Source of the DNA: Desulfofustis sp. PB-SRB1
GTDB taxonomy: Bacteria; Desulfobacterota; Desulfobulbia; Desulfobulbales; Desulfocapsaceae
Direction: 5' to 3'
DNA length: 64,000 nt
NCBI GenBank assembly: GCA_016722945.1
Contig: JAEQMT010000010.1
Span: 389,765-453,764 of the forward strand
In this document: in pieces, positions 1-64,000 of the stretch
How positions within the stretch are numbered: position 1 is the first letter of the stretch
How the letters are laid out: the number at the start of each line of letters is the position of its first letter
Notes under the pieces: generated by a model
Database searches by the model: none
Told to the model about the DNA's origin: nothing
What the model saw: only the letters and a program-made list of their open reading frames with translations
Translations under genes and position numbers: made by a program

Positions 1-1206
1 CTGGAGCTGCTCTTCTCCGAGAACCGGCTTCTCGAGCATCAGCGGCTGGAACAGCGCACCATGTTTGATCTGGAAATGATGCAGGAACTGGGCTATTGTA
101 ACGGCATCGAAAATTACAGCCGTCACCTGACCGGCAAGGCGCCGGGCATGCCGCCTCCCAACCTGCTCGATTATTTTCCCGATGATTACCTGCTCTTTAT
201 CGATGAGAGTCATATCGGCGTCCCCCAGCTCAACGGGATGTACAACGGTGATCGCTCCCGCAAACAGACCCTGGTGAATTACGGTTTTCGGCTACCCTCG
301 GCGCTGGACAACCGGCCGCTGCGGTTCGATGAATTTGAGCAGCGTATCAATCAGGTGGTATACGTCTCGGCAACGCCCGGCCCCTATGAGCTGGAAAAGG
401 CCGATGGGCGTATCGTCGAGCAGGTGATCCGGCCCACCGGGCTGGTGGACCCGCGGATCGAGGTGCGGCCGGCGTCCAACCAGGTGGATGATCTGCTCCA
501 TGAGATCAGGGTAAGAACGGAGCGCGACGAGGCGGTGCTGGTGACGACGCTCACCAAACGCATGGCGGAAGATCTGACCGAGTATTATGAAAGCCTTGGC
601 GTCAAGGTCCGCTACCTCCACTCAGATATCAAGACCCTGGAGCGGGTTGAACTGGTTCGGGATCTGCGAAACGGTGAGTTCAACGTGCTCATCGGCATCA
701 ATCTGCTGCGTGAGGGGCTCGATATTCCCGAGGTGTCACTGGTGGCCGTGCTCGATGCCGACAAGGAAGGGTTTTTGCGCTCGGAGCGCTCCCTTATCCA
801 GACCTGCGGCCGGGCCGCCCGCAATGTCGGGGGCATGGTGATCATGTATGCCGATGAAATCACCGGCTCCATGCAGCGTACCATCGATGAAACCGAGCGG
901 CGGCGAACCCTGCAGGAGCAATTCAACAGGGAACACGGGGTAGTGCCGCAGACGGTCAATTCCCCGGTCAAGGATACCCTGCGCCGCTACCTCAAAGATG
1001 TCGGCTACCAGTTCAAGGATGAGGAAGCGGTCCCGATTGTCGCCGAGATCGAGCAGCAGTACGGCTCGGTGGCCGAACTGGAAAAAGCCATCAAGAAACT
1101 TGAGAAAGAGATGCACGCCGCTGCCCGGGAGCTGGCCTTTGAACACGCCGCCGAGCTTCGCGACCGAATCAAGGCGATGCGGAGGCTGGAGATCGAACTG
1201 GGATGA
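1..1206 (+). CDS. uvrB: Excinuclease ABC subunit B, 5'-truncated by window edge
   Basis: UvrB is the damage-verifying ATPase of the cytoplasmic UvrABC nucleotide excision repair complex. The frame is open from base 1, so the start lies outside the window and only about 400 C-terminal residues are visible, against roughly 670 in the family. They contain the Walker B-type segment FIDESH near residue 67, SATPG near 123, the helicase C-terminal domain with [14 protein letters not shown] and the motif VI stretch QTCGRAARN, and a final UVR domain ([15 protein letters not shown]) used to contact UvrC. The stop codon overlaps the start of the next gene in an ATGA, suggesting co-transcription. Identification is secure. 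Confidence 0.97.
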
Positions 1207-1877
1207 AGCACGGCGGGCTCAGTCACCGGATAGCCATTGGCGTGGTGCCGTTGGTCATGGCCTGGCTGATGCGGGCATGGTTTGTTACCTGTCGCGTCAC
1301 CGAACATGGCGGTGAGCATCGCCCCCGTATCGAGGCCTCCGGCAATCCGGCGATTGCCCTGTTCTGGCACTACAGCCTGGTGTATGTGTTTTACTATCTG
1401 CGTCGTTATTCGGCGGCTGTTTTAGTGAGTGCCAGCGAGGATGGTGATTATATCGCCGAACTGGCCCACCATCTTGATTTCGAGACCGTGCGCGGATCGC
1501 GCAATCGTGGCGGTCTAAGCGCCCTCAGGGGGCTGATTCGCGTCATGCGGAGTGGCAAGCATGCGGGTATCGTGGCCGACGGCTCGCAGGGGCCGCCTCG
1601 AATCCTGCAGGCCGGCGCGGTAATGCTGGCCTCCCAAACCGGGGCGCCGATTGTGCCCATGGCGTGGTCGGCCTCGCGCTGTCTGGTCTTTTCATCCTGG
1701 GATCGAACCGCCATCCCCCTGCCGTTTTCCCGTATATCGTTTTTCTTCGGTGAACCACTTTTTGTACCGCCCAATCTCGACGCCGAGGGCATCGAGCAAT
1801 ACCGCATTACCATCGAACATGCCCTCAATACCCTATACGAAGAGGCATGGCGAGAGCAGGGCAAAGAAGCTCATTAG
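1203..1877 (+). CDS. DUF374 lysophospholipid acyltransferase-like protein
   Basis: A 224-residue member of the DUF374/LPLAT group, which resembles the acyltransferases that add acyl chains to lipid A or lysophospholipids at the inner membrane. Visible signs are a hydrophobic N-terminal segment (about residues 8-28), the FWHYSLVYV stretch that stands where the HX4D motif region falls in this group, GSRNRGG, and the VADGSQGP segment in the middle. It starts in an ATGA overlap with uvrB. Its last 4 bases overlap the convergent nitroreductase gene. The exact acyl donor and acceptor cannot be read from sequence. Confidence 0.85.
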
Positions 1878-2452
1878 AGGGAGATGATGATATCGTCAAG
1901 CGACCGCTTCGGCACATGATGGGTCTGCTTTTCATCACGCCAATAGCGGATATCGTTGTTACTGATTGTTTCGATGACCACCGTTTCGACCGGATATCCC
2001 AGAGCGATCACCAGACTCAGTTCCTGGTGCTCCGCCAGGGTGAACAGTCCCGCCAGTTTTGCTGAAAAGGCGCCGATACGGCAGCCGCCGATATTGTTCT
2101 CCATGGCGGCAAGCAGCATATTCTGGGTGGCGATGCCCAGGTCGAACTGGGCCTCCTGGTCGTTTCCTTTAAGCCACAATCGGTTGAGCACACAGAGGAT
2201 ATAGGCGGATGGGCGCTCACCCTCAACGGGTCCCGGCCAGTCGCTGAGATATCCGGCCCAGCCCAGATAGGGAAAAATATCGGCACAGCGGTGCGGATCG
2301 GTGACGATACCGTATTGCCACGGCTGGCAGTTGCGGGCCGAGCCGCCCAGACGAGCGCACTCGATACAGTGGCGCAGAATGGCACCATCGAGGGGCCGGT
2401 CTTGTTTGAAACGGCGAAAGGATCTGGTTTTTACAATGATTTCTTTCATCAT
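1874..2452 (-). CDS. Nitroreductase family protein
   Basis: A 192-residue FMN-dependent nitroreductase-type protein. The N-terminal TRSFRRF (residues 9-15) is the usual phosphate-binding RSxRxF motif for FMN, followed by an ARLGGSARNCQPWQ segment matching the SxxNxQPW region, and a C-terminal ALGYPVE. Members reduce nitro compounds, quinones or flavins with NAD(P)H; the physiological substrate here is unknown. It sits 9 bp downstream of the DUF748 gene on the same strand and may be co-transcribed with it. The 3' end overlaps the convergent acyltransferase gene by 4 bp. Confidence 0.88.
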   Translation of the reverse strand: MMKEIIVKTRSFRRFKQDRPLDGAILRHCIECARLGGSARNCQPWQYGIVTDPHRCADIFPYLGWAGYLSDWPGPVEGERPSAYILCVLNRLWLKGNDQEAQFDLGIATQNMLLAAMENNIGGCRIGAFSAKLAGLFTLAEHQELSLVIALGYPVETVVIETISNNDIRYWRDEKQTHHVPKRSLDDIIISL

Positions 2453-2461
2453 GAGTACCTC

Positions 2462-5400
2462 CTATCCTTTGTCGGTGGATGGCACATCCTGTCCATCAGC
2501 ATTGTTGGTTTGCTCGTCACCAAAGCGGTCGGCAATGGTGATGTCGGCAGTTGTTCTCCCGTTATCCTCTAAGACCCGTTCAGCCGCACTCTCGTCGGTG
2601 ATGGTGAGTTGGCCGGCGGGAACGTTCAGATCACTGTTCAGATAACGGTAAATCTCCGCCTCGCGCTGATCTGCCAGAGATTCCAGCATATCGGGCTGCA
2701 CCTCCACCACCCTGGGCAGCAGGGGGGCAAAATCATCCAGCGGCGGGATATCCTGCTCCTCGACAGCACCGCCGGTGGAGTTGCTGTCAAGCTCGCGGCG
2801 CACCCGTTCAAGCTCCTGGCGCTGCTGCCATTGTCTGAGCCGTTGCTCGTTTTCCGCGGCAACCCGCTCTTCTTCCTGGCTGGTAAGCTGCGCAAGCAGG
2901 GCCGATCCATCGGCGGCGTCATCGGCGTAACCTGCGATCCGAACCTTGATCATTGGATGGGCGGCGAGAAACTCGGCAAACCGACCCAGCCGGGAAACAG
3001 CATGTTCATCCAGAACGAAAGAGCCGGGGGCAAAGGTGATTGTGGGGTTTTCAACGAGGTCACTGAACTCCTGGCCGGCCATCAGCAGCGGATCGATACT
3101 GGCCTTGACCAGGGCGGTGTTGAAATCGCTGAATGCTTCATCCAGCAGCGGCCTGGTAAGCTGCTCTCCGGTTCGAGTGATCGTTACGGCAAGCTCGTTG
3201 TTCTCGCCGGTGAGCATGGCCAGCGCCAGTGCCGCCGAGGTGTTCGGCTGAGCGGGACGAAGACCGGTAATGCGCAGCCGGGTGGTGGCGGCGGAATTAT
3301 CCCCCCGCCATCGTGCCTGGTGGTTGACCACGGCGACGGCGTCGGAGGTGTTGAGATCCTTCGTGAATGAAGATATCTGTGCATCGAGCAGGGCAAGCGG
3401 GAGGTTTGCGATGGAAAGCGTTACATCTCCAACCGGTGGGGCGTGCAGAAATGTGGCGCTTCCCTCCACCGCGAAGGGGTAGCCGGCAAGCTCACCGGAT
3501 ACATTGAATTCGGCGGGCGGTTCGATGGATGGGTAGCGCAGCCCGCGCAATTGCGCGTTGATCTTGGCAACAGTGAGTTCAACCGGCGGGGTGAGCCGGG
3601 TGTCGCGATAGGTCATGAAGCCGGAATTGCAGAGGATCTGAGCGATCTCCACCAGAAAAGGCGAGGGGGTCGATTCCGGTTGCCCCGGCCCGGTAAGGGT
3701 GGCGGGAAGCAACAGGCTGCGCAGCACCGAAGAGGCATCGGCCACCGGGTTGCCGCTTTCCTGGTCGAGCTGCCAGGAAAAGCGGGGCTCTTCGATGGTA
3801 ATCACGTTTGCCCTGAGGCTGCGACGGGAGCGCGACCAGTTCAGGCCGCTGAGTTGAACCGTCTGGGCAATCAGCAGTGGGCTCTCTTCACTGCCTATCC
3901 GCACCTCGCGGGCCTGCACTTCACCCTGAAAGTCCTGCTGCGGATACTGGAAATAGCCGTCGGCAAATATGGTCGCCTCACTTGAGACGAAAAGATCGTC
4001 GGCCTCGAACCAGGAGAAGACGTGGGCCGGCTTGAACTCGGCAACGCTGACATTGGCGCCGATCTGCATGGGCGCTATGTGAACACCACCGGTTGCCTTG
4101 ATGGTACCGCCAGCCGTCGTTCGTGCTGAAAAGGCAAAATTGTCCTGCTGGAGTTCCTGCAGGGCCAGGCGGTTTGCCTGAAAGCTCACCTCTCTTAAAT
4201 CCACCAGCGACGGGCCGCCGGCTGTTTCGGCAATGGTGATTGAGCCGGAAAAATCGAGACCGTGGATGATGTGGCGCTCCGTGGGATCGGCAAAAAATTG
4301 CGAAATGCGAAGCAGGGTGTCGCGGTTAGTGGAAACAGTGCTGTTGGCAAGAAATACATTGCCCAGATCGACGACCCCGTTGAGTCTGCTCACTGGCTCA
4401 GACCTCAGATTAGGGGTGGAGAACCACACCTGATCATCATGTTTGATGCGCAGATCCCGCACGGTAACGGCGGCATTGGTCAAACCATAGTCGAGTAGCC
4501 GGTCATTTTCCGCCCCCATGAGCACGAACAGCCCGGTGAGGTCGCCACTGCCCGAAACATCAAGCCCGGCGATGCCCAGCAGACCGGCAACGGTGGCGGC
4601 GGGAATATCGGTGACCTGCAGATTGCCTCCCGGCATATTGGTTTCATTAAAATTTCCCTGCCAGGTGAATCGTGCGTCTGACGCCTCATGGGTGCCGCTG
4701 ATCCGAAAAGAGCCGTTTTCCCCTTGCCCTGGCTGGTTGCTGAAATCTCTGAGGCTGACCTGCAGATCGGTGAGCAGGGGAGGGCGCCCGTTTTCCTCAC
4801 CGCTGTGTTGTTGGTAGCTGCCGCCGTCGGCGATAAAGAGTCGCACCGACATATTCGGAATGGCGCCATGCTTCTCATCGTCTTGTTTGAAAAAAAGCGG
4901 GGCAAGCCGGGTCAGAGCGGTCTTGATATCCGCTGAGTAGCCGGTGATGCGCGGCTCACGCAGCAGAACCGACTGCAGCTCGAGGGTCTTGGCAAAGGGA
5001 TGAAAGGTTCCTTCACAGGTAGCCTGCGGGGTCCGCAGCGCCAGGGCCCTGTCGGCGGCCTGCATGTCAATGTCGTTGATCGTCAGGGAGAACTCCACCC
5101 GCACCCGCTCACCTTGCGATTGGTACGGGGCAAAAAACAGTTTCACCAACCCGTCCACCTTCCCACTGGTTACGGTAACCGGCATCGTGAAGGGGAGGTA
5201 ATCCATGTAAAGGGCGATATCAAAATCGTCGAGATCCAGACTCAGTTGGGTGCCCCGCTCTGTCTGGCCGGCGGTGCCCAGCACCGCTTCGCCGGTGAGT
5301 ACGAAGGGGGCGCCGTTGATGGTAGCGGAAAAGCGGGGATGAATATAGGAATCGACGGCAAAGGGGAAATTTGAGATAACCGGCAGGGAAAGATCGATGT

Positions 5401-6046
5401 TTTCGATGCGGTGTGAGGTACCGGTACTCTGGTCATCGATGAGCAGCCGTGAATTGGTGAGCCGGATGTTGTTTATGGAAAACAAAAAAGGCAGTTCGGC
5501 AAAATCGATGATATCGGAACGGCCGGGCGTCCGCCGCTCGCCGAGCAGGTAGGAGATATTGTACGACTTGTCCGGCAACCGGGTGAGGGCGCCATCAAGG
5601 GAGTCGATCTCCAGGGAGCGCAGGACGAAATCGCGGCGCAGCAGGGAGATGAAATCGACATCGGTGTGAAAAGAGGCAAGAGTCAGGATGCGTTCCGCCG
5701 GTCGCTCGTTGTAAAGCGTGTTGACCGCAAGATTGTCAAGAGTGAGAGTGAAGGAAAAAGGATTGAAGCGGGCCTGCTCAACCGTGGTATGGATACCAAT
5801 GCGTTTCTCAAGATATCCGGGCAGATAATTCTTGATCAGATAGGGTACCAGAAAAAAACCGAACGCCGCGTACAGACCCACCGCAACTGCCGTCGCTGCG
5901 ATCCATTTCCATGAAATTCCGAATCCTCCTCTTTTTGCGGCGGGAGGCGGCGGCTTGACGGGCTGGTGCCGTGCCGCCTTCGTTTTTTTCGGGGGCGCGG
6001 TTTTTATCGTGATCGAGCCGAATAGATCTTTTGATTGCTCACTCAT
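2462..6046 (-). CDS. DUF748 / AsmA-like envelope protein with C-terminal OmpA-like region
   Basis: A 1194-residue protein. Residues 1-45 are a proline- and lysine-rich cytoplasmic tail, residues about 48-70 form a single membrane anchor, and the rest is a long periplasmic beta-rich region with repeated NIRLTNSRL and VDLREVSF-like stretches typical of DUF748 and related AsmA-type proteins. Near residue 1010 the sequence ITFAPGSFVLDEHAV...VRIAGYADD resembles an OmpA-type peptidoglycan-binding domain. Proteins of this general class are thought to bridge or move lipids across the envelope, but no function is proven for DUF748 itself. A highly charged, Glu/Gln-rich segment follows the OmpA-like part. 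Start ATG gives the conventional cytoplasmic tail plus anchor. Confidence 0.85.
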   Translation of the reverse strand: MSEQSKDLFGSITIKTAPPKKTKAARHQPVKPPPPAAKRGGFGISWKWIAATAVAVGLYAAFGFFLVPYLIKNYLPGYLEKRIGIHTTVEQARFNPFSFTLTLDNLAVNTLYNERPAERILTLASFHTDVDFISLLRRDFVLRSLEIDSLDGALTRLPDKSYNISYLLGERRTPGRSDIIDFAELPFLFSINNIRLTNSRLLIDDQSTGTSHRIENIDLSLPVISNFPFAVDSYIHPRFSATINGAPFVLTGEAVLGTAGQTERGTQLSLDLDDFDIALYMDYLPFTMPVTVTSGKVDGLVKLFFAPYQSQGERVRVEFSLTINDIDMQAADRALALRTPQATCEGTFHPFAKTLELQSVLLREPRITGYSADIKTALTRLAPLFFKQDDEKHGAIPNMSVRLFIADGGSYQQHSGEENGRPPLLTDLQVSLRDFSNQPGQGENGSFRISGTHEASDARFTWQGNFNETNMPGGNLQVTDIPAATVAGLLGIAGLDVSGSGDLTGLFVLMGAENDRLLDYGLTNAAVTVRDLRIKHDDQVWFSTPNLRSEPVSRLNGVVDLGNVFLANSTVSTNRDTLLRISQFFADPTERHIIHGLDFSGSITIAETAGGPSLVDLREVSFQANRLALQELQQDNFAFSARTTAGGTIKATGGVHIAPMQIGANVSVAEFKPAHVFSWFEADDLFVSSEATIFADGYFQYPQQDFQGEVQAREVRIGSEESPLLIAQTVQLSGLNWSRSRRSLRANVITIEEPRFSWQLDQESGNPVADASSVLRSLLLPATLTGPGQPESTPSPFLVEIAQILCNSGFMTYRDTRLTPPVELTVAKINAQLRGLRYPSIEPPAEFNVSGELAGYPFAVEGSATFLHAPPVGDVTLSIANLPLALLDAQISSFTKDLNTSDAVAVVNHQARWRGDNSAATTRLRITGLRPAQPNTSAALALAMLTGENNELAVTITRTGEQLTRPLLDEAFSDFNTALVKASIDPLLMAGQEFSDLVENPTITFAPGSFVLDEHAVSRLGRFAEFLAAHPMIKVRIAGYADDAADGSALLAQLTSQEEERVAAENEQRLRQWQQRQELERVRRELDSNSTGGAVEEQDIPPLDDFAPLLPRVVEVQPDMLESLADQREAEIYRYLNSDLNVPAGQLTITDESAAERVLEDNGRTTADITIADRFGDEQTNNADGQDVPSTDKG

Positions 6047-6087
6047 AGTACAAAATAGCTTGGGGTTTTTGGAGCATTACCATTAGT

Positions 6088-6248
6088 GATGAAGTCGTAA
6101 AAACTTTGAAATTGCTTCCTAACGTCATTCCCGCCCTCGATTACACCCTTTAAGGGCAGGCTTCAGCGGGAATCCAGTAATTTCAAATAATTATGGATAT
6201 AGGATTAGCTCCACCATAACGGTAATAGGGGTTTTTACGATTCCATCA
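6088..6248 (+). repeat. Dispersed inverted-repeat element, copy 1 (long form)
   Basis: About 161 bp. It opens with GATGAAGTCGTAAAAAC and closes with GGTTTTTACGATTCCATC, which are imperfect terminal inverted repeats. The core has GTCATTCCCGCC, a variable CTCGATTACACCC.. segment, and GCGGGAATCCAGTAATTTC. It has no coding capacity, like the other copies in the window. Confidence 0.85.
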
Positions 6249-6363
6249 ATAGCGTTTGAGCAGTATTGTCGCTCCAAACCCTGATTTTTCCTTGTGGGAT
6301 CGGTGGTCAGATATGCCGTGTACACGACTATTTTTCAAGGATAATTGGTAGCTTGCTTATATT

Positions 6364-6499
6364 TGATGGCGTCGTAAAAACCTCAAAATTGCCTGCTGCC
6401 GTCATTCCCGCAAAAGCGGGAATCCAGTAATTTCAATCAGTTCTGGATATCGGATCAGACAATCCATGATGGATGCAGGGATTTTTCCGGCGTCGTCAT
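6364..6499 (+). repeat. Dispersed inverted-repeat element, copy 2 (short form)
   Basis: About 136 bp. The left end TGATGGCGTCGTAAAAACC is a good match to the family, while the right end is partly degraded (TTTTTCCGGCGTCGTCAT). The core carries the compact hairpin GTCATTCCCGCAAAAGCGGGAATCC instead of the long-form spacer. Confidence 0.8.
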
Positions 6500-6613
6500 A
6501 TTTATCCGTTGCGTTAGCACCGGGCCTGCTATAAATAAAGGTTTACCCTTATATCTCATACTCTACCCGATGCCGGGGCGGCACCGCCGTCTTTCGGCTC
6601 AAAAGGCCATACG

Positions 6614-7408
6614 ATGTTTGAATTTGATAAGATTGTACGCTGGCAGGATGTGCTGGACATTGTCCTGGTGGCGATTCTTTTTTATCAGCTCATCAACATT
6701 ATCCGCGGCACCCGCTCAGTGCAGATGGTGCTTGGCCTGATTGTCCTGGTGGGCGTCTATTTTCTCGCCTCCATACTGGATCTCGCTACCCTGCTGTGGT
6801 TGCTGCAGACCTTTCTCGGCTCGCTCTTTCTGATTATCATTATCGTCTTTCAGGACGATATCCGCCGGGCCCTCACCCAGGTGGGCAAATCGCCCTTTCA
6901 GAGATCGGTGAGTATCATCGAAAAAGACCTCGATGAGATCACCCGTGCCGCTTACTATCTCGCCAAGCGAAGAATTGGTGCGCTCATTGTTATCGAGCGT
7001 GAAACCGGTTTGAAGAATTACGTGGACTCGGGTTTTGCCGTGGATGGTCTGGTGACCAAGGAGATGCTGGTGTCGATCTTCATGCCGGTCTCACCGCTGC
7101 ATGACGGCGGGGTGATCATCAGCAAGGGGCGGATCAACACGGCCGGCGCCATTTTGCCGCTGACCAAAAGCCCGTATCTCGACAAGAGCTACGGTACCAG
7201 GCACCGCGCCGCCGTCGGTCTTTCCGAGCAGACCGATGCGGTTATTGTGGTGGTCTCCGAGGAGACTCAGATCGTCTCGGTGGCCCAGCGCGGCGTTCTA
7301 TTGAACATGGGCGATGAGGCGATGCTCACCGACAAATTAAGCAGTGTGTTTATCAGCAGCGAACCGATCAGCCGGCCGCGCTGGCTGAAATGGGTGAACA
7401 GGACGTGA
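6614..7408 (+). CDS. cdaA: Membrane diadenylate cyclase CdaA
   Basis: CdaA converts two ATP to the second messenger c-di-AMP at the inner membrane. The 264-residue protein has three N-terminal membrane helices (about residues 12-32, 38-56, 62-80) and a DAC domain. The domain carries SPLHDGGVII near residue 160 and GTRHRAAVG near 196, the two nucleotide-binding motifs. The first motif is usually written DGA; here it reads DGG, keeping the catalytic Asp. It heads a cdaA-ybbR-glmM operon, the standard arrangement in which the YbbR protein and GlmM modulate the cyclase. Start ATG follows a weak AAAAGG. Family assignment is firm; activity is inferred. Confidence 0.93.
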   Translation: MFEFDKIVRWQDVLDIVLVAILFYQLINIIRGTRSVQMVLGLIVLVGVYFLASILDLATLLWLLQTFLGSLFLIIIIVFQDDIRRALTQVGKSPFQRSVSIIEKDLDEITRAAYYLAKRRIGALIVIERETGLKNYVDSGFAVDGLVTKEMLVSIFMPVSPLHDGGVIISKGRINTAGAILPLTKSPYLDKSYGTRHRAAVGLSEQTDAVIVVVSEETQIVSVAQRGVLLNMGDEAMLTDKLSSVFISSEPISRPRWLKWVNRT

Positions 7409-8340
7409 AACAGCTCAGTATCTCATATTGGCGACGGTTTTTCACCGAGGAGTGGGTGCCGGTGCTGATTTCGCTGTGCGCCGCCGTACTGGTCTGGTAT
7501 TTCGTGGGTGGTGAAGACTCGGTGGACACCTCCATCATGGTGCCGGTGGAGGTCATCAATCTTCCCCGCGACCTGGTCATTTCCAACCAGTTCAAGAAAG
7601 AGATCGAGGTCACCCTGAACGGGCCGCGCTCGCTCATCAATGAGCTGCAGAGTCGTGGTATCCGCAGGCAGATCGATCTTTCCCAGGCCGCTCCCGGCAC
7701 CTCCGTCATCACCAATGAGCCGGAGTCCATTTCAGTGCCGCGTGGGGTCACGGTACTGCGTGTCCAGCCTGCATCGATTATTTTGTCCATCGACAAACTG
7801 ATCCAGAAAACCTTTCCCATCAACCCGGTCACGGCAGGGGTGCCACGGGCCGGCTATATTCTCCGGGGCTTACGCATGGATCCGGCCGAGATCACCATTA
7901 CCGGCCCGATAACAGTGTTGTCCCAGTATGAGGTGCTCCGTACCGAAGTGATCGACATCAACGGTCTTGACCGGAACGAGGAGCGGCAGGTGCCGCTGGA
8001 TCTTGAACCGGCCTTCGTCGATTTGATCGGCCAGACCAAGATCACCGCCCAGGTGCAGGTGGAGCTGGAGACCTCGCCGCGCGAATTTACCCTGCCCCTG
8101 AACGTTCAGAACCAGCCCTGGCTGCCCGCCGAAGTTCGGGTAATTGCGGCAGTACCAGGCACGGTGGCGGATCGCTACGATAACCTGGCGGAACTGTTCG
8201 AGGCGAGAATCAGCTGGGATGAAGAGGGGAAACGCGGCGTTATCCAGATCGTCCCGCTGGTGGAGCTGGAGTATCCGCTGGAGATCATCCAGGTTGATCC
8301 GGAAGTGGTTGTCAGACCGGAACCACCCGAGGGTCGATAA
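7390..8340 (+). CDS. ybbR: YbbR/CdaR domain protein
   Basis: A 316-residue membrane-anchored protein with one N-terminal helix (about residues 22-40) followed by repeated YbbR domains outside the membrane; the units can be seen in recurring stretches such as VEVTLNGPRSLI and AEITITGPITVL. In other bacteria CdaR binds and tunes CdaA. The ATG used here lies 19 bp inside cdaA. A GTG at 7405, in a GTGA overlap with the cdaA stop codon, would give a protein five residues shorter and is an equally plausible start. glmM follows after 4 bp. Confidence 0.9.
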   Translation: MGEQDVKQLSISYWRRFFTEEWVPVLISLCAAVLVWYFVGGEDSVDTSIMVPVEVINLPRDLVISNQFKKEIEVTLNGPRSLINELQSRGIRRQIDLSQAAPGTSVITNEPESISVPRGVTVLRVQPASIILSIDKLIQKTFPINPVTAGVPRAGYILRGLRMDPAEITITGPITVLSQYEVLRTEVIDINGLDRNEERQVPLDLEPAFVDLIGQTKITAQVQVELETSPREFTLPLNVQNQPWLPAEVRVIAAVPGTVADRYDNLAELFEARISWDEEGKRGVIQIVPLVELEYPLEIIQVDPEVVVRPEPPEGR

Positions 8341-8344
8341 ATAG

Positions 8345-9697
8345 ATGCGAACCCTGTTCGGCACCGACGGCATCCGCGGTGAAGCCAACACCCACCCGAT
8401 GACCACCGAAATCGCCATGCAGGTGGGCCGCGCCATCGCCTTTATCGTCAGGGAAAACTCCCATGGCCACGGTATCGTCATCGGCAAGGACACCAGGCTG
8501 TCGTGCTACATGCTGGAAAATGCCCTGGCCGCCGGGATCTGCTCCATGGGCGTGGACGTGATGCTGGTGGGTCCCCTGCCCACCCCCGGGATTTCCTTTA
8601 TCACCACCTCCATGCGGGCCGATGCGGGGGTGGTGATCTCCGCCTCGCACAACCCGTTTCAGGATAACGGTATCAAGATATTTTCCGGCGACGGGTTCAA
8701 ACTTGCCGATGAGCTGGAGCAGGAAATTGAAGACCTCATCTTCTCCCAGAAGATGGAGGTGCTTCGCCCGGTGGCCGGCGATATCGGCAAGGCGCGGCGC
8801 ATCGAGGATTCAAAGGGGCGCTACATCGTGTTTCTGAAACACGCCTTTCCCAGACAGTTCAGCCTGGATGATTTTCACGTGGTGGTGGATTGCGCCCATG
8901 GCGCCACCTACGGGGTCGCGCCGCACGTCTTCGAGGAACTGGGCGCCCGGGTGAGCGCCCTTAACGTGCATCCCGACGGCACCAACATCAATCGCCGCTG
9001 CGGCGCCCTGCACCCCGAAGAAATGGCGCGTACCGTGCGTGATGAGGGGGCCGATCTGGGCCTCGCCTTCGATGGTGACGGCGATCGTCTGATCGTCTGC
9101 GACGAAAAGGGGCAGATCGTCGACGGCGACTGCATTATGGCCATTTGTGCCCGAGAACTGATGGGCCGGGGCAGCCTCAGGAAAAAGACCCTGGTTGCCA
9201 CGGTCATGTCCAATATGGGGCTGGAAATCGCCATAGAGTCCATGGGCGGCGCCCTGGTGCGGACCCCGGTGGGGGATCGCCACGTGGTCGAGCACATGCG
9301 CACCCATGGCTACAACTTTGGCGGCGAGCAGTCGGGCCATCTGATCTTTCTCGATCATATCACCACCGGCGACGGCATTCTCGCCGGCCTGCAACTGCTG
9401 GCCATTATGTGTCGGCGGCAGCAGCCGCTCTCCGAGTTGGCAACGATCATGGAGCGTTTTCCACAGGTATTGAAAAACGTACGCACCAGAACCAGGATGA
9501 GTGTGGAGGAAATCCCCACTTTCAGCGCCACCGTCCGAAAACTGGAAGAAAAGCTCAACGGCGCCGGCCGCATCCTGGTGCGTCCCTCCGGCACCGAACC
9601 GGTCATCCGGGTGATGGTGGAGGGCCAGGACGAAAACACCATCAACGAAATGGCCGACGAACTCTGCGAACTTATCGCCATCGCCGACCGGATGTAA
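8345..9697 (+). CDS. glmM: Phosphoglucosamine mutase
   Basis: GlmM interconverts glucosamine-6-phosphate and glucosamine-1-phosphate, feeding UDP-GlcNAc for peptidoglycan and lipopolysaccharide. The 450-residue length is normal. The N-terminus [11 protein letters not shown], the phosphoserine loop SASHNP (about residue 100), the metal-binding loop AFDGDGDR (about 241), the sugar-binding loop GGEQSGH (about 326) and the C-terminal phosphate loop [12 protein letters not shown] are all present. It is the third gene of the c-di-AMP operon, and GlmM is a known inhibitor of CdaA in Firmicutes; whether that holds here is inference. Confidence 0.97.
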
Positions 9698-9729
9698 AGA
9701 GAACCGGAATTCCCACCGGGAGTGCCCCC

Positions 9730-9761
9730 GGGAGCGCCGGTCACCAGACCGGCGAAAAACA
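9730..9761 (+). repeat. GGGAG-hairpin repeat, copy 1
   Basis: GGGAGCGCCGGTCACCAG followed by ACCGGCG and an A-rich tail. The stem CGCCGGT/ACCGGCG closes a CACCAG loop. It lies just downstream of glmM and could act as a transcript end, although the tail is AAAAACA and not a T-run on this strand. Confidence 0.7.
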
Positions 9762-9798
9762 AACCCTCAGCCACCGGAAAGCTGCCGTGATCACCCCC

Positions 9799-9829
9799 GG
9801 GAGTGCCGGTCACCAGACCGGCAAAAACA
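9799..9829 (+). repeat. GGGAG-hairpin repeat, copy 2
   Basis: GGGAGTGCCGGTCACCAG followed by ACCGGC and AAAAACA. It is nearly identical to copy 1 and 69 bp downstream of it. The stem is GCCGGT/ACCGGC with a CACCAG loop. Confidence 0.7.
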
Positions 9830-9841
9830 AACCTCAATCAG

Positions 9842-9914
9842 CGGCAAATGCCTGCCGATTCAACGGGAAGTGTTATGAAAATCTCACTGGGAGCCTAGAT
9901 CACCAGATCGACAT
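9842..9914 (+). repeat. GGGAG-hairpin repeat, copy 3, with longer shared unit
   Basis: The hairpin part is GGGAGCCTAGATCACCAG followed by ATCGAC, where only a short GAT/ATC stem remains. The 47 bases before it (AAATGCCTGCCGATTCAACG...) match the sequence before copy 4 at about 11010-11056, so the true repeat unit is about 75 bp. Confidence 0.6.
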
Positions 9915-10093
9915 ACGCCATGCCCACACAGCGGTGATAAGCATAACCACCAGGTAATGATCAACACTTCAGCCCACGAAAAAAGGTGATAGGATACATG
10001 GCTTTGACGCAGTAATTCCAGCTGATGCATGCGAGCCATCTGAGCCACATGGTGACAGTCTTCTTGCCGGCAACCCTGGTTCCTAACGCCAAA

Positions 10094-10426
10094 TTACTTC
10101 TGTAATCGTTGCCAGGCTTCAGCCCGATAGAAAACCAGCCCGTGACGCCTGATGTGATTGATTAACTCCGGATTACCGATGGATTCCAGGTGAACACAAT
10201 CAATAAAATGGGGGATAAGGGTGTCCTCTTCCAGGTGCTGCTGGATCTTGGCCACTAGTTTCTGGTTCAACCGACGTCCACTGAGAGCACAGTCGATGTC
10301 GGAGCCTGGTTTGGCATTGCCAAGCGCTCGCGAGCCAAAGATGATTGCCTCTTCCACTTCGGAGTATAAAGAGAGAACATTGCGCAGCGTAGCGGCTGTG
10401 TTCGCGGGCAGATCAATGCTCGCCAT
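10094..10426 (-). CDS. MNT-type nucleotidyltransferase antitoxin (HI0073-like)
   Basis: A roughly 110-residue minimal nucleotidyltransferase. The signature GSRALGNAKPGSDID (GSx10DxD) carries the metal-binding aspartates. Proteins of this type pair with a HEPN-like partner; in characterised MntA-HepT systems the MNT protein adds AMP to a tyrosine of the toxin and silences it. The start chosen is the ATG of MASIDLP, which overlaps the end of the upstream partner gene by 14 bp; an upstream ATG at 10453 would extend further into that gene and is less likely. The pair forms a two-gene operon. Antitoxin activity is inferred from family and arrangement. Confidence 0.85.
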   Translation of the reverse strand: MASIDLPANTAATLRNVLSLYSEVEEAIIFGSRALGNAKPGSDIDCALSGRRLNQKLVAKIQQHLEEDTLIPHFIDCVHLESIGNPELINHIRRHGLVFYRAEAWQRLQK

Positions 10427-10832
10427 CTTGAATCTCGTGCTGAAAAAATACAATCAATCGTGCTAACTGAGGACTAAACTCCTCCTTGATAAGTTGATAC
10501 GCCTCAGCGGCACGTGATTCATCATAGGTATGGGACAGTAGATTTCGCTTGGCCAGCATGTCCAGCCAGCATTCGCCATCAATGATGATCTGATAGTGGA
10601 AGGCCTGCTTGATTACTTCCCGCGGGAACCGACAGACGACCCCCTGGGCTTCGAGATAATCTTTGAGGGTTTTCCAGCAGAGCTCAAATGTGAACTCAAA
10701 GCTCTGAATGATGCCCTGTCGCTCTATGTCGCTGGGTGCATCTATTGCCAACCCTTTTTGCAGCTGGTTGTAGGCGTTGTTGAGATTTTCAAATCTCTGT
10801 TGCCAGCGTATACTCTTAAGTGGATTTATCAT
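10413..10832 (-). CDS. HEPN-like nucleotidyltransferase substrate-binding / HepT-type toxin (HI0074 family)
   Basis: A 139-residue all-helical protein of the HI0074 family. Characteristic stretches are FEFTFELCWKTLKDYL in the first half and RNLLSHTYDE near residue 96. The latter fits the RX4HXY motif that supplies the RNase active site in HepT toxins and includes the tyrosine that MNT partners AMPylate. It is the first gene of the pair and overlaps the MNT gene. This gene order (HEPN first) is opposite to that of the neighbouring pair at 11121-11956. Confidence 0.85.
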   Translation of the reverse strand: MINPLKSIRWQQRFENLNNAYNQLQKGLAIDAPSDIERQGIIQSFEFTFELCWKTLKDYLEAQGVVCRFPREVIKQAFHYQIIIDGECWLDMLAKRNLLSHTYDESRAAEAYQLIKEEFSPQLARLIVFFQHEIQDGEH

Positions 10833-10960
10833 AACCCTGTGATGAGTAACAATTCATTTCGGTTCATGAATTCTGTTTGACCAGTTCCCCCCTGGCAACT
10901 TGCTTGACAATTGCTTCCTATATCTGATTTACTTTGCTTTGCGCTCGAGGCACTAATTTC

Positions 10961-11012
10961 TACCGTCATTCCCGCCCTCGATTACCAAATTCAAGGGCAG
11001 GCTTCAACGGAA
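10961..11012 (+). repeat. Dispersed inverted-repeat element, truncated copy 3
   Basis: Only the left-central part is present: CCGTCATTCCCGCCCTCGATT through CAAGGGCAGGCTTCAACGG. Both terminal inverted repeats are missing. The right side merges into the GGGAG-hairpin repeat unit, suggesting one element interrupted or recombined with the other. Confidence 0.7.
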
Positions 11013-11089
11013 AATGCTCGCCGATATGCCGGGAAGTACGATGAACACCCACCGCCGGGAGCGTCGATCACCAGATCGACGAAAAAACA
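11010..11089 (+). repeat. GGGAG-hairpin repeat, copy 4
   Basis: The hairpin part is GGGAGCGTCGATCACCAG followed by ATCGACG and AAAAAACA. The stem CGTCGAT/ATCGACG keeps the same geometry as copies 1 and 2 but with different bases, that is, paired changes around an unchanged CACCAG loop. It lies just before the second MNT gene. Confidence 0.65.
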
Positions 11090-11120
11090 CCCTGGCCACC
11101 CAAGCACACCGCAAAACCCA

Positions 11121-11543
11121 ATGAAACCATTCACCTACACACTCACCGCCCAACAAAAAGCCGAGATTTGCGACCAAACCCAGACCCATCTCGCCGCCTG
11201 CCCAGAAATCGCCTTTGCCTATATCCACGGCAGCTTTACCGAGGATATGGCACAAATCCACGACATCGATGTCGGCGTCTATTTCAACACAACCCAAACA
11301 GCCGACCTGGAAGACATCGCCGCCCGCCTGGAACGCGAACTTACCCTAAAAACCGGTATCACCTTCGACCTGAAGGTCTTAAACCATGCCCCCATCACCT
11401 TTACCTACCACGTCATGCGGGGCGAGCTGATCAACAATGCGGACGACGACACCAGATGCCATGTGATGGAACATGTCCTTCGACAATACTTTGATATCAG
11501 ACCCATCCTGCGCAACGCTATCAAAGAGGCGTTTTCCGTATGA
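11121..11543 (+). CDS. MNT-type nucleotidyltransferase antitoxin (MntA-like)
   Basis: A 140-residue protein with the nucleotidyltransferase signature GSFTEDMAQIHDIDVGVYF, where GS is followed by nine residues and DxD. This is the MntA-type partner of HepT toxins and is expected to AMPylate the downstream protein. The ATG at 11121 is the first start after the hairpin repeat; the frame stays open further upstream only through repeat sequence, so the longer reading is rejected. No strong ribosome-binding site is visible. Its stop overlaps the next start in ATGA. Confidence 0.87.
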   Translation: MKPFTYTLTAQQKAEICDQTQTHLAACPEIAFAYIHGSFTEDMAQIHDIDVGVYFNTTQTADLEDIAARLERELTLKTGITFDLKVLNHAPITFTYHVMRGELINNADDDTRCHVMEHVLRQYFDIRPILRNAIKEAFSV

Positions 11544-11956
11544 AACTCAATGAACAACTAATTCGCACGCGATGCAGCGAAATCGGTGCCTCGCTGCATC
11601 GGCTCCGGCAAATGAGAACCATGCCCGCCGGCGAATTTTCGGCAACAAAAGATGCTCAGGATATCGCCGCTTACCGGCTGCTCGTTGCCATTGAAGCAGC
11701 GCTGAGCATCTGTTTCCACCTTGTGGCAAAAAAAGCAAAACGAGCCCCCGATACGTATACCGAATGCTTTGCGGCAATGGCCGAGGAGGGCCTGATTCCA
11801 CAAGAAATGGCGGCAAAGCTCCAGCACATGGCTCGCTTTAGAAATATGCTGATTCACCGCTACTGGAATATTGACCCGCTCCGGCTCCATGAAATAATCT
11901 CGGATGATATTGATGATTTAGATGAGTTCTGTGCAGCCGTGGCCTTGCTCATCTGA
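11540..11956 (+). CDS. HepT-like HEPN RNase toxin (DUF86)
   Basis: A 138-residue DUF86 protein. RFRNMLIHRYWNID near residue 98 contains the RX4HXY motif of HepT RNases, including the tyrosine target for AMPylation. In characterised systems HepT cleaves RNA when released from MntA. The ATGA overlap with the MNT gene places the two in one operon with the antitoxin first, the classic mntA-hepT order. Toxicity has to be inferred from family. Confidence 0.88.
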   Translation: MKLNEQLIRTRCSEIGASLHRLRQMRTMPAGEFSATKDAQDIAAYRLLVAIEAALSICFHLVAKKAKRAPDTYTECFAAMAEEGLIPQEMAAKLQHMARFRNMLIHRYWNIDPLRLHEIISDDIDDLDEFCAAVALLI

Positions 11957-12009
11957 GCTGTTTGTTACCTGGGGGTGCTGATTGCATACATTGCGAGGGC
12001 AACCACGCG

Positions 12010-12150
12010 TTTGGAAATGATACATGGTCGGCCATCAGCTCTGGTATCATCCGGCGGTGACCAAAATTCACGAGATGGTCGCCGGCGGCGAACTCGGCCT
12101 ACTTATCTTCCTTTCATCGAACCGGCGTAATTGTGGTTTTCCGCAAGGCG
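12010..12150 (+). pseudogene. Remnant of a Gfo/Idh/MocA oxidoreductase gene
   Basis: In frame from 12024 the sequence reads MVGHQLWYHPAV...GGELGLLIFLSSNR, which matches residues 118-152 of the intact oxidoreductase at 15176-16171 (MVGHQLWYHPAV...NGELGNLIYLSSNR). At the DNA level the two are only about three-quarters identical, so this is a relic of a related gene and not a recent copy. No start, N-terminal NAD-binding part or C-terminal half remains; a stop follows the NRR. Confidence 0.75.
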
Positions 12151-12248
12151 CGAAAAAGTGAGCATAGCAGCGCTATGTAACCGACTATTTTTTATATTAT
12201 GAATGTGATAGGAAAAGCAAGATTGAACAGATGAGGTTTGATAGGAAA

Positions 12249-14519
12249 CTAGGGCAGACTTTCAGCGGTCACCCGCCAGACCCCGTAGCCGCGTTCCGGG
12301 CGAACATCAACCGGCTGGAAATATCGACCATCATAGCGCTGCTCGAAAAAGAGCCGGGTGAACACCGTATCCATCAAATATTCCGGACCGATTATCCCGA
12401 AACCTGATTGGGGAAAGAGACTTACGAGCATTGAGGCGTCGGGGTGCAGGGACACTGTCTCGGAATTCGAGGCTGTCCGAATGGTGGCGCCGCGGATGGG
12501 GATGGTTTCATTGTTGGTGGTGAGTGTGCCGTGAGTGAGATCGATGGTGGCTGGACGCCTTCTGTAGAGAGCGGTGAAGACACCCGGCGCTGTTTGCTGG
12601 AGATTGTAAAATTGGCCGAGATAGGAATGTTGCGGTGCACTTTTGGTGGCCGGATCCCACAGCCCCCAGAAAAAGGTGCTCTGCCGGACCTGGAGGTAGT
12701 CGATAAATAAATAAACCGGACGCTGATTTTCAGTAAAGAGGAAGGCGAGTGTATCGGCGGTTTTCTCTGGGCTGAATTGGAACTCATGCTCTAGACTGAT
12801 TCGGGCGCTGCCAACTCCTTTGCCCAGCAGTTTTTTGAGGGCCTCGGTGCCGCTTGCCCAGTCATCTTCGCCGGTGCCGAAAAGCGAGTTGGCGCGGTGC
12901 ATGCCATGAATACCGTGGGTCGCGAAGAAATGCATCCAGTTGGCCGCGAACCTATCCTCACGTGCCGCCAGGGGAAGGTTGAGCGCATAGACTGTTTCGG
13001 CCGGATGGAACACCCCATCGGCGATAGCCGCCCGTTCGCTGTAAAATACCAGGGGGTGACCGTGTCCCCATGACGCCCATATGACAGCGTTTTCCGGAGT
13101 GTGGTTGCGCAGGTCGGCCATCGCCTTCAGCAGAACCGGGTGGCGCCTCGGTGTGGTTGAGTTTTGGGCCTGAATTGCCTCATACGGCGCCACTAGCGCC
13201 AGGCCAGCGAGAATGCTCAAAACCACGCCTTTTCCGGCGATGTCCGCGAAGGAGGCGGAAAAGGATTTGTTATCGGCAGGTTGCGAAAAACGCTGCACTG
13301 TTTGGGAAACCATCAGCCACAGAAAAAATGCCATGGCGCCTACCCCCAGGCCGAACAGTGGGGCGGCAAAGATGAGAAAGCGGTTGGCGGTAAACGACAG
13401 TGCAGCCACAAAGACCAGAGAGGCAAGAGACCAGAGGGAACGAAAACCGGTGAATATAAGAAAACACAATCCAATGATACCGATTACCAGCGACGTTGTC
13501 GTACCGGTAACGGATTGGGCAAAGTCGGTCAGGCTGATGACGCTTTGCTGCTCGGAACCGGCGGAGGCGGCAACGGAAAATGAAGAATGGCCGCCGGCAT
13601 CACCGGTGATGTAGAGCCACATTGAGGAGATGTAGTTCCATACCCAAGCGGGATCGTAGATATGTATCTCACCCGCTGCAGCCGCAATTACCAAAAGAAC
13701 CAGGCCAAGAACAAACCAGAGTGCCAGTTGCCTGATCGAACGGCGGGCAACCAGGAGCACCGCAATCAACATGGGCAGACCGCCCAGCGCCAGAGGCACC
13801 AGGGTGGTTGTGTGCCACCACCAGATAAAAAGCAGCAGGTTAAATCCCCCGAGGATGAACCAGAGGGTTTGCTCTTTTCCATTTCTGGCGGAGTTGAAGC
13901 GCAGACTAAAAAACGCGGCACTGACTATGAAGGCAACATTAAGGGTATCGGTATCGAACCATCCCACCGTGCCGCGATTTGCCAGCGCCGGGGAGAGCAG
14001 GGTGGCAAGAGCGGTGGCTAGGCCCATAATCTCGGACGCCGTCCGGCGGTAACGCTCATCGATGAATCGGTGTTGAACCCGCATCCCCAATTCGCGGCCC
14101 AGCAGAAACGCGGCGATGCCCAGAAAGATGCTGAAGAATGGCGGCAGCAGCACCGCGCCCCATTCCAGTGAAATGCCGGTCAATCCAGTGACACCGGCCA
14201 GTACTACCGAAATCAGTGGCGGCCATGCGGAGCGCTGGTAGCCCGTCGGCGCCAGCCGATCTTCATCCAAGGCTGTGTAGCGGCCATGGCTGATGTCCCT
14301 GGCACCATCAATAAAATAGTAGGCATCGACCGTGAGTGTGAGTGGGTTTTGCTGTTCGCCGAAGAAATAGCGTTCAGGATTGCTGCGCCAATGTCCTAAA
14401 TTATCGAAGCGAACGAAAAAACCAAGAGCAAGAACGGCAAAGAGGGCAAGCAGAACCAGAATCGGCTTGAGGGTGGTATTTTTCGCTTTCGTCATAAAAA
14501 ATGGTTCTTTATGCTTCAT
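12249..14519 (-). CDS. STT3/PglB-like oligosaccharyltransferase
   Basis: A 756-residue membrane protein resembling STT3-type oligosaccharyltransferases, which move a lipid-linked glycan to asparagine on the periplasmic side. About eleven to thirteen hydrophobic helices fill residues 15-460. The first catalytic motif is seen as LTLTVDAYYFIDGARD near residue 60 (the Asp of the DAYY region) and the second as GWFDTDTLN near 187. In the soluble domain the usual WWDYG is replaced by an ASWGHGHP stretch at about 482 within VIWASWGHGHPL, followed by a conserved-looking YSERAAIADG. The start could be ATG 14519 or ATG 14495. It stands alone among glycan genes, flanked on both sides by gene remnants. 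Confidence 0.83.
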   Translation of the reverse strand: MKHKEPFFMTKAKNTTLKPILVLLALFAVLALGFFVRFDNLGHWRSNPERYFFGEQQNPLTLTVDAYYFIDGARDISHGRYTALDEDRLAPTGYQRSAWPPLISVVLAGVTGLTGISLEWGAVLLPPFFSIFLGIAAFLLGRELGMRVQHRFIDERYRRTASEIMGLATALATLLSPALANRGTVGWFDTDTLNVAFIVSAAFFSLRFNSARNGKEQTLWFILGGFNLLLFIWWWHTTTLVPLALGGLPMLIAVLLVARRSIRQLALWFVLGLVLLVIAAAAGEIHIYDPAWVWNYISSMWLYITGDAGGHSSFSVAASAGSEQQSVISLTDFAQSVTGTTTSLVIGIIGLCFLIFTGFRSLWSLASLVFVAALSFTANRFLIFAAPLFGLGVGAMAFFLWLMVSQTVQRFSQPADNKSFSASFADIAGKGVVLSILAGLALVAPYEAIQAQNSTTPRRHPVLLKAMADLRNHTPENAVIWASWGHGHPLVFYSERAAIADGVFHPAETVYALNLPLAAREDRFAANWMHFFATHGIHGMHRANSLFGTGEDDWASGTEALKKLLGKGVGSARISLEHEFQFSPEKTADTLAFLFTENQRPVYLFIDYLQVRQSTFFWGLWDPATKSAPQHSYLGQFYNLQQTAPGVFTALYRRRPATIDLTHGTLTTNNETIPIRGATIRTASNSETVSLHPDASMLVSLFPQSGFGIIGPEYLMDTVFTRLFFEQRYDGRYFQPVDVRPERGYGVWRVTAESLP

Positions 14520-14604
14520 TTTTTATCATGCCTTGATTCATTGATCGTCTCATCTTGTATGACAAGGAAGGTAACTATCTGTGTATACTTTTCAGAAACT
14601 ATAT

Positions 14605-14878
14605 GCCAGCCAAAGTTCTAATATACATGGCAACCGTGCATTTTCGGCAAGCTCTTTTTGAAGATCATCGCTGCCCAGAAGCAAGCAGGTAGCATCCGCC
14701 ATTTGCCGCTCTCTTGGCTCGCACCAACCAATCCGGTTAATGTGTCGGTAATAATGTCACGCATCGCTTCCTGGTCGGTGGCAATCGAGGCGCATCCTTA
14801 CCCCATGGTTTCCACCAAAACCAGTGAGTCACGGTACCGGTTCAGAGAAATCGGGGCCACACTCATTCGAGATCGTTG
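14605..14878 (-). pseudogene. C-terminal remnant of a GT4-type glycosyltransferase
   Basis: Read on the minus strand, one frame gives SLNRYRDSLVLVETMG, a stop codon, then GCASIATDQEAMRDIITDTL and TGLVG. A second frame continues with MADATCLLLGSDDLQKELAEN. Together these match the C-terminal UDP-sugar binding part of GT4 enzymes (EAMA.GCPVIAT, GLLV and LLxDxxLRxxLAENA). There is at least one stop and one frameshift. The N-terminal side ends where a copy of the dispersed repeat begins (14902). Confidence 0.72.
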
Positions 14879-14901
14879 AAATGTTTCATTATGCTAAGGT
14901 A

Positions 14902-15062
14902 TGATGGACTCGTTATAACCTTGAATTTGCTTACTATCGTCATTCCCGCCTCGATAAAAACACTCAAGGGTAGGCTGCAGCGGGAATCCAGTGATTTCAA
15001 TTAATTATGGGTGGCGGGTTAATTCCGGCATGACGGGAATATGGGTTTTTACGAGTACATCA
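14902..15062 (+). repeat. Dispersed inverted-repeat element, copy 4 (long form)
   Basis: About 161 bp, from TGATGGACTCGTTATAACC to GGGTTTTTACGAGTACATCA. It contains the GTCATTCCCGCCTCGAT and GCGGGAATCCAGTGATTTC core. Confidence 0.85.
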
Positions 15063-15175
15063 GGTATAACAGTGTGGAATGGGCCAGAAGTGAATGAGCC
15101 GGGGGCTGCTTCAAGGTACCCTGAAGGTCTCCCGCATTCATCAGATCTTATTTTATGCTTTGACTATGCCTGACT

Positions 15176-16171
15176 ATGCCGCAACCAACCATTGCCGTCA
15201 TCGGCGCCGGACAGTGGGGCAAAAACCTCATCCGAAACCTGTATGAACTGGGGGCGCTCCATACCATCTGCACCCGTGACAAAGCAACTCTTAATGCACT
15301 CCTTGAGCACTATCAGGGTGTTGCGGGAGCAGCATCGATAAACCACGTGGTGCGGAACGAAGATATCACCGCGGTATGCATCGCAACCCCAGCCCATACC
15401 CATTGTGAGATTGCCCAAACGGCTATTGAGGCCGGCAAAGATGTTTTTGTTGAAAAACCTCTTTGTCTATCTGTCGAAGATGGCCAAAAACTCGTTGAAT
15501 TGGCTCACCGCAATGACCGGATTCTCATGGTCGGCCATCAGCTCTGGTACCATCCGGCGGTGATAAAGCTCCAGGAGATGATATCAAACGGAGAACTCGG
15601 CAACCTTATCTATCTCTCGTCAAACCGGCTAAATTTCGGCAGATTCCGTCACCATGAAAACGTTCTCTGGTCATTTGCCCCTCATGATATCTCCATGATC
15701 CTTGGACTGGTAGGTGAAATGCCGGTTTCCATCCAGGCGCACGGCTGCGCCCATACCCATTCCAGCGACATCGATACCGCCACCCTGCTGCTCGATTTTC
15801 CCGGCGGCGCCAAGGCCCACGTCCATGTCTCCCGTATACACCCCGGCAAAGAGCAACGGCTTACGGTGACAGGTGAAAAACAGACGGTAATCTTTGATGA
15901 CATGGCCCCCTGGCCCACGAAGCTCACCGGCTATCCGTACACCGTGAACAACGCCGGCGGCCCCATCAATGGTGATTTGCAGCGGCCGTACTCAATTTCC
16001 CTTGAATCACGCGAGCCACTCAAGACCGAGTGTGAACATTTTTTGCACTGCATAAAAACGAGAAGCCGCCCAAAAACAGATGGCACCGAGGGGCTCAGGG
16101 TGATTCGCGTTCTGATGCTGGCCTGGGCAAACATAAATAAAATGTCCGGCTACCCAACGAGGTGCCGATGA
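15176..16171 (+). CDS. Gfo/Idh/MocA family sugar oxidoreductase
   Basis: A 331-residue NAD(P)-dependent oxidoreductase. The N-terminal Rossmann fold has IAVIGAGQWGKNLIRN (GxGxxG), and the EKPLCLS segment near residue 93 supplies the conserved EKP of the family; the substrate-binding C-terminal half includes GHQLWYHPAV. In glycan loci such enzymes oxidise C3 or another ring position of UDP- or other NDP-sugars (WbpB-like), which would fit the aminotransferase and acyltransferase further downstream, but the substrate is not known. The start lies in a perfect 10-bp tandem duplication (TGACTATGCC twice). It opens a plus-strand group of glycan genes. Confidence 0.85.
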   Translation: MPQPTIAVIGAGQWGKNLIRNLYELGALHTICTRDKATLNALLEHYQGVAGAASINHVVRNEDITAVCIATPAHTHCEIAQTAIEAGKDVFVEKPLCLSVEDGQKLVELAHRNDRILMVGHQLWYHPAVIKLQEMISNGELGNLIYLSSNRLNFGRFRHHENVLWSFAPHDISMILGLVGEMPVSIQAHGCAHTHSSDIDTATLLLDFPGGAKAHVHVSRIHPGKEQRLTVTGEKQTVIFDDMAPWPTKLTGYPYTVNNAGGPINGDLQRPYSISLESREPLKTECEHFLHCIKTRSRPKTDGTEGLRVIRVLMLAWANINKMSGYPTRCR

Positions 16172-16308
16172 CATTCGTTTGCACGGTGCTGAAGGGCAAA
16201 CTGCTCGACAACAGTGACGAGGAGATTTGCTGCCGGGCCATCGACCGCACCCTGCGTGAATACCGGATATATAGCCGCTGCTGTTGTCGCTGCTTGAACG
16301 AGCAATGA
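16168..16308 (+). CDS. Short hypothetical ORF overlapping the oxidoreductase stop
   Basis: A 46-residue frame, starting in an ATGA overlap and reading MTFVCTVLKGKLLDNSDEEI then a Cys/Arg-rich tail. The overlap hints at a real translationally coupled gene, yet the tail looks random and no family is recognised. It may equally be the start of a decayed gene. Treat as uncertain. Confidence 0.25.
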   Translation: MTFVCTVLKGKLLDNSDEEICCRAIDRTLREYRIYSRCCCRCLNEQ

Positions 16309-16360
16309 AGGAGTTGTATAATCAGAAAGTTCAAAAAAATGAGGGGGCCTATAGGTAGCC

Positions 16361-17230
16361 ATGGTTGAAACCAACCGGAAACCCGCGGTCACAGTCGTTC
16401 TTCCCGCCTTTAACGAGGCTGAGGTAGTCGGCGAAACGGTGAAGCGGATCAGGGAACTGCACCCGGACTTCGAGGTCCTTGTCGTCGACGACGGCTCTAC
16501 CGATAGCACCATGCAGGCGGCCATGGACGCCGGCGCCAACGTATGGCCGCACCCGTATAACATGGGTAACGGTGCCGCCGTCAAGTCCGGTCTGCGCGCC
16601 GCTCGGGGCGATTATGTCGTCTTGATGGACGCCGACGGCCAGCACGACCCGGCCGACATCGCCCGGCTGCTCGAGCAGGCCGACCACTTCGACATGGTGG
16701 TCGGGGCCCGCACCAAAGCCTCGAAAACGAAAGCTCACCGCAACCTCGCCAACGGGATCTACAACCGCTTCGCCAGCTATGTGACCAAGTTCAAGATCGA
16801 GGACCTCACCTCCGGCTTCCGGGTGATGCGCCGCTCCACCGTCGAGCAGTACATCTACCTGCTGCCCAACACCTTCTCCTACCCCTCGACCATCACCATG
16901 GCTTACCTGCGCAGTGGCCGCAGCGTCGCCTATGTGCCGATCGAGACCGCCAGGCGGGTGGGCAAGAGCAAAATCAAGCTGGTCCGCGACGGCACCCGCT
17001 TCCTCCTGATCATCACCAAGATCGCCACGCTGTTCGCCCCGCTGCGGATTTTTATGCCGGTGAGCCTGGTGTTTTTTCTGCTGGGCCTCGGCTACTATGC
17101 GTTCACGTATCTCACCCAGGGGCGCTTCACAAATATGTCGGCGCTTCTGCTGAACAGTTCGGTGATCGTGTTCCTGATCGGTTTGGTGTCGGAGCAGGTG
17201 ACGCAGTTGAAATATGAAAGGACAAAGTGA
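16361..17230 (+). CDS. GT2 glycosyltransferase, DPM/DolP-mannose synthase-like
   Basis: A 289-residue inverting glycosyltransferase. The cytosolic GT-A domain has VTVVLPAFNEAEVV at residue 10, VVDDGSTDST at about 45, and the metal-binding MDADGQHDP near 90. Two hydrophobic helices at the C-terminus (about residues 225-250 and 262-283) anchor it in the inner membrane. Proteins of this shape move a sugar from a nucleotide donor to polyprenyl phosphate, producing lipid-linked sugars. The stop codon overlaps a GTG start of the next gene. A good donor for the nearby oligosaccharyltransferase or flippase pathway, by inference. Confidence 0.9.
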   Translation: MVETNRKPAVTVVLPAFNEAEVVGETVKRIRELHPDFEVLVVDDGSTDSTMQAAMDAGANVWPHPYNMGNGAAVKSGLRAARGDYVVLMDADGQHDPADIARLLEQADHFDMVVGARTKASKTKAHRNLANGIYNRFASYVTKFKIEDLTSGFRVMRRSTVEQYIYLLPNTFSYPSTITMAYLRSGRSVAYVPIETARRVGKSKIKLVRDGTRFLLIITKIATLFAPLRIFMPVSLVFFLLGLGYYAFTYLTQGRFTNMSALLLNSSVIVFLIGLVSEQVTQLKYERTK

Positions 17231-18480
17231 GTGCAGCAGTAATCGAAAGTGATGGTCCTGCACCGGCGGCAGCATCATCACCATTCAGCCGTAATCCTGG
17301 CATCAACGATTCTATCGTGCGAATATTACTCATCACCTTCAACTACCCGCCCAAAGTCGGGGGTATGGAGAACATGCTTTTTCAGCTTGTTTCCCACTGG
17401 CAGGCCGATCATGTTGTTACCGTCATCGGCCCCCATGGCAGCGATGCTGCTTCTGATTCGATGACACCGGTACTGCGGCCCACAAAAAAAGGGCTGTTCT
17501 GGTTTTTTATGGCGGCTCTGAGCAATTCTCTGAAGCGGTTGAGGGCGGAACAATTCGATGTCTTGTTTGCCGGCAGTGCGCTGGTGATGCCGCTTGCTGT
17601 TTTTCTGGGCAGAATGTTCAACCTGCCGGTTGTCACTCAGGTGCATGGGCTGGACCTCACCTACCCGAACAGAATGTATCGGGCGGCCATCAGGCGCCTG
17701 CTGCCCCACTCGAACCTGGTGGTGGCCAACAGCGCCAATACCGCACGGCTCGCCATTGGATCGGGAGTGCTGGAAAAGAATATCAAGGTGATCAACCCCG
17801 GGCTGAATTTTGCGGAATTTATTACACTGCCGGATCGTGAACGCGTAAGAGTAAAGCACAGATTTCAGGGAAAAAAGGTGATTCTGAGCGCCGGCAGGCT
17901 GGCCCCGCGAAAAGGGGTCTCCGAGTTTATCGAACATGTTCTTCCCTCCTTGCATCGTAACCATCCAGACCTGCTGTTTGCCGTGGCTGGGGGCAACCCT
18001 ACCGAGTCATTGGCCCACCGGGAAGATGTGATTTCCCGGATTCGCCTTGCGGTGAAAAGGATAAATGGAGCAGACCATGTCCGTGTTCTTGGCCGAGTGC
18101 CTCGGCAGGAACTGCTCGAACTTTATGCGGCTGCGGATTTGTTCGTCCTGCCCGCGCTTCCAACCGCTCACGATGTGGAGGGCTTCGGCATCGTCCTCAT
18201 CGAGGCGGGTGCTGCGGGATGCCCGGTCGTCTCGACCAGGCATGGCGGCATCCCGGATGCGGTTGTCGACGGCAGCACCGGCGTACTCGTCGATCCGGGC
18301 GACTGGGAAGCGATGGCTGCGGCCCTGTCTACTCTGCTGGCAGAACCCGAGGCAGCGGCGGCAATGGGACGCGCAGGCAGGCAACGTGCCGAGACGAATC
18401 ATGACTGGTCCATTGTCGGCCGAGAATATCTCGCGGCGATATCGAATCTGATTACTCCAGCTACCCGGATTCCTGAATGA
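17227..18480 (+). CDS. GT4 glycosyltransferase
   Basis: A 417-residue retaining GT-B enzyme. The N-terminal domain begins with RILLITFNYPPKVGGMENML and the C-terminal domain carries ILSAGRLAPRKG and EGFGIVLIEAGAAGCPVVST, the donor-binding region. The GTG at 17227 overlaps the preceding stop in GTGA but adds a 30-residue low-complexity leader; a second in-frame GTG at 17317 lies right before the first strand and may be the true start. It probably adds a hexose in the same glycan as its neighbours. Confidence 0.9.
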   Translation: MSAAVIESDGPAPAAASSPFSRNPGINDSIVRILLITFNYPPKVGGMENMLFQLVSHWQADHVVTVIGPHGSDAASDSMTPVLRPTKKGLFWFFMAALSNSLKRLRAEQFDVLFAGSALVMPLAVFLGRMFNLPVVTQVHGLDLTYPNRMYRAAIRRLLPHSNLVVANSANTARLAIGSGVLEKNIKVINPGLNFAEFITLPDRERVRVKHRFQGKKVILSAGRLAPRKGVSEFIEHVLPSLHRNHPDLLFAVAGGNPTESLAHREDVISRIRLAVKRINGADHVRVLGRVPRQELLELYAAADLFVLPALPTAHDVEGFGIVLIEAGAAGCPVVSTRHGGIPDAVVDGSTGVLVDPGDWEAMAAALSTLLAEPEAAAAMGRAGRQRAETNHDWSIVGREYLAAISNLITPATRIPE

Positions 18481-19214
18481 ACAATAATAATTCCAAGCCC
18501 TTGTCGGAGACAGCCAAACAGTTCTACGACGAAAAATATTACTCGTCTGCAACAGCAGATGTCCGCGTGTCTGCGCACCTGCGAAAACTTGCAAAGAAAC
18601 TGGACATGCGTACGGGAACGAAGGTACTTGATGTCGCCTGCGGGACCGGAAACTGGCTGCTGGCCGCAGCGCACGAGGGCGCCGCGCCCTTCGGCATAGA
18701 TATTTCGGAGAAGGCGATCGCAATCTGCAGAAGGGTAATGTCGGACGGAACCTTCGTCTGCGCTGGAGCCGACACGCTGCCATTTGAGGACAGGGTGTTC
18801 GATCTTGTCTCCTGTCTGGGGGCCCTAGAACATTTTCCGGATATAGCACGAAGCTTGCGAGAAATCGTCAGGGTAGGAAAGGACGATGCCCGGTTCCTGC
18901 TGCTGGTGCCTAATTCGGGATTTCTTACCGCCCGGCTCGGTCTCTATTCCGGCACCCATCAGACTGAGGTGAAAGAAGAGGCGCACACTATCTCAGAGTG
19001 GGAAGCGATGTTTCGTGAAGCGGGGTTGACGGTCGAGAATAAATGGAGGGACCTGCATGTAGTGAGTTGGGATTGGATCGCTCAGGGGGGCATAAGGCAC
19101 ATTCCCGTGCGGGTCATGCAAGCCATAATGCTCTGCGTGTGGCCACTGAAGTGGCAGTATCAGGTATATTTTCTTTGTCGAAAAGTGAATGCAGTACTAG
19201 CCAATAAACCTTAA
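18477..19214 (+). CDS. Class I SAM-dependent methyltransferase
   Basis: A 245-residue protein with motif I VLDVACGTGNWLLAA near residue 52, an acidic FGIDIS at about 72, and motif IV-like DLVSCLGALEHF near 107. It starts in an ATGA overlap with the GT4 gene, so the two are co-transcribed, and ends 21 bp before a convergent glycosyltransferase gene. It probably methylates a sugar hydroxyl of the glycan; the target is not readable. Confidence 0.87.
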   Translation: MNNNNSKPLSETAKQFYDEKYYSSATADVRVSAHLRKLAKKLDMRTGTKVLDVACGTGNWLLAAAHEGAAPFGIDISEKAIAICRRVMSDGTFVCAGADTLPFEDRVFDLVSCLGALEHFPDIARSLREIVRVGKDDARFLLLVPNSGFLTARLGLYSGTHQTEVKEEAHTISEWEAMFREAGLTVENKWRDLHVVSWDWIAQGGIRHIPVRVMQAIMLCVWPLKWQYQVYFLCRKVNAVLANKP

Positions 19215-19235
19215 TTCCATCAATGATGTTGATAA

Positions 19236-20303
19236 TTAATTTTTTCTCAAAATCTGGTCCAAGCTAGTAGCTATTTCAGGCCAACCCTTTTGTGGACCAT
19301 AGTCGGGGATTGAATAGTTGATACTTGTGAGTATTTTTAAGCTAAGATCTGCAGCATCCCCTGGAATAAATAGCAAGTCTTTATTCTCTTTTAGGATCCA
19401 TTCAGTTGCTAGTGTACTGGCTGCGACAACCGGCACCTCACAGGCCATAGCTTCATAGAGTTTTGCCGGATAGCTGTGATTGCCGAAACTGGATTGTTTG
19501 TTCATCACTGTCAACACATCCATGCTGTTTATAAACGCTGGAACCTTATCGTCTGGCAGATAGCCGATCCAGCGGGCAAAAGATGGTAGGGATACCGAAC
19601 GTGATTTTCTTCCAGTCAAGATTAATTCCACCTTACCTAGTTTGTTCTTCACTAGCGAAAATGCTTCAAACAACGTTTTCAATCCACGCGTCGGATGTAT
19701 TGAGCCGCAATACCCGATTAATTTCTTATTTGTTGGAAGGCCAAGCGACTGTCTGCAGGCCTTTTTGTCCATAGGTACGAATTCCGGGTCAGTAGCCATC
19801 GGTAAAACTTCGACAGGCATACCGGGGCGGTTTTTAGTGAGCAGATTGGCAAGGCCTGGCCCTACGGCGGTGACGGTTGTGGCTCGTGAAAGCGCTTTAC
19901 GCCAGGCCCAGTGCAAAGGCTTACACCATGGGATGTAGCTTTCGTAGTTGTCGTAGGCATCTATGATGGATTTTGCACTAGATTGCCTTGCAAGCCACTC
20001 TGCCAGAATCCCATACCAGGTATCGGAGAACCCAACGATCCAGCCAGGATGAATTTCTGAGGCGATTCTTTTGGCTTCTTTTACATAGCCGCCGGGCCCC
20101 CAGGGCAGTGCAGAGATTGAATGCAGGTGAAAGTTGCAATTTTGTTTGTAAACGGACGGTTCAAGCTTATAGCTGAGAAGCACCAGATGCACCTGGTGAC
20201 CATGTTCTGCCAGAAGGCTTGGAAGATAATAGAAACGGCCATATGGCCGGGTGATGAGATCGCGCCCTTGGGGGCAGCGTTTGCAGAGGAATACGATTTT
20301 CAA
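19236..20303 (-). CDS. GT4 glycosyltransferase
   Basis: A 355-residue GT-B-type enzyme. The C-terminal half has LIGYCGSIHPTRGLKTLFEAF near residue 215 and YPAKLYEAMACEVPVVAAS at about 293, the usual donor-binding signature with the Glu of EAMA. It is the last gene of the minus-strand glycan operon and converges on the methyltransferase gene 21 bp away. Sequence is more AT-rich than the plus-strand group. Confidence 0.88.
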   Translation of the reverse strand: MKIVFLCKRCPQGRDLITRPYGRFYYLPSLLAEHGHQVHLVLLSYKLEPSVYKQNCNFHLHSISALPWGPGGYVKEAKRIASEIHPGWIVGFSDTWYGILAEWLARQSSAKSIIDAYDNYESYIPWCKPLHWAWRKALSRATTVTAVGPGLANLLTKNRPGMPVEVLPMATDPEFVPMDKKACRQSLGLPTNKKLIGYCGSIHPTRGLKTLFEAFSLVKNKLGKVELILTGRKSRSVSLPSFARWIGYLPDDKVPAFINSMDVLTVMNKQSSFGNHSYPAKLYEAMACEVPVVAASTLATEWILKENKDLLFIPGDAADLSLKILTSINYSIPDYGPQKGWPEIATSLDQILRKN

Positions 20304-20322
20304 AGTAACATTTCGATCAATT

Positions 20323-21558
20323 TCATTGACCAGCTACTTCTGAATAAACGCGTTGATACTGTTCAGCTACTACTGGATATGAAAATTGTGCAACTGCCCG
20401 AGTACGAGCATTTGCACTTAGTTCACCACTTTCTTTTTGATCCAGAACCCAGCAGATACCCTGCGCAAGATCTTCAACATCAAATGGCTCGGCTAAGTAT
20501 CCAGTACGCAGATGTTCGACTATATCTGAAAGCCCAGAGGTTTCAAACGCCACAACGGGCGTTCCACAAGCGTGCGCTTCAGATGCAGTTTGACCAAACG
20601 CTTCTATTCGAGAGGGGACAACCGTTAGGTCCGCTGCGCTATATAACAGGTTTAGACTAATATCATCATACAAGTGGCCTCTAAAGTGAATAGGAAAACC
20701 CAAATCAAGTGGTGATTCTGGTGAGAGTTGGCCAAATATTGCTAATCTCAAATCAAATAATTTACCTTGTAAACCTTTTAGAGCCGCAGCAAGCAAGTCG
20801 AAACCTTTTATGGGGTTATTATTTCCACTCATGGCACCAAAAAGTATTAGTGGCCCATCCTCAGGTAACCTCATTAACCGCCTCGCAACTCTTTGATTTA
20901 TCGGCTGCCATTGATCAGTGTCGATAGCATTGGGTACAATAAAAACTGGCCAGTCTCGCATGAGTGCACTTTGTTTTACGCAATTAGCAAGCCAGCAACT
21001 CGGAGTGACTATATGTATCGGCCGTTTCCAATGTTTTTGTTTACGCTGCCAAGTGAACTTGTTTAGGTCGAAACCGCTTTCATAATTAGGGCGATTCACT
21101 TTTAGATAACCATCCCGCCAACGAAAATCATCTGTATAGTGTTCTGCACCACAAAAGGCCCACATATCATGTAAGGTCCATACAATTGGACCCCGTAGCC
21201 TGCCAATGTCAGCAATAGACATCATCTCTTTGTTTATCCAGTGGAGATGGGTTATTGAATTGGTTTGTTTGTTGAGGTTCCTCGATCGCCAAGTGGGCAT
21301 GTTGGCGGGTGAGTGCATGTTATGGTTTCGAGTTTTAAGTAGTCTCGCGAACAGAATCCCCATTATCTTTCTGATAAAAACCATTCCCTGTTGCCAATCT
21401 CCATCTGGTGGTTTAACGGTCCAATCTCCTGAGTTTGCTACGTCGACCATCATCGTTGAATCGATGCCATGGTCGAGCAAGGCATGATGGATCCGATATG
21501 CGGCACGCGCGGCGCCACCGGAAGTATCGGATTGGCTCAGGTGGGTAATTTTCATCAA
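20323..21558 (-). CDS. GT4 glycosyltransferase (WcaC-like)
   Basis: A 411-residue GT-B enzyme. The N-terminal SQSDTSGGAARAAYRIHHAL and THLHWINKEM and the C-terminal IEAFGQTASEAHACGTPVV are typical of the WcaC-type GT4 enzymes that build colanic acid-like polymers. Its start overlaps the end of the methyltransferase gene at 21555 by 4 bp, so it belongs to the same operon. Confidence 0.9.
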   Translation of the reverse strand: MMKITHLSQSDTSGGAARAAYRIHHALLDHGIDSTMMVDVANSGDWTVKPPDGDWQQGMVFIRKIMGILFARLLKTRNHNMHSPANMPTWRSRNLNKQTNSITHLHWINKEMMSIADIGRLRGPIVWTLHDMWAFCGAEHYTDDFRWRDGYLKVNRPNYESGFDLNKFTWQRKQKHWKRPIHIVTPSCWLANCVKQSALMRDWPVFIVPNAIDTDQWQPINQRVARRLMRLPEDGPLILFGAMSGNNNPIKGFDLLAAALKGLQGKLFDLRLAIFGQLSPESPLDLGFPIHFRGHLYDDISLNLLYSAADLTVVPSRIEAFGQTASEAHACGTPVVAFETSGLSDIVEHLRTGYLAEPFDVEDLAQGICWVLDQKESGELSANARTRAVAQFSYPVVAEQYQRVYSEVAGQ

Positions 21559-22394
21559 CTAGAGAACATTTTTTTTATTAATTCGAAGGGATAAATGCAA
21601 AAATTAAGAAAAGGACCAATAAACCGACTTAACATCTCAGCCGAACGGGCGTCAGAAAGGTTTAATGTGCCAGAGCGTTGATAAATCATCGCATGTCTTG
21701 CTCCTGGTACTCTACCTAAATATTTGAAACCCATAGCCTTCATCACAAAGGTAAAGGTATGTCGTAAATGAAAAGTAGCAGGAAGGTGACACTTGATAAC
21801 AGGGCTAAAGCAGTTGGCAAAAACTACTATGCCATCCATTTTCACAGATGATCCTATCCTGTGGGCTAAATTGATCGGGTCTTCAACATGCTCAAGAACG
21901 TCTTGGGCGACAATTGCATCATAGTACGGTTCAATATCTGGCTTAATGGTGATAGTGGCAAAACGTTTCACTCGATCAAATCCCAACTTAGTAGGGTAAG
22001 GTTCTATAATCGAAATTTTAGTAATGGGAGATAGTTTATTGATGGCTAAAGCTAGTTCCCCGAACCCTCCACCATAATCAGCAACCTCGTAAATTTTTAG
22101 ATTGATAAGATAGTTAGCTATAGCTAGCCTATGTTTAACAGAGACCGGATCAACCGCTGTGAATATACCATTCATAAGCCAGACAGGATGACTGTAGAAT
22201 GCGTCAATAGGCTGAGTACCAATTGGTTTTAAATTGTCCAAACCCAAGATATCCCAGATTCGATCCATTTCGCTCCAGATCCATGAAAGTTTCGGTAAAT
22301 CTTCCGGTAAGCGAATAAGATATGATTCGGTGTCTTGGTCAATTTTGTTTCGAGATATTGCAAATCCCCAAACAGATAATGGAAGGTTGTTCAT
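21555..22394 (-). CDS. Class I SAM-dependent methyltransferase
   Basis: A 279-residue protein with a motif I region YEVADYGGGFGELALAI near residue 102, ISIIEPYP as the acidic loop, and YDAIVAQDVLEHVEDP near 157, a layout common in polysaccharide-locus methyltransferases. It overlaps both neighbours by 4 bp (ATGA-type). Substrate unknown; a glycan hydroxyl is most likely. Confidence 0.85.
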   Translation of the reverse strand: MNNLPLSVWGFAISRNKIDQDTESYLIRLPEDLPKLSWIWSEMDRIWDILGLDNLKPIGTQPIDAFYSHPVWLMNGIFTAVDPVSVKHRLAIANYLINLKIYEVADYGGGFGELALAINKLSPITKISIIEPYPTKLGFDRVKRFATITIKPDIEPYYDAIVAQDVLEHVEDPINLAHRIGSSVKMDGIVVFANCFSPVIKCHLPATFHLRHTFTFVMKAMGFKYLGRVPGARHAMIYQRSGTLNLSDARSAEMLSRFIGPFLNFCIYPFELIKKMFSS

Positions 22395-23341
22395 TTCTGT
22401 ATTGATCTGGTATTTAGGCGAAATAAAATTTGTAGAATTCGCAATAGTAACAACAATGTAATTCTTGGGAACCGGATATTTCTTCCTTCAAAATGATGAT
22501 AAAATACATAGGTGTCTGCTTCAAAGTAACGTCGTACTTCTTTAGGGTGTTTCAAGGCACCAATGCTGTTAGTGGTATGGCTGTCTTTTTCTGATAATTT
22601 GGAAGTGGTATGTGACGCTTCAGGTCCGAATCCGATATTGCTTACTAAATTAACATTTGGTGTTGCGGTTAATCCACCATGATGCCATAGACTCGCGGTC
22701 CATTGATAATCCCATGTGTCGATTTTGTTTTTGTACACCCTGTTAAATATTCTTTTCCAATACCAACGCTCTAAAGGATCTGGATTGATATCTCTCCAAC
22801 CAGAGGACTTTTGCCAATCCGGCCAAAACGCTATATCCCCTTGATATAATTTCCAGGCACGACGCCAACTAGCCCATCCCCAACAATGATTGTATTTTGA
22901 GAAGTAATATGATGCTTCACCACGTATTTTACCATTCTGGAAATTATTACCCGTAATGACTGCTACTCTGTCATTATTAGCGTAATGTCTCAGCAGTGTC
23001 TCGCAAAAATGGAAAAAATCTAGGTGCGGTAAACAATCATCTTCCAATATAATTCCAAGCTCTTCGTTTCTGAAAAACCAGGTGATTGCTTCACTTACAG
23101 CAGCCTTGCAGCCTAAGTTATTATTCCGAAAAAGCGTGTTAACATCGCATGGCCAATCTACCTGTGTTGCGATAGTCCTTGCCTGTTCTGTTTTTGATCT
23201 GTCGCTTTCTATTCCCTGGCGCGGCCCATCGGCTCCGATATAGAGCCGGGGAGGCTGGACCTTACGGATTCTATCAAACACCTGGGCGGTCATCTCCGGG
23301 CGGTTAAATATGAGAAAGAGTATAGGAGTGGATAGTCTCAT
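22391..23341 (-). CDS. GT2-like sugar nucleotide transferase (HlpA-like)
   Basis: A 316-residue protein that begins TPILFLIFNRPEMTAQVFD and contains GIILEDDCLPHLDFF near residue 94, where the EDD forms the metal-binding motif. CWGWASWRRAW near 150 is characteristic of this group, often named hemolytic protein HlpA-like. It is thought to be a GT-A glycosyltransferase. It overlaps the downstream methyltransferase gene by 4 bp. Confidence 0.85.
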   Translation of the reverse strand: MRLSTPILFLIFNRPEMTAQVFDRIRKVQPPRLYIGADGPRQGIESDRSKTEQARTIATQVDWPCDVNTLFRNNNLGCKAAVSEAITWFFRNEELGIILEDDCLPHLDFFHFCETLLRHYANNDRVAVITGNNFQNGKIRGEASYYFSKYNHCWGWASWRRAWKLYQGDIAFWPDWQKSSGWRDINPDPLERWYWKRIFNRVYKNKIDTWDYQWTASLWHHGGLTATPNVNLVSNIGFGPEASHTTSKLSEKDSHTTNSIGALKHPKEVRRYFEADTYVFYHHFEGRNIRFPRITLLLLLRILQILFRLNTRSIQK

Positions 23342-23524
23342 TTAGCCGAGGGCTTGACATTGGTGCCTAAAAGTACTCCTAACTTCAATGAGCCATAAAT
23401 AAGTTGACCACATAGAGTTTCGAAGATATCCATTCTTGACATAAGTCGGGTGGCCAGAGGCAGCATGATATGGAAACCGATATTTCACAAAAAATTTGAA
23501 TAATATTCCCATATCCTTGCACAA
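23342..23524 (-). CDS. Short hypothetical frame, possible remnant
   Basis: A frame open for about 70 codons between two glycosyltransferase genes, containing RFPYHAASGHPTYV and RNSMWSTYLWLIE. It would need TTG (23524) or an internal ATG to start and shows no family match. The in-frame sequence continues upstream without a stop into the end of the next gene, so it may be a C-terminal relic of a lost gene. Confidence 0.25.
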   Translation of the reverse strand: MCKDMGILFKFFVKYRFPYHAASGHPTYVKNGYLRNSMWSTYLWLIEVRSTFRHQCQALG

Positions 23525-23549
23525 AAATGAAAGCCTAGGATTGTACCAG

Positions 23550-24743
23550 TTAATATTGATCAGATTTGCTATCCAGAAATAGTTTATATCCTTTCTCTAA
23601 TATTTTATCGCATGATAAAATATCTCCATAATCAGCATGTGAATGTGATCGAAATCTTAAAATATTTTTAAAAGTTATTATCTTTTTTATTTTAAATAAA
23701 ACAAAAGAAAAATATTTTTTTATGTGAAATAAATAATAAAAATATATATGCTTCGGAACTTCAACTCCTAAATCTTCTCCAAGTTTCTTGAGATCATAAA
23801 TTTCCACTTTGTTTTTTAACTTAATTATCGCATCATAGAAAAGTTTTCTTACTTTTTTAAGAGTAAATTCGTTATATGATGTTATTGGGAAAGCTGAGAT
23901 GTAAGCCTCAAAAAAGACTAAACTAAAGGTCATCACTTTTAGGTCACCTAAAGATTTGTGTATTGTCAGGGCATCGATGTGATGCATACCGTAAAAATCT
24001 TCGTCACGATCTTTTATAATCTTTTTATCTTCGGTAATAGCTTTGTGCGGTGAACTGCCAACCCAAGTCATTGGGATTCCAGTTTCAATATATCTATAAG
24101 TGTGGATACAGGCCATTAAAGCACTATAGGCGTCAGGAGTTACTGATTTGAAATATACATCATTCTGGGACTGCAAGACTCTATTAATCAACGAACGTCT
24201 ATGGAAACCACCAGAATACATTTGTGGTAGTGAAATATAATCGATTTCACAATCTAAAGTACGCTTGAGTTGCTTTTTAGAGTCTTGCCATTTTTCACCT
24301 GTTGTGAAAGATAGGGATACAACTAAATCACCATAAGTCTCTTGGCAACCTTCCCAAAAGTAATAGGCTCTAGGAGAAAATATCGCCTCTGCTTGTGGAT
24401 ACTTTTTTATTAAATAACGTAAATGCTCATAACAGTGGGGCATAACAGCGTCATCATCTCCAATAAAGGTGACCCATTCTCCTCTTGAATTTCTTAATAA
24501 AAATTCAAAATTTTCATGCATAGGCAATGGAACTGAAGGACGAACTACCTTCAAACGTTTATCTGAAAATGAATCGCATATGGTTGAACTTTCATCCACG
24601 CTGTGGTTATCACTCACTATTATTTCAATTGAACTAGAGGATATGTTAAGGCAACTTTGTATAGCATATTTTAAATAATTTGCTCGGTTTCTTGTAGGGA
24701 TCAAAAGAGAAAGTATCGGTCTATTTTCGTCAATCATGGTCAT
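23550..24743 (-). CDS. GT2 glycosyltransferase, AT-rich
   Basis: A 397-residue GT-A enzyme. The N-terminus has LSLLIPTRNRANYLKYAI, IIVSDNHSVDES near 37 and WVTFIGDDDAVMPH near 91 with the metal-binding DDD. The second half lacks recognised domains and is rich in Lys, Phe and Tyr. It is strikingly more AT-rich than the rest of the window, with long A/T runs, suggesting acquisition from another genome. A 121-bp gap separates it from the flippase gene. Confidence 0.87.
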   Translation of the reverse strand: MTMIDENRPILSLLIPTRNRANYLKYAIQSCLNISSSSIEIIVSDNHSVDESSTICDSFSDKRLKVVRPSVPLPMHENFEFLLRNSRGEWVTFIGDDDAVMPHCYEHLRYLIKKYPQAEAIFSPRAYYFWEGCQETYGDLVVSLSFTTGEKWQDSKKQLKRTLDCEIDYISLPQMYSGGFHRRSLINRVLQSQNDVYFKSVTPDAYSALMACIHTYRYIETGIPMTWVGSSPHKAITEDKKIIKDRDEDFYGMHHIDALTIHKSLGDLKVMTFSLVFFEAYISAFPITSYNEFTLKKVRKLFYDAIIKLKNKVEIYDLKKLGEDLGVEVPKHIYFYYLFHIKKYFSFVLFKIKKIITFKNILRFRSHSHADYGDILSCDKILEKGYKLFLDSKSDQY

Positions 24744-24864
24744 TTTATTGTTATAAAATTAGTGAATAAATTAAGCATTGAGTCTATGCAAATATCTTGA
24801 GGCGCCCAAGGGTGCGTACTTCACTTAATTGATCAATTTCAGCAGAGCAATTAGTTGGGTAGAT

Positions 24865-26385
24865 TCAGTCTCCATATGCGTTGGTGTATTTAATAAAGTA
24901 AGGATTTAAGGTACTGGTTAATAGGCGCCGAACGTCAACAGCAGTCAGAAGAGATGCTCCAATGGTTATGGTTGCGGCGACCAAGAGCAGCAGGAATTCA
25001 GTTAAAGTGTTCTCTGATAAATGCCAAATGATTTTCAGCATATAGGCAGTAACGAGACTCGCTCCTAAAGGAAACAGAAGATCACGTAAGTACCAGCGAA
25101 ACTTTTCTCCCGTTAATATTTTCTGATACATCAAATGTATGCCTACCAGCACATATCCTGCGTTCAGGAAGACCCACACCCAAGCCGCCCCCTCAGCACC
25201 ATATCGCGGTGTGGCCCAGAGAATCGCCGGTACAATGAAGAGGACAGCGACAATGTTGATTTTTATGGTTAATCCGGTCCAACCGTGGGCAAGTTGTGTC
25301 TGGTAAGGAATCCACATCAGACCATTCAGCAAGTTTCCCAGCATCAGAAGACTGAGCAACGGTGCCGAGCGGGCAGCGAGTAAGTGATCCTGTGCCCAGA
25401 GCCGCAGAAGAGTTTCGGGGAAGACGATGATCACAATTGCCGCGCTGCCGGCAATTACGCTGACCATCTGTGCCCCCAGGTGATAGGTCTTGATAAGCGC
25501 GTCACGGTCGTCCTGAGCGTACAGTTCGCACAGGCGCGGGTAAAATGCCTGGGTGATCGGCGAGATTAGCATATAGAGGGCGCCTGCGACCACCGCAGCC
25601 AAGGTGTAGAAACCGTACTCGCTCAGGCTGAGTAGTTTGGAAAGCAGAATCTTGTCCATCTGCGTCAGCAGCAGTGTCAGGAACGTGATGCCAGTCATCC
25701 CCCCTGCAAATCGCCAAACACCTTGCAGGGCAGAACGCGAGAAGTGCGCCCTATGCCCGGAACTCGGCAGGCTGGCATAGGTGATTGTAGCCAGGGTGCT
25801 CAAAGTGAGAAGTGAGAGAAATCCTTGCCAGATAAAAAAGGCCTGGATGGTTGGCGAGATCCAGGCAAAGACAGCGATGGCGCCGAGTCCGCGTATCGTT
25901 GCCAAACTGCTGTTGACGACATTGAACAAAACCTGACGTTGAAGGCCAATAATACTGCTGCGGTAGATGGTCTCAATAAAACGTAACGCGGTAACCAAGC
26001 CCATTAAGGCAAAAGCTTGCGTAACAACCTCAACCGGTAATGTCTCGGCCTGCAGCCATGACCTGGCGATCCAATTGGCGCCAAACGCCACACTGCCGGC
26101 GATCAGGGCCGCTACGCCAAATGCGATAAATTCGATGGTTCTCAGCAGATCGCGAATGGATTGTGCGCTGTGATGACCGCCGGTAAAGTACGCCATTTCA
26201 CGGCTGAGTGTTGGTGTCATGCCCATATCCAACAGGCTGAACCACGCTGTGAGCACGGCGAAAATACCTATCAAACCATATGCTTCAATGCCGAGATATT
26301 TGATATATAACGGAATGAAAGCCAGGCCCATCAAAGCAGTCCAGCCCTGGCCGAGGTAATTGGCGATGATGTTTCGTTTGAGCAT
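24865..26385 (-). CDS. Wzx-type polysaccharide flippase
   Basis: A 506-residue integral membrane protein with twelve to fourteen helices and the start NIIANYLGQGWTALMGLAFI typical of the PST/MATE-like flippases. It should move the undecaprenyl-linked glycan repeat across the inner membrane. It begins 10 bp after the CmcI-like gene. No Wzy-type polymerase is recognised in the window, which leaves an ABC-independent route to the oligosaccharyltransferase as one possibility. Confidence 0.9.
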   Translation of the reverse strand: MLKRNIIANYLGQGWTALMGLAFIPLYIKYLGIEAYGLIGIFAVLTAWFSLLDMGMTPTLSREMAYFTGGHHSAQSIRDLLRTIEFIAFGVAALIAGSVAFGANWIARSWLQAETLPVEVVTQAFALMGLVTALRFIETIYRSSIIGLQRQVLFNVVNSSLATIRGLGAIAVFAWISPTIQAFFIWQGFLSLLTLSTLATITYASLPSSGHRAHFSRSALQGVWRFAGGMTGITFLTLLLTQMDKILLSKLLSLSEYGFYTLAAVVAGALYMLISPITQAFYPRLCELYAQDDRDALIKTYHLGAQMVSVIAGSAAIVIIVFPETLLRLWAQDHLLAARSAPLLSLLMLGNLLNGLMWIPYQTQLAHGWTGLTIKINIVAVLFIVPAILWATPRYGAEGAAWVWVFLNAGYVLVGIHLMYQKILTGEKFRWYLRDLLFPLGASLVTAYMLKIIWHLSENTLTEFLLLLVAATITIGASLLTAVDVRRLLTSTLNPYFIKYTNAYGD

Positions 26386-26395
26386 CAGCAGAGAT

Positions 26396-27160
26396 TTACC
26401 GTATCCGCTTCAAGTACCCATCCGGTGCGACACTAATCAGGAGTTTGTGCTCGATCTGTTTGTCGATCTCAAACTCGGGATGGGTTTTAAGGTACTGATG
26501 GACGGCGGTTTTGGGGTTATTGCCGGGACCCCATGGTCGGTCAGGAAACATTTCAGCGGGCATATTGTCGATGATGGTGTCGAAGACGACACAATAGCTG
26601 CCCGGGTTGACCAGGGGGGCATAGGCCTCCAACTCGGCCAGAACGTGATCGTGGGTGTGCATGGCGTCGAGACAGACCAGTATACGCTCATGGTTGGCTG
26701 CCACTTTGTTCACCTGATCTATCACTTCCGGGGCGATGGACGACCCTTCGATCATATCGATTCGTGAAAACATGGGGTGGGCCTCTATTGCTTCGCGGTT
26801 GTGGGCACGAATGTCGATATCGATGCCCATAACCTTACGATTGGATTGGGCTGGATTCATGGATTGTCCGGCCTCGATGGCATCGGCCATGTCGAGCAGG
26901 GCCAGCATCGAGGCACTGAGGATCAGTGATCCACCGTGGGCGATGCCGGTTTCGATGATCAGGTCCGGCTTGACGGCCCAGATGATCTCCTGCATTGCCA
27001 CGATATCTTGGGGGTATTGGATGATAGGACTAGAAAGCCAACAAAAATTATAAGTGTATTTATAAGATGCACTATGATTCATCCATGCAAGTGAAGTATT
27101 CTTCAACTTCTTGTCATTGGCTATAAGTTTAATGTTATTTATCACTTCATGAAGGAACAT
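26396..27160 (-). CDS. CmcI/rhamnosyl O-methyltransferase family protein
   Basis: A 254-residue protein of the cephalosporin hydroxylase (CmcI) family, which are SAM-dependent O-methyltransferases despite the historic name. IIETGIAHGGSLILSASML near residue 70 is the SAM-binding loop, VMGIDIDIR at about 112 the acidic strand, and CLDAMHTHDHVLAELEAY near 161 the family hallmark with metal-binding-like Asp and His. It likely methylates a deoxyhexose in the glycan. Confidence 0.87.
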   Translation of the reverse strand: MFLHEVINNIKLIANDKKLKNTSLAWMNHSASYKYTYNFCWLSSPIIQYPQDIVAMQEIIWAVKPDLIIETGIAHGGSLILSASMLALLDMADAIEAGQSMNPAQSNRKVMGIDIDIRAHNREAIEAHPMFSRIDMIEGSSIAPEVIDQVNKVAANHERILVCLDAMHTHDHVLAELEAYAPLVNPGSYCVVFDTIIDNMPAEMFPDRPWGPGNNPKTAVHQYLKTHPEFEIDKQIEHKLLISVAPDGYLKRIR

Positions 27161-27194
27161 AGTCTCTATATATCTCCAAATTTACTTTATGATT

Positions 27195-27836
27195 TTAGAA
27201 TTTATTGTATCTAATAATTTTCCCTGGATTTCCAACTACGACAGCATAATCTGGGATATCATTAATGACTACACAACCAGCTCCTATTGTGACATAGTTA
27301 CCTATTTTGATACGCGGCAAGATTGTAGAATTGGTTCCAATAAAGCAGCATGATCCTACTTCGCAGCAACCTGATATACTGGCAGCATGAGCAATAAATG
27401 TTGATTCACCAATAACACTTTCATGAGCCACAAGAGCACCAATATGGATGCTACAATTATTACACAATTTTGCAGATGCTTGGACGATAACTGATTCTTG
27501 TATATATATTCCTAGACCAACATCAACCATACTTAGATTTACAGACGGATGAATGAAATTAGTCATCAACCCTCCAGAATTTATAATATCCTTGGTTATG
27601 TAGTGCCTAGAAAGTATATCTCCTGTGATAAGATTTACAAATCTAACATCTGGATTTATCAATTGATTTACACACTTTTGTCCACCAATTATATCATATC
27701 CAAAGAAATTCTTGCCGTGTTTTGATTTGTCGTTATCAAGAAAACCGGCTACTTGGAAATCAGGAGATGAATTTTCTACTGCTTGTATCATTCTGATTGT
27801 TTCAGGATTTGATGCCCCAAAAAGATAGATTTTCAT
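27195..27836 (-). CDS. PglD/NeuD-type sugar acyltransferase
   Basis: A 213-residue protein. The N-terminal part starts KIYLFGASNPETIRMI, a Rossmann-like nucleotide-sugar binding half; the C-terminal part shows left-handed beta-helix hexapeptide repeats (for example ESTFIAHAASISG and IGNYVTIGAGCVVINDI) with a His in the FIHPSVNL/AHESVIG region. Such enzymes transfer acetyl or another acyl group to the amino group of 4-amino sugars. It lies 6 bp downstream of the DegT-type aminotransferase gene, which would make its substrate. Confidence 0.88.
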   Translation of the reverse strand: MKIYLFGASNPETIRMIQAVENSSPDFQVAGFLDNDKSKHGKNFFGYDIIGGQKCVNQLINPDVRFVNLITGDILSRHYITKDIINSGGLMTNFIHPSVNLSMVDVGLGIYIQESVIVQASAKLCNNCSIHIGALVAHESVIGESTFIAHAASISGCCEVGSCCFIGTNSTILPRIKIGNYVTIGAGCVVINDIPDYAVVVGNPGKIIRYNKF

Positions 27837-27842
27837 AGCAAT

Positions 27843-28970
27843 TTATTTTGTATAATCTGCTGTTGCATTCAATACTGAATTCGTCACTCGCACTATATCG
27901 TCATCTGAGATATCATGATAGCTTGGTAGGTTAATAGATCTATTGGGAATGTCGAATGCGATCTTATTAATTGATGAAAGAGAGTTATTATTAAAGAAGG
28001 AAAAACTGGAAAGGGGATAAAAAAATACCCTTACATCTATGTTCTCAGTTGAGAAAATTTCTAATAGAGACGTTCTGGTAATTTTAGTTTTCTGATCAAA
28101 AACGACCGTTGGCATCCACGAACCATTAATTACTCCTGGAGGTTCAGGATTCATTGATAGTAGAGGAGATGAGTTAAGAATATTCTTGTAACTTGCAAGT
28201 ATTTCACGTTTGCGAATGATCAATTCCTCAATTCGCTCCATCTGAGCACAGCCGATGGCAGCCTGGATGTTAGACATTTTATACTTGTAGCCTATCATGT
28301 CCGGCCAGAATTGTTTGGTTTGACGACTGCTGCGGCCATGATTGCTGAGAGTAAGAACTCGATCATATAAAGCACCATCGTTGGTGACAAACATGCCTCC
28401 CTCTCCGGTTGTAATGGTCTTACTACCATGAAAGGAAAAGGTTCCGAAGGTGCCCACCGAACCAGCCCGCTTCCCATGGTAAGCCGAGCCTATGGCCTCT
28501 GCAGCATCTTCTATAATCGGAATCCCGTGTTTTTCACAAATGGCAAGCAACGCATCCATGTCGCACAGATTTCCATAGAGATGAGTTGCAATGATTGCCC
28601 TGGTGCGAGGTGAAATAGCTTTTTCTGCCAACTTGGGGTCAATACACCACGTGTCAGGTAAAATATCGACAAAAACAGGCGTGGCGCCCAGGTGAACAAT
28701 CGGTGCAGCTGTTGCAATCCAATTTGTGTCGGCCAGAATTACTTCATCTCCAGGGCCGATATCCAGAGCGGCCATTCCCATGTGGAGTGCACCGGTACAG
28801 CTTGATGTGGCAATCGCGTATGTAACTCCCAAATGAGTCTTGAAGGCTTCTTCAAAGCGATAAATATAATCGTAGCAACGATCTCCCCAGCCATTGGCGG
28901 CAGCATCGGTTGCATAACTGATTTCCAGATCAGTTATAGATGGTTTTGTGTAATAAATCTTTTTTTTCAT
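27843..28970 (-). CDS. DegT/DnrJ/EryC1/StrS sugar aminotransferase
   Basis: A 375-residue PLP enzyme. TFSFHGSKTITTGEGGMFVT near residue 180 contains the PLP lysine, so this is an aminotransferase and not a ColD/RfbH-type dehydratase, which lacks that lysine. IIEDAAEAIGS near 155 binds the cofactor. It should transaminate a 4-keto (or 3-keto) group of an NDP-sugar with glutamate. It overlaps the C-methyltransferase gene by 4 bp and precedes the acyltransferase, an arrangement that fits an N-acyl-4-amino-4,6-dideoxy sugar. Confidence 0.92.
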   Translation of the reverse strand: MKKKIYYTKPSITDLEISYATDAAANGWGDRCYDYIYRFEEAFKTHLGVTYAIATSSCTGALHMGMAALDIGPGDEVILADTNWIATAAPIVHLGATPVFVDILPDTWCIDPKLAEKAISPRTRAIIATHLYGNLCDMDALLAICEKHGIPIIEDAAEAIGSAYHGKRAGSVGTFGTFSFHGSKTITTGEGGMFVTNDGALYDRVLTLSNHGRSSRQTKQFWPDMIGYKYKMSNIQAAIGCAQMERIEELIIRKREILASYKNILNSSPLLSMNPEPPGVINGSWMPTVVFDQKTKITRTSLLEIFSTENIDVRVFFYPLSSFSFFNNNSLSSINKIAFDIPNRSINLPSYHDISDDDIVRVTNSVLNATADYTK

Positions 28971-30199
28971 AGCATTCGTAATTGCGGCACGGCGACCACG
29001 AATTGCGTGTCATTCTCTTCCAATAACTTATTTTGTTCAACTATCTCCTGCGATATATTCCATGGCAGAATAAGCAGATAATCAAGTCGCTGCGTCTTGA
29101 GCGTTTCGGGGGAAACAATTGGAATGCGACTGCCGGGGAGATATTTGCCCTGTTTTGATGGGGCGGCGTCGCAGACAAAGGGTAACAGGTCCGGGCGAAC
29201 ACCGGCAAAATTAAGCAGGGTATTGCCTTTTGCCGCGGCCCCATAGGCGGCAAGCTTTTTTCCAAGCCTTTTTTGTTGCAACAAAAATAAAAGAAGATCA
29301 TTTTTGATGTGATGCGTCCGCTCCTGAAACGATAAATAAACCTCTCTGGCTTCGAGTCCTGCCGCCGCTTCGCTGCGCAGCACGTGTGCCACCGATGGCT
29401 CCTCGAAACGACTGTCCTCCTGATGACAGCCATATACGCGCAGGCTGCCACCGTGTGTCGGGAGCAACTGCACATCAAAGACACGCAAACCTGCTACGGC
29501 AAAGATGCGCTGAACCACGCGCAGGGACAAATAGGAAAAATGCTCATGGTAAATGGTGTCGAACTGGCAGTGCTCCACAAGCTTGAGTAAATGAGGAAAT
29601 TCCAGGGTAACGGTTCCCCTTGGTTTGAGAAGCGCCTTTATGCCACGGGTGAAATCATTGATGTCGGGAACGTGGGCATAAACATTGTTTGCTGCCACTA
29701 AATCAGCCTGGAGCCCTTGGGCGGCGAGTCGTTGTCCACACTGTTCCCCAAAAAAATCGCGCCGCATCGGTATACCCAGACGCTCGGCTGCCAGAGCCGC
29801 TTGCTCGGCCGGTTCGATGCCAAGGCAGGGGATTTTCGCTGAGACAAAATTTTTCAACAGGTAGCCGTCATTGCTTGCAATCTCAACTACAAAGCTCTCC
29901 TTGGTCAGATGCAGCCTGTCGATTATGTCGACGGCATAGTGCTTCGCATGGTTTAGCCAGGTGCGTGAGGTGCTGGAGTAGTAGGCATAATCGCTGGTGA
30001 ACAACAGCTCCGGCCGGGTGAAATCCTCGGTCTGTACCAGCCAGCAGTGCTCACATACCAGGACGCGTAAGGGAAGCCAGCTTTCCGGCTCGTGGATCGT
30101 CTTCTGGTCGAGGTATCTGTTTGATGGCGGTGCACTCCCCAGATCAACCAGTTGCAGATCCAGTGCTGTGCCGCAGTGTCGACAGTTCATGGCTGTCAT
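28967..30199 (-). CDS. Sugar C-methyltransferase (TylC3/NDP-hexose C-methyltransferase type)
   Basis: A 410-residue three-part protein. Residues 5-60 form a zinc-binding domain with CRHCG and CEHC, residues about 85-200 the SAM-binding fold with VEIASNDGYLL, and the C-terminal third has AAYGAAAKGNTLLNF followed by LPFVCDAAPSKQGKYLPGS, the signature of the C-methyltransferase C-terminal domain. Enzymes of this design add a methyl carbon to C3 of an NDP-4-keto-6-deoxy sugar. Both ends overlap neighbours by 4 bp (ATGA). Confidence 0.9.
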   Translation of the reverse strand: MTAMNCRHCGTALDLQLVDLGSAPPSNRYLDQKTIHEPESWLPLRVLVCEHCWLVQTEDFTRPELLFTSDYAYYSSTSRTWLNHAKHYAVDIIDRLHLTKESFVVEIASNDGYLLKNFVSAKIPCLGIEPAEQAALAAERLGIPMRRDFFGEQCGQRLAAQGLQADLVAANNVYAHVPDINDFTRGIKALLKPRGTVTLEFPHLLKLVEHCQFDTIYHEHFSYLSLRVVQRIFAVAGLRVFDVQLLPTHGGSLRVYGCHQEDSRFEEPSVAHVLRSEAAAGLEAREVYLSFQERTHHIKNDLLLFLLQQKRLGKKLAAYGAAAKGNTLLNFAGVRPDLLPFVCDAAPSKQGKYLPGSRIPIVSPETLKTQRLDYLLILPWNISQEIVEQNKLLEENDTQFVVAVPQLRML

Positions 30200-30738
30200 C
30201 CTGTAAAGTTTTCATCAATTAAGGGCAGGGTGGAATCACGCTCCGACATTTCAGTTATCGCTCGGGGCCAATGTATGCCGATTGCGGGATCAGCTGGATG
30301 GCAACCATGCTCTGTTGAAGGGGTGTATGCGGCCGTATGCAGATACAGCATTTCACTGTCCGGCTGCAACACCTGAAAGCCATGCGCGCATCCTTCGGGA
30401 ATCACGAGCATGCAGCGGTTTTCAGGAGTCAATTCGAGGGCAAACCACTGCAGCAATGTCGGCGAGTCCTTCCTGAGGTCGACGGCTACATCCCAGACCC
30501 CACCCTTGAGGCATCTGATCAATTTCATTTCGGCATGAGGTGGCTTTTGCATATGCAGGCCCCTTACAGCGCCGACTGAATGCGTACAGGAATGGTTAAT
30601 TTGTTTGATAGTGCGTGACTTAAGGACGACGCGCAATTCATCGTCACAGAACAGCCTCGAAAAACTCCCGCGGTGATCGATGAAAGGGGTTGTCTCGACG
30701 ATTGCAACCCCCTCGATTGGAGTCGTGCGAATCTTCAT
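30196..30738 (-). CDS. dTDP-4-dehydrorhamnose 3,5-epimerase-like protein
   Basis: A 180-residue cupin of the RmlC family. The HRGSFSRLF region near residue 24, the base histidine in VRGLHMQ at about 60, and MLYLHTAAYTP near 131 with the acid-type tyrosine are present. In a gene cluster with rfbF and rfbG the substrate is probably a CDP-4-keto-6-deoxyhexose and not the dTDP form. The ATG of MKIRTTP is chosen because it forms an ATGA overlap with the rfbG stop, as elsewhere in this operon; two upstream ATGs at 30753 and 30759 are less likely. Confidence 0.88.
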   Translation of the reverse strand: MKIRTTPIEGVAIVETTPFIDHRGSFSRLFCDDELRVVLKSRTIKQINHSCTHSVGAVRGLHMQKPPHAEMKLIRCLKGGVWDVAVDLRKDSPTLLQWFALELTPENRCMLVIPEGCAHGFQVLQPDSEMLYLHTAAYTPSTEHGCHPADPAIGIHWPRAITEMSERDSTLPLIDENFTG

Positions 30739-31823
30739 GACTCGCTTACCCATGAACATTTGTTCGCGATTGCCTGCTGCACGTACTGTTCAAGCTGGGG
30801 TGCCGTTAATACTGAGTGGTTCTGATAAAAAGAACGGTACCAGTCAATCGTCTGGGAAACTGCCTGCTCCAGTTTCCATGCAGGGCTCCAGCCCAACTGG
30901 TCATGTGCTTTGGTGCTGTCCAGGTTGAGGCGGGTCGCTTCCTGGGGATGAACTGCTTTGCTTGGTTGCCAGGTGATACGGTTCCATCGTTCCTGCGTCA
31001 ACGCAAGGATAGATCCAACGGTTTGAGTAAGCTCACCGGCCGGCCCAAAATTCCAGGCGTCTGCGAAATTCCTTTCTCCGGCGAGCAATTTTTCACCCAG
31101 TAGCAAATAGCCGGACAAACACTCCAGAACATGCTGCCAAGGTCGCGTTGAGAAGGGGGCCCGTATCTCCACTGATTGTCCGGCAGCGGCGGCGCGGACA
31201 ATGTCTGGAATGAGCCGGTCGTCAGCCCAATCTCCTCCGCCGATCACGTTTCCGGCCCGGGCAGACGCAAGAAGAGGCGCGCCCGAGGCAGAAAAAAAAG
31301 AATGTCGATAACTGTCGATCAGTACCTCGCAGGCAGATTTGGAAGCGCTGTATGGGTCGTGACCACCCAGGCGGTCGTTTTCACGATACCCCCACGGCCA
31401 TTCCCGATTCTGATAAACCTTGTCCGTAGTAATTGCCACAATCGCCCGTACGACGGCACACTGCCGGCAGGCTTCGAGAACACTGGCGGTGCCCATCACG
31501 TTAGTCGACCAGTTCCCCAGCGGGTCGTCATACGATTGACGAACCAATGGCTGTGCCGCGAGGTGGAACACGATATCGGGCTTTGAGCGTGTCAGTATGT
31601 TGTGCACTGTTTCAAAGTCCCGGATATCGAGACGATGGTCTTCGACTTCGAGCCCTAACGCGTCCCAATGATTTGGCCGCGTATTGGGATCTAGCCCGAT
31701 ACCGACGACTTGCGCGCCAAGGGTCTGCAGCCAATGGACCAGCCAGCTTCCCTTGAAGCCGGTGTGGCCCGTGACCAGAACGGAGCGCTTACGGTAACAG
31801 TCCGAAAATTGTATTATTCCCAT
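30735..31823 (-). CDS. rfbG: CDP-glucose 4,6-dehydratase
   Basis: RfbG converts CDP-glucose to CDP-4-keto-6-deoxyglucose, the branch point for CDP-linked deoxy sugars. The 362-residue SDR-fold protein has VLVTGHTGFKGSWL (GxxGxxG) at about residue 15, VFHLAAQPLVR, and the catalytic YSASK motif near 162. The start at 31823 (MGIIQFSDCYR) overlaps the rfbF stop by 10 bp; the frame is open further upstream only because it runs through rfbF. Confidence 0.93.
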   Translation of the reverse strand: MGIIQFSDCYRKRSVLVTGHTGFKGSWLVHWLQTLGAQVVGIGLDPNTRPNHWDALGLEVEDHRLDIRDFETVHNILTRSKPDIVFHLAAQPLVRQSYDDPLGNWSTNVMGTASVLEACRQCAVVRAIVAITTDKVYQNREWPWGYRENDRLGGHDPYSASKSACEVLIDSYRHSFFSASGAPLLASARAGNVIGGGDWADDRLIPDIVRAAAAGQSVEIRAPFSTRPWQHVLECLSGYLLLGEKLLAGERNFADAWNFGPAGELTQTVGSILALTQERWNRITWQPSKAVHPQEATRLNLDSTKAHDQLGWSPAWKLEQAVSQTIDWYRSFYQNHSVLTAPQLEQYVQQAIANKCSWVSES

Positions 31824-32584
31824 AGCTTCCACGGGGCCATGCCGCTTGTCCAGAGCTCTTCCAAGTGGTTCTTGTCGCGCAGGGTGTCCATGGCCTGCCA
31901 GAAGCCGTGATGCCGATAGGCCATTAATTGCCCGTCTTGTGCCAAACGGAGCAGGGGGTTTCCTTCCCAACTGCTCCGATCACCTTCGATGAGATCGATG
32001 ACTGAAGGGTTCAGCACGAAAAAACCACCATTGACCCAGGCGCCGTCACCGGCTGGTTTCTCCTGGAAACTCTGCACTTCGCCGGATTTAATATTGAGGG
32101 CTCCGTAACGACCAGGCGGCTGGATTGCCGTCACCGTCGCTGGGTGGCCGTGATCATGGTGGTGCTTGATCAAAGCGCTGATGTCGATATCAGCTATGCC
32201 GTCGCCGTAGGTAAAACAGAAAGGCTCATCTCCGAGATGATGGCGAACCCGGAGCAGGCGGCCCCCGGTAAGGGTGTGTTCACCGGTATCCACCAGGGTG
32301 ACACGCCACGGTTCTGAATAGTTTTGATGAACGGTGCGTTCATTGGTTGTCATATCAAACGTGATGTCGGACATGTGCAGGAAGTAGTTCGCGAAATATT
32401 CCTTGATCACATATCCCTTGTAACCGCAGCAGATGATGAAATCGTTTAATCCATAAAACGAGTATAGCTTCATGATGTGCCAGAGGATCGGCTTGCCGCC
32501 GATCTCGATCATCGGCTTGGGTTTCAGGTGCGTTTCTTCTGATATTCTTGTGCCGAGACCACCGGCAAGAATGACGGCTTTCAT
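31814..32584 (-). CDS. rfbF: Glucose-1-phosphate cytidylyltransferase
   Basis: RfbF makes CDP-glucose from CTP and glucose-1-phosphate. The 256-residue enzyme has the nucleotidyltransferase signature AVILAGGLGTRISEETHLKP at the N-terminus, FTYGDGIADID with the metal-binding Asp near residue 126, and VNGGFFVLNP near 185, all expected for the family. It begins the sugar-biosynthesis part of the minus-strand operon and lies 49 bp downstream of the winged-helix regulator gene. Confidence 0.95.
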   Translation of the reverse strand: MKAVILAGGLGTRISEETHLKPKPMIEIGGKPILWHIMKLYSFYGLNDFIICCGYKGYVIKEYFANYFLHMSDITFDMTTNERTVHQNYSEPWRVTLVDTGEHTLTGGRLLRVRHHLGDEPFCFTYGDGIADIDISALIKHHHDHGHPATVTAIQPPGRYGALNIKSGEVQSFQEKPAGDGAWVNGGFFVLNPSVIDLIEGDRSSWEGNPLLRLAQDGQLMAYRHHGFWQAMDTLRDKNHLEELWTSGMAPWKLWE

Positions 32585-32633
32585 GCTTCCTCCTCGACTG
32601 ATTCAAATGAGCAGGATTGATTGTTTCAAATCG

Positions 32634-33197
32634 TTATACATGAGATGATGATTCGTTTAGAAGATCCCACAAAACAAATTGTGGCCGTTTTTCAAGAGTC
32701 TTCGCAAAGCTCAGATATTCTTCTGTTGTCAGAACAATCGTTCTGATTTTTCGATCGATATATTTTTCCGTCTTTCTGGTCAGATCCTGGAGATTTGCGG
32801 AATCAATATCGCCGACCAGCACCAGGTCAATAATTCCGGTGTCTTTTCCTGCCGCGTAATCATCTATAAGAATCGCTTTTTCCAAGTTGCCGAGCCGCTT
32901 GAGTATGGATTCCAGGATCTGGTCCATTCCCAGGGCTTTCTTCACCATGGACTGAAGCTCCTTGAATACCGGATGCTTGGTGTTGGCGGAAAAAAGAATC
33001 TGCCGGCCCTGCTTCCTGCTGACCAGCAGGTCGGCCTGTTTGAGCTGGTCGAGTTCGGTTTTTACCTGGCTCGGTGATGCCTGGAATTCCCCGGCCAGTT
33101 CGCGCATGTAGGCGGCGCCGTCTGGGTTGAGGAAAAGCCGCATCAGGATCTTGATGCGCATCTTGGAGCCGATCAGGCTGGAAAGGGCTTCTTGCAT
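32634..33197 (-). CDS. Winged-helix regulator with nucleotidyltransferase-like C-terminal domain
   Basis: A 187-residue protein. The N-terminal half (LIGSKMRIKILMRLFLNPDG, then AGEFQASPSQVKTELDQL) is a winged helix-turn-helix, and the C-terminal half, with AILIDDYAAGKDTG and IDLVLVGDID, looks like a nucleotidyltransferase fold in which the GS motif has been lost. Genes of this type often stand first in polysaccharide loci of related bacteria, so a role in controlling this operon is likely but inferred. ATG 33197 is chosen over 33230, which adds a basic 11-residue leader. Confidence 0.78.
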   Translation of the reverse strand: MQEALSSLIGSKMRIKILMRLFLNPDGAAYMRELAGEFQASPSQVKTELDQLKQADLLVSRKQGRQILFSANTKHPVFKELQSMVKKALGMDQILESILKRLGNLEKAILIDDYAAGKDTGIIDLVLVGDIDSANLQDLTRKTEKYIDRKIRTIVLTTEEYLSFAKTLEKRPQFVLWDLLNESSSHV

Positions 33198-33284
33198 TCT
33201 TTTAGTTCTTTTTTTCAGAACATCATGCAATGGGCGGGTGATTATTGCAAGACAAAAGTGGAGTCATTACTAAATTTCGGTTGC

Positions 33285-33505
33285 TCGTCTTTCATTATAT
33301 CTCTGTCAGCATCGAGAAGCTCGACCTCAGCGAGGTCACAGCATTTGGCTTTGACGAGGGGAACGGCATCGAAGCGACGACACCACTATGTGACGGTGTT
33401 TATCGACATGGATAAGCAGAAGCAGCCCGCTATCTTTGCCACCGTGGGTTAAGGCAAGGATGTACGGTGCCGGTTCAAGAGATTCCTGCGTCGTCACGGT
33501 GGTTG
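33285..33505 (+). pseudogene. Remnant of an ISL3-type transposase
   Basis: Short in-frame pieces VTAFGFDEG, then after a frameshift RRHHYVTVFIDMDKQKQP and, after a stop codon, GKDVRCRFKRFL match the DDE-domain start of ISL3 transposases (GxDE, YVTVFxD, GKDxxxxxxF). At least one frameshift and one stop are present, and the rest of the element is missing. It is the only insertion-sequence trace recognised in the window. Confidence 0.75.
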
Positions 33506-34696
33506 TTCAACGGCAAGAATTTTCTTTATTTCATCCATGGGCAACATACCGGTGTAGGTCTTGCCATTGATGATATACGTTGGTGTTGCAAGAATTTCAT
33601 TCTCAATTCCGGATATGATGTCAAGACGCAGTTTTTCCCGTACCACGTCAGATAAATAGATGGCAGCATAATCCTCTGCCGGCACTTCGATTGACTCCGC
33701 GAGACTCTTAAGGTCGACAACTCTTTCATTTTCTGCAGTCAATTGATACAGCCTATCATTCATCGGCCAGAACTTTCCCATCTCCGCCGCCGCAATTGCC
33801 GCCAGAGCTAGCTTGCCCGAGCCTTGCTGCGATTGGTCTTTTACAATAACAGGGTTATAGGCATGATCCAGAGGGTAGTGGCGATGCACCAGCCGGATCG
33901 TAGCGGGGTGCTGTTCAATCAGGGCGCGTAACTGGTAATGCATCTTGCGGCAGTGGAAGCATCGGTAATCGGTATATTCCTCAATGGTGATGAGCGGGTC
34001 GCGGGCGCCGATCCAGGGGTGGCCGCCTGGGGTTACTCCCGTTTGGATGTGTTCGAGATTGAATGCCGTAAATGGAATCCGCCAGTAGGAAGGAACGAGC
34101 AACTCAATGAAAATAAAAACGATTGTCACGCAGAGTAGCGGCAGGTGGCACGTGCGGCGACGTTTTAGAATACTAAGAAGTTCCCCAACATTCATCCGCC
34201 AGCGGGAAAATTTGATGCGAATCAGCTCTGCCATGCCATTGGTAAAAAACATCAATCCAATAATATGATCAATGAGGCAAAACGGACAAAACACCCCGAT
34301 TTTCGTCAAAGAAAGGTGGGTAAGATAGAGAGAAAAAGCGACGTGAACGGAGCCCAGCGGCAACATGATGACAGGTATCAGGCTGCCATGCCCGGTAACG
34401 TATAAATGAGAAAATATGATAAGGCAACAGGTGTAATAAAGGATTCCCCAGTGCGCCCATGGCACACCCAAAAAAACAGCGTAGTGACTTTGCGCCACCG
34501 TTTCACAGTCAAGGCGCTGAGCTATCACGCAGGCGCTGGAAAACAGCGGGTCAAGATGGGTCATGACATGCACGTAACCCAGATACCCGGAAATGAGCAG
34601 GCCGATGGTGCTCAGGAAAAAAACGAGAAAAATATAGAAACCGGATACGTGCTCAGCTGTCTTCAAGTTGTGATGTGATGTTTGGTATATATTCAT
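33494..34696 (-). CDS. Vitamin K epoxide reductase (VKOR) fused to DsbA-like thioredoxin domain
   Basis: A roughly 400-residue membrane protein. The N-terminal VKOR module has about five helices, with the loop cysteine in RLDCETVAQSHYA and the quinone-side CxxC in VFCPFCLIDH. After a transmembrane link, the periplasmic part is DsbA/DsbG-like with the active site DYRCFHCRKMH and the cis-Pro loop ATPTYIING. Such fusions oxidise cysteines of exported proteins and pass electrons to quinone. The ATG at 34696 overlaps the TPR gene by 44 bp; a TTG at 34711 is possible. It shares an apparent operon with pilA, whose mature pilin has a cysteine pair. Confidence 0.9.
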   Translation of the reverse strand: MNIYQTSHHNLKTAEHVSGFYIFLVFFLSTIGLLISGYLGYVHVMTHLDPLFSSACVIAQRLDCETVAQSHYAVFLGVPWAHWGILYYTCCLIIFSHLYVTGHGSLIPVIMLPLGSVHVAFSLYLTHLSLTKIGVFCPFCLIDHIIGLMFFTNGMAELIRIKFSRWRMNVGELLSILKRRRTCHLPLLCVTIVFIFIELLVPSYWRIPFTAFNLEHIQTGVTPGGHPWIGARDPLITIEEYTDYRCFHCRKMHYQLRALIEQHPATIRLVHRHYPLDHAYNPVIVKDQSQQGSGKLALAAIAAAEMGKFWPMNDRLYQLTAENERVVDLKSLAESIEVPAEDYAAIYLSDVVREKLRLDIISGIENEILATPTYIINGKTYTGMLPMDEIKKILAVEQPP

Positions 34697-36716
34697 TGAG
34701 CACGCCCACAAGGGTTGAGCTGTCGTATGGTATTACCTTGCGATAGGGCTCGGTTTCCAGAATTGCGGCGACTATAGTTGGCAAGGGGTGGTTATCGAGC
34801 AGCCGCTGCACATAGGCAGACATCTCTTCATCGGCCAGCTCCGCGAGCATGGCATTTTCGATCAACCCAATGGTAGGTTTGAGCTGGCTGCCGTTGTTCC
34901 AAAGCTTCAAGTAAAACCAACGACCCTGCTCATAGTAGCCGAGGTCGGTTAAGGCTTTGGCGACCCCTAACATTGCATTGTTATCTTTTGGGTACAGGCG
35001 CAGGGCTTTCTGGAAAAAGACCAACGCTTCGTCGGGTTGGCCGAGCCATAACTGTACTATTCCTTTATAAAAGAGGAGGAGATTATCTTTGTCGTTTTGC
35101 GCGAGGGCAATGTCTATATGTTGATCGGCCGTATCAAAGTCTTGAACACGTATCAGTGTGCGGGCGTAATAGGTATTTATTCTCAGATTGTCTGGAACTA
35201 TTTCCAGCGCCTTTTTAAAATAGTTCAATGCCTCGTCATAATTGCCCCTGTTCAGGTGGTAATCAGCGATATTGGCAAGGGTGTTGGCCTCCATATTTAC
35301 TCGTGCGTACGTTTTTCCCAGCGCGTCTTTGTATAGTGCAAGGGCTTGCGGATATCGAGATGGGTTGTTTTCATTCATGATGGCCACGGCTAAATTTTCC
35401 GGGGGCCGTGCACTGTTTGGCGCCTTAGTCATGGCGTCAGTCCATAACGATTCCTCATCGTGCCAGACAATGCTTCGCCGGTAGGTGCCCAGTGCCAATG
35501 AGAAAAGCACAAAAACGGCAAGGGCTGCCGAGAGTGTTCGCACTCGTGTCGGGTATGATCTTTTTCTTAAAAGATGGGCGAATAGCACGGCAACCGGGAC
35601 GAATAGAAACATCGACGGTAGATAGTTGCGGTGTTCAAATACCAGTTCCAGGGCAATGAAACTCGACTCGACTGAATGGCAGATATAAAAAAACAACACG
35701 CCAAAGGAGAGAGTGGGGTACTTTTTCCGGTAAAGCCAGGCCAGTGAAAGGGCTGACACATGAAAAATAAGGGCCGCAACGGTAGTCCACGGAGAAAACA
35801 ATGACGTGGAAAGCGCCATTTCATGATCGATGGAAAAACGATCCGCCCGGGGAAAGACAAGCAGGCTCAGGTACAATATCATGACCCGCTGCTGGGTAAG
35901 TATCCTTTCCAACATTGAAAACGGTCGTCCTTCATACCCTTTGGTTAAGCTCGACAGAAATGATGGTGCCAGGACAATGCACAGGATACAGATAACCAGC
36001 AGTGAGAGACCCATTCCCACTATAAAAATCATCTTTTCTTTCCGACTTGAAGGCATGCCAAAAAATATCAAATCCAGGACGATGATCGCCAATGGCAGAA
36101 TGGCAAGGTTTTCCTTGGAGAATATACCAAAAAGAAAAGAAATGACGGCCATGCAAAACCATCCAATCCTGGTGGCGTTCATGTCTGCCAGGCGCCCCTT
36201 CAGATAGCAGTAAACGCAGGCGATTCCTCCCAGAGCAGCCATGGCCGCCATGCGCTGTACGATGTACACCACCGCCTGGGTATGTATGGGATGGGCAAGC
36301 CAGAACAGGGAAGCAAGAGCGGCGATAAAGTCGATTTCACCATCGGTGTATTGGTTGCGCAGGCGCGGGGTACGGAAGAGCAGGCGAATGGCAAGAAAAA
36401 GGATCCACCCAGTGCTGAAATGAATGAGCAGATTTACCAGATGATAGCCGAATGGGTCGGCCTGACCATAGTACCAATTAAGCGCCAGGCTGAGGCAGGC
36501 AACGGGCCGATATATTGCCGGTTCGTCTGCGTGGGGTTTGGCAAAGAGGGTTTGGCGCAGCGAGTTAAATGAGAGGTCGGTGAGGTGAAGCGGCGTATTC
36601 TGTAAGATGTTCTGTGTGTCATCAAATTGCCAGCCACCCTGAAAAGATTGCGCGTATATTACTACTGCAAACGTACCCATCAGCCAGAAAAACCGGCATA
36701 AATTTATTTGTTTCAC
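34653..36716 (-). CDS. TMTC-like membrane glycosyltransferase with TPR repeats
   Basis: A 687-residue protein. Residues 1-420 are membrane helices (about ten to eleven) of the GT-C type; GGWQFDDTQNILQN near residue 27 holds the acidic pair expected in the first periplasmic loop, and YRPVACLSLALNWYYGQADP plus AHPIHTQAVVYIVQRM match TMTC/DUF1736-type proteins. The last third is a set of TPR units (for example NYDEALNYFKKALEIVPDN). Such proteins are putative protein O-glycosyltransferases using polyprenyl-linked sugars. It lies downstream of pilA on the same strand, so pilin modification is a reasonable inference. Confidence 0.82.
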   Translation of the reverse strand: MKQINLCRFFWLMGTFAVVIYAQSFQGGWQFDDTQNILQNTPLHLTDLSFNSLRQTLFAKPHADEPAIYRPVACLSLALNWYYGQADPFGYHLVNLLIHFSTGWILFLAIRLLFRTPRLRNQYTDGEIDFIAALASLFWLAHPIHTQAVVYIVQRMAAMAALGGIACVYCYLKGRLADMNATRIGWFCMAVISFLFGIFSKENLAILPLAIIVLDLIFFGMPSSRKEKMIFIVGMGLSLLVICILCIVLAPSFLSSLTKGYEGRPFSMLERILTQQRVMILYLSLLVFPRADRFSIDHEMALSTSLFSPWTTVAALIFHVSALSLAWLYRKKYPTLSFGVLFFYICHSVESSFIALELVFEHRNYLPSMFLFVPVAVLFAHLLRKRSYPTRVRTLSAALAVFVLFSLALGTYRRSIVWHDEESLWTDAMTKAPNSARPPENLAVAIMNENNPSRYPQALALYKDALGKTYARVNMEANTLANIADYHLNRGNYDEALNYFKKALEIVPDNLRINTYYARTLIRVQDFDTADQHIDIALAQNDKDNLLLFYKGIVQLWLGQPDEALVFFQKALRLYPKDNNAMLGVAKALTDLGYYEQGRWFYLKLWNNGSQLKPTIGLIENAMLAELADEEMSAYVQRLLDNHPLPTIVAAILETEPYRKVIPYDSSTLVGVLNEYIPNITSQLEDS

Positions 36717-37110
36717 CGGTACGGGACTCTACAGGTAGGGAAATTTCCGATGTTTTACGAAGTCAAAGAATAGCGGTTTGCTGACGCGATGTGAGCAATC
36801 TTTGACCATGTTTGCTGTGTCCCACTTCAGTCCGCGAAAAAAGCTCTGTCGGCCCCGTTTCGCGCCGTCGCATGCGCTTGGCGAAATGAGCGTCATTCAG
36901 CAGAAAATGGCTTGGTACCTGACGTACCCGGAGGCAGCCGGGCGATCCACGGAAGACAGTAAAGACAGTAAATGATAAAGCGGGGTTTATTTCAGGTAAG
37001 CTGAAAACATTACGATATCGTCTGCGGTACAACGTTGAAAGATACCCCGTGTTCGAGGCCGGCGGGAATGTTGGCGCATCGCCTTCCCACCGGCCCTGTT
37101 CCAATACCCG
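36717..37110. other. Gene-free stretch between pilA and TPR gene
   Basis: 394 bases. Next to the pilA stop is a strong hairpin (about 37058-37095, stem GGCCGG.GGGAA with TTCCC.CCGGCC), which has no T-run and may attenuate or stabilise the pilA transcript. The rest shows short open frames on both strands with no recognised product. Confidence 0.5.
37058..37095 (-). terminator. Strong hairpin just after pilA
   Basis: On the minus strand GGCCGGTGGGAA pairs with TTCCCGCCGGCC around a 14-base loop, 16 bases after the pilA stop. There is no U-tract, so it is either a weak rho-independent terminator or an RNA-stabilising 3' hairpin that would leave pilA mRNA more abundant than the distal operon genes. 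Confidence 0.45.
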
Positions 37111-37533
37111 CTACAAAGCAATCCTGAGAACAAAACTTTGACCATCCCAGAAATTATCCGGGTTAGCTGTTGTTGTCTGGGCATTTCTGTAATCATCCGG
37201 GCACCGTCCACTACCATCGGTTACCCTGATGGTGATATTTCTATTTGGATCGGTACCCGAAATTGAGGCAATTGAATTCTCGCCGCTTAGTTTGATTCCG
37301 CCACCATTGTTAAAGGAATCGTTATTAGTCGGCAGGGCGGTATGTGAAGGAATTGCAAACCAGTCCGCGATTGCCGCTTTGGCACTGTTTGCATCGCTTT
37401 CTGCTGCCGAGCAGAAGGTCTTGTTCCGATACGAAATGAAGTTGGGCACGGCGATGGCCGCCAAAATCCCGATGATGGCGATGACGATCATCAATTCCAC
37501 CAGGGTAAAGCCTTTGTTGTCTGTCTGTTTCAT
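37111..37533 (-). CDS. pilA: Type IV major pilin (PilA-type)
   Basis: A 140-residue type IVa prepilin. The leader MKQTDNKG ends in Gly and is followed by FTLVELMIVIAIIGILAAIA with the conserved Glu5 of the mature pilin. The mature body of about 132 residues is longer than the short Geobacter pilin and carries two cysteines (TFCSAAE and GRCPDD) that can form a disulfide. ATG 37533 is preferred over 37545 because GGAGCAAGAG lies 5-6 bases upstream of it. A sigma-54-type promoter precedes it. Confidence 0.93.
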   Translation of the reverse strand: MKQTDNKGFTLVELMIVIAIIGILAAIAVPNFISYRNKTFCSAAESDANSAKAAIADWFAIPSHTALPTNNDSFNNGGGIKLSGENSIASISGTDPNRNITIRVTDGSGRCPDDYRNAQTTTANPDNFWDGQSFVLRIAL

Positions 37534-37582
37534 CTCTTGCTCCATTGGTTAAAGGTAAACGGGAATAGGTCAGTTTCATTTT

Positions 37583-37599
37583 AAGCAAAGAATGTTCCA
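37583..37599 (-). promoter_or_regulatory. Sigma-54 promoter of pilA
   Basis: On the minus strand TGGAACATTCTTTGCTT. GG and GC are separated by exactly 10 bases, matching the -24/-12 pattern TGGCAC-N5-TTGCW. The expected transcript start is near 37573, giving a 5' leader of about 40 bases before the pilA ATG. RpoN-dependent pilA transcription is known in other bacteria. Confidence 0.75.
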
Positions 37600-38180
37600 T
37601 TTGGAGAAAAAAGATATTTTTCAAGTGAAATCAATTTGTTGAGTGGTTTTACACCAGGTTTTTGAGCACGTGTGGTGGCCCTTTTTCGCCACAATTAGGC
37701 GCCGGGGAGACATCGGGCGTCAGCTGGTGACAAAAATTGACACCAGAATGTTGTGGGTAGGGGACCGGCCTCTTTGTGGCAAATCTTTTTACAGCTGCCG
37801 GCCCCTTCATAAACATATTTCACAGCTCGCGTCCCATTCAGCACCGCGTCTTCATGGCCGGCACCGTTTCGTGGCCGTGCTGGTGGGGGCAAGTGCCGGC
37901 GCCGGGTAGATGCCCGTGCCAGCGTATCGATGCAGAGCCACCAGCTCTTCGCCAGCGCCTGGCCGGGTGCCGCCAGCCGGCAGGGTACCAGATGATGAAG
38001 GAGATCCGTGGCGGCACAAACGGGCGACGCCTACGGACTGGCGTTTTCTTTGTTGGCCTCGTAAAAAGGTGGTTCCGAGCTGTCGCGGAATTGTTGTGAC
38101 CTCTCGACGTTTCTATGTTTGTGGCATAATATCTACAGGGTCTTATGAGAACTACCCGCGCCGGTCTTGGTTTTTAATTT
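37600..38180. other. Gene-free stretch between divergent pilin operons
   Basis: About 580 GC-rich bases between the two sigma-54-type promoters. It should hold binding sites for a PilR-like activator, but I cannot identify them. No open frame in it resembles a known protein, and I see no riboswitch I can defend. Confidence 0.5.
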
Positions 38181-38196
38181 TGGCATAGATTGTGCT
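38181..38196 (+). promoter_or_regulatory. Sigma-54 promoter of the minor pilin operon (candidate)
   Basis: TGGCATAGATTGTGCT has GG and GC exactly 10 bases apart and five of the six TGGCAC positions, a weaker match at the -12 part than the pilA promoter. The expected start of transcription is around 38206, only a few bases before the likely GTG start of the first minor pilin gene, which would make the leader very short. Confidence 0.55.
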
Positions 38197-38207
38197 TAAA
38201 CAACATT

Positions 38208-38732
38208 GTGGATTCTTTACAACGGAATAAATGGAGTTACGGTGGTTTTTCGCTCATGGAACTCATGGTCGTCATCGCGATCATTGGTGCTCTGGCGGCG
38301 ATAGGTATGCCGGCGCTGTTGAGCAACCGGCCCGCCAAACAGGCGCGCTCGGCGGTGAACGACTATTATAATGCCTTGCAGAGTGCCAAGATGTATGCGA
38401 TCCGCAGCGGTGATAATTGCGACGTAAACGTTGAAGCCGACAAATTTAAGATCGAGTGTGATGCCGGCACTGCCTGTCCCACAACCAGCCCGTGCGTTAC
38501 CAGCAAACCGGAGTTTGGTAACGCGGTACGGTTTTATCGCAAGGGTGCTCCAGGTGCTCCAACGGCACCGTTTGCGCCATTTACAGTCACGTTTAATGCT
38601 GTTGGGACGGCAAATTCAACGTATCTGGTAATCGGCACCAATCCGGCCGGCGACTATTACCTGGTCGGACCCCTGATAACCGGGATGATTCAGCGGCAGT
38701 GGTGGAACGGTGGCGACTATGAGTCATATTAA
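38208..38732 (+). CDS. GspH/FimT-type minor pilin
   Basis: A 174-residue prepilin-like protein. The leader VDSLQRNKWSYGG is followed by FSLMELMVVIAIIGALAAIG, a type IV prepilin cleavage site and helix with Glu5. ASSIGNMENT to the FimT/GspH type rests on length, position and the early SAKMYAIRSGD segment. The GTG at 38208 is the first start downstream of the sigma-54 candidate; a TTG at 38190 lies inside the promoter. Four cysteines in the mid-region can form disulfides. It overlaps the next gene by 14 bp. Confidence 0.82.
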   Translation: MDSLQRNKWSYGGFSLMELMVVIAIIGALAAIGMPALLSNRPAKQARSAVNDYYNALQSAKMYAIRSGDNCDVNVEADKFKIECDAGTACPTTSPCVTSKPEFGNAVRFYRKGAPGAPTAPFAPFTVTFNAVGTANSTYLVIGTNPAGDYYLVGPLITGMIQRQWWNGGDYESY

Positions 38733-39480
38733 CGGCAACGATATGAGGAGCCGCCTGACTATAAACGGGTTCACCCTCATGGAACTCATGGTCGGCATGG
38801 TTGTCTCCATGGCGGTGGTGGCCGGCTCGGTAACGGTGTATATATCCATGGTGCGCGGGCATAACAATCAGGTTAAGGTGGTTGCCATGCAGCAGAATCT
38901 GCGCGCCACCATGGATTATCTGGAGCGCAACATCAGGATGGCCGGATATGACCCGTTCGGTTTTGCCGGTGCCGGTTTTTCCGCCGAAGTGGCCGGCACA
39001 ACGTATGAGGTGAAAAGTGACGAAATCTCATTTACCGCCGATCAGGGTAGGATATCCGGGAGTGATTTTGATTATAACCCAAACGGCACAATTGATAATC
39101 ACTGGAACGAAAATTTTGTCTTCAACCTGATAAATACGGCTGGCAACCAATCAAGTACATTGCATCGCCTTAATGCAGCAGGTGTACCCGTGGAGCTGGC
39201 CGAAAATATTGACTGCCTCAATTTTGTCTATCTGGACCAGGCCGGTAACGTCATTGCCGCCCCTGTCGCGTCGGCAGATTTCGATGATATCGCCGCCGTG
39301 CAGATCACCCTGGTGGGCACCTTCGGGGCCGCGCCGGGGCTTGGCACTCCGTATACCGACACCACCGTCTACCGGAACAAGCAGATGGATCTGCTTAATC
39401 TACAAAGCGGGGCCAACCCTCCTAACGATTCAATTCGGCGGCTTATGGTCACCTCCACCGTGGCCGTGCGCAATAAGTAA
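38719..39480 (+). CDS. PilW-type minor pilin
   Basis: A 253-residue prepilin. The leader ends at NG and is followed by FTLMELMVGMVVSMAVVAGS with Glu5, then MQQNLRATMDYLERNIRMAGYDPFG, the hallmark of PilW proteins. It is expected at the tip or in the initiation complex of the type IV pilus. The ATG at 38719 overlaps the FimT-type gene by 14 bp and has GGTGG upstream; GTG 38710 and ATG 38743 are alternatives. Confidence 0.85.
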   Translation: MSHINGNDMRSRLTINGFTLMELMVGMVVSMAVVAGSVTVYISMVRGHNNQVKVVAMQQNLRATMDYLERNIRMAGYDPFGFAGAGFSAEVAGTTYEVKSDEISFTADQGRISGSDFDYNPNGTIDNHWNENFVFNLINTAGNQSSTLHRLNAAGVPVELAENIDCLNFVYLDQAGNVIAAPVASADFDDIAAVQITLVGTFGAAPGLGTPYTDTTVYRNKQMDLLNLQSGANPPNDSIRRLMVTSTVAVRNK

Positions 39481-39506
39481 TCGGGCAAAAACGATATAGA
39501 GTAGTG

Positions 39507-40004
39507 ATGATACGACCCAACATACCATTTCTTAGATTCTTGATTCGAACAAAATCTCGCGCGTGTGTTCGCGTGTGCGGCGAATCCGGGTTCAGTCTCA
39601 TGGGTGCGATGATTGGCCTCGCCATCTTTGTCATGGGCATACTCGGTATATTTTCACTGCAATCCATCGCCGTGGGAAAAATCGGTCAGCAGCAGCGTAT
39701 GCTGATGAGTACCAATGAAATGGGTGGGCAACTCGAGCAATTACGAGCACTTGCATATAGCACCGTCACTGCCGGCCAGAATAGTGGTGATGTCGATGTG
39801 AACGGCGACGGGGTGATGGATTTTACCCTCACCTGGGTGGTGCTGGACAACACCGCCAATACCATGCCGGCCGGCCTGGTCAAAGCCGTGGATGTTGATG
39901 TATCAGGTATTCCTGACAAGGTGAGGCTGATCTATATACAGGCCACCAAGTTCGGGTCGCCACAGGTGATAGCCCGTTTTTTACTGGCCAAACCGGGTAT
40001 ATGA
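39507..40004 (+). CDS. PilV-type minor pilin
   Basis: A 165-residue prepilin with an unusually long basic leader (about 27 residues) before SG and FSLMGAMIGLAIFVMGILGI. The usual Glu5 of the mature pilin appears to be replaced by Gly (FSLMG), which would matter for subunit packing. NEMGGQLEQLRALAYSTV and the later VSGIPDKVRLIYIQ fit PilV proteins. It starts 26 bp after the PilW-type gene. Confidence 0.8.
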   Translation: MIRPNIPFLRFLIRTKSRACVRVCGESGFSLMGAMIGLAIFVMGILGIFSLQSIAVGKIGQQQRMLMSTNEMGGQLEQLRALAYSTVTAGQNSGDVDVNGDGVMDFTLTWVVLDNTANTMPAGLVKAVDVDVSGIPDKVRLIYIQATKFGSPQVIARFLLAKPGI

Positions 40005-40008
40005 AAAC

Positions 40009-40743
40009 ATGAAAGCCTTATTTACCCCTCTTTCCCCTTGTGCCTGGATGGACCGGCGTGCCGGTGCCGCTGCGCATCGGAAAGAAAATGATCTTGAAGG
40101 TGGTGAGGCGGGGTTCATAACCGTGGCTGTCGTTCTGCTCATGCTGGCCGGGCTGACGATCATCGCGGTTTCATCGATAAACAATTCGATTACCGAATCA
40201 CGCATCTCACGGGCCGCCTACGAGGCCGAAAAAGCCACCTACCTTGCCGAGACGGCGGCCGTGGATAGTGCCTTGGGGCTCGAGCATGCCCCAACGACCA
40301 TGATCGATACGAGCGGTGGGGTTGATTATTTTACCGACGATCCGTTTTACGCTGATAATGGGAATCGACACCCTAACAGACTTGAAGAGAAAGATAACTG
40401 GTATGACAATGATGGCAGCGGATGGCTAGGTGATGGAGCGGGTTCTGGAGATAACCCCATCGCCAAACCGTTGATATTTTATGGCGATCCTCCCGGTGAT
40501 GCACCGACCAACCTTGACGCGTTTTTTCCCGGCACCCATACCAGTGACGCTCTTCGCGTGGCTGCTCAGCATGTGACCGGAATGGGGGTGGCGGGAGACT
40601 CATCGCTGGTGGTCACCAATTCAGATGGGCGGACCTATGAGTATCTGGTATACGGCATGTTTTCAGTAAAAGGCGCGGGGGTCAGTGCCGAAATTGCGTC
40701 CGAGTCCCTGGTAGAACTGGGGTATCGCAAAAAAATTCAGTAA
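40009..40743 (+). CDS. PilX-type pilus assembly protein
   Basis: A 244-residue protein. After a 34-residue charged leader comes GFITVAVVLLMLAGLTIIAV, then ITESRISRAAYEAEKATYLAETAA, which is the PilX N-terminal signature (EA..A.Y.AEA.). The rest is an acidic, Gly- and Asp-rich domain. It is the last gene of the four-gene minor pilin operon, 4 bp after the PilV-type gene. No pilY1 adhesin follows, although PilX and PilY1 usually go together. Confidence 0.82.
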   Translation: MKALFTPLSPCAWMDRRAGAAAHRKENDLEGGEAGFITVAVVLLMLAGLTIIAVSSINNSITESRISRAAYEAEKATYLAETAAVDSALGLEHAPTTMIDTSGGVDYFTDDPFYADNGNRHPNRLEEKDNWYDNDGSGWLGDGAGSGDNPIAKPLIFYGDPPGDAPTNLDAFFPGTHTSDALRVAAQHVTGMGVAGDSSLVVTNSDGRTYEYLVYGMFSVKGAGVSAEIASESLVELGYRKKIQ

Positions 40744-40804
40744 CTGGTATCAGTTGATAGACTTCTTGTTTCAGCTTCCCGGCAGTCGTGTTTGGTTATT
40801 CTGC

Positions 40805-40833
40805 TTGACTTTTCGCGCAAACCTGTTTTAATT
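40805..40833 (+). promoter_or_regulatory. Sigma-70-type promoter candidate for sat
   Basis: TTGACT (40805) and TTTAAT (40827) lie 16 bases apart, or TTAATT at 17. This would place the start near 40840 and give a leader of about 140 bases before sat, long enough to hold regulation. No other plausible promoter is seen between the pilin operon and sat. Confidence 0.45.
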
Positions 40834-40980
40834 GGGGATTTACATCCGCATGGTGCGGGGTGGTGCTCGCCGCCCGGTCGTATGGGTGTCCGTGATCGAC
40901 CGTAATCTATGACTGGTAGTGCCGTTTGCCTGGAGGCCGACGGCCAAGTACTGTTATCTATAAACAAAAAGAGGGAAATT

Positions 40981-42258
40981 ATGTCGAAACTGGTTGCACC
41001 CCACGGGGGAAAAGGTCTGGTATGCGCCTTGCTTGAAGGCGCCGAGCGTGACGCCGAGCTGCAAAAAGCGGCGGGTCTGAAGCAGGTGGAAATCTCCGCC
41101 CGCGCCAAAGGCGATCTGATCATGATGGGTATCGGCGGCTTCAGCCCGCTTACCGGCTTCATGAACAAGGCCGACTGGAAAGGTGTGTGCGAGAATTTTC
41201 AGATGGCCGACGGCACCTTCTGGCCGGTGCCCATCACCCTGGACGTTTCCGCCGAGGACGCGGCCGCCATCAGTGTGGGCGATGAGATCGCCCTGGTGCG
41301 CGGCGGCGAGACCTTTGCCACCATGAAGGTGGAAGAAAAATATGAGATGACCGAGGAGAACAAGAAGTGGGAGTGTGAGAACGTTTTCATGGGTCAGGGC
41401 GAAGAGTCGGTGGACGGCAAGTTCTGGGAAGTCGCACCTGAAGATCATCCCGGCGTCATCATGGTCATGAACCAGAAGGAATTTAATCTGGCCGGCCCCG
41501 TCAAGGTACTCTCCGAAGGCGAGTATCCCGCCGAGTATCCGGGCATTTACATGCGTCCCGCCCAGACCCGCGCCCTGTTCGAGGAGCGTGGTTGGGCCAA
41601 CGTCGCCGCCCTGCAGCTGCGTAACCCCATGCACCGCTCCCACGAGCATCTCGCCAAGATCGCCATTGAGGTATGCGACGGTGTGCTCATCCACTCGCTC
41701 ATCGGTAACCTCAAGCCCGGCGATATTCCCGCGAAGGTACGGATCAAGGCCATCGACGCGCTGATCGAGAACTATTTCGTCAAGGACAACGCCTACAGCG
41801 CCGGCTATCCGCTGGATATGCGGTATGCCGGGCCGCGCGAGGGGCTGCTGCACGCCACCTTCCGCCAGAACTACGGGGTCAACAACATGCTGATCGGCCG
41901 CGATCATGCCGGGGTCGGCGACTTCTATACCCTGTTCGAGGCCCAGGAGATTTTCGACCGCATCCCGGTAACCGGTGATCCCGCCAAGGATCTGCTGTGC
42001 AAGCCCATGAAAATCGACTGGACTTTCTATTGCTACGCCTGTGACGGCATGGCCTCACTGCGCACCTGCCCGCATGACAAAGAGCAGCGTGTGATTCTCT
42101 CCGGCACCAAGCTGCGCAAGGCGCTGTCTGAAGGCGCCGAGGTACCGGATCACTTCGGTCGCGACGAGGTACTGGTCATCCTGCGTGAGTACTATGAAGG
42201 TCTCACCGAGAAAGTCGAGGTGAAGATGCAGAGCGCCGCCTCCGGCCAGAATATGTAG
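40981..42258 (+). CDS. sat: Sulfate adenylyltransferase (dissimilatory ATP sulfurylase)
   Basis: Sat joins sulfate and ATP to form APS, the first step of sulfate reduction, or runs in reverse in sulfur oxidation. The 425-residue enzyme is the single-polypeptide type. [17 protein letters not shown] near residue 216 holds the QxRNPxHRxHE motif, and [14 protein letters not shown] near 302 the GRDHAG loop; a zinc-site-like cysteine cluster [17 protein letters not shown] follows. ATG 40981 is preceded by AGAGGG. It is monocistronic by position with its own terminator, and aprAB is not in the window. Confidence 0.96.
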
Positions 42259-42281
42259 TTCCAGCTTTTCACCTGTATCTC

Positions 42282-42319
42282 AAAGGAGGTATCGCCCATG
42301 GCGGTACCTCCTTTTTTAT
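42282..42319 (+). terminator. Rho-independent terminator after sat
   Basis: AAAGGAGGTATCGCC pairs with GGCGGTACCTCCTTT around a CAT loop, followed by a T-run. It stands 23 bases after the sat stop. Confidence 0.9.
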
Positions 42320-42326
42320 AAAAATC

Positions 42327-42426
42327 GGGTCAGAGTAAAATTAATCTGGTTGTATTAATTGTGCACAGTTGGCACTGAGGCCATGCTTTTGTCATCAAAA
42401 ACGTAATTTAATTTTACTCTGACCCC
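42327..42426 (+). mobile_element. 100-bp MITE-like element with 18-bp terminal inverted repeats
   Basis: GGGTCAGAGTAAAATTAA at the left end and its exact complement TTAATTTTACTCTGACCC at the right end enclose about 64 bases without coding capacity. It ends 6 bases before the aroB start codon. I do not see other copies in the window, and no transposase is present. Confidence 0.75.
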
Positions 42427-42432
42427 ATTTTT

Positions 42433-43511
42433 ATGCACATTACCGTATCGCTGGCTGAGCGCAGCTATCCCATCTATGTTCAGACTGGGCTGCTTGACAA
42501 ACTCGGCGCCATCATCGCCGCCGATCATCCGGCCAGCTCATATGCGATCATTACCGATTCTACCGTAGGCAAGCTCTATGGTTCCCGGGTGCAGGCACCC
42601 CTGGCGGATGCCGGGTGCCCTGTCACCTACCACGAATTTGAGGCCGGTGAGGCGAGCAAGAATCCGGCCACCGTCGCCACTTTATGCTCGGAGCTGGCCC
42701 GTGCCGGTCATGATCGCACCAGTGTGGTGATTGCCCTGGGCGGCGGGGTGGCGGGTGATATCGCCGGTTTTGTGGCCTCCATCTATCTGCGCGGTATTTC
42801 ATGTGTACAGATCCCCACCACTCTGCTGGCCCAGGTGGATAGCTCGGTGGGTGGCAAGACCGGGGTGGATCTGCCTGAGGGCAAAAACCTGGTGGGCACA
42901 TTTTCTCAGCCATCGGCCGTCTTTATCGACCCCGATGTGCTGCATACCCTGCCCGATGATCAATTCATTGCCGGACTTGCCGAGGTGATCAAGTATGGGG
43001 TGATCCGCGATCCTGAATTTCTGGTATATCTCGATGCGCATCGTGAACCCATCCTTGCTCGCCGGCCGGACGCGCTCATCCACGTAATCAAGACCTGCTG
43101 CCTGATTAAGGCGGCGGTGGTGGCCGAAGACGAGAAAGAGGGCGATATTCCGGCGCATCCTCAATTTTCGGCCACACCATCGGCCACGCGGTGGAGGCGG
43201 CCTCTGATTTCACCATCCTGCACGGCAACGCGGTGGCCATCGGCATGGTGGCGGCGGCGAGGCTGGCGGTACGGCACAAGGTGCTCTCAGAGGAGCGGGC
43301 GCAGTACCTGCAGGCACTTATTGCACGCTACGGCCTGCCCACCGAGATCCCGGCGGAGCTTGACCGCGGTCGCATTACATCGTATCTTGGCACCGATAAG
43401 AAACGGGTGGGCACCTCGCTGTTTTTCATCCTGCCCACCGATGAAGGATCGGTACTCATAACCGACGAAGTGGAACCGCGTCACATCGATGCAGTGCTGA
43501 GCGCCGACTGA
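42433..43511 (+). pseudogene. aroB: 3-dehydroquinate synthase gene with two single-base insertions
   Basis: AroB converts DAHP to 3-dehydroquinate in aromatic amino acid synthesis. The N-terminal two-thirds has GGGVAGDIAGFVASIYLRG near residue 100 and DSSVGGKTGVD at about 138. At 43141-43170 the frame breaks: removing one C (about 43150) and one T (about 43165) restores EGDIRRILNFGHTIGHAVEA, after which the frame runs to 43511 with LHGNAVAIGMVAAARLAV. The restored protein would be 358 residues, the normal size, and the zinc-ligand histidines lie in the shifted part. It is either a recent inactivation or two base-calling errors. A MITE-like element abuts the start, and no good ribosome-binding site is visible. 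Confidence 0.88.
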
Positions 43512-43523
43512 TTGAGAGCACCA

Positions 43524-44036
43524 ATGCCGATTTACGAGTTTTATTGCGAGAGCTGCAATACCATCTTCAGCTTTTTTTCCCGCCGGATAGATACTGAAAC
43601 CGTACCCGGCTGCCCCCGCTGCGCTGCTCCGGAGCTTTCCCGGCAGGTGTCGATGTTTGCAACTATCGGCCGGGCCAGCGAAGATGAGGATCAACTGGCC
43701 GGTCTCGATGAGACGAAGATGGAGGCGGCCATGGAATCGCTGATGCGCGAGTCAGCATCCATGGATGAAAATGACCCGAAGCAGATGGCCGCGCTGATGC
43801 GCAGTTTCAGCGAGCGTACCGGTATCAATCTGGGTGACTCCATGGAAGAGGCCATTGCCCGACTGGAAAAAGGCGAAGACCCGGAGCAGGTGGAGCAGGA
43901 TATGGGGGATCTGATGGAAGGCGATGAGCTTGATTTTTCCCTGCTGCACAAGAAAGCACGCACCGCCCCGGCGCCGCCCCGTCGTGATGAAACCCTGTAT
44001 GATTTACATCCTGACTCTGGTTCCCATAGGTGGTGA
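43524..44036 (+). CDS. FmdB-type zinc-ribbon protein
   Basis: A 170-residue protein whose first 45 residues (MPIYEFYCESC.. and GCPRCAA) form the FmdB zinc ribbon with two CxxC pairs. The remainder is an acidic helical region with repeated MEEAIARLEKGEDPEQV-like stretches. FmdB-type proteins were linked to regulation of formamidase, but most have unknown roles. The ATG gives the canonical MPIYEFYC start and lies 12 bp after the aroB stop. Confidence 0.85.
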   Translation: MPIYEFYCESCNTIFSFFSRRIDTETVPGCPRCAAPELSRQVSMFATIGRASEDEDQLAGLDETKMEAAMESLMRESASMDENDPKQMAALMRSFSERTGINLGDSMEEAIARLEKGEDPEQVEQDMGDLMEGDELDFSLLHKKARTAPAPPRRDETLYDLHPDSGSHRW

Positions 44037-44080
44037 TGTTGTATATGCCGTCATCAATGTTCCGGTTCTAGAGGAGTTCC

Positions 44081-45313
44081 TTGGACCTGCGTGTAGAACA
44101 TGAGTGTCCGAGCTGCGGCAAGGTGATGAGCCTCGGTGAGCGTGACCGGCTCGCACACTGCCCTTCCTGCTTTGACCAAACCTATCTGGTCAAGCCCTCC
44201 TTGCCGCGCGCCGTTCTGGCCGATCGTATCCCCGCCGAAGTGGATGGCTCGGATATCTTCTATTACCCCTACATGCGCTTTAAAGGCGTGATCTACACCA
44301 GTTTTGTCGACCGGGTGACTCATCGCCTTCTGGACGTTACCCAACAGGCACGCACCGAAGCGGTGGCGCCGCCCTCGTTGGGTGATCGGGTGCGGGGAAC
44401 CAGACTCACCCGGGTGCACCGCGCCATGCGTGGTCGCTTTATCCGCAAGAGTCTGCCCACCGGCGATATTCTCCAGCGGGCCGCGGCGCGGGCCGAGCAA
44501 TCAATCGATGAAAGAAGCCGGCCGTTTATCCATCAGGTCTTTGTCTCCGAGGTGGTGAGTTGTATCTACCTGCCGCTCTACCGGGTCGGCGACACCATCT
44601 TTGACGGCGCCACCGGGCGGTCGCTGGGGGCGAAGAAGTTGTGGCAATCGGCCCTGCATCAGACCATATCTTTTCAGCCCCACTGGCAATCGAATTTTCT
44701 CTCCACCCTCTGTCCGCATTGCGGTGATGTTCTCGAGGGTGGAGCCGACAGCTCCGTGATGCACTGCCGCCAGTGCGATACCTGCTGGCTGGAAGATGAA
44801 GGGACTTTTGTGTCGGTACCGTACGGCTACGTGCCCATGCAGGGAGAAGACGTTGCCCATCTGCCCTTCTGGCGCCTGCGGGTGCGCTGCGATCAGCCCA
44901 AGCTCTACACCCTCGCCGATCTGATTCTGGCAACCAACCGGCCGATACTCATCAAGGCCGATCACAAACGGGCCGAGCTGATGATCTGGGTGCCCGGTTT
45001 TACCATGGCTCCGGCCGCGTTTCTCAACGCTGCCAGACATCTTACCCTGGCGCAGCTCTCGGTGCCGCCGGTGCGCGGCGCCTACCGGGGAAAGCTCGCC
45101 TCGGTCAGTGTTTCGCTTACCGAGGCAATGGGTACTCTGAAAACGGTTTTTGCCCACATCGTCGAAAAACGCGGCGATATTCTGAACCATCTGGCCGACA
45201 TTACCTTGTCCTGCCGAGACGGTGCCCTGGTCTATCTGCCGTTTCAAAAACGCGGTCCCGTCTCCGTTCAACCCCACACCTCGTTAAATATTGAGGAGTT
45301 TGAACGCAATTAA
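44081..45313 (+). CDS. Uncharacterised zinc-ribbon protein
   Basis: A 410-residue soluble protein I cannot assign to a named family. It contains two probable zinc ribbons: HECPSCGK with AHCPSC at residues 8-30, and CPHCGD with CRQCDTCW near 210-235. No transmembrane helix or catalytic motif is recognised. TTG at 44081 is chosen because GAGGAG stands 4 bases upstream. The gene lies between the FmdB-type and deaminase genes with tight spacing and ends where the deaminase starts, so the whole group is probably one transcript. The local pattern suggests metal- or nucleic-acid binding, but that is inference. Confidence 0.75.
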   Translation: MDLRVEHECPSCGKVMSLGERDRLAHCPSCFDQTYLVKPSLPRAVLADRIPAEVDGSDIFYYPYMRFKGVIYTSFVDRVTHRLLDVTQQARTEAVAPPSLGDRVRGTRLTRVHRAMRGRFIRKSLPTGDILQRAAARAEQSIDERSRPFIHQVFVSEVVSCIYLPLYRVGDTIFDGATGRSLGAKKLWQSALHQTISFQPHWQSNFLSTLCPHCGDVLEGGADSSVMHCRQCDTCWLEDEGTFVSVPYGYVPMQGEDVAHLPFWRLRVRCDQPKLYTLADLILATNRPILIKADHKRAELMIWVPGFTMAPAAFLNAARHLTLAQLSVPPVRGAYRGKLASVSVSLTEAMGTLKTVFAHIVEKRGDILNHLADITLSCRDGALVYLPFQKRGPVSVQPHTSLNIEEFERN

Positions 45314-45814
45314 ATGAGCTTTTTCCCGCACTATATGGACGATGCCCTGATCGAGGCGGGCCGGGCCCTGACGGCGGGTGATTTCCCGGTGGGCTGCGTC
45401 CTGGTTGATGCGGGTGGGGTGGTTGCAGCCGGTCACCGAATCAACAGCGGTGGGGTCGGCAACGAGCTGGATCATGCCGAAATGAGAGCGCTGCACCACT
45501 ACGTGGAGAGCAGGCGACCCGGCGAGGCGATGCCGTTTACCGTCTACTGCACCATGGAGCCGTGTCTGATGTGCTATAGCGCCCTGGTGCTACATGGGGC
45601 CGATACCATCATCTACGGGTATGAAGATGTGATGGGGGGCGGTTGTTCCCTGCCGCCGGCTTCGCTGCCGCCGCTGTTTCGAAAGAGACACCCGCGCATC
45701 ATCGGCGGCGTCCGGCGGGCCGATTGCCTGGCTTTGTTCAAGCAATTCTTCGCCGATCACCGCAACGCTTACTGGCAAGGTTCCCTGCTTGCCCGTTACA
45801 CCCTGCGCCAGTAA
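45314..45814 (+). CDS. CDA-fold nucleoside/nucleobase deaminase
   Basis: A 166-residue zinc deaminase of the cytidine/tRNA adenosine deaminase superfamily. The zinc site is HAEMRALHHYVE (HAE near residue 56) and TMEPCLMC (PCxxC near 81). It acts on a base in a nucleoside, nucleotide or tRNA; TadA-type activity is possible but the sequence is not close enough to call. It starts directly at the end of the zinc-ribbon gene. Confidence 0.87.
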   Translation: MSFFPHYMDDALIEAGRALTAGDFPVGCVLVDAGGVVAAGHRINSGGVGNELDHAEMRALHHYVESRRPGEAMPFTVYCTMEPCLMCYSALVLHGADTIIYGYEDVMGGGCSLPPASLPPLFRKRHPRIIGGVRRADCLALFKQFFADHRNAYWQGSLLARYTLRQ

Positions 45815-45829
45815 CAAAGAGATTAGCGT

Positions 45830-46858
45830 ATGACCACCACTGGCCACCAGCACCATGCCCGCACGGTTCAATTTGCTGCCGGTGAACGCAATGTGTTCAT
45901 GCACATCCTCACCGCCTGCAACCTTTCCTGCAAACATTGCTACATCAACCCCGACCAGCACGGCACGAAGATGCTCAGCCGGGAGCGGCTGGCGAGCTGG
46001 ATCAAATTGTTTGCCCCTGAGACGGGCACTGCCAATATCGTTTTCTTAGGCGGCGAGCCCACCATGCATCCCGATCTGATTTACGGCCTGGAGGTGGCCC
46101 GTGCGTCCGGGTTTCGTACCACTGTTGACACCAACGGCTATCTCTTTCACGATTTTCTTGCCCGCTGCTCTCCTGATCTGCTGGATAACCTCAGTTTCAG
46201 CCTGGATGGCCCGGATGCCCAAGTAAACGATCATATCAGGGGGGCGGGCTCGTTTGGGGTCTGCACCGAACATATCGGCCGCGCCATTGCAGCGGGTTTC
46301 AGGGTCAGCGTAATCTATACGGTAAGCAGCCTCAACATCGACCATCTCCACCGTCTGCCCCCGCTTCTGGACAGACTGGGGGTGCGGTTGCTCTTTCTGC
46401 AGGTGATCGGGCTGCGCGGCAAATCGGCTGAGCTTTCTAAATCTTCCACCACCCTGCAGGTGGACTACCGGCACTGGCGGGACGCCGTCTTGCCGGTGGC
46501 CCAGGCCGCCGCCACCCTCGGTATTGCCGTTATCTATCCAAAGGTCTACCTGGACAAGGAAGAGCCCTTTGTCTGTGCCGCCCGGGTTGCCGAGAATTTC
46601 TTTGTCTTTCCCAACGGCCGGGTCTATCAATGCCCCCTGTGTGAGGATTATCCGCTCCATTCCTATGAGATCCGAGACGATACGCTGATCCATCTTGACG
46701 GGCTGCAAGAGGAGCGTATCTTCGCGCTGGATATCGCCGAGGGGTGCACCATGAACAAACTGCTCCAACCCGACACCATCGCCTGCGCACCGGACGGCAC
46801 GCCGCTGACCCGGGTTTCATGCTGTATGCTCAAGCAGCGGGTTGACCCGATTTCCTGA
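45830..46858 (+). CDS. Radical SAM protein with SPASM-like cysteines
   Basis: A 342-residue radical SAM enzyme. CNLSCKHCYINP near residue 31 supplies the three cysteines for the 4Fe-4S cluster, IVFLGGEPTMHPDL near 66 is the GGE motif, and extra cysteines in YQCPLCEDY and VSCCMLK could bind a second cluster, as in SPASM proteins that modify peptides. The ATG is 15 bp after the deaminase stop. The substrate is unknown; no short substrate peptide gene is seen nearby. Its end overlaps tatC by 29 bp in convergent direction. Confidence 0.87.
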   Translation: MTTTGHQHHARTVQFAAGERNVFMHILTACNLSCKHCYINPDQHGTKMLSRERLASWIKLFAPETGTANIVFLGGEPTMHPDLIYGLEVARASGFRTTVDTNGYLFHDFLARCSPDLLDNLSFSLDGPDAQVNDHIRGAGSFGVCTEHIGRAIAAGFRVSVIYTVSSLNIDHLHRLPPLLDRLGVRLLFLQVIGLRGKSAELSKSSTTLQVDYRHWRDAVLPVAQAAATLGIAVIYPKVYLDKEEPFVCAARVAENFFVFPNGRVYQCPLCEDYPLHSYEIRDDTLIHLDGLQEERIFALDIAEGCTMNKLLQPDTIACAPDGTPLTRVSCCMLKQRVDPIS

Positions 46859-47570
46859 ACACTCTGCTGAGCAGTGCGCCTGATTCGTACAATAAAAAGA
46901 GCGGCAGGCTGAGCAGCCCGGTGGCCATGAAATCGCCGGCCGAGAGCAGAAAGGCGAGGATGACAATGGCCGCGTAGAAGTAGTATCGCTTGGTTCGATA
47001 GTAAGCGGTTTCCACAAGGTTTGCCTTGACCGCCATCACCATCAGAAAGGGGATCTGAAAGGCCATTCCCAGGGTGAGCATGAGCCGGGCCACGAAACTG
47101 AGATACTTGCCGAATTTAGGCAGCGGCTCCAGGCTCTCGTGGGCGTAGCTCAAGAAATAGGCAAGCAGCTTGGGCAGCACGATAAAAAGAGCGAAGGCGG
47201 CCCCGGCGCTAAAGAGCAGCCCCGCCCAGAACACCACGATAACGGCGATCTTCTTTTCGTTGGCATGCAGCCCGGGCGAAACGAAACGCCACCCCTGGTA
47301 GATGAGATATGGGGTGGAGAGAATCAGGCCGAGTAGCAGCGAGAGCTTGATATAGGCGAGAAAGGCCTCCGGCAGGTTGGTATACACCAGTCGATAGACC
47401 AGCGGGCTGGCCCGGTAGAGCGGCTCGATGAAAAGATAGGCGATCTGCTCGGCAAAGAAATAGACGCCCACGCTGCACAATGCGATTGCCGCGAAACAGC
47501 GGATCAGCCGGTCGCGCAATTCCTGGTGATGGGGCCGAAAAAATGCCAGGTGGCGTTCTAATACGGACAT
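46830..47570 (-). CDS. tatC: Sec-independent protein translocase TatC
   Basis: TatC recognises twin-arginine signal peptides and, with TatB, forms the receptor complex in the inner membrane. The 246-residue protein has six predicted helices; HHQELRDRLIRCF near residue 14 matches the conserved cytoplasmic start, PLPKFGKYLSFVARLML precedes the next loops, and FQIPFLMVM is typical of the fifth helix region. tatB lies 3 bp upstream on the same strand. Confidence 0.92.
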   Translation of the reverse strand: MSVLERHLAFFRPHHQELRDRLIRCFAAIALCSVGVYFFAEQIAYLFIEPLYRASPLVYRLVYTNLPEAFLAYIKLSLLLGLILSTPYLIYQGWRFVSPGLHANEKKIAVIVVFWAGLLFSAGAAFALFIVLPKLLAYFLSYAHESLEPLPKFGKYLSFVARLMLTLGMAFQIPFLMVMAVKANLVETAYYRTKRYYFYAAIVILAFLLSAGDFMATGLLSLPLFLLYESGALLSRVFRKSGQPAA

Positions 47571-47573
47571 GGT

Positions 47574-47972
47574 CTAAGGGTTCGTTTTCGACTGGTCGGC
47601 GGGCTCTGATGGCGGGGCTTCCGGCTGTCGTTCGGTGGGCTCCGGGGTGGGCTCATCTTTTTCGGGACGCGGTGCGGCGTCAGCCTTTTTGCGGCTGTCT
47701 TCCCCTGAGCCGGACGGAGCAGCGGTTGTTTCGATTCTATCGAGGTTTTTCAATTCGCCGGTAAGCTCATGGGTGAGTTTCTTCAGCTCCGGTTTGACCT
47801 CATCCAGTGGATTTTCCCTGGTCAACTCATCCTGCAGGGTGGCAACCGTTTTTTTTAGATCCATCACCGTCTTGGCCAGTGAGCGTGCCATCTCCGGCAG
47901 TTTGTCGGGGCCGATGACAATCAGCGCCAATGCCATGATAACGATGAGTTCGGGTAAACCGATGCCAAACAT
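47574..47972 (-). CDS. tatB: Twin-arginine translocase subunit TatB (TatA/B family)
   Basis: A 132-residue protein with the short N-terminal helix FGIGLPELIVIMALALIVIG, the GPDKLPEMAR hinge, an amphipathic helix and a long Pro/Glu/Lys-rich cytoplasmic tail. The Gly-Pro before the amphipathic helix and the tail length favour TatB over TatA; the assignment within the family is less certain than the family itself. It is co-transcribed with tatC. Confidence 0.87.
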   Translation of the reverse strand: MFGIGLPELIVIMALALIVIGPDKLPEMARSLAKTVMDLKKTVATLQDELTRENPLDEVKPELKKLTHELTGELKNLDRIETTAAPSGSGEDSRKKADAAPRPEKDEPTPEPTERQPEAPPSEPADQSKTNP

Positions 47973-49747
<1,775 letters not shown>

Positions 49748-49805
49748 TTAGGGAAGTCCTGTTTCCCATATTCATTCAGTTTCTAACAATACAGAGGTAG
49801 AGTAG

Positions 49806-50072
49806 ATGGCACGAATTACGGTGGAAGATTGCCTTCAGCAGGTTGGCGACAGCAATCGCTTTAATCTGATTCACCTGGCGGTAAAGAGAATCAAGCAGCA
49901 CCGGCAGGGCGCTCCCTATCTGGTGGATACCAAAAACAAGGAAGTGGTCAGCTCCCTGCGGGAAATTGCCTCCGGCGAGGTACGCTTCGACAATATCGAT
50001 GATCTCATCGATAACGGCGACTATCCGGCCGACGGCGGGAGTGAAAAAGAGGTCGCACCGGCAGGGCAATAG
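49806..50072 (+). CDS. rpoZ: RNA polymerase omega subunit
   Basis: An 88-residue protein. [20 protein letters not shown] and [16 protein letters not shown] match the omega subunit, which supports assembly of the beta' subunit and contributes to ppGpp binding. It lies 58 bp after purA and 8 bp before dnaJ. Confidence 0.93.
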
Positions 50073-50080
50073 CATTTATC

Positions 50081-51208
50081 ATGGCTCGTGACTATTACGA
50101 AATATTAGGCGTTTCCCAGAGCGCCGGGGCCGACGCGATCAAGAAGTCTTATCGCAAGCTGGCCATGAAATATCATCCGGATCGCAACCCCGGCGACAGT
50201 GAGGCCGAACAGGCCTTCAAGGAGTGCACCGAGGCCTACGAGGTGCTCAGCGATGATCGCAAACGGCGCATCTACGACACCTATGGTCATGAAGGGCTGC
50301 GCGACAGTGGATATCGGGGGCCGGGCAATTTTGAGGATGTCTTCTCCGGCTTCGGTGATATCTTCGGCGATCTCTTTGGGTTCGGCTCATCACGTTCCGG
50401 TTCGCGTCGAAACGGCCCGGTGGCCGGCAGCGATCTGCGCTACGATATCACCATCTCCTTTATGGAGGCGGTGCATGGGGTGACCAAAGAGGTAGAGCTG
50501 ACCAGACCCGATACCTGCTGGACCTGCGAGGGCAGCGGCTGCCGGCCCGGCTATCAGCGCCAGACCTGCCCCGCCTGTAACGGTCGTGGTCAGGTGGTGC
50601 GCTCCCAGGGATTTTTCCAGGTAAGCTCCACCTGTCCGCAATGTCAGGGGGAAGGATCAATCATTACCGAGCCCTGTGACGACTGCCGGGGAACCGGCCT
50701 GGTGGGTAAGACCAAACGGGTTTCCATCAAAATTCCCGCCGGTGTCGACAGCGGCGCCCGCATGCGCCTCAAGGGTGAGGGAGAAGGCGGTCGGCGTGGT
50801 GGTGAGGCCGGTGATCTGTACGTGATGATATCGGTGGAGCCGCATGAATTTTTTCGCCGTGACGGCGATGATATTTATGTCCGTCTGCCGCTTGCCATGG
50901 TGGATGCGGCGCTTGGCGTCAAAACTGAAGTGATCACCATCCATGGCAAAAAAACGCTGAGTATCCCGGAAGGTACCCAGTCGGGCGAGGTGTTCACCCT
51001 GCGTGGTGAAGGGGTGGCCAATCTGCGCGGGCGCGGACGCGGCGATATGCACGTTGAAATTCACGTGCAGACCCCCACCGACCTCTGTGACAAACAGAAA
51101 GATCTGCTGCGCGATTTTGATACCTTGTGTGAGGAGCATGGCCAGAAACAAGAGCATGAGGGGTTTTTCAGCAAGCTGGTCAATGAGGTTATCGGCAAGA
51201 AAAATTAG
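50081..51208 (+). CDS. dnaJ: Chaperone DnaJ
   Basis: A 375-residue type I Hsp40, partner of DnaK. The J domain at residues 3-70 includes HPD in MKYHPDRNPGD, a Gly/Phe-rich linker follows, and the zinc region carries four CxxCxGxG motifs (CWTCEGSG, CPACNGRG, CPQCQGEG, CDDCRGTG). The C-terminal substrate-binding domains and KGEGEGGRRGGEAGDLYV are typical. No dnaK is adjacent. Confidence 0.97.
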   Translation: MARDYYEILGVSQSAGADAIKKSYRKLAMKYHPDRNPGDSEAEQAFKECTEAYEVLSDDRKRRIYDTYGHEGLRDSGYRGPGNFEDVFSGFGDIFGDLFGFGSSRSGSRRNGPVAGSDLRYDITISFMEAVHGVTKEVELTRPDTCWTCEGSGCRPGYQRQTCPACNGRGQVVRSQGFFQVSSTCPQCQGEGSIITEPCDDCRGTGLVGKTKRVSIKIPAGVDSGARMRLKGEGEGGRRGGEAGDLYVMISVEPHEFFRRDGDDIYVRLPLAMVDAALGVKTEVITIHGKKTLSIPEGTQSGEVFTLRGEGVANLRGRGRGDMHVEIHVQTPTDLCDKQKDLLRDFDTLCEEHGQKQEHEGFFSKLVNEVIGKKN

Positions 51209-51220
51209 TTAAAGAATGAT

Positions 51221-51715
51221 GTGAGTGAGCACGATTTTTCCAGATTGAGTCATATTGACGAGACCGGCGCTGCGAAGATGGTGGATGTCGGCGGCAAAGA
51301 TGTCAGTGCCAGAGTGGCGCTGGCCGCCGGTCTGGTGTGTCTCAACGAGGCGGCCTATGCGGCGGTGGCCGCCGGTACCGCCCACAAAGGCGATGTCCTT
51401 GGGGTGGCACGGCTGGCCGGAATTATGGCGGCCAAGCGGGTGGATAGCCTGATTCCGCTCACCCACCAGCTGCTGCTCGACTATGTCGCCATAGATTTTT
51501 CCTTAGATGACCGGGAAAAAACGGTAGCGATCACCGCCGAGGTCGCCACCCGGGGAAAAACCGGCGCTGAGATGGAGGCGCTGACGGCGGTGAGTGTCAC
51601 CGCCCTGACGATCTACGACATGTGCAAGGCGGTGGACAAGGCCATCACCATCGACAATATCCGTCTGCTCAAGAAGGCAGGCGGCAAAAGTGGTCTGTAC
51701 CAACGTCCTGAATGA
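51221..51715 (+). CDS. moaC: Cyclic pyranopterin monophosphate synthase
   Basis: MoaC works after MoaA to form cPMP in molybdenum cofactor synthesis. The 164-residue protein has [35 protein letters not shown], and [20 protein letters not shown] with the Asp and Lys of the active site. The usual LIPLCHPL reads LIPLTHQL; the His is kept. The start is GTG without a strong ribosome-binding site. MoaA is not in the window. Confidence 0.93.
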
Positions 51716-51760
51716 GCCGGCAGATGCTGAGACTCAGGATGAATAGAGGAGAACCAGGCA

Positions 51761-52123
51761 ATGGATGATATATTATTGGCTCAGTTCAAGCGTCAGCTTA
51801 TCGATATGCGCGATGCAATCCTCAGCGAGGCGGAAAAGACCCTGGCTGATATGAACGATCAGAGTTCCAATGTCCCCGATCCCAACGATCGTGCCACCAT
51901 CGAGTCGGATCGCAGTTTCGAGCTGCGCATCCGCGATCGCGAGCGCAAATTGCTCAGCAAGATCAATGAGGCCTTAACCCGGATCAAAGAAGGTGAGTAT
52001 GGGTTGTGCGAGGAGTGCGGCTGCGAAATAAACGTCAAACGGCTCGAGGCACGGCCGGTAACCACCCTCTGTATCGATTGTAAGACCCTTCAGGAACAGA
52101 AGGAAAAATCCACCGGAAACTGA
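51761..52123 (+). CDS. dksA: DksA/TraR-type zinc-finger regulator
   Basis: A 120-residue protein that acts in the secondary channel of RNA polymerase with ppGpp. The coiled coil has PDPNDRAT at its tip, matching the Asp-x2-Asp-x-Ala pattern of DksA, and the four-cysteine finger is CEECGCEI...CIDCK. It is separated from moaC by 45 bp with GGAG near the start and lies 6 bp before galT. Confidence 0.93.
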   Translation: MDDILLAQFKRQLIDMRDAILSEAEKTLADMNDQSSNVPDPNDRATIESDRSFELRIRDRERKLLSKINEALTRIKEGEYGLCEECGCEINVKRLEARPVTTLCIDCKTLQEQKEKSTGN

Positions 52124-52129
52124 TCTTAA

Positions 52130-53170
52130 ATGCCGGAGCTGAGAAAGGATCCCGTTCTTGGTCGCTGGATCATTATTGCCAAGGAGCGACGCAAGCGGCC
52201 CACCGATTTTATTGTCGAAAAATCCGAGGTGCGCGGCGGCTTCTGCCCGCTCTGCCCCGGTAACGAGCAGTTTACCCCGTCGGAGGTGATGGCGATACGG
52301 GGCGGTGTTGAGTCTACCACAAACGCCCCGGACTGGCAGGTGCGGGTGGTTCCCAACAAATATCCGGCCCTGATCATCGAGGGTGATCTGGGCAAGGAGG
52401 CGGAGGGGCTCTATGACCGGATGAACGGGATCGGCGCCCATGAGGTCATCATCGAGTGTCCCGGTCACCACGATATCTTGTGGCGGCTGCCCACCCAACA
52501 TATCGTTCTGACCTTGAAGGTCTTTCGCGATCGGCTGATTGATCTGCAGCGTGATCCCCGGTTCCGCTACGTCATGGTGTTCAAGAATTCCGGCAAGGCG
52601 GCGGGCGCCTCACTGGAACATTCCCATTCACAGCTTATCGCCCTGCCGGTGGTGCCGCGCATGATCGTCTCCGAGCTCGAGGGTGCGTTATCATATTTCC
52701 GCTATAAGGATCGGTGTCTGTTTTGCGACATTATCCGCCAGGAGATGCAGCAGGAAATCCGCATTGTCTGTCAGAACGATCACTTTGTCGCCATCTCGCC
52801 CTTTGCCCCCCGTACCCCGTTTGAGATGTGGGTGTTGCCGAAGGCGCATGCATCGGGGTTCTGCACCACTCCCGATACGGCCCTGCCGGCCCTTGCCGAA
52901 ATAATCGCCGAGAGTTTGCTGCGGCTTGATGCCTGCATTCCCGGGGTACCCTATAATTTCGTACTGCACACCCGGCCGCTGCACGCCGGCAGCCTGGAGC
53001 ACTATCACTGGCATTTTGAGATTGTTCCCAAGCTCACCTCCATTGCCGGGTTTGAGTGGGGAAGCGGCTTCTATATTAACCCCATGCCGCCGGAAGAGGC
53101 GGCTCATTTCCTTCGGGAGGCGGATCCGTCCGCGGGAGGTTCAGGTGAAGAAATTGTTACTGGTGGATGA
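52130..53170 (+). CDS. galT: Galactose-1-phosphate uridylyltransferase-type enzyme
   Basis: A 346-residue HIT-superfamily nucleotidyltransferase of the Leloir pathway. FCPLCPGNEQFTP near residue 44 gives zinc-ligand cysteines, EHSHSQLIALP near 162 holds the nucleophilic His-x-His region (usually HPHGQ), and the C-terminal HYHWHFEIVP is the second His cluster. The substrate sugar may not be galactose. The last 26 bases overlap the response regulator gene. Confidence 0.9.
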   Translation: MPELRKDPVLGRWIIIAKERRKRPTDFIVEKSEVRGGFCPLCPGNEQFTPSEVMAIRGGVESTTNAPDWQVRVVPNKYPALIIEGDLGKEAEGLYDRMNGIGAHEVIIECPGHHDILWRLPTQHIVLTLKVFRDRLIDLQRDPRFRYVMVFKNSGKAAGASLEHSHSQLIALPVVPRMIVSELEGALSYFRYKDRCLFCDIIRQEMQQEIRIVCQNDHFVAISPFAPRTPFEMWVLPKAHASGFCTTPDTALPALAEIIAESLLRLDACIPGVPYNFVLHTRPLHAGSLEHYHWHFEIVPKLTSIAGFEWGSGFYINPMPPEEAAHFLREADPSAGGSGEEIVTGG

Positions 53171-53495
53171 TGACGATTCCATCCAGTTGCTCTATCAGGA
53201 AGAGTTCAAAGACGAAGGTTACCAGGTGGACTCGGCCCGGAACGGTGAGGAGGCACTCGCCCGTTTTGCCGAAAACCGGCCCGATCTGGTCATTCTCGAT
53301 GTCATGATGCCCGGTCTCAACGGTATCGAGGTGCTGCGCCAGATGAAATCGCGCGATCCCTCGGTACCGGTGCTTATCAATAGCGCCTATTTCGAATATA
53401 AGCAGGATCTGGGCGCCTGGGCCGCGGACGGCTATATCGTCAAATCAGCCGATCTGACCGAGTTGAAAGCGGCAGCGGCGCGCCTGCTTAATTAA
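53145..53495 (+). CDS. Single-domain response regulator
   Basis: A 116-residue CheY-like receiver. KKLLLVDDDDSIQLLYQEEF starts the domain with its acidic pocket, LVILDVMMPG holds the phosphoacceptor Asp near residue 52, INSAY takes the Thr/Ser position and YIVKSADL holds the Lys. No output domain is present, so it signals through protein contacts. The start is GTG at 53145, with a strong GGGAGG 5 bases upstream, inside the end of galT. Confidence 0.9.
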   Translation: MKKLLLVDDDDSIQLLYQEEFKDEGYQVDSARNGEEALARFAENRPDLVILDVMMPGLNGIEVLRQMKSRDPSVPVLINSAYFEYKQDLGAWAADGYIVKSADLTELKAAAARLLN

Positions 53496-53509
53496 TGAAT
53501 CTGTTTATT

Positions 53510-53671
53510 TGATGCTAATTTAAAAACCTTGAAATTACTTTCTAATGTCATTCCCGCCCTCGATTACACCCTTCAAGGGCAGGCTTCAGCGGGAATCCAG
53601 TAATTTCAGATAATTATGGATTTCGAGTCAGCTCCACCATGACGGGTATAGGGGTTTTTACGAGTCCATCT
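53510..53671 (+). repeat. Dispersed inverted-repeat element, copy 6 (long form)
   Basis: About 162 bp, from TGATGCTAATTTAAAAACC to GGGGTTTTTACGAGTCCATC. The core contains GTCATTCCCGCCCTCGATT, CCTTCAAGGGCAGGCTTCAG and CGGGAATCCAGTAATTTC. Confidence 0.85.
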
Positions 53672-53726
53672 TATGCAAACGGACTCTTGTTCTTGAAAGT
53701 TGGGCAAACAGGTTGGTGAGGGCGGC

Positions 53727-54452
53727 ATGAAAGATATGCAGAGCCAGGTCGATCACCGGCGCATCGACATTACCAAGGTCGGGGTGAAGACCATCACCTA
53801 CCCAGTCACGGTGCTGGACCGGGCCCGCCGCAGCCAGAAGACCATTGCCACCGTCAACATGTACGTGAATCTGCCCCATCATTTCAAGGGCACCCACATG
53901 AGCAGGTTCATCGAGATTCTCAACCAGTTTCACGGGAAGATCGATATCGGTGCCTTTCATCTTATCCTGGAGGCCATGAAAGAGCGCCTCGAAGCCCAGG
54001 CCGCGCACCTTGAAATCAGTTTTCCCTATTTTATGCATGGGTCGGCTCAGACCGGCATGCTCCAGGTTCGGCGCTATGACTGCACCATCCACTCCTTTCT
54101 CGCCCATGGTCGGGATATGCGCCTGGATGTGCGGGTGCCCATCGGTGATGAGACCGCCGCTGACAATGACCCGGCCCCCACACGCGGCCATGGAATTACC
54201 GCCACGGTGCTGGTAAGTGTTCGTTTTGCCCGGTTCATGTGGCTGGAGACCCTGATCGATACGGTGGAGTCATCCATCGCCGCCACCCGGAAACAAAACG
54301 GTGATCAGGGTGTGGCGCCGCTGCTGGTGGAGCAGGTGTTGTCCGATTTGAAGCGCCGCTTCAACGAGCGTACCGAGTTGAGCTGGTATAAGATTCGGGT
54401 GGAAACCGAAATGGTGGGGTACAGCCTGTTTGCCTCTGCCTGCAAAGAGTGA
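53727..54452 (+). CDS. FolE2-like protein lacking the catalytic CPCSK and GAHNQR motifs
   Basis: A 241-residue homologue of GTP cyclohydrolase FolE2 (type IB, folate/queuosine route). The N-terminal half matches well: KTITYPVTVLDRA, LPHHFKGTHMSRFIEIL near residue 66, and ISFPYFMHG near 110. Where FolE2 has SLCPCSKEIS and GAHNQR, this protein has VPIGDETAADNDPAPTRGHG, without cysteine. The C-terminal NFESIHNHSAYA is also replaced. It may be a non-catalytic paralogue or a sister family with another activity. Start ATG 53727 follows GAGGGC. Positioned 36 bp before glyS. Confidence 0.8.
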   Translation: MKDMQSQVDHRRIDITKVGVKTITYPVTVLDRARRSQKTIATVNMYVNLPHHFKGTHMSRFIEILNQFHGKIDIGAFHLILEAMKERLEAQAAHLEISFPYFMHGSAQTGMLQVRRYDCTIHSFLAHGRDMRLDVRVPIGDETAADNDPAPTRGHGITATVLVSVRFARFMWLETLIDTVESSIAATRKQNGDQGVAPLLVEQVLSDLKRRFNERTELSWYKIRVETEMVGYSLFASACKE

Positions 54453-54488
54453 TGACGTCGCAAAAAACAACCAACACCACATACCAAC

Positions 54489-56558
54489 ATGAAAGATCTT
54501 CTCTTTGAAATCGGGGTCGAGGAGCTGCCGGCCGGATTCATCAATCCGGCCATGGTGCAGTTGGCTGAGCTTTTTGCGAAAAAAGCGGAAGAGGGGCGTC
54601 TTGCCTATGAAACATTGAGCAGTTTCGGTACCCCGCGCCGGCTTGCTTTGCTCGTCAACGGCTGCGCACAGAGCCAGGCCGACATTGAAGAGACCGTGAT
54701 GGGGCCGGCCGCCTCCGTCGCCTTTAACGAGGATGGGACCCCCACCAAAGCAGGCATTGGTTTTGCCCGCTCAAAAGGGGTTGGGCCGGAGAAGCTGACG
54801 ATTGTATCAACCCAGAAGGGCGAGTATGTTCAGCTGGTGCGCCAGGTGCGCGGGGCGCCCGCCGCCGAGGTGCTTCCCCGGATGCTTACCGAGATTATCG
54901 CGGAACTCTCTTTTGCCAAATCGATGAAATGGGGCAGCCAGCAGCAGAGTTTTGCCCGTCCCATCCAGTGGCTTGCCGCCCTGTTCGGCGATGAACCGAT
55001 CCCACTCAGCTACGGCGGTGTCGATTCGGCCCCGTTCAGCTACGGTCATCGGTTCATGGCGCCCGCCGCAATCGCTCTAAAAGGTGCTGAGCACTATGAA
55101 GAGCAGATGGAATCGGCTTATGTCATCGCCTCCTTTGACAAGCGGCGCCAGGCGGTGCTGGATGAGATTCACGGCTGTCTGAAAAATGGTGAGTTCGGGG
55201 AACAGGCGGCGCCCTTTATCGATGAAAATCTGCTGGCGACGGTGACCAATCTGGTAGAGTATCCGGTGGGGGTGAGCGGGCGCTTTGATGAACGTTTTCT
55301 CGCTCTGCCCGACGAGGTGCTGATTACCTCCATGCGTGAACATCAGAAATATTTTCCGATTGTGGATGGAAACAACCGGCTGCTGCCCGGCTTTATCGCG
55401 GTCAACAACACCCGGGTGCGCAATGCCGCCCTCACCGGTTCAGGTCACGAGCGGGTGCTCCGGGCCCGTCTTGCCGATGCCCTGTTCTTCTATGAGGCCG
55501 ATCAAAAAACAGCCCTTGCCCACCGGGTCGAAGATGGTGCCGGCATCATCTTCCAGGCCTCACTGGGAACCATGCGCGAAAAAGTGGATCGGATCGTCAA
55601 GCTGACCACCATGCTGGCCGAACAATGTGCCCCTGAGCATACCACTGATGCGGCCCGCACGGCACTGCTGGCCAAGGCGGATCTCACCACCGAGATGGTG
55701 GGAGAATTTCCCTCGCTGCAGGGCATCATGGGCAGCGCCTATGGCGTCCTGGACGGGGAAAGCGCTGAGGTTGCGGCAGGCATCAAGGATCATTACAAAC
55801 CGCTGCGGGCTGGGGCTGAACTACCCGATTCGGTGAGCGGTGCCCTGGTCTCAATTGCCGATCGGATCGATACCCTGGCCGGCTGTTTCGGTATCGGCCA
55901 GGTTCCTACCGGCACCACCGACCCGTATGGCTTGCGCCGTCATGCTTTTGCCGTGCTGCACATTATCGAAGACCGGGCTTACCGGCTCAACCTGGCTGAG
56001 GTCTTCAGTAAGGCGTTGTCACTGTACGGCGACAAGGTGGACGGCTCGGCCGCCACGGTGGACGCGCTGGTTGCGTTCATCAAAACCCGGTTCAGCAACG
56101 ATTGCCTGAGCAGGGGACATGACGGCGGCGCCGTCGAGGCGGCGTGCGCGGCTGGTTTTGCCGATATCAATGACACGCTGCTACGGATACGCGCCTTGGA
56201 GGCAATGAAGGCGGATGCATCGTTTGCGGTGCTGGCCGCGTCGTGCAAGCGAATCCGCAATATCATCAAGGATCATCAGGGTGACGAGGTTGATGAACAG
56301 CTGCTGCGGGAGCCGGCGGAGCGCGCCCTCTATGAGTCGCTGAACGCCGTTTTGCAGGCGGGTTCGGAAAAACTCGAGCGTTTTGACTATCAGGGTTTTC
56401 TGCGCGATATGCTGGTGCTCAAAGAGCCCATCGATCGCTTTTTCGACGAGGTGATGGTGATGGCCGAAGATGCCCAGGTGCGCCGCAATCGGCTCAATCT
56501 GCTGAGTGGATTGGCGCGGCTGATGAATCAGGTGGGTGATATCGGGGCGATGAGCTGA
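54489..56558 (+). CDS. glyS: Glycyl-tRNA synthetase beta subunit
   Basis: A 689-residue beta subunit of the bacterial alpha2beta2 glycyl-tRNA synthetase. LLFEIGVEELPAGFI, SFGTPRRLALLV, RVLRARLADALFFYEADQ near residue 320, and the terminal anticodon-binding part with MVMAEDAQVRRNRLNLL are typical. glyQ, the alpha subunit gene normally just upstream, is absent; the FolE2-like gene is there instead. A terminator follows. Confidence 0.95.
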   Translation: MKDLLFEIGVEELPAGFINPAMVQLAELFAKKAEEGRLAYETLSSFGTPRRLALLVNGCAQSQADIEETVMGPAASVAFNEDGTPTKAGIGFARSKGVGPEKLTIVSTQKGEYVQLVRQVRGAPAAEVLPRMLTEIIAELSFAKSMKWGSQQQSFARPIQWLAALFGDEPIPLSYGGVDSAPFSYGHRFMAPAAIALKGAEHYEEQMESAYVIASFDKRRQAVLDEIHGCLKNGEFGEQAAPFIDENLLATVTNLVEYPVGVSGRFDERFLALPDEVLITSMREHQKYFPIVDGNNRLLPGFIAVNNTRVRNAALTGSGHERVLRARLADALFFYEADQKTALAHRVEDGAGIIFQASLGTMREKVDRIVKLTTMLAEQCAPEHTTDAARTALLAKADLTTEMVGEFPSLQGIMGSAYGVLDGESAEVAAGIKDHYKPLRAGAELPDSVSGALVSIADRIDTLAGCFGIGQVPTGTTDPYGLRRHAFAVLHIIEDRAYRLNLAEVFSKALSLYGDKVDGSAATVDALVAFIKTRFSNDCLSRGHDGGAVEAACAAGFADINDTLLRIRALEAMKADASFAVLAASCKRIRNIIKDHQGDEVDEQLLREPAERALYESLNAVLQAGSEKLERFDYQGFLRDMLVLKEPIDRFFDEVMVMAEDAQVRRNRLNLLSGLARLMNQVGDIGAMS

Positions 56559-56572
56559 TCCGCCGACCGACA

Positions 56573-56609
56573 ATAAAAAAAAGGCGACCCCGTGGGCCGC
56601 CCTTTTTTT
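56573..56609 (+). terminator. Rho-independent terminator after glyS
   Basis: AAAAAAGGCGACCC pairs with GGGCCGCCCTTTTTTT around CGT. The T-run follows, with an A-run on the other side, so it may also serve in the opposite direction for the minus-strand cytochrome gene. Confidence 0.85.
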
Positions 56610-56620
56610 CAGCAAATTTA

Positions 56621-56734
56621 TGATGTCCTCGTGAAAACCTTAAAATTGCCTTCTAACGTCATTCCCGCGAAAGCGGGAATCCAATATCTCAATTAGTCCT
56701 GAACGTCAGATAATGGTTTTTCGTGAGAGCATCA
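56621..56734 (+). repeat. Dispersed inverted-repeat element, copy 7 (short form, diverged)
   Basis: About 114 bp, from TGATGTCCTCGTGAAAACC to GGTTTTTCGTGAGAGCATCA. The core is GTCATTCCCGCGAAAGCGGG followed by AATCCAATA. The right internal part is shortened. Confidence 0.8.
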
Positions 56735-56745
56735 AAATCTAGTTT

Positions 56746-57162
56746 CTACATATCTTTGGGATGGCAGGGCATACACTTCGTCCATTTGGCGGCCAGTTCC
56801 GCGTTTTCCGCGGCCACTTGCTCGTGGCAACCCTTGCAGTTTTCATGGGCCGCGCCTTTGTAGGTTTCAATCTTTTTCGGCATTCCCGAGCCTTTGTAAT
56901 GACAGGTCTCGCATTTCTGGACTTCCATCCCTTCGGTGTAGGCTACCATGTTGCCGTCCGCGTCGACGCCGTGATGGCAGTCACCACATTCGGCGAAGGC
57001 CTGGTGCGCCTTGTGCGGAAATACCGATGGTTTCGGCTTTTTTGCCTTGTCTTTTTCCGCCTGCAGGATCATGTCATCGGGGCCGGCATCAACGGCCAGG
57101 CTGTAGCCTGCCGCGCCGATGATCAGGGCGGCACAGAGATACACTAAAAACTGTTTCATCAT
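56746..57162 (-). CDS. Periplasmic tetraheme cytochrome c3
   Basis: A 138-residue cytochrome c3-type protein, a periplasmic electron carrier between hydrogenases or formate dehydrogenases and membrane complexes of sulfate reducers. A Sec signal peptide covers residues 1-24. Four haem sites are visible: CGDCH, CETCH, CKGCH and CMPCH, all of the plain CxxCH type, with extra His (PHKAH, CHHGV, KGAAHENC) as sixth ligands. The first ATG or the next codon (57159) may be used. Downstream on the same strand, but with a long gap, lie the haem-insertion genes' ends. Confidence 0.93.
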   Translation of the reverse strand: MMKQFLVYLCAALIIGAAGYSLAVDAGPDDMILQAEKDKAKKPKPSVFPHKAHQAFAECGDCHHGVDADGNMVAYTEGMEVQKCETCHYKGSGMPKKIETYKGAAHENCKGCHEQVAAENAELAAKWTKCMPCHPKDM

Positions 57163-57486
57163 GACCTTCTCTCCTCGTTCAGAAAAATTGATCTTACGCC
57201 ACAGGGCACTTGTTCTATGTTTGCCTCATAAATCAGCTTTGCCCAACTTTATACCGAAGACGTCGCCCGCTGTCAAGGCGTTGCGCGCCCTTGAGTTCAA
57301 GAAGATGGCCTTATAGAAACTTCGAAAAACTTTTCACCGTCATTTTCGCCCTCGATTACACCCTTCAAGGGCAGGCTTCAGCGGGAATCCAGCAATTTCA
57401 AATTATTATGGGGGCCGGATTAAATCGTGTATGACGGAACAAGGGGTTTTTGAGAGTTCATCACAGAAAATAATGAGGAGCCGATC
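57163..57486. other. Gene-free stretch between cytochrome c3 and ccsB
   Basis: Mostly occupied by a repeat copy (57303-57463). The 140 bases before the cytochrome gene should contain its promoter; nothing convincing was found. Confidence 0.5.
57303..57463 (+). repeat. Dispersed inverted-repeat element, copy 8 (long form, diverged)
   Basis: About 161 bp, starting AGATGGCCTTATAGAAACTTCG and ending GGGGTTTTTGAGAGTTCATC. The core GCCCTCGATTACACCCTTCA and GCGGGAATCCAGCAATTTC is clear, while the termini have changed. Confidence 0.78.
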
Positions 57487-58329
57487 TTAACTGGAGCCGT
57501 AGCTGTGCAGTCCCGAAAGCCAGAAATTTACCCCGTAGTAGGTAAACAGAACGGCCAGAAAACCGACCACCGCCAACCAGGAAACGGCCGGTCCCTTGAG
57601 CAGGTTGGTGTAGCGGATATGCAGGGTGAAGGCGTAGACGAACCAGGTAATGAGCGACCAGGTTTCCTTGGGATCCCAGCTCCAGTATGTGCCCCAGGCT
57701 GAGTTCGCCCAGATGGAGCCGGTTATGATGCCGATGCTGAGCCAGATGAAGCCGAATACAATAGTCTTGTAAAGCAGGTCGTCCAAAACCGGCAGTGAGG
57801 TCGGGGTCTGGTCGGAAGATGATGCGGTGCCCCGGGTACCGTAATATTTGAACAGATAGACAACCGCCAGGGCGGCGGCGATGGCAAAGGCGGCGTAGCC
57901 GATGAAACAGGTGATGACGTGGGCCAGCAGCCAGTTTGACTGCAGGGCCGGGACCAGCGGGCTGATCTGTTTGTTGATTGGGGCTAGCGAAGCGTATGCC
58001 ATGGCGAGAAAGGCCAGGGGCATGACAAAGGCGCCGAATGCCCTGGTTGCAAAGCGCCACTCAATCACGAGATAGAGCACCGCGATCGTCCACGAGAAAA
58101 AGACGACCGATTCATACATATTGGAAAGCGGCGCATGGCCGATCCCTTCCTGATACGATTCAATCCAGCGCAGGATAATGCCTGCCGTCTGGATCAACAC
58201 GGCGACAATAGTGGCAATGGTGGCGATCCGGCCCACCGTGGCCGGCTTGAACACCGAAAATCCCACATACAGTAAGGAACAGAGCAGATAGGCGAAAGTG
58301 GTAATGCCAAGCAGTAAAGAACTATCCAT
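57487..58329 (-). CDS. ccsB: Cytochrome c biogenesis protein CcsB/ResC (CcsA family)
   Basis: A 280-residue membrane protein of the System II cytochrome c synthase. About eight helices are predicted; the haem-handling WWD region reads WGTYWSWDPKETWSLITWF near residue 215, and the conserved histidines (WLLAHVITC and the one near the first loops) are present. With ResB it moves haem out and attaches it to CxxCH motifs, here such as in the nearby cytochrome c3. ATG 58329 follows GGAG; the longer reading from 58398 lacks support. Confidence 0.92.
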   Translation of the reverse strand: MDSSLLLGITTFAYLLCSLLYVGFSVFKPATVGRIATIATIVAVLIQTAGIILRWIESYQEGIGHAPLSNMYESVVFFSWTIAVLYLVIEWRFATRAFGAFVMPLAFLAMAYASLAPINKQISPLVPALQSNWLLAHVITCFIGYAAFAIAAALAVVYLFKYYGTRGTASSSDQTPTSLPVLDDLLYKTIVFGFIWLSIGIITGSIWANSAWGTYWSWDPKETWSLITWFVYAFTLHIRYTNLLKGPAVSWLAVVGFLAVLFTYYGVNFWLSGLHSYGSS

Positions 58330-58412
58330 GGGTATACTCCAGGTAATGCAGGTGGCGGCCGCGATGCGCCGGTGTTGATCGCAGTCGATGGTCGGCAAAG
58401 AGCCGCTTTGTA

Positions 58413-59732
58413 TCAGGTAGGCTCATTGGAAAGATTGTGTGCCAGTCGCTCTACTTGGGTTTCAAAAGCGGGCCGGTGTTTGTTTGCCGATCCCGTTACG
58501 ATAAGTTCGGTGGTGTGTTCCGTTTTGCTGGAGACGAGGATCCAGAGACGGCGATGATTCATGAAAAACGATATACAGAGTCCCGCCACCAGCAGAAAAA
58601 ATCCACCATACACCAGCCATACACCGGGATCCTTGACCACCTGCAGACCGGTGGAAAATCTCTGCCGCACCGACGCCTGATAGCTGCCGCTGTCGGTCTC
58701 TACGTCAAGCACCGCGCCGCTGTCCACCCACTGCCCGGTCGGTGTGGCGCCGGCGAACCAGAGTTTTGCCGAAACCACGGTGGGGCCCATGGCGCGGGCG
58801 TTGATGATGCCGAAACTGAGATCTTCTTCCGGCCAGCCGACTTCCTGCTGAAATCCGGTAACAAATTCGCGGCTGGCGCCCGTCTCGGTGTTTGTGACCG
58901 ATATGATAAAATCCTGGGACGGCTCGTAGCTCGCCTGATAAAAGGTGATTCCCTTGTAGGTGAGCGGCTTGTTTACCTCGATATCGGTGGTCAATACCTC
59001 GTCACCATCATCGATGATGGTGAGATTTGAGGTATACTCCTTGGGCATGCCGTTGTCGTAGAAATCGATGGTAAACGAGTTACAACGCACGGCAAAATCA
59101 AGCGGTTTCAACTCTCCGGTATAACGCAGAACGATTCGCTCGATGGCGGTGCCTTCACCAATCAATATGCTGCCCTTGAAGCCGCCGATGGTGCCGATCA
59201 GTGCACCTAGAAAAATAACCAGAATTGAGCTGTGGACGATGTAGACGCCGCAGCGCGTCCATGGCCCTTTCTGGGCGAAGATCAACACCCCTTGTTCGGT
59301 CTCTCTACTGCGCGGCCGATATCGCTCTGTGCGCAGCAGCGACAATGTGCGTGCCACCGACTCGCCGGCGGAAAGTTCCGTGGAGATATGGTGCCCTGTT
59401 GTCTGGCCTGAAAATCTTTTCATGCCGTCAGCCAGACCGTCGCGACGCATGATCTTCCAGGTGGCCGGAAAACGATCGATGCTGCAGACAATCAGGTTGA
59501 TGGCCAGCAGACCCAGCAGCGAGTTGAACCACCATGCCTGATACATGGTGTCGATATCGAGCACCAGAATCAAACGTGCCCACTGGTCGCCGTAGACCCC
59601 GGCATACCAGCCGGCAGGTTGCTGCTGGGGGATGAGGGTGCCGATAATTGCACCAATGCCGATGCAGCCGATAAGAAACAGGGCAAGCTTGACGGAAGCA
59701 AAAAAGTGCCAGACGGAACGGCCGGTATTCAT
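58413..59732 (-). CDS. resB: Cytochrome c biogenesis protein ResB (Ccs1)
   Basis: A 439-residue protein with three N-terminal helices (about residues 12-34, 60-80, 130-155), a large periplasmic domain and one C-terminal helix (KDPGVWLVYGGFFLLVAGLCI). ASVKLALFLIGCIGIGAIIGT and GVYIVHSSILVIFLGALIGT, with the haem-ligand-like His, fit the family. It partners CcsB, encoded 83 bp downstream. The ATG of MNTGRSVWHFF is used; upstream in-frame sequence looks non-coding. Confidence 0.92.
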   Translation of the reverse strand: MNTGRSVWHFFASVKLALFLIGCIGIGAIIGTLIPQQQPAGWYAGVYGDQWARLILVLDIDTMYQAWWFNSLLGLLAINLIVCSIDRFPATWKIMRRDGLADGMKRFSGQTTGHHISTELSAGESVARTLSLLRTERYRPRSRETEQGVLIFAQKGPWTRCGVYIVHSSILVIFLGALIGTIGGFKGSILIGEGTAIERIVLRYTGELKPLDFAVRCNSFTIDFYDNGMPKEYTSNLTIIDDGDEVLTTDIEVNKPLTYKGITFYQASYEPSQDFIISVTNTETGASREFVTGFQQEVGWPEEDLSFGIINARAMGPTVVSAKLWFAGATPTGQWVDSGAVLDVETDSGSYQASVRQRFSTGLQVVKDPGVWLVYGGFFLLVAGLCISFFMNHRRLWILVSSKTEHTTELIVTGSANKHRPAFETQVERLAHNLSNEPT

Positions 59733-60119
59733 GAAAACCTGGTGAACGGGGAGCGGTGAGCCGACTCGGATCAGGCGAACACGGGGCGGTGTTGAGATGG
59801 AAAATACACAGTTACTATCATGTAATATACAATAACAGCTTTCACCAATCTTGGAAAGCGTTTTCTTAAATTCCAATCTATGGCTTGAAAGAAATATCAA
59901 GTATGGTAAAATTATGTGTTTTGCGTGTAACTGCATCTTTGATGAGTTCGTAAAAACCCATATACCCGTCTTATCGTAATTGACCCGATATCCATAATTA
60001 ATTGAAATTACTGGATTCCCGCTTTCGCGGGAATGACGGTAGCAAGCAATTTTGAGGTTTTTACGAAATCATCATCTTAGATGTTCCGCATCAGGAATAT
60101 ATCATGGAGGAAGGATATC
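59733..60119. other. Gene-free stretch between resB and rpmB
   Basis: Divergent region with one inverted repeat copy (59940-60073) directly before the rpmB ribosome-binding site. The resB-side 200 bases are AT-rich and probably carry its promoter. No RNA gene is seen. Confidence 0.55.
59940..60073 (-). repeat. Dispersed inverted-repeat element, copy 9 (short form, inverted)
   Basis: About 134 bp, from TGATGAGTTCGTAAAAACCC to GGTTTTTACGAAATCATC. The core hairpin GGATTCCCGCTTTCGCGGGA is inverted, as in copy 5. It ends 47 bases before the rpmB start and so probably lies in its leader or promoter. Confidence 0.88.
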
Positions 60120-60314
60120 ATGGCAAAGGTATGTCACGTATGTGGGAAAAAGCCGGTCACCGGTAACAACGTCTCCCACGCCCATAACAAGACCAGACGG
60201 CGCTGGTTGCCGAATCTGCAATCGGTTCGCATGGTTACCGAAGGTGGTGGGGTACGCCGGGCCCGGGTATGTACAAGGTGCATTCGATCCGGTGTGGTGG
60301 TTAAGCCGGCCTGA
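60120..60314 (+). CDS. rpmB: 50S ribosomal protein L28
   Basis: A 64-residue L28. [20 protein letters not shown] and RRRWLPNLQ are standard, and the two CxxC pairs (CHVC, CTRC) mark the zinc-binding (C+) form. GGAGGAAGG lies 7 bases before the ATG. No rpmG is adjacent. Confidence 0.96.
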
Positions 60315-60351
60315 ACGATGTTTTCGGAAATAGGGGTTTTAGCTGATTAGT

Positions 60352-60603
60352 ATGAGCGATCAAATAGAATATCTCAGTTTTGACGAAGCGCTGACCATTG
60401 TTGGCGCCATTCAGGAAGAAGAGGATATCCGCCGCAAGAATCACCGCGTGCTCACCGTCTACAGTAAAGACGACCGGGAGATATGCTGGTTTGACTTTGA
60501 CGAGGTGATGGAGACGGTGGGTGAAGTGGAGGCGGGCGAGAAAAAAGCCACCGTGGAGAAATATATCCTCAATCACATCCCCCGCTGGGCCCTGGACATG
60601 TGA
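60352..60603 (+). CDS. Conserved-looking small acidic protein
   Basis: An 83-residue acidic protein of unknown family, reading SFDEALTIVGAIQEEEDIRR and later ICWFDFDEVMETVGEVEAG. It has no membrane segment or known motif, but good coding character and a position 37 bp after rpmB in the same direction support a real gene. Confidence 0.65.
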   Translation: MSDQIEYLSFDEALTIVGAIQEEEDIRRKNHRVLTVYSKDDREICWFDFDEVMETVGEVEAGEKKATVEKYILNHIPRWALDM

Positions 60604-60636
60604 GGCCGCCGCAACGGCGGTCCCCTCACAGTGCTT

Positions 60637-60769
60637 GTTACCGTCATTGCCGGCCTAAGTTACACCCTGCACTGGGCAGGCTTCAGCGGGAATACGAGTA
60701 GTTTCAAATAAGCATGGATTTCGGGTCAGCTCCACCATGACGGTAATCGGGGTTTTTACAACGTAATCA
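60637..60769 (+). repeat. Dispersed inverted-repeat element, copy 10 (left end missing)
   Basis: The sequence runs from CCGTCATTGCCGGCCTAAGTT to GGGGTTTTTACAACGTAATC. The long-form core and the right terminal repeat are present; the left terminal repeat is lost. Confidence 0.75.
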
Positions 60770-60800
60770 CAAATCTGCCAGCCACATTAATCAGTATCGC

Positions 60801-62236
60801 TCAGCCATTCGGTGAGCTCTGATGGTTTGGCTGCACTGGACGCTCCGTCCTGCCTCGAGTTTCCAGCTGACTCTCATATTTCTTTCCGTCGCGCAGCACC
60901 GAGACCCGGCGGTCGGAAGAGACCACCACGATGATGGTGTTGGGGTTATGGGCGGTAAATCGCAGCGATGAGTTGTAGCGGGCGCCGCGGGCCCGGTCTT
61001 CGCCGCTGATGGCCTCGCCGTCCAGCAGGCACCCAAACCGGTGCAGATGGCCGTCGGCGCCGATCTGCAAGGCGCCGTCCACACGGGCCAGATCACAGGC
61101 GAGATCGAGCAGGTTGGAGCGCTCCAGATCAAGGGGCGCCACCAGATTCTGACCGGCAATCTTGCCCAATGGTTCATTCAGATCCAGCACGATGGCACAG
61201 CCGAAGTGTTCGCTCTCGGCGTGATGGACGATGGATGCGGCGATATGAAAGAGGTTGCTGCGCACCGTTCCGCTGATATCATAATCGAGCAGCGCCTCTT
61301 CGATTTCGAAGAGTTTTGCCTGGTGGGTGGATGATGAGTAGGAGCCATCGGCAAAACTGCATACCGGTTGATCGTTTACCGTCAAAAAACCGTAGAGACC
61401 GCGAAAATCAGCGGTGATATGAAACGCATCGATCCGGCCGCGGGCGATGCCCACGATATGGGCGCCAGTCGGATATCAGCTTGTTGCGAAACTGCTGGAC
61501 TGCCTGTAAAAGCTTGCGGACATGTTTGGGGTTGGTCAGCAACGGTTGCTGGATCCGGATGAAACTGGCAGAGATAGTCGAGTTTGCGGGTGCTTTCCGG
61601 CTCCATGAAAATCAGGCGACCGTGGGGGGATTTTTTTTCTTCTCTCGTCTTGGAGATCTGCAGGATGGCTGAGAGTATCTCGTAGATATCAAGCGTCGCC
61701 GTAGGTGAGGTGTGGCTGCGCATCCGGTTGATCTGATCGAGCACCGCATGGGTGGCGTATTCGCGTAGAAACCAGCCCGAGATGCCGGAATAGAGTTCGG
61801 CCTGATTGGTGACGTCGTGGGAAAAACGCAGGGCGGCGTGTTCCAGCCAGCGCTCGATGGGGGCTTTGGAGAGCAGTTCCGGGTGGTGATCAGTACACCA
61901 AATCTGGTAGTGAACCGGCGCCGACTGGCAGCCAAAGGCGATGATCCCGTCCAGCTCGAGGCGGCGCACCTGACGGCAGATACGATAGGGATGCTCATAT
62001 GGTGGTGGTTCCTGCATAACCGGCTGCCGCTGTTCAGTGAGCAGGGTGGAGCGTATCTTCAGCTCATGGCCGCGCAGCAGTTCCCGGGGATCGCAGATGT
62101 AGAATTCATCACCCGGGCTGAGCTGATAGATTACCGCAACCCGGCTGGCGCCGGAGAACCTGCACAGGCCGTCGCGAACCCCGCGGAGGATTTCACACAC
62201 CAGCGTGTTGATAAAATCAGGGTCGGCCTTATTCAT
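60801..62236 (-). pseudogene. Second diadenylate-cyclase-type gene with two single-base insertions
   Basis: Read in three successive frames this gives a 477-residue protein with a sensor-like N-terminal part (residues about 1-230) and a C-terminal DAC-type domain: KHVRKLLQAVQQF, ISDGAHIVGIA (restored), SFADGSYSSSTHQAKLFE, then DGALQIGADGHLHRFG and ARGARYNSSLRF near 405-445 as the nucleotide-binding motifs, and IIVVVSSDR. The layout suggests the DACNV-type sensor-linked cyclases. Removing one base near 61561 and one near 61467 restores the whole frame. Start ATG 62236. It is either newly broken or mis-sequenced; family assignment is good, subtype uncertain. Confidence 0.8.
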
Positions 62237-62255
62237 AGTGGGCGTGATTATATCA

Positions 62256-62411
62256 TGATGGACTCGTGAAAACGTCAAAGTTGCTTGCTATCGTCATTCC
62301 GCCTCGATTACACCTTCAAGGCAGGATTCAGCGGGAATCCAGTAATTTCAAATAATTATGGATTGCGGTTCAACTCACAATGACCGTAATTGGGTTTTTA
62401 CGATGCCATCA
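62256..62411 (+). repeat. Dispersed inverted-repeat element, copy 11 (long form)
   Basis: About 156 bp, from TGATGGACTCGTGAAAACG to GGGTTTTTACGATGCCATCA. The core has GTCATTCCGCCTCGATTACA and GCGGGAATCCAGTAATTTC. It starts 20 bases before the second DAC-type gene. Confidence 0.85.
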
Positions 62412-62566
62412 TATCATAAAAAGACGACACCGTAACGTGATGTGCCAGTAAAAAACCTGAAAAGTCTATGTACCGTCTTGCCACTTTCGATCTTGCTGGT
62501 AAGCAGAGACTACGGCGGCAATCCAGCAGCCCCTTCGGTTGAGTTTGACCCCTGTTGATTCCACAC

Positions 62567-63200
62567 ATGAGTGAATACGGCTCACAATTTATCACCATAG
62601 CCCTCGTCCATCTGCTGGCGGTGGCCAGCCCGGGGCCCGATTTTGCCATGGTGCTGCGGCAAAGCATCGCCTACGGCAGGCGGATCGGCAGCTATACGGC
62701 GTGCGGCATCGGTGCCGGGATCCTGGTGCATGTCGGGTATTGTCTGGTGGGTATTGCCATGGTGTTGTCGCAGTCGGCCACCCTGTTTTTTATCACCAAG
62801 ATGATCGGTGCCGGCTACTTGATTTACATTGGTATTTCGGCGCTAGCGTGCCGTTCCCTACGGGCCGCTGGAATTTTCCTGCCGGGCCGCGGGAACCATG
62901 ACATTTTTCGCCGCATTTCGACGCGGCGTACTGACCAACGCGCTCAACCCCAAGGCGACCCTGTTTTTCCTTTTCCTGTTCACGGTGATCATCGATCCGG
63001 CTACCCCGCTTATCATCCAGGCCGGCTATGGTATCTATATGGCAGCGGCCACCGCCGTCTGGTTTGTCGGAGTCGCCTTCTTTTTTGGCCGGCCCGCCAT
63101 CAGAAACCGATTTCTGCGCCTTGGTCACTGGGTGGACCGGGGCATGGGAATCATCCTCATCGCCCTTGGCGCCCGGTTGATTTTCGCCACACTGCCGTGA
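62567..63200 (+). pseudogene. LysE/RhtB-type amino acid exporter gene with one single-base insertion
   Basis: An inner-membrane exporter of the LysE family. The N-terminal part has ITIALVHLLAVASPGPDFAMVLRQS, the family signature with SPGPD, and three helices. At 62845 an extra A (GCTAGCG) shifts the frame; without it the sequence reads ISALRAVPYGPLEF and continues into FRRGVLTNALNPKATLFF, the conserved second signature, through to 63200. The corrected protein would be 210 residues, the normal size. Whether the insertion is real is open. Confidence 0.85.
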
Positions 63201-63482
63201 GTTGCATAGTAAGCAAAAAAAACTCTACCATCAAGAATTGTCAATATCGGCGGCCATCCCAGTCAATTGTAATTGCACCTAATCGGCCACTATTCAACAA
63301 AATTATTATCAAGCCTTTACTACTCTGACTATTTAATGTATGCTTAAAAAAATTGGCTATCACAATTTCTTGGGTTGGTGGCAAACACTCTCTAACAATT
63401 TGATTGATGCCTTTAAAAATTATCGTAGATAACTGATTCCCTGTCAACTAATGTAGCCAATAACTAACGGCGGAGGTAGCAG
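63201..63482. other. AT-rich stretch before a lipoprotein gene
   Basis: About 280 AT-rich bases. The minus strand has an open frame of 68 codons (63241-63447) without an ATG and with no recognised product. The last bases contain a strong GGAGG ribosome-binding site for the lipoprotein gene. Confidence 0.5.
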
Positions 63483-64000
63483 ATGAAATGGTTCGTCACT
63501 TCTTTTATTTTCTTCTTCAGTTCGCTTCTTCTTGTCTCATGTGCCAATCATCCTCCCAGGCTGACTGATTCGGGCAAAGGATTAGTGGCTATCCCGGTAA
63601 AGGGTGTCAACACATCTCAACTCCCCTTTAGTAGGGATTTTCTGTTGAGCAGCAGCATGAATACTTTTGAAGTTATGATATATCCGCAGGTAGGTGAGCA
63701 ACTTGTTTATAGCAAAGAGCTAGAGCCGGGCTCATATCAAATTGATGAGGTTTATGCTGTATTGGATAGGACCAAGCAGTTTTCCTCAACACAACCTAAG
63801 GTGAAAAAGTCGCTCAATATATTTATGTATCTAACCGTCGAGCCGGGTACTATCACCGTCGCTCCTTACCTAGTCAATATCAGACAAAGAAAATCACCAA
63901 ATCAGCCTCATTCTTACGGGTATTCATTGATAGTTGAAGAGTTCAGCAATGAAAGACATAAACAGTTCATTTCAGATCATCTGATTCTGGAAAAAAATAG
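63483..64000 (+). CDS. Putative lipoprotein, 3'-truncated by window edge
   Basis: An open frame of 172 complete codons that runs off the end of the window. The N-terminus MKWFVTSFIFFFSSLLLVSC is a lipoprotein signal with a LVSC lipobox, followed by a mature part that includes GLVAIPVKGVNTSQLPF and a beta-rich region (YSKELEPGSYQIDEVY, TVEPGTITVAPYLVNI). The ATG is preceded by GGAGG. No family is recognised. The gene must end past base 64000. Confidence 0.78.
   Translation, partial: MKWFVTSFIFFFSSLLLVSCANHPPRLTDSGKGLVAIPVKGVNTSQLPFSRDFLLSSSMNTFEVMIYPQVGEQLVYSKELEPGSYQIDEVYAVLDRTKQFSSTQPKVKKSLNIFMYLTVEPGTITVAPYLVNIRQRKSPNQPHSYGYSLIVEEFSNERHKQFISDHLILEKN

Follow-up and report, generated by a model that had tools for sequence, protein, structure and literature searches.

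A single pocket, composed of the WWDYG motif and the DK/MI helix, accounts for the N-X-S/T rule in all three domains of life. The Trp-Trp-Asp of WWDYG and an MI or DK motif located on a kinked helix together form the Ser/Thr pocket of PglB and AglB (PMC3703281). The DNA analysed here, a stretch of 64,000 nucleotides from Desulfofustis sp. PB-SRB1 (hereafter the window), contains a gene encoding an STT3-like transferase in which this motif is replaced. This raises the question of whether such a protein could still transfer a glycan and, if so, to which kind of acceptor.

The gene encoding the transferase covers exactly the interval given in Table 1, comprising 756 codons from an ATG to a TAG; its GC content by codon position is 0.59/0.46/0.63, against 0.53 for the window. 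The protein matched the Pfam STT3 family above the cut-off (51.4 vs. 24.5 bits), and a genome-wide search identified this match in the transferase only. The Pfam PglB core domain was detected at residues 479-529 with a score below its cut-off (18.1 vs. 23 bits), and the NCBIfam PglB equivalog NF050801 reached 54.6 bits, far under its cut-off of 1300. At E 0.01 the transferase matched no Pfam family beyond STT3 and the STT3/PglB core, and no Pfam match of the PglL/TfpO/WaaL-ligase kind was found in it. A phmmer search of the PDB with the single sequence rendered one row at chance level and no relative, and when contigs were first scanned with this one protein, none of 14 stretches could be confirmed, whereas searches based on alignments succeeded. 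When 17 homologues belonging to the window's order were combined into a profile, it matched C. lari PglB (E 1.7e-61 to 2.8e-61), followed by C. jejuni PglB and then by eukaryotic STT3.

An AlphaFold2 model of the transferase, generated from an alignment (A3) of 47 window and locus sequences out of the 60 aligned, showed a pLDDT of 92 and a pTM of 0.91. Comparison of the predicted structure with PglB, which an earlier reading of the sequence alone had suggested, identified PglB as the best match (6gxc; Z 36.0, rmsd 3.3 Å, 644 residues, about 15% identity). This match spans residues 14-751 of the model and comprises the GT-C membrane region and the C-terminal periplasmic core, that is, the oligosaccharyltransferase (OST) fold. 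PglB chains scored Z 35.7-36.0, eukaryotic STT3 up to 30.0 and AglB up to 28.3; the top 20 structural rows were all PglB, STT3 or AglB chains (Z 22.7-36.0), and the next families were protein O-mannosyltransferase (20.4) and ArnT (18.7). Foldseek also returned PglB first, then STT3 and AglB. By sequence and predicted fold the transferase is therefore a homologue of STT3/PglB. The sequence-only reading had taken it for an STT3-like oligosaccharyltransferase, an identification borne out by the Pfam match, the profile alignment and the structural match, and the motifs it had named (DAYYFIDGARD, FDTDTLN and WGHGHPL...YSERAAIADG) were all located in the translated open reading frame.

Table 1. Positions of the transferase, its aligned residues and the genes discussed in the text (window coordinates unless a locus is named).
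Feature	Position	Strand	Basis or remark
Nucleotidyltransferase + HepT-like ribonuclease	10911-11956		just downstream of the transferase gene
STT3/PglB-family oligosaccharyltransferase-like protein, 756 aa, SWGHG type	12249..14519	-	ORF, Pfam STT3, predicted fold
Residues 608-618, aligned with the MI-motif kinked helix facing WWDYG	12666..12698	-	alignment; 11 residues
W554, invariant in SWG type	12858..12860	-	12/12 SWG vs. 0/32 WWD
W528, invariant in SWG type	12936..12938	-	12/12 SWG vs. 0/32 WWD
SWGHG, residues 483-487, aligned with PglB WWDYG	13059..13073	-	alignments
R380, aligned with Arg of PglB 'RFTIY'	13380..13382	-	R in 54/54 sequences
E323, Glu of EL5 TIXE-like motif	13551..13553	-	E in 54/54
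D189-T190-D191, DxD motif	13947..13955	-	D189 53/54 (one Glu, L024), D191 54/54
D65, aligned with first catalytic/metal Asp of PglB	14325..14327	-	D in 54/54
Glycan locus: glycosyltransferases, methyltransferases, CDP-glucose 4,6-dehydratase, nucleotidyltransferase, aminotransferase, NeuD-type acetyltransferase	15176..32584	.	domain matches
Wzx/MOP-type flippase	24865..26385	-	Pfam Polysacc_synt 55.3 bits vs. cut-off 28.2; NCBIfam MOP flippase below cut-off
VKOR domain fused to DsbA/thioredoxin-like domain	33494-34711		between glycan locus and pilin genes
FDD/TPR-type proteins	34653-36716; L108:8200-9876; L110:3999-5846; L105:2-2101		
PilA-like type IV pilin gene, candidate acceptor	37111..37545	-	N_methyl 39.4 bits vs. 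cut-off 21.2; 22.6 kb from transferase
Minor-pilin-like run: GspH/FimT-like, PilW-like, one ORF without Pfam match, PilX-like	38190..40743	+	
PilY1-like proteins with CBM_5_12 matches	L105:13642-19752; L113:3-5777		
Short PilA-like gene beside 128-139 aa protein	L105:4642-5364; L113:13777-14519		
Two STT3 homologues of G188, SWGHG and WWSYG	L113:8338-10506, 17004-18968		

The motif itself was absent as such, as the sequence-only reading had held. In the alignment with C. lari PglB, the PglB segment AWWDYGYP lies opposite the xSWGHGHP position of the 17-homologue profile; the motif segment is thus present and substituted, not missing, and WWDYG corresponds to S483-W484-G485-H486-G487 of the transferase. 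A pattern search of the whole protein for WWD.G, WW.YG, W.DYG and WWDY gave no match, ruling out a canonical copy elsewhere, and the sole WW is that of WWWHTT at position 233. As a sequon-reading PglB should show at least WWD and SWGHG was found instead, we do not file the transferase under that name. WWDYG is reported to be strictly conserved and to lose function on substitution; when C. jejuni PglB was screened by random mutagenesis, W457S and D459V emerged as single mutants that were strongly expressed and inactive, next to W458A-D459A as the inactive control (PMC3527161). The W-to-S change in the sequences carrying SWG at this site (the SWG group) corresponds to W457S. The SWG group hence carries one change that by itself inactivates PglB, together with a further change at an essential position.

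Outside the motif, the metal/catalytic acids of the alignment (EL1 Asp, EL2 DxD and EL5 Glu) are all present, as D65, D189, D191 and E323. We take D65 to be the equivalent of D56 of C. lari PglB, D189 and D191 those of its D154 and D156, and R380 that of PglB R375, which contacts the pyrophosphate. All 12 SWG sequences keep D65, R182, D191, E323, R380, D501, G502 and H505, and 11 of them keep D189 (Glu in L024). In the DGGK region, D501, G502 and H505 are kept, V503 and F504 occupy the positions of the second Gly and the Lys, and A507 lies opposite the Gly of PglB DGGKHLG (G481 in C. jejuni). Two candidate columns for the equivalent of PglB R331, the -2 reader, vary in all groups, its placement being uncertain. 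E323 and the Gln that follows it in the EL5 motif are invariant in the SWG sequences; in AglB, the TIXE motif of EL5 contacts the peptide (PMC8342417).

The helix that faces WWDYG differs as well. The aligned segment has 11 residues in 11 of the 12 SWG sequences and 12 in the remaining one, against 13 in 31 of the 32 WWD sequences (15 in the other), while the ten sequences with neither motif have 11 to 13. That of the transferase is two residues short with respect to its WWD relatives, a comparison of length in which the MI register is not assignable from sequence. Two tryptophans, W528 and W554, distinguish the SWG from the WWD type (Table 1) and might refill the pocket. Motif and helix changed together essentially once; as this provides one or two independent contrasts, their statistical coupling has no replicate.

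The tree and the counts comprise 54 sequences. From 67 deduplicated hits, 60 sequences of more than 600 aa were aligned (L089_m1465 and L098_m433 were dropped by hand and five by length), and six from Omnitrophota were left out. These six STT3-like proteins (L064, L065, L066, L068, L069) represent another natural departure from WWD, five having WWPPG and one WFDPG. At the motif, the 54 sequences comprised 12 SWG, 32 WWD and 10 otherwise, a 12:32 ratio of SWG to WWD that is not a census because one of the two patterns used in the main contig scan required the mid-motif W and an S before it or neighbouring. Ten SWG sequences belong to the window's order (genomes G000, G034, G056, G095, G100, G107, G116, G123, G151 and G188) and two are gammaproteobacterial, from Rhabdochromatium marinum and from a MAG of a Bathyaustriella symbiont. 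Judging from inferred names, G188 is Desulfogranum marinum, G034 a Desulfocapsa MAG from the family to which the window belongs and G116 a Desulfobulbales MAG. The search labelled as that of the class covered 257 genomes and returned only the window's order; 21 of the 257 showed a family match, ten of them SWG, nine otherwise and two (G117 and G144) unreadable. A search of 395 phylum genomes, 69 of them matching, returned 30 loci, two of which belonged to the window's order and were set aside. Among the remaining best-scoring 28 loci, 27 had WWD and none had SWG (24 WWDHG, and one each of WWDNG, WWDLG, WADHG and WWDHA).

Pairwise identity among the 12 SWG sequences is 28-57% (median 35%), all have open frames of 695-756 residues, and 65 of the 756 columns are invariant, S483, W484, G485 and G487 included. 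As these sequences were picked by SWG, the constraint that counts is their grouping on a tree built without the motif and helix columns. On this tree 11 of the 12 fall in one branch (SH-aLRT 99%), and the twelfth, with SWGYG, lies just outside together with RWGYG and DWSHG, in a branch of 14 with 96% support. A single clade for all 12 was not rejected (p-AU 0.336), a result that is no proof of one clade. Diverged homologues thus keep the motif together with the catalytic/metal residues, which argues against noise or decay as its origin. A separate observation concerns G188, which has two STT3 homologues, one with SWGHG and one with WWSYG. A proposed rule holds that the paralogues of an organism have the same DK/MI type of pocket (PMC3703281); the G188 pair, known here by motif and not by DK/MI type, bears on it.

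On the strength of the alignments and the model, the reading we favour, with some reserve, is that of an enzyme active in the transfer of lipid-linked glycans, with a +2 Ser/Thr pocket that was retained once it had been rebuilt and with a changed choice of acceptor. Such an STT3/PglB-type membrane enzyme would take the glycan from an undecaprenyl-pyrophosphate carrier and deliver it to a periplasmic acceptor by the usual metal-carboxylate chemistry. After the rebuilding (W to S, D to G, a shorter helix segment and two new Trp), it would no longer read the +2 Ser/Thr as PglB does; another acceptor might be chosen, or the acceptor might be held by other contacts. That the enzyme is active we infer from sequence and model; that its acceptor choice differs is probable because the +2 Ser/Thr pocket was rebuilt and then conserved. 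The suggestion in the sequence-only reading that specificity may be altered is hence plausible, and is strengthened by the clade-wide constraint and by the change in the facing helix, while for the acceptor itself the analysis offers candidates only. Less firmly, the acceptor may belong to the cell surface, perhaps as a type IV pilin or minor pilin.

A donor glycan might be supplied from nearby. The gene had been said to lie beside a full glycan locus, and a glycan-assembly locus with a Wzx-type flippase does adjoin it (Table 1). Its CDP-glucose 4,6-dehydratase scored 474 bits (cut-off 278) and its NeuD-type acetyltransferase 145 bits, just under the cut-off of 160.8. This locus is a possible source of the donor glycan, and the Wzx/MOP-type protein possibly flips the lipid-linked form. 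No conserved neighbour beyond the transferase was found, the widest family occurring in only 4 of 14 genomes. The genome contains one Wzy_C protein, far from the window, so that an O-linked ligase-type enzyme elsewhere is possible.

Three other kinds of gene were observed in the region. Just downstream of the transferase gene, the nucleotidyltransferase and HepT-like ribonuclease are likely a MntA/HepT toxin-antitoxin module. A VKOR domain fused to a DsbA/thioredoxin-like domain is encoded between the glycan locus and the pilin genes. A protein with an 'FDD' segment near its start and TPR repeats at its C-terminal end is encoded at 60 bases or less from the transferase in two genomes, G095 and G123; in G034 and in the window its gene lies at other places of the region. 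It may resemble TMTC-type GT-C proteins.

Regarding the pilins, the window contains a PilA-like gene and a minor-pilin-like run. Only the first gene of this run is over the cut-off (N_methyl 23.3 vs. 21.2), the rest being below it or unmatched, and the first two rest on homology to genes of G034 and G188. A PilB ATPase over the cut-off is encoded in the genome. Behind the SWG gene of both G034 and G188 lie, at about 240 bases or less, genes for GspH/FimT-like, PilW-like (over the cut-off in G188 only), third prepilin, PilX and PilY1-like proteins, the latter of 1925-2037 aa. A sigma-54 response regulator, putatively PilR-like, is encoded directly upstream of the SWG gene in G188 and G056. The PilY1-like proteins showed CBM_5_12 matches, over the cut-off in G034 (28.0 vs. 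26.2) and below it in G188. In the same loci, short PilA-like genes (89-92 aa) stand beside a second gene, for a 128-139 aa protein whose start is signal-like, much as in the split PilA-N/PilA-C of Geobacter.

A prepilin pattern scan located prepilin genes at 7 kb or less from the transferase in 8 of the 16 order genomes with usable flanks (G034, G188, G115, G010, G069, G055, G026 and G256). These 16 derive from the 21 matching genomes, leaving out G056, G151, G133 and G144 (short contigs) and G117 (weak hit), and include G123, G116 and G100, with a short flank on one side. From the 7-24 N_methyl matches per genome, the upper-bound expectation by chance is 0.89 genomes and P(8 or more) is 5e-7, a value that is only a guide because the 7 kb limit was set after the distances were seen and because the genomes, being from one order, are related. 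The clustering of surface genes also counts against reading the linkage as specific. Since it occurred in 2 of 8 SWG genomes vs. 6 of 8 others, and the distance in the window is 22.6 kb, the linkage to pilins is not tied to the SWG change. Type IV pilins are thus candidate acceptors for the family in this order and do not explain the SWG change. We put forward tentatively, as a proposal that may well fail, that the SWG clade rebuilt the widely shared pocket for the +2 Ser/Thr and glycosylates something else than N-X-S/T sites, for instance a type IV or minor pilin.

The same proteins bear on a different explanation, namely that the transferase is an ordinary N-X-S/T oligosaccharyltransferase in which the +2 Ser/Thr is read by other residues, e.g. 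S483, H486 or a new Trp, leaving specificity unchanged. In 14 nearby pilins and partner proteins we found neither depletion nor excess of sequons, the counts being at chance, so that sequons were neither kept nor lost; the lowest single P for an excess was 0.059, in a WWD-type neighbour, and the PilA-like protein of the window has 3 sequons vs. 2.0 expected. The SWG sequon total covers three of the five SWG-linked proteins, the partner proteins of G034 and G188 having been counted under other. The lack of depletion suits an unchanged specificity, as do the retention of W484, the final G, D501, G502 and H505 and the report that Desulfovibrio PglBs differ at -2 and still use N-X-T (PMC4894442). 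However, two of the three pocket residues are altered in 12/12 SWG sequences and the facing helix segment is shorter, and W457S and D459V each abolish the activity of C. jejuni PglB (PMC3527161), which makes this explanation unlikely, even if it deserves serious consideration.

It is improbable that the transferase uses no peptide, acting instead on an acceptor that is not a protein, such as a lipid or another glycan, or hydrolyzing the lipid-linked donor. This would accord with an altered peptide-reading element next to retained aligned donor and metal residues, with the adjoining polysaccharide locus, and with the 8 of 16 genomes, six of them SWG, that have no prepilin gene at 7 kb or less. 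Nevertheless, the EL5 motif, through which AglB contacts the peptide (PMC8342417), has an invariant E323 and next Gln in SWG, and no constant neighbour family names another acceptor. A decaying, inactive STT3 relic would be in line with a motif reported as strictly conserved and inactivated by substitution (PMC3527161), but it is very hard to reconcile with open frames in 12/12, a conserved core, an invariant new motif and a single origin that is not rejected. Finally, a different GT-C family merely resembling STT3, to which the low PglB equivalog and core domain scores might point, is barely conceivable, as a better fit of that kind was ruled out by Pfam, with STT3 and its core as the only families, and by both structural searches, with the next family at Z 20.4.

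If the SWG clade does glycosylate a target outside N-X-S/T, this would be the first natural STT3 shown to depart from the sequon rule, as far as the accessible open-licence literature goes. Within that literature, including the available portions of PMC3703281, PMC3527161, PMC8342417, PMC4287180 and PMC12153357, we came across no STT3 clade that naturally lacks both the first Trp and the Asp, and SWGHG occurred in an unrelated context only. A natural clade with the pocket replaced and the aligned catalytic residues kept makes the sequon as sole target a testable proposition, and a transferase with another acceptor rule would be useful for the attachment of glycans at chosen protein sites.

Among known systems, Campylobacter PglB (C. 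lari 3RCE/5OGL/6GXC; C. jejuni 3AAG) shares the fold of the transferase over nearly its whole length, as well as the aligned DxD, EL5 Glu, Arg and DG..H residues. It differs in having WWDYG instead of SWGHG and is about 15% identical, and the transferase has a helix segment of 11 residues where WWD relatives have 13. The WWDHG-type STT3 homologues of Desulfobacterota belong to the same family and are 26-31% identical to the transferase (rows of alignment A3); in contrast to it, they retain the Trp pair as well as the Asp and, almost without exception, the 13-residue helix segment. Desulfovibrio PglB is also a bacterial STT3-type enzyme whose acceptor rules are unlike those of Campylobacter, its reported relaxation being at -2, on N-X-T motifs (PMC4894442). 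The pilin O-oligosaccharyltransferases PglL/TfpO provide a functional analogy only: their genes are located near those of their target proteins (PMC3643930), and, unlike the transferase, they belong to another enzyme family, related to WaaL ligases.
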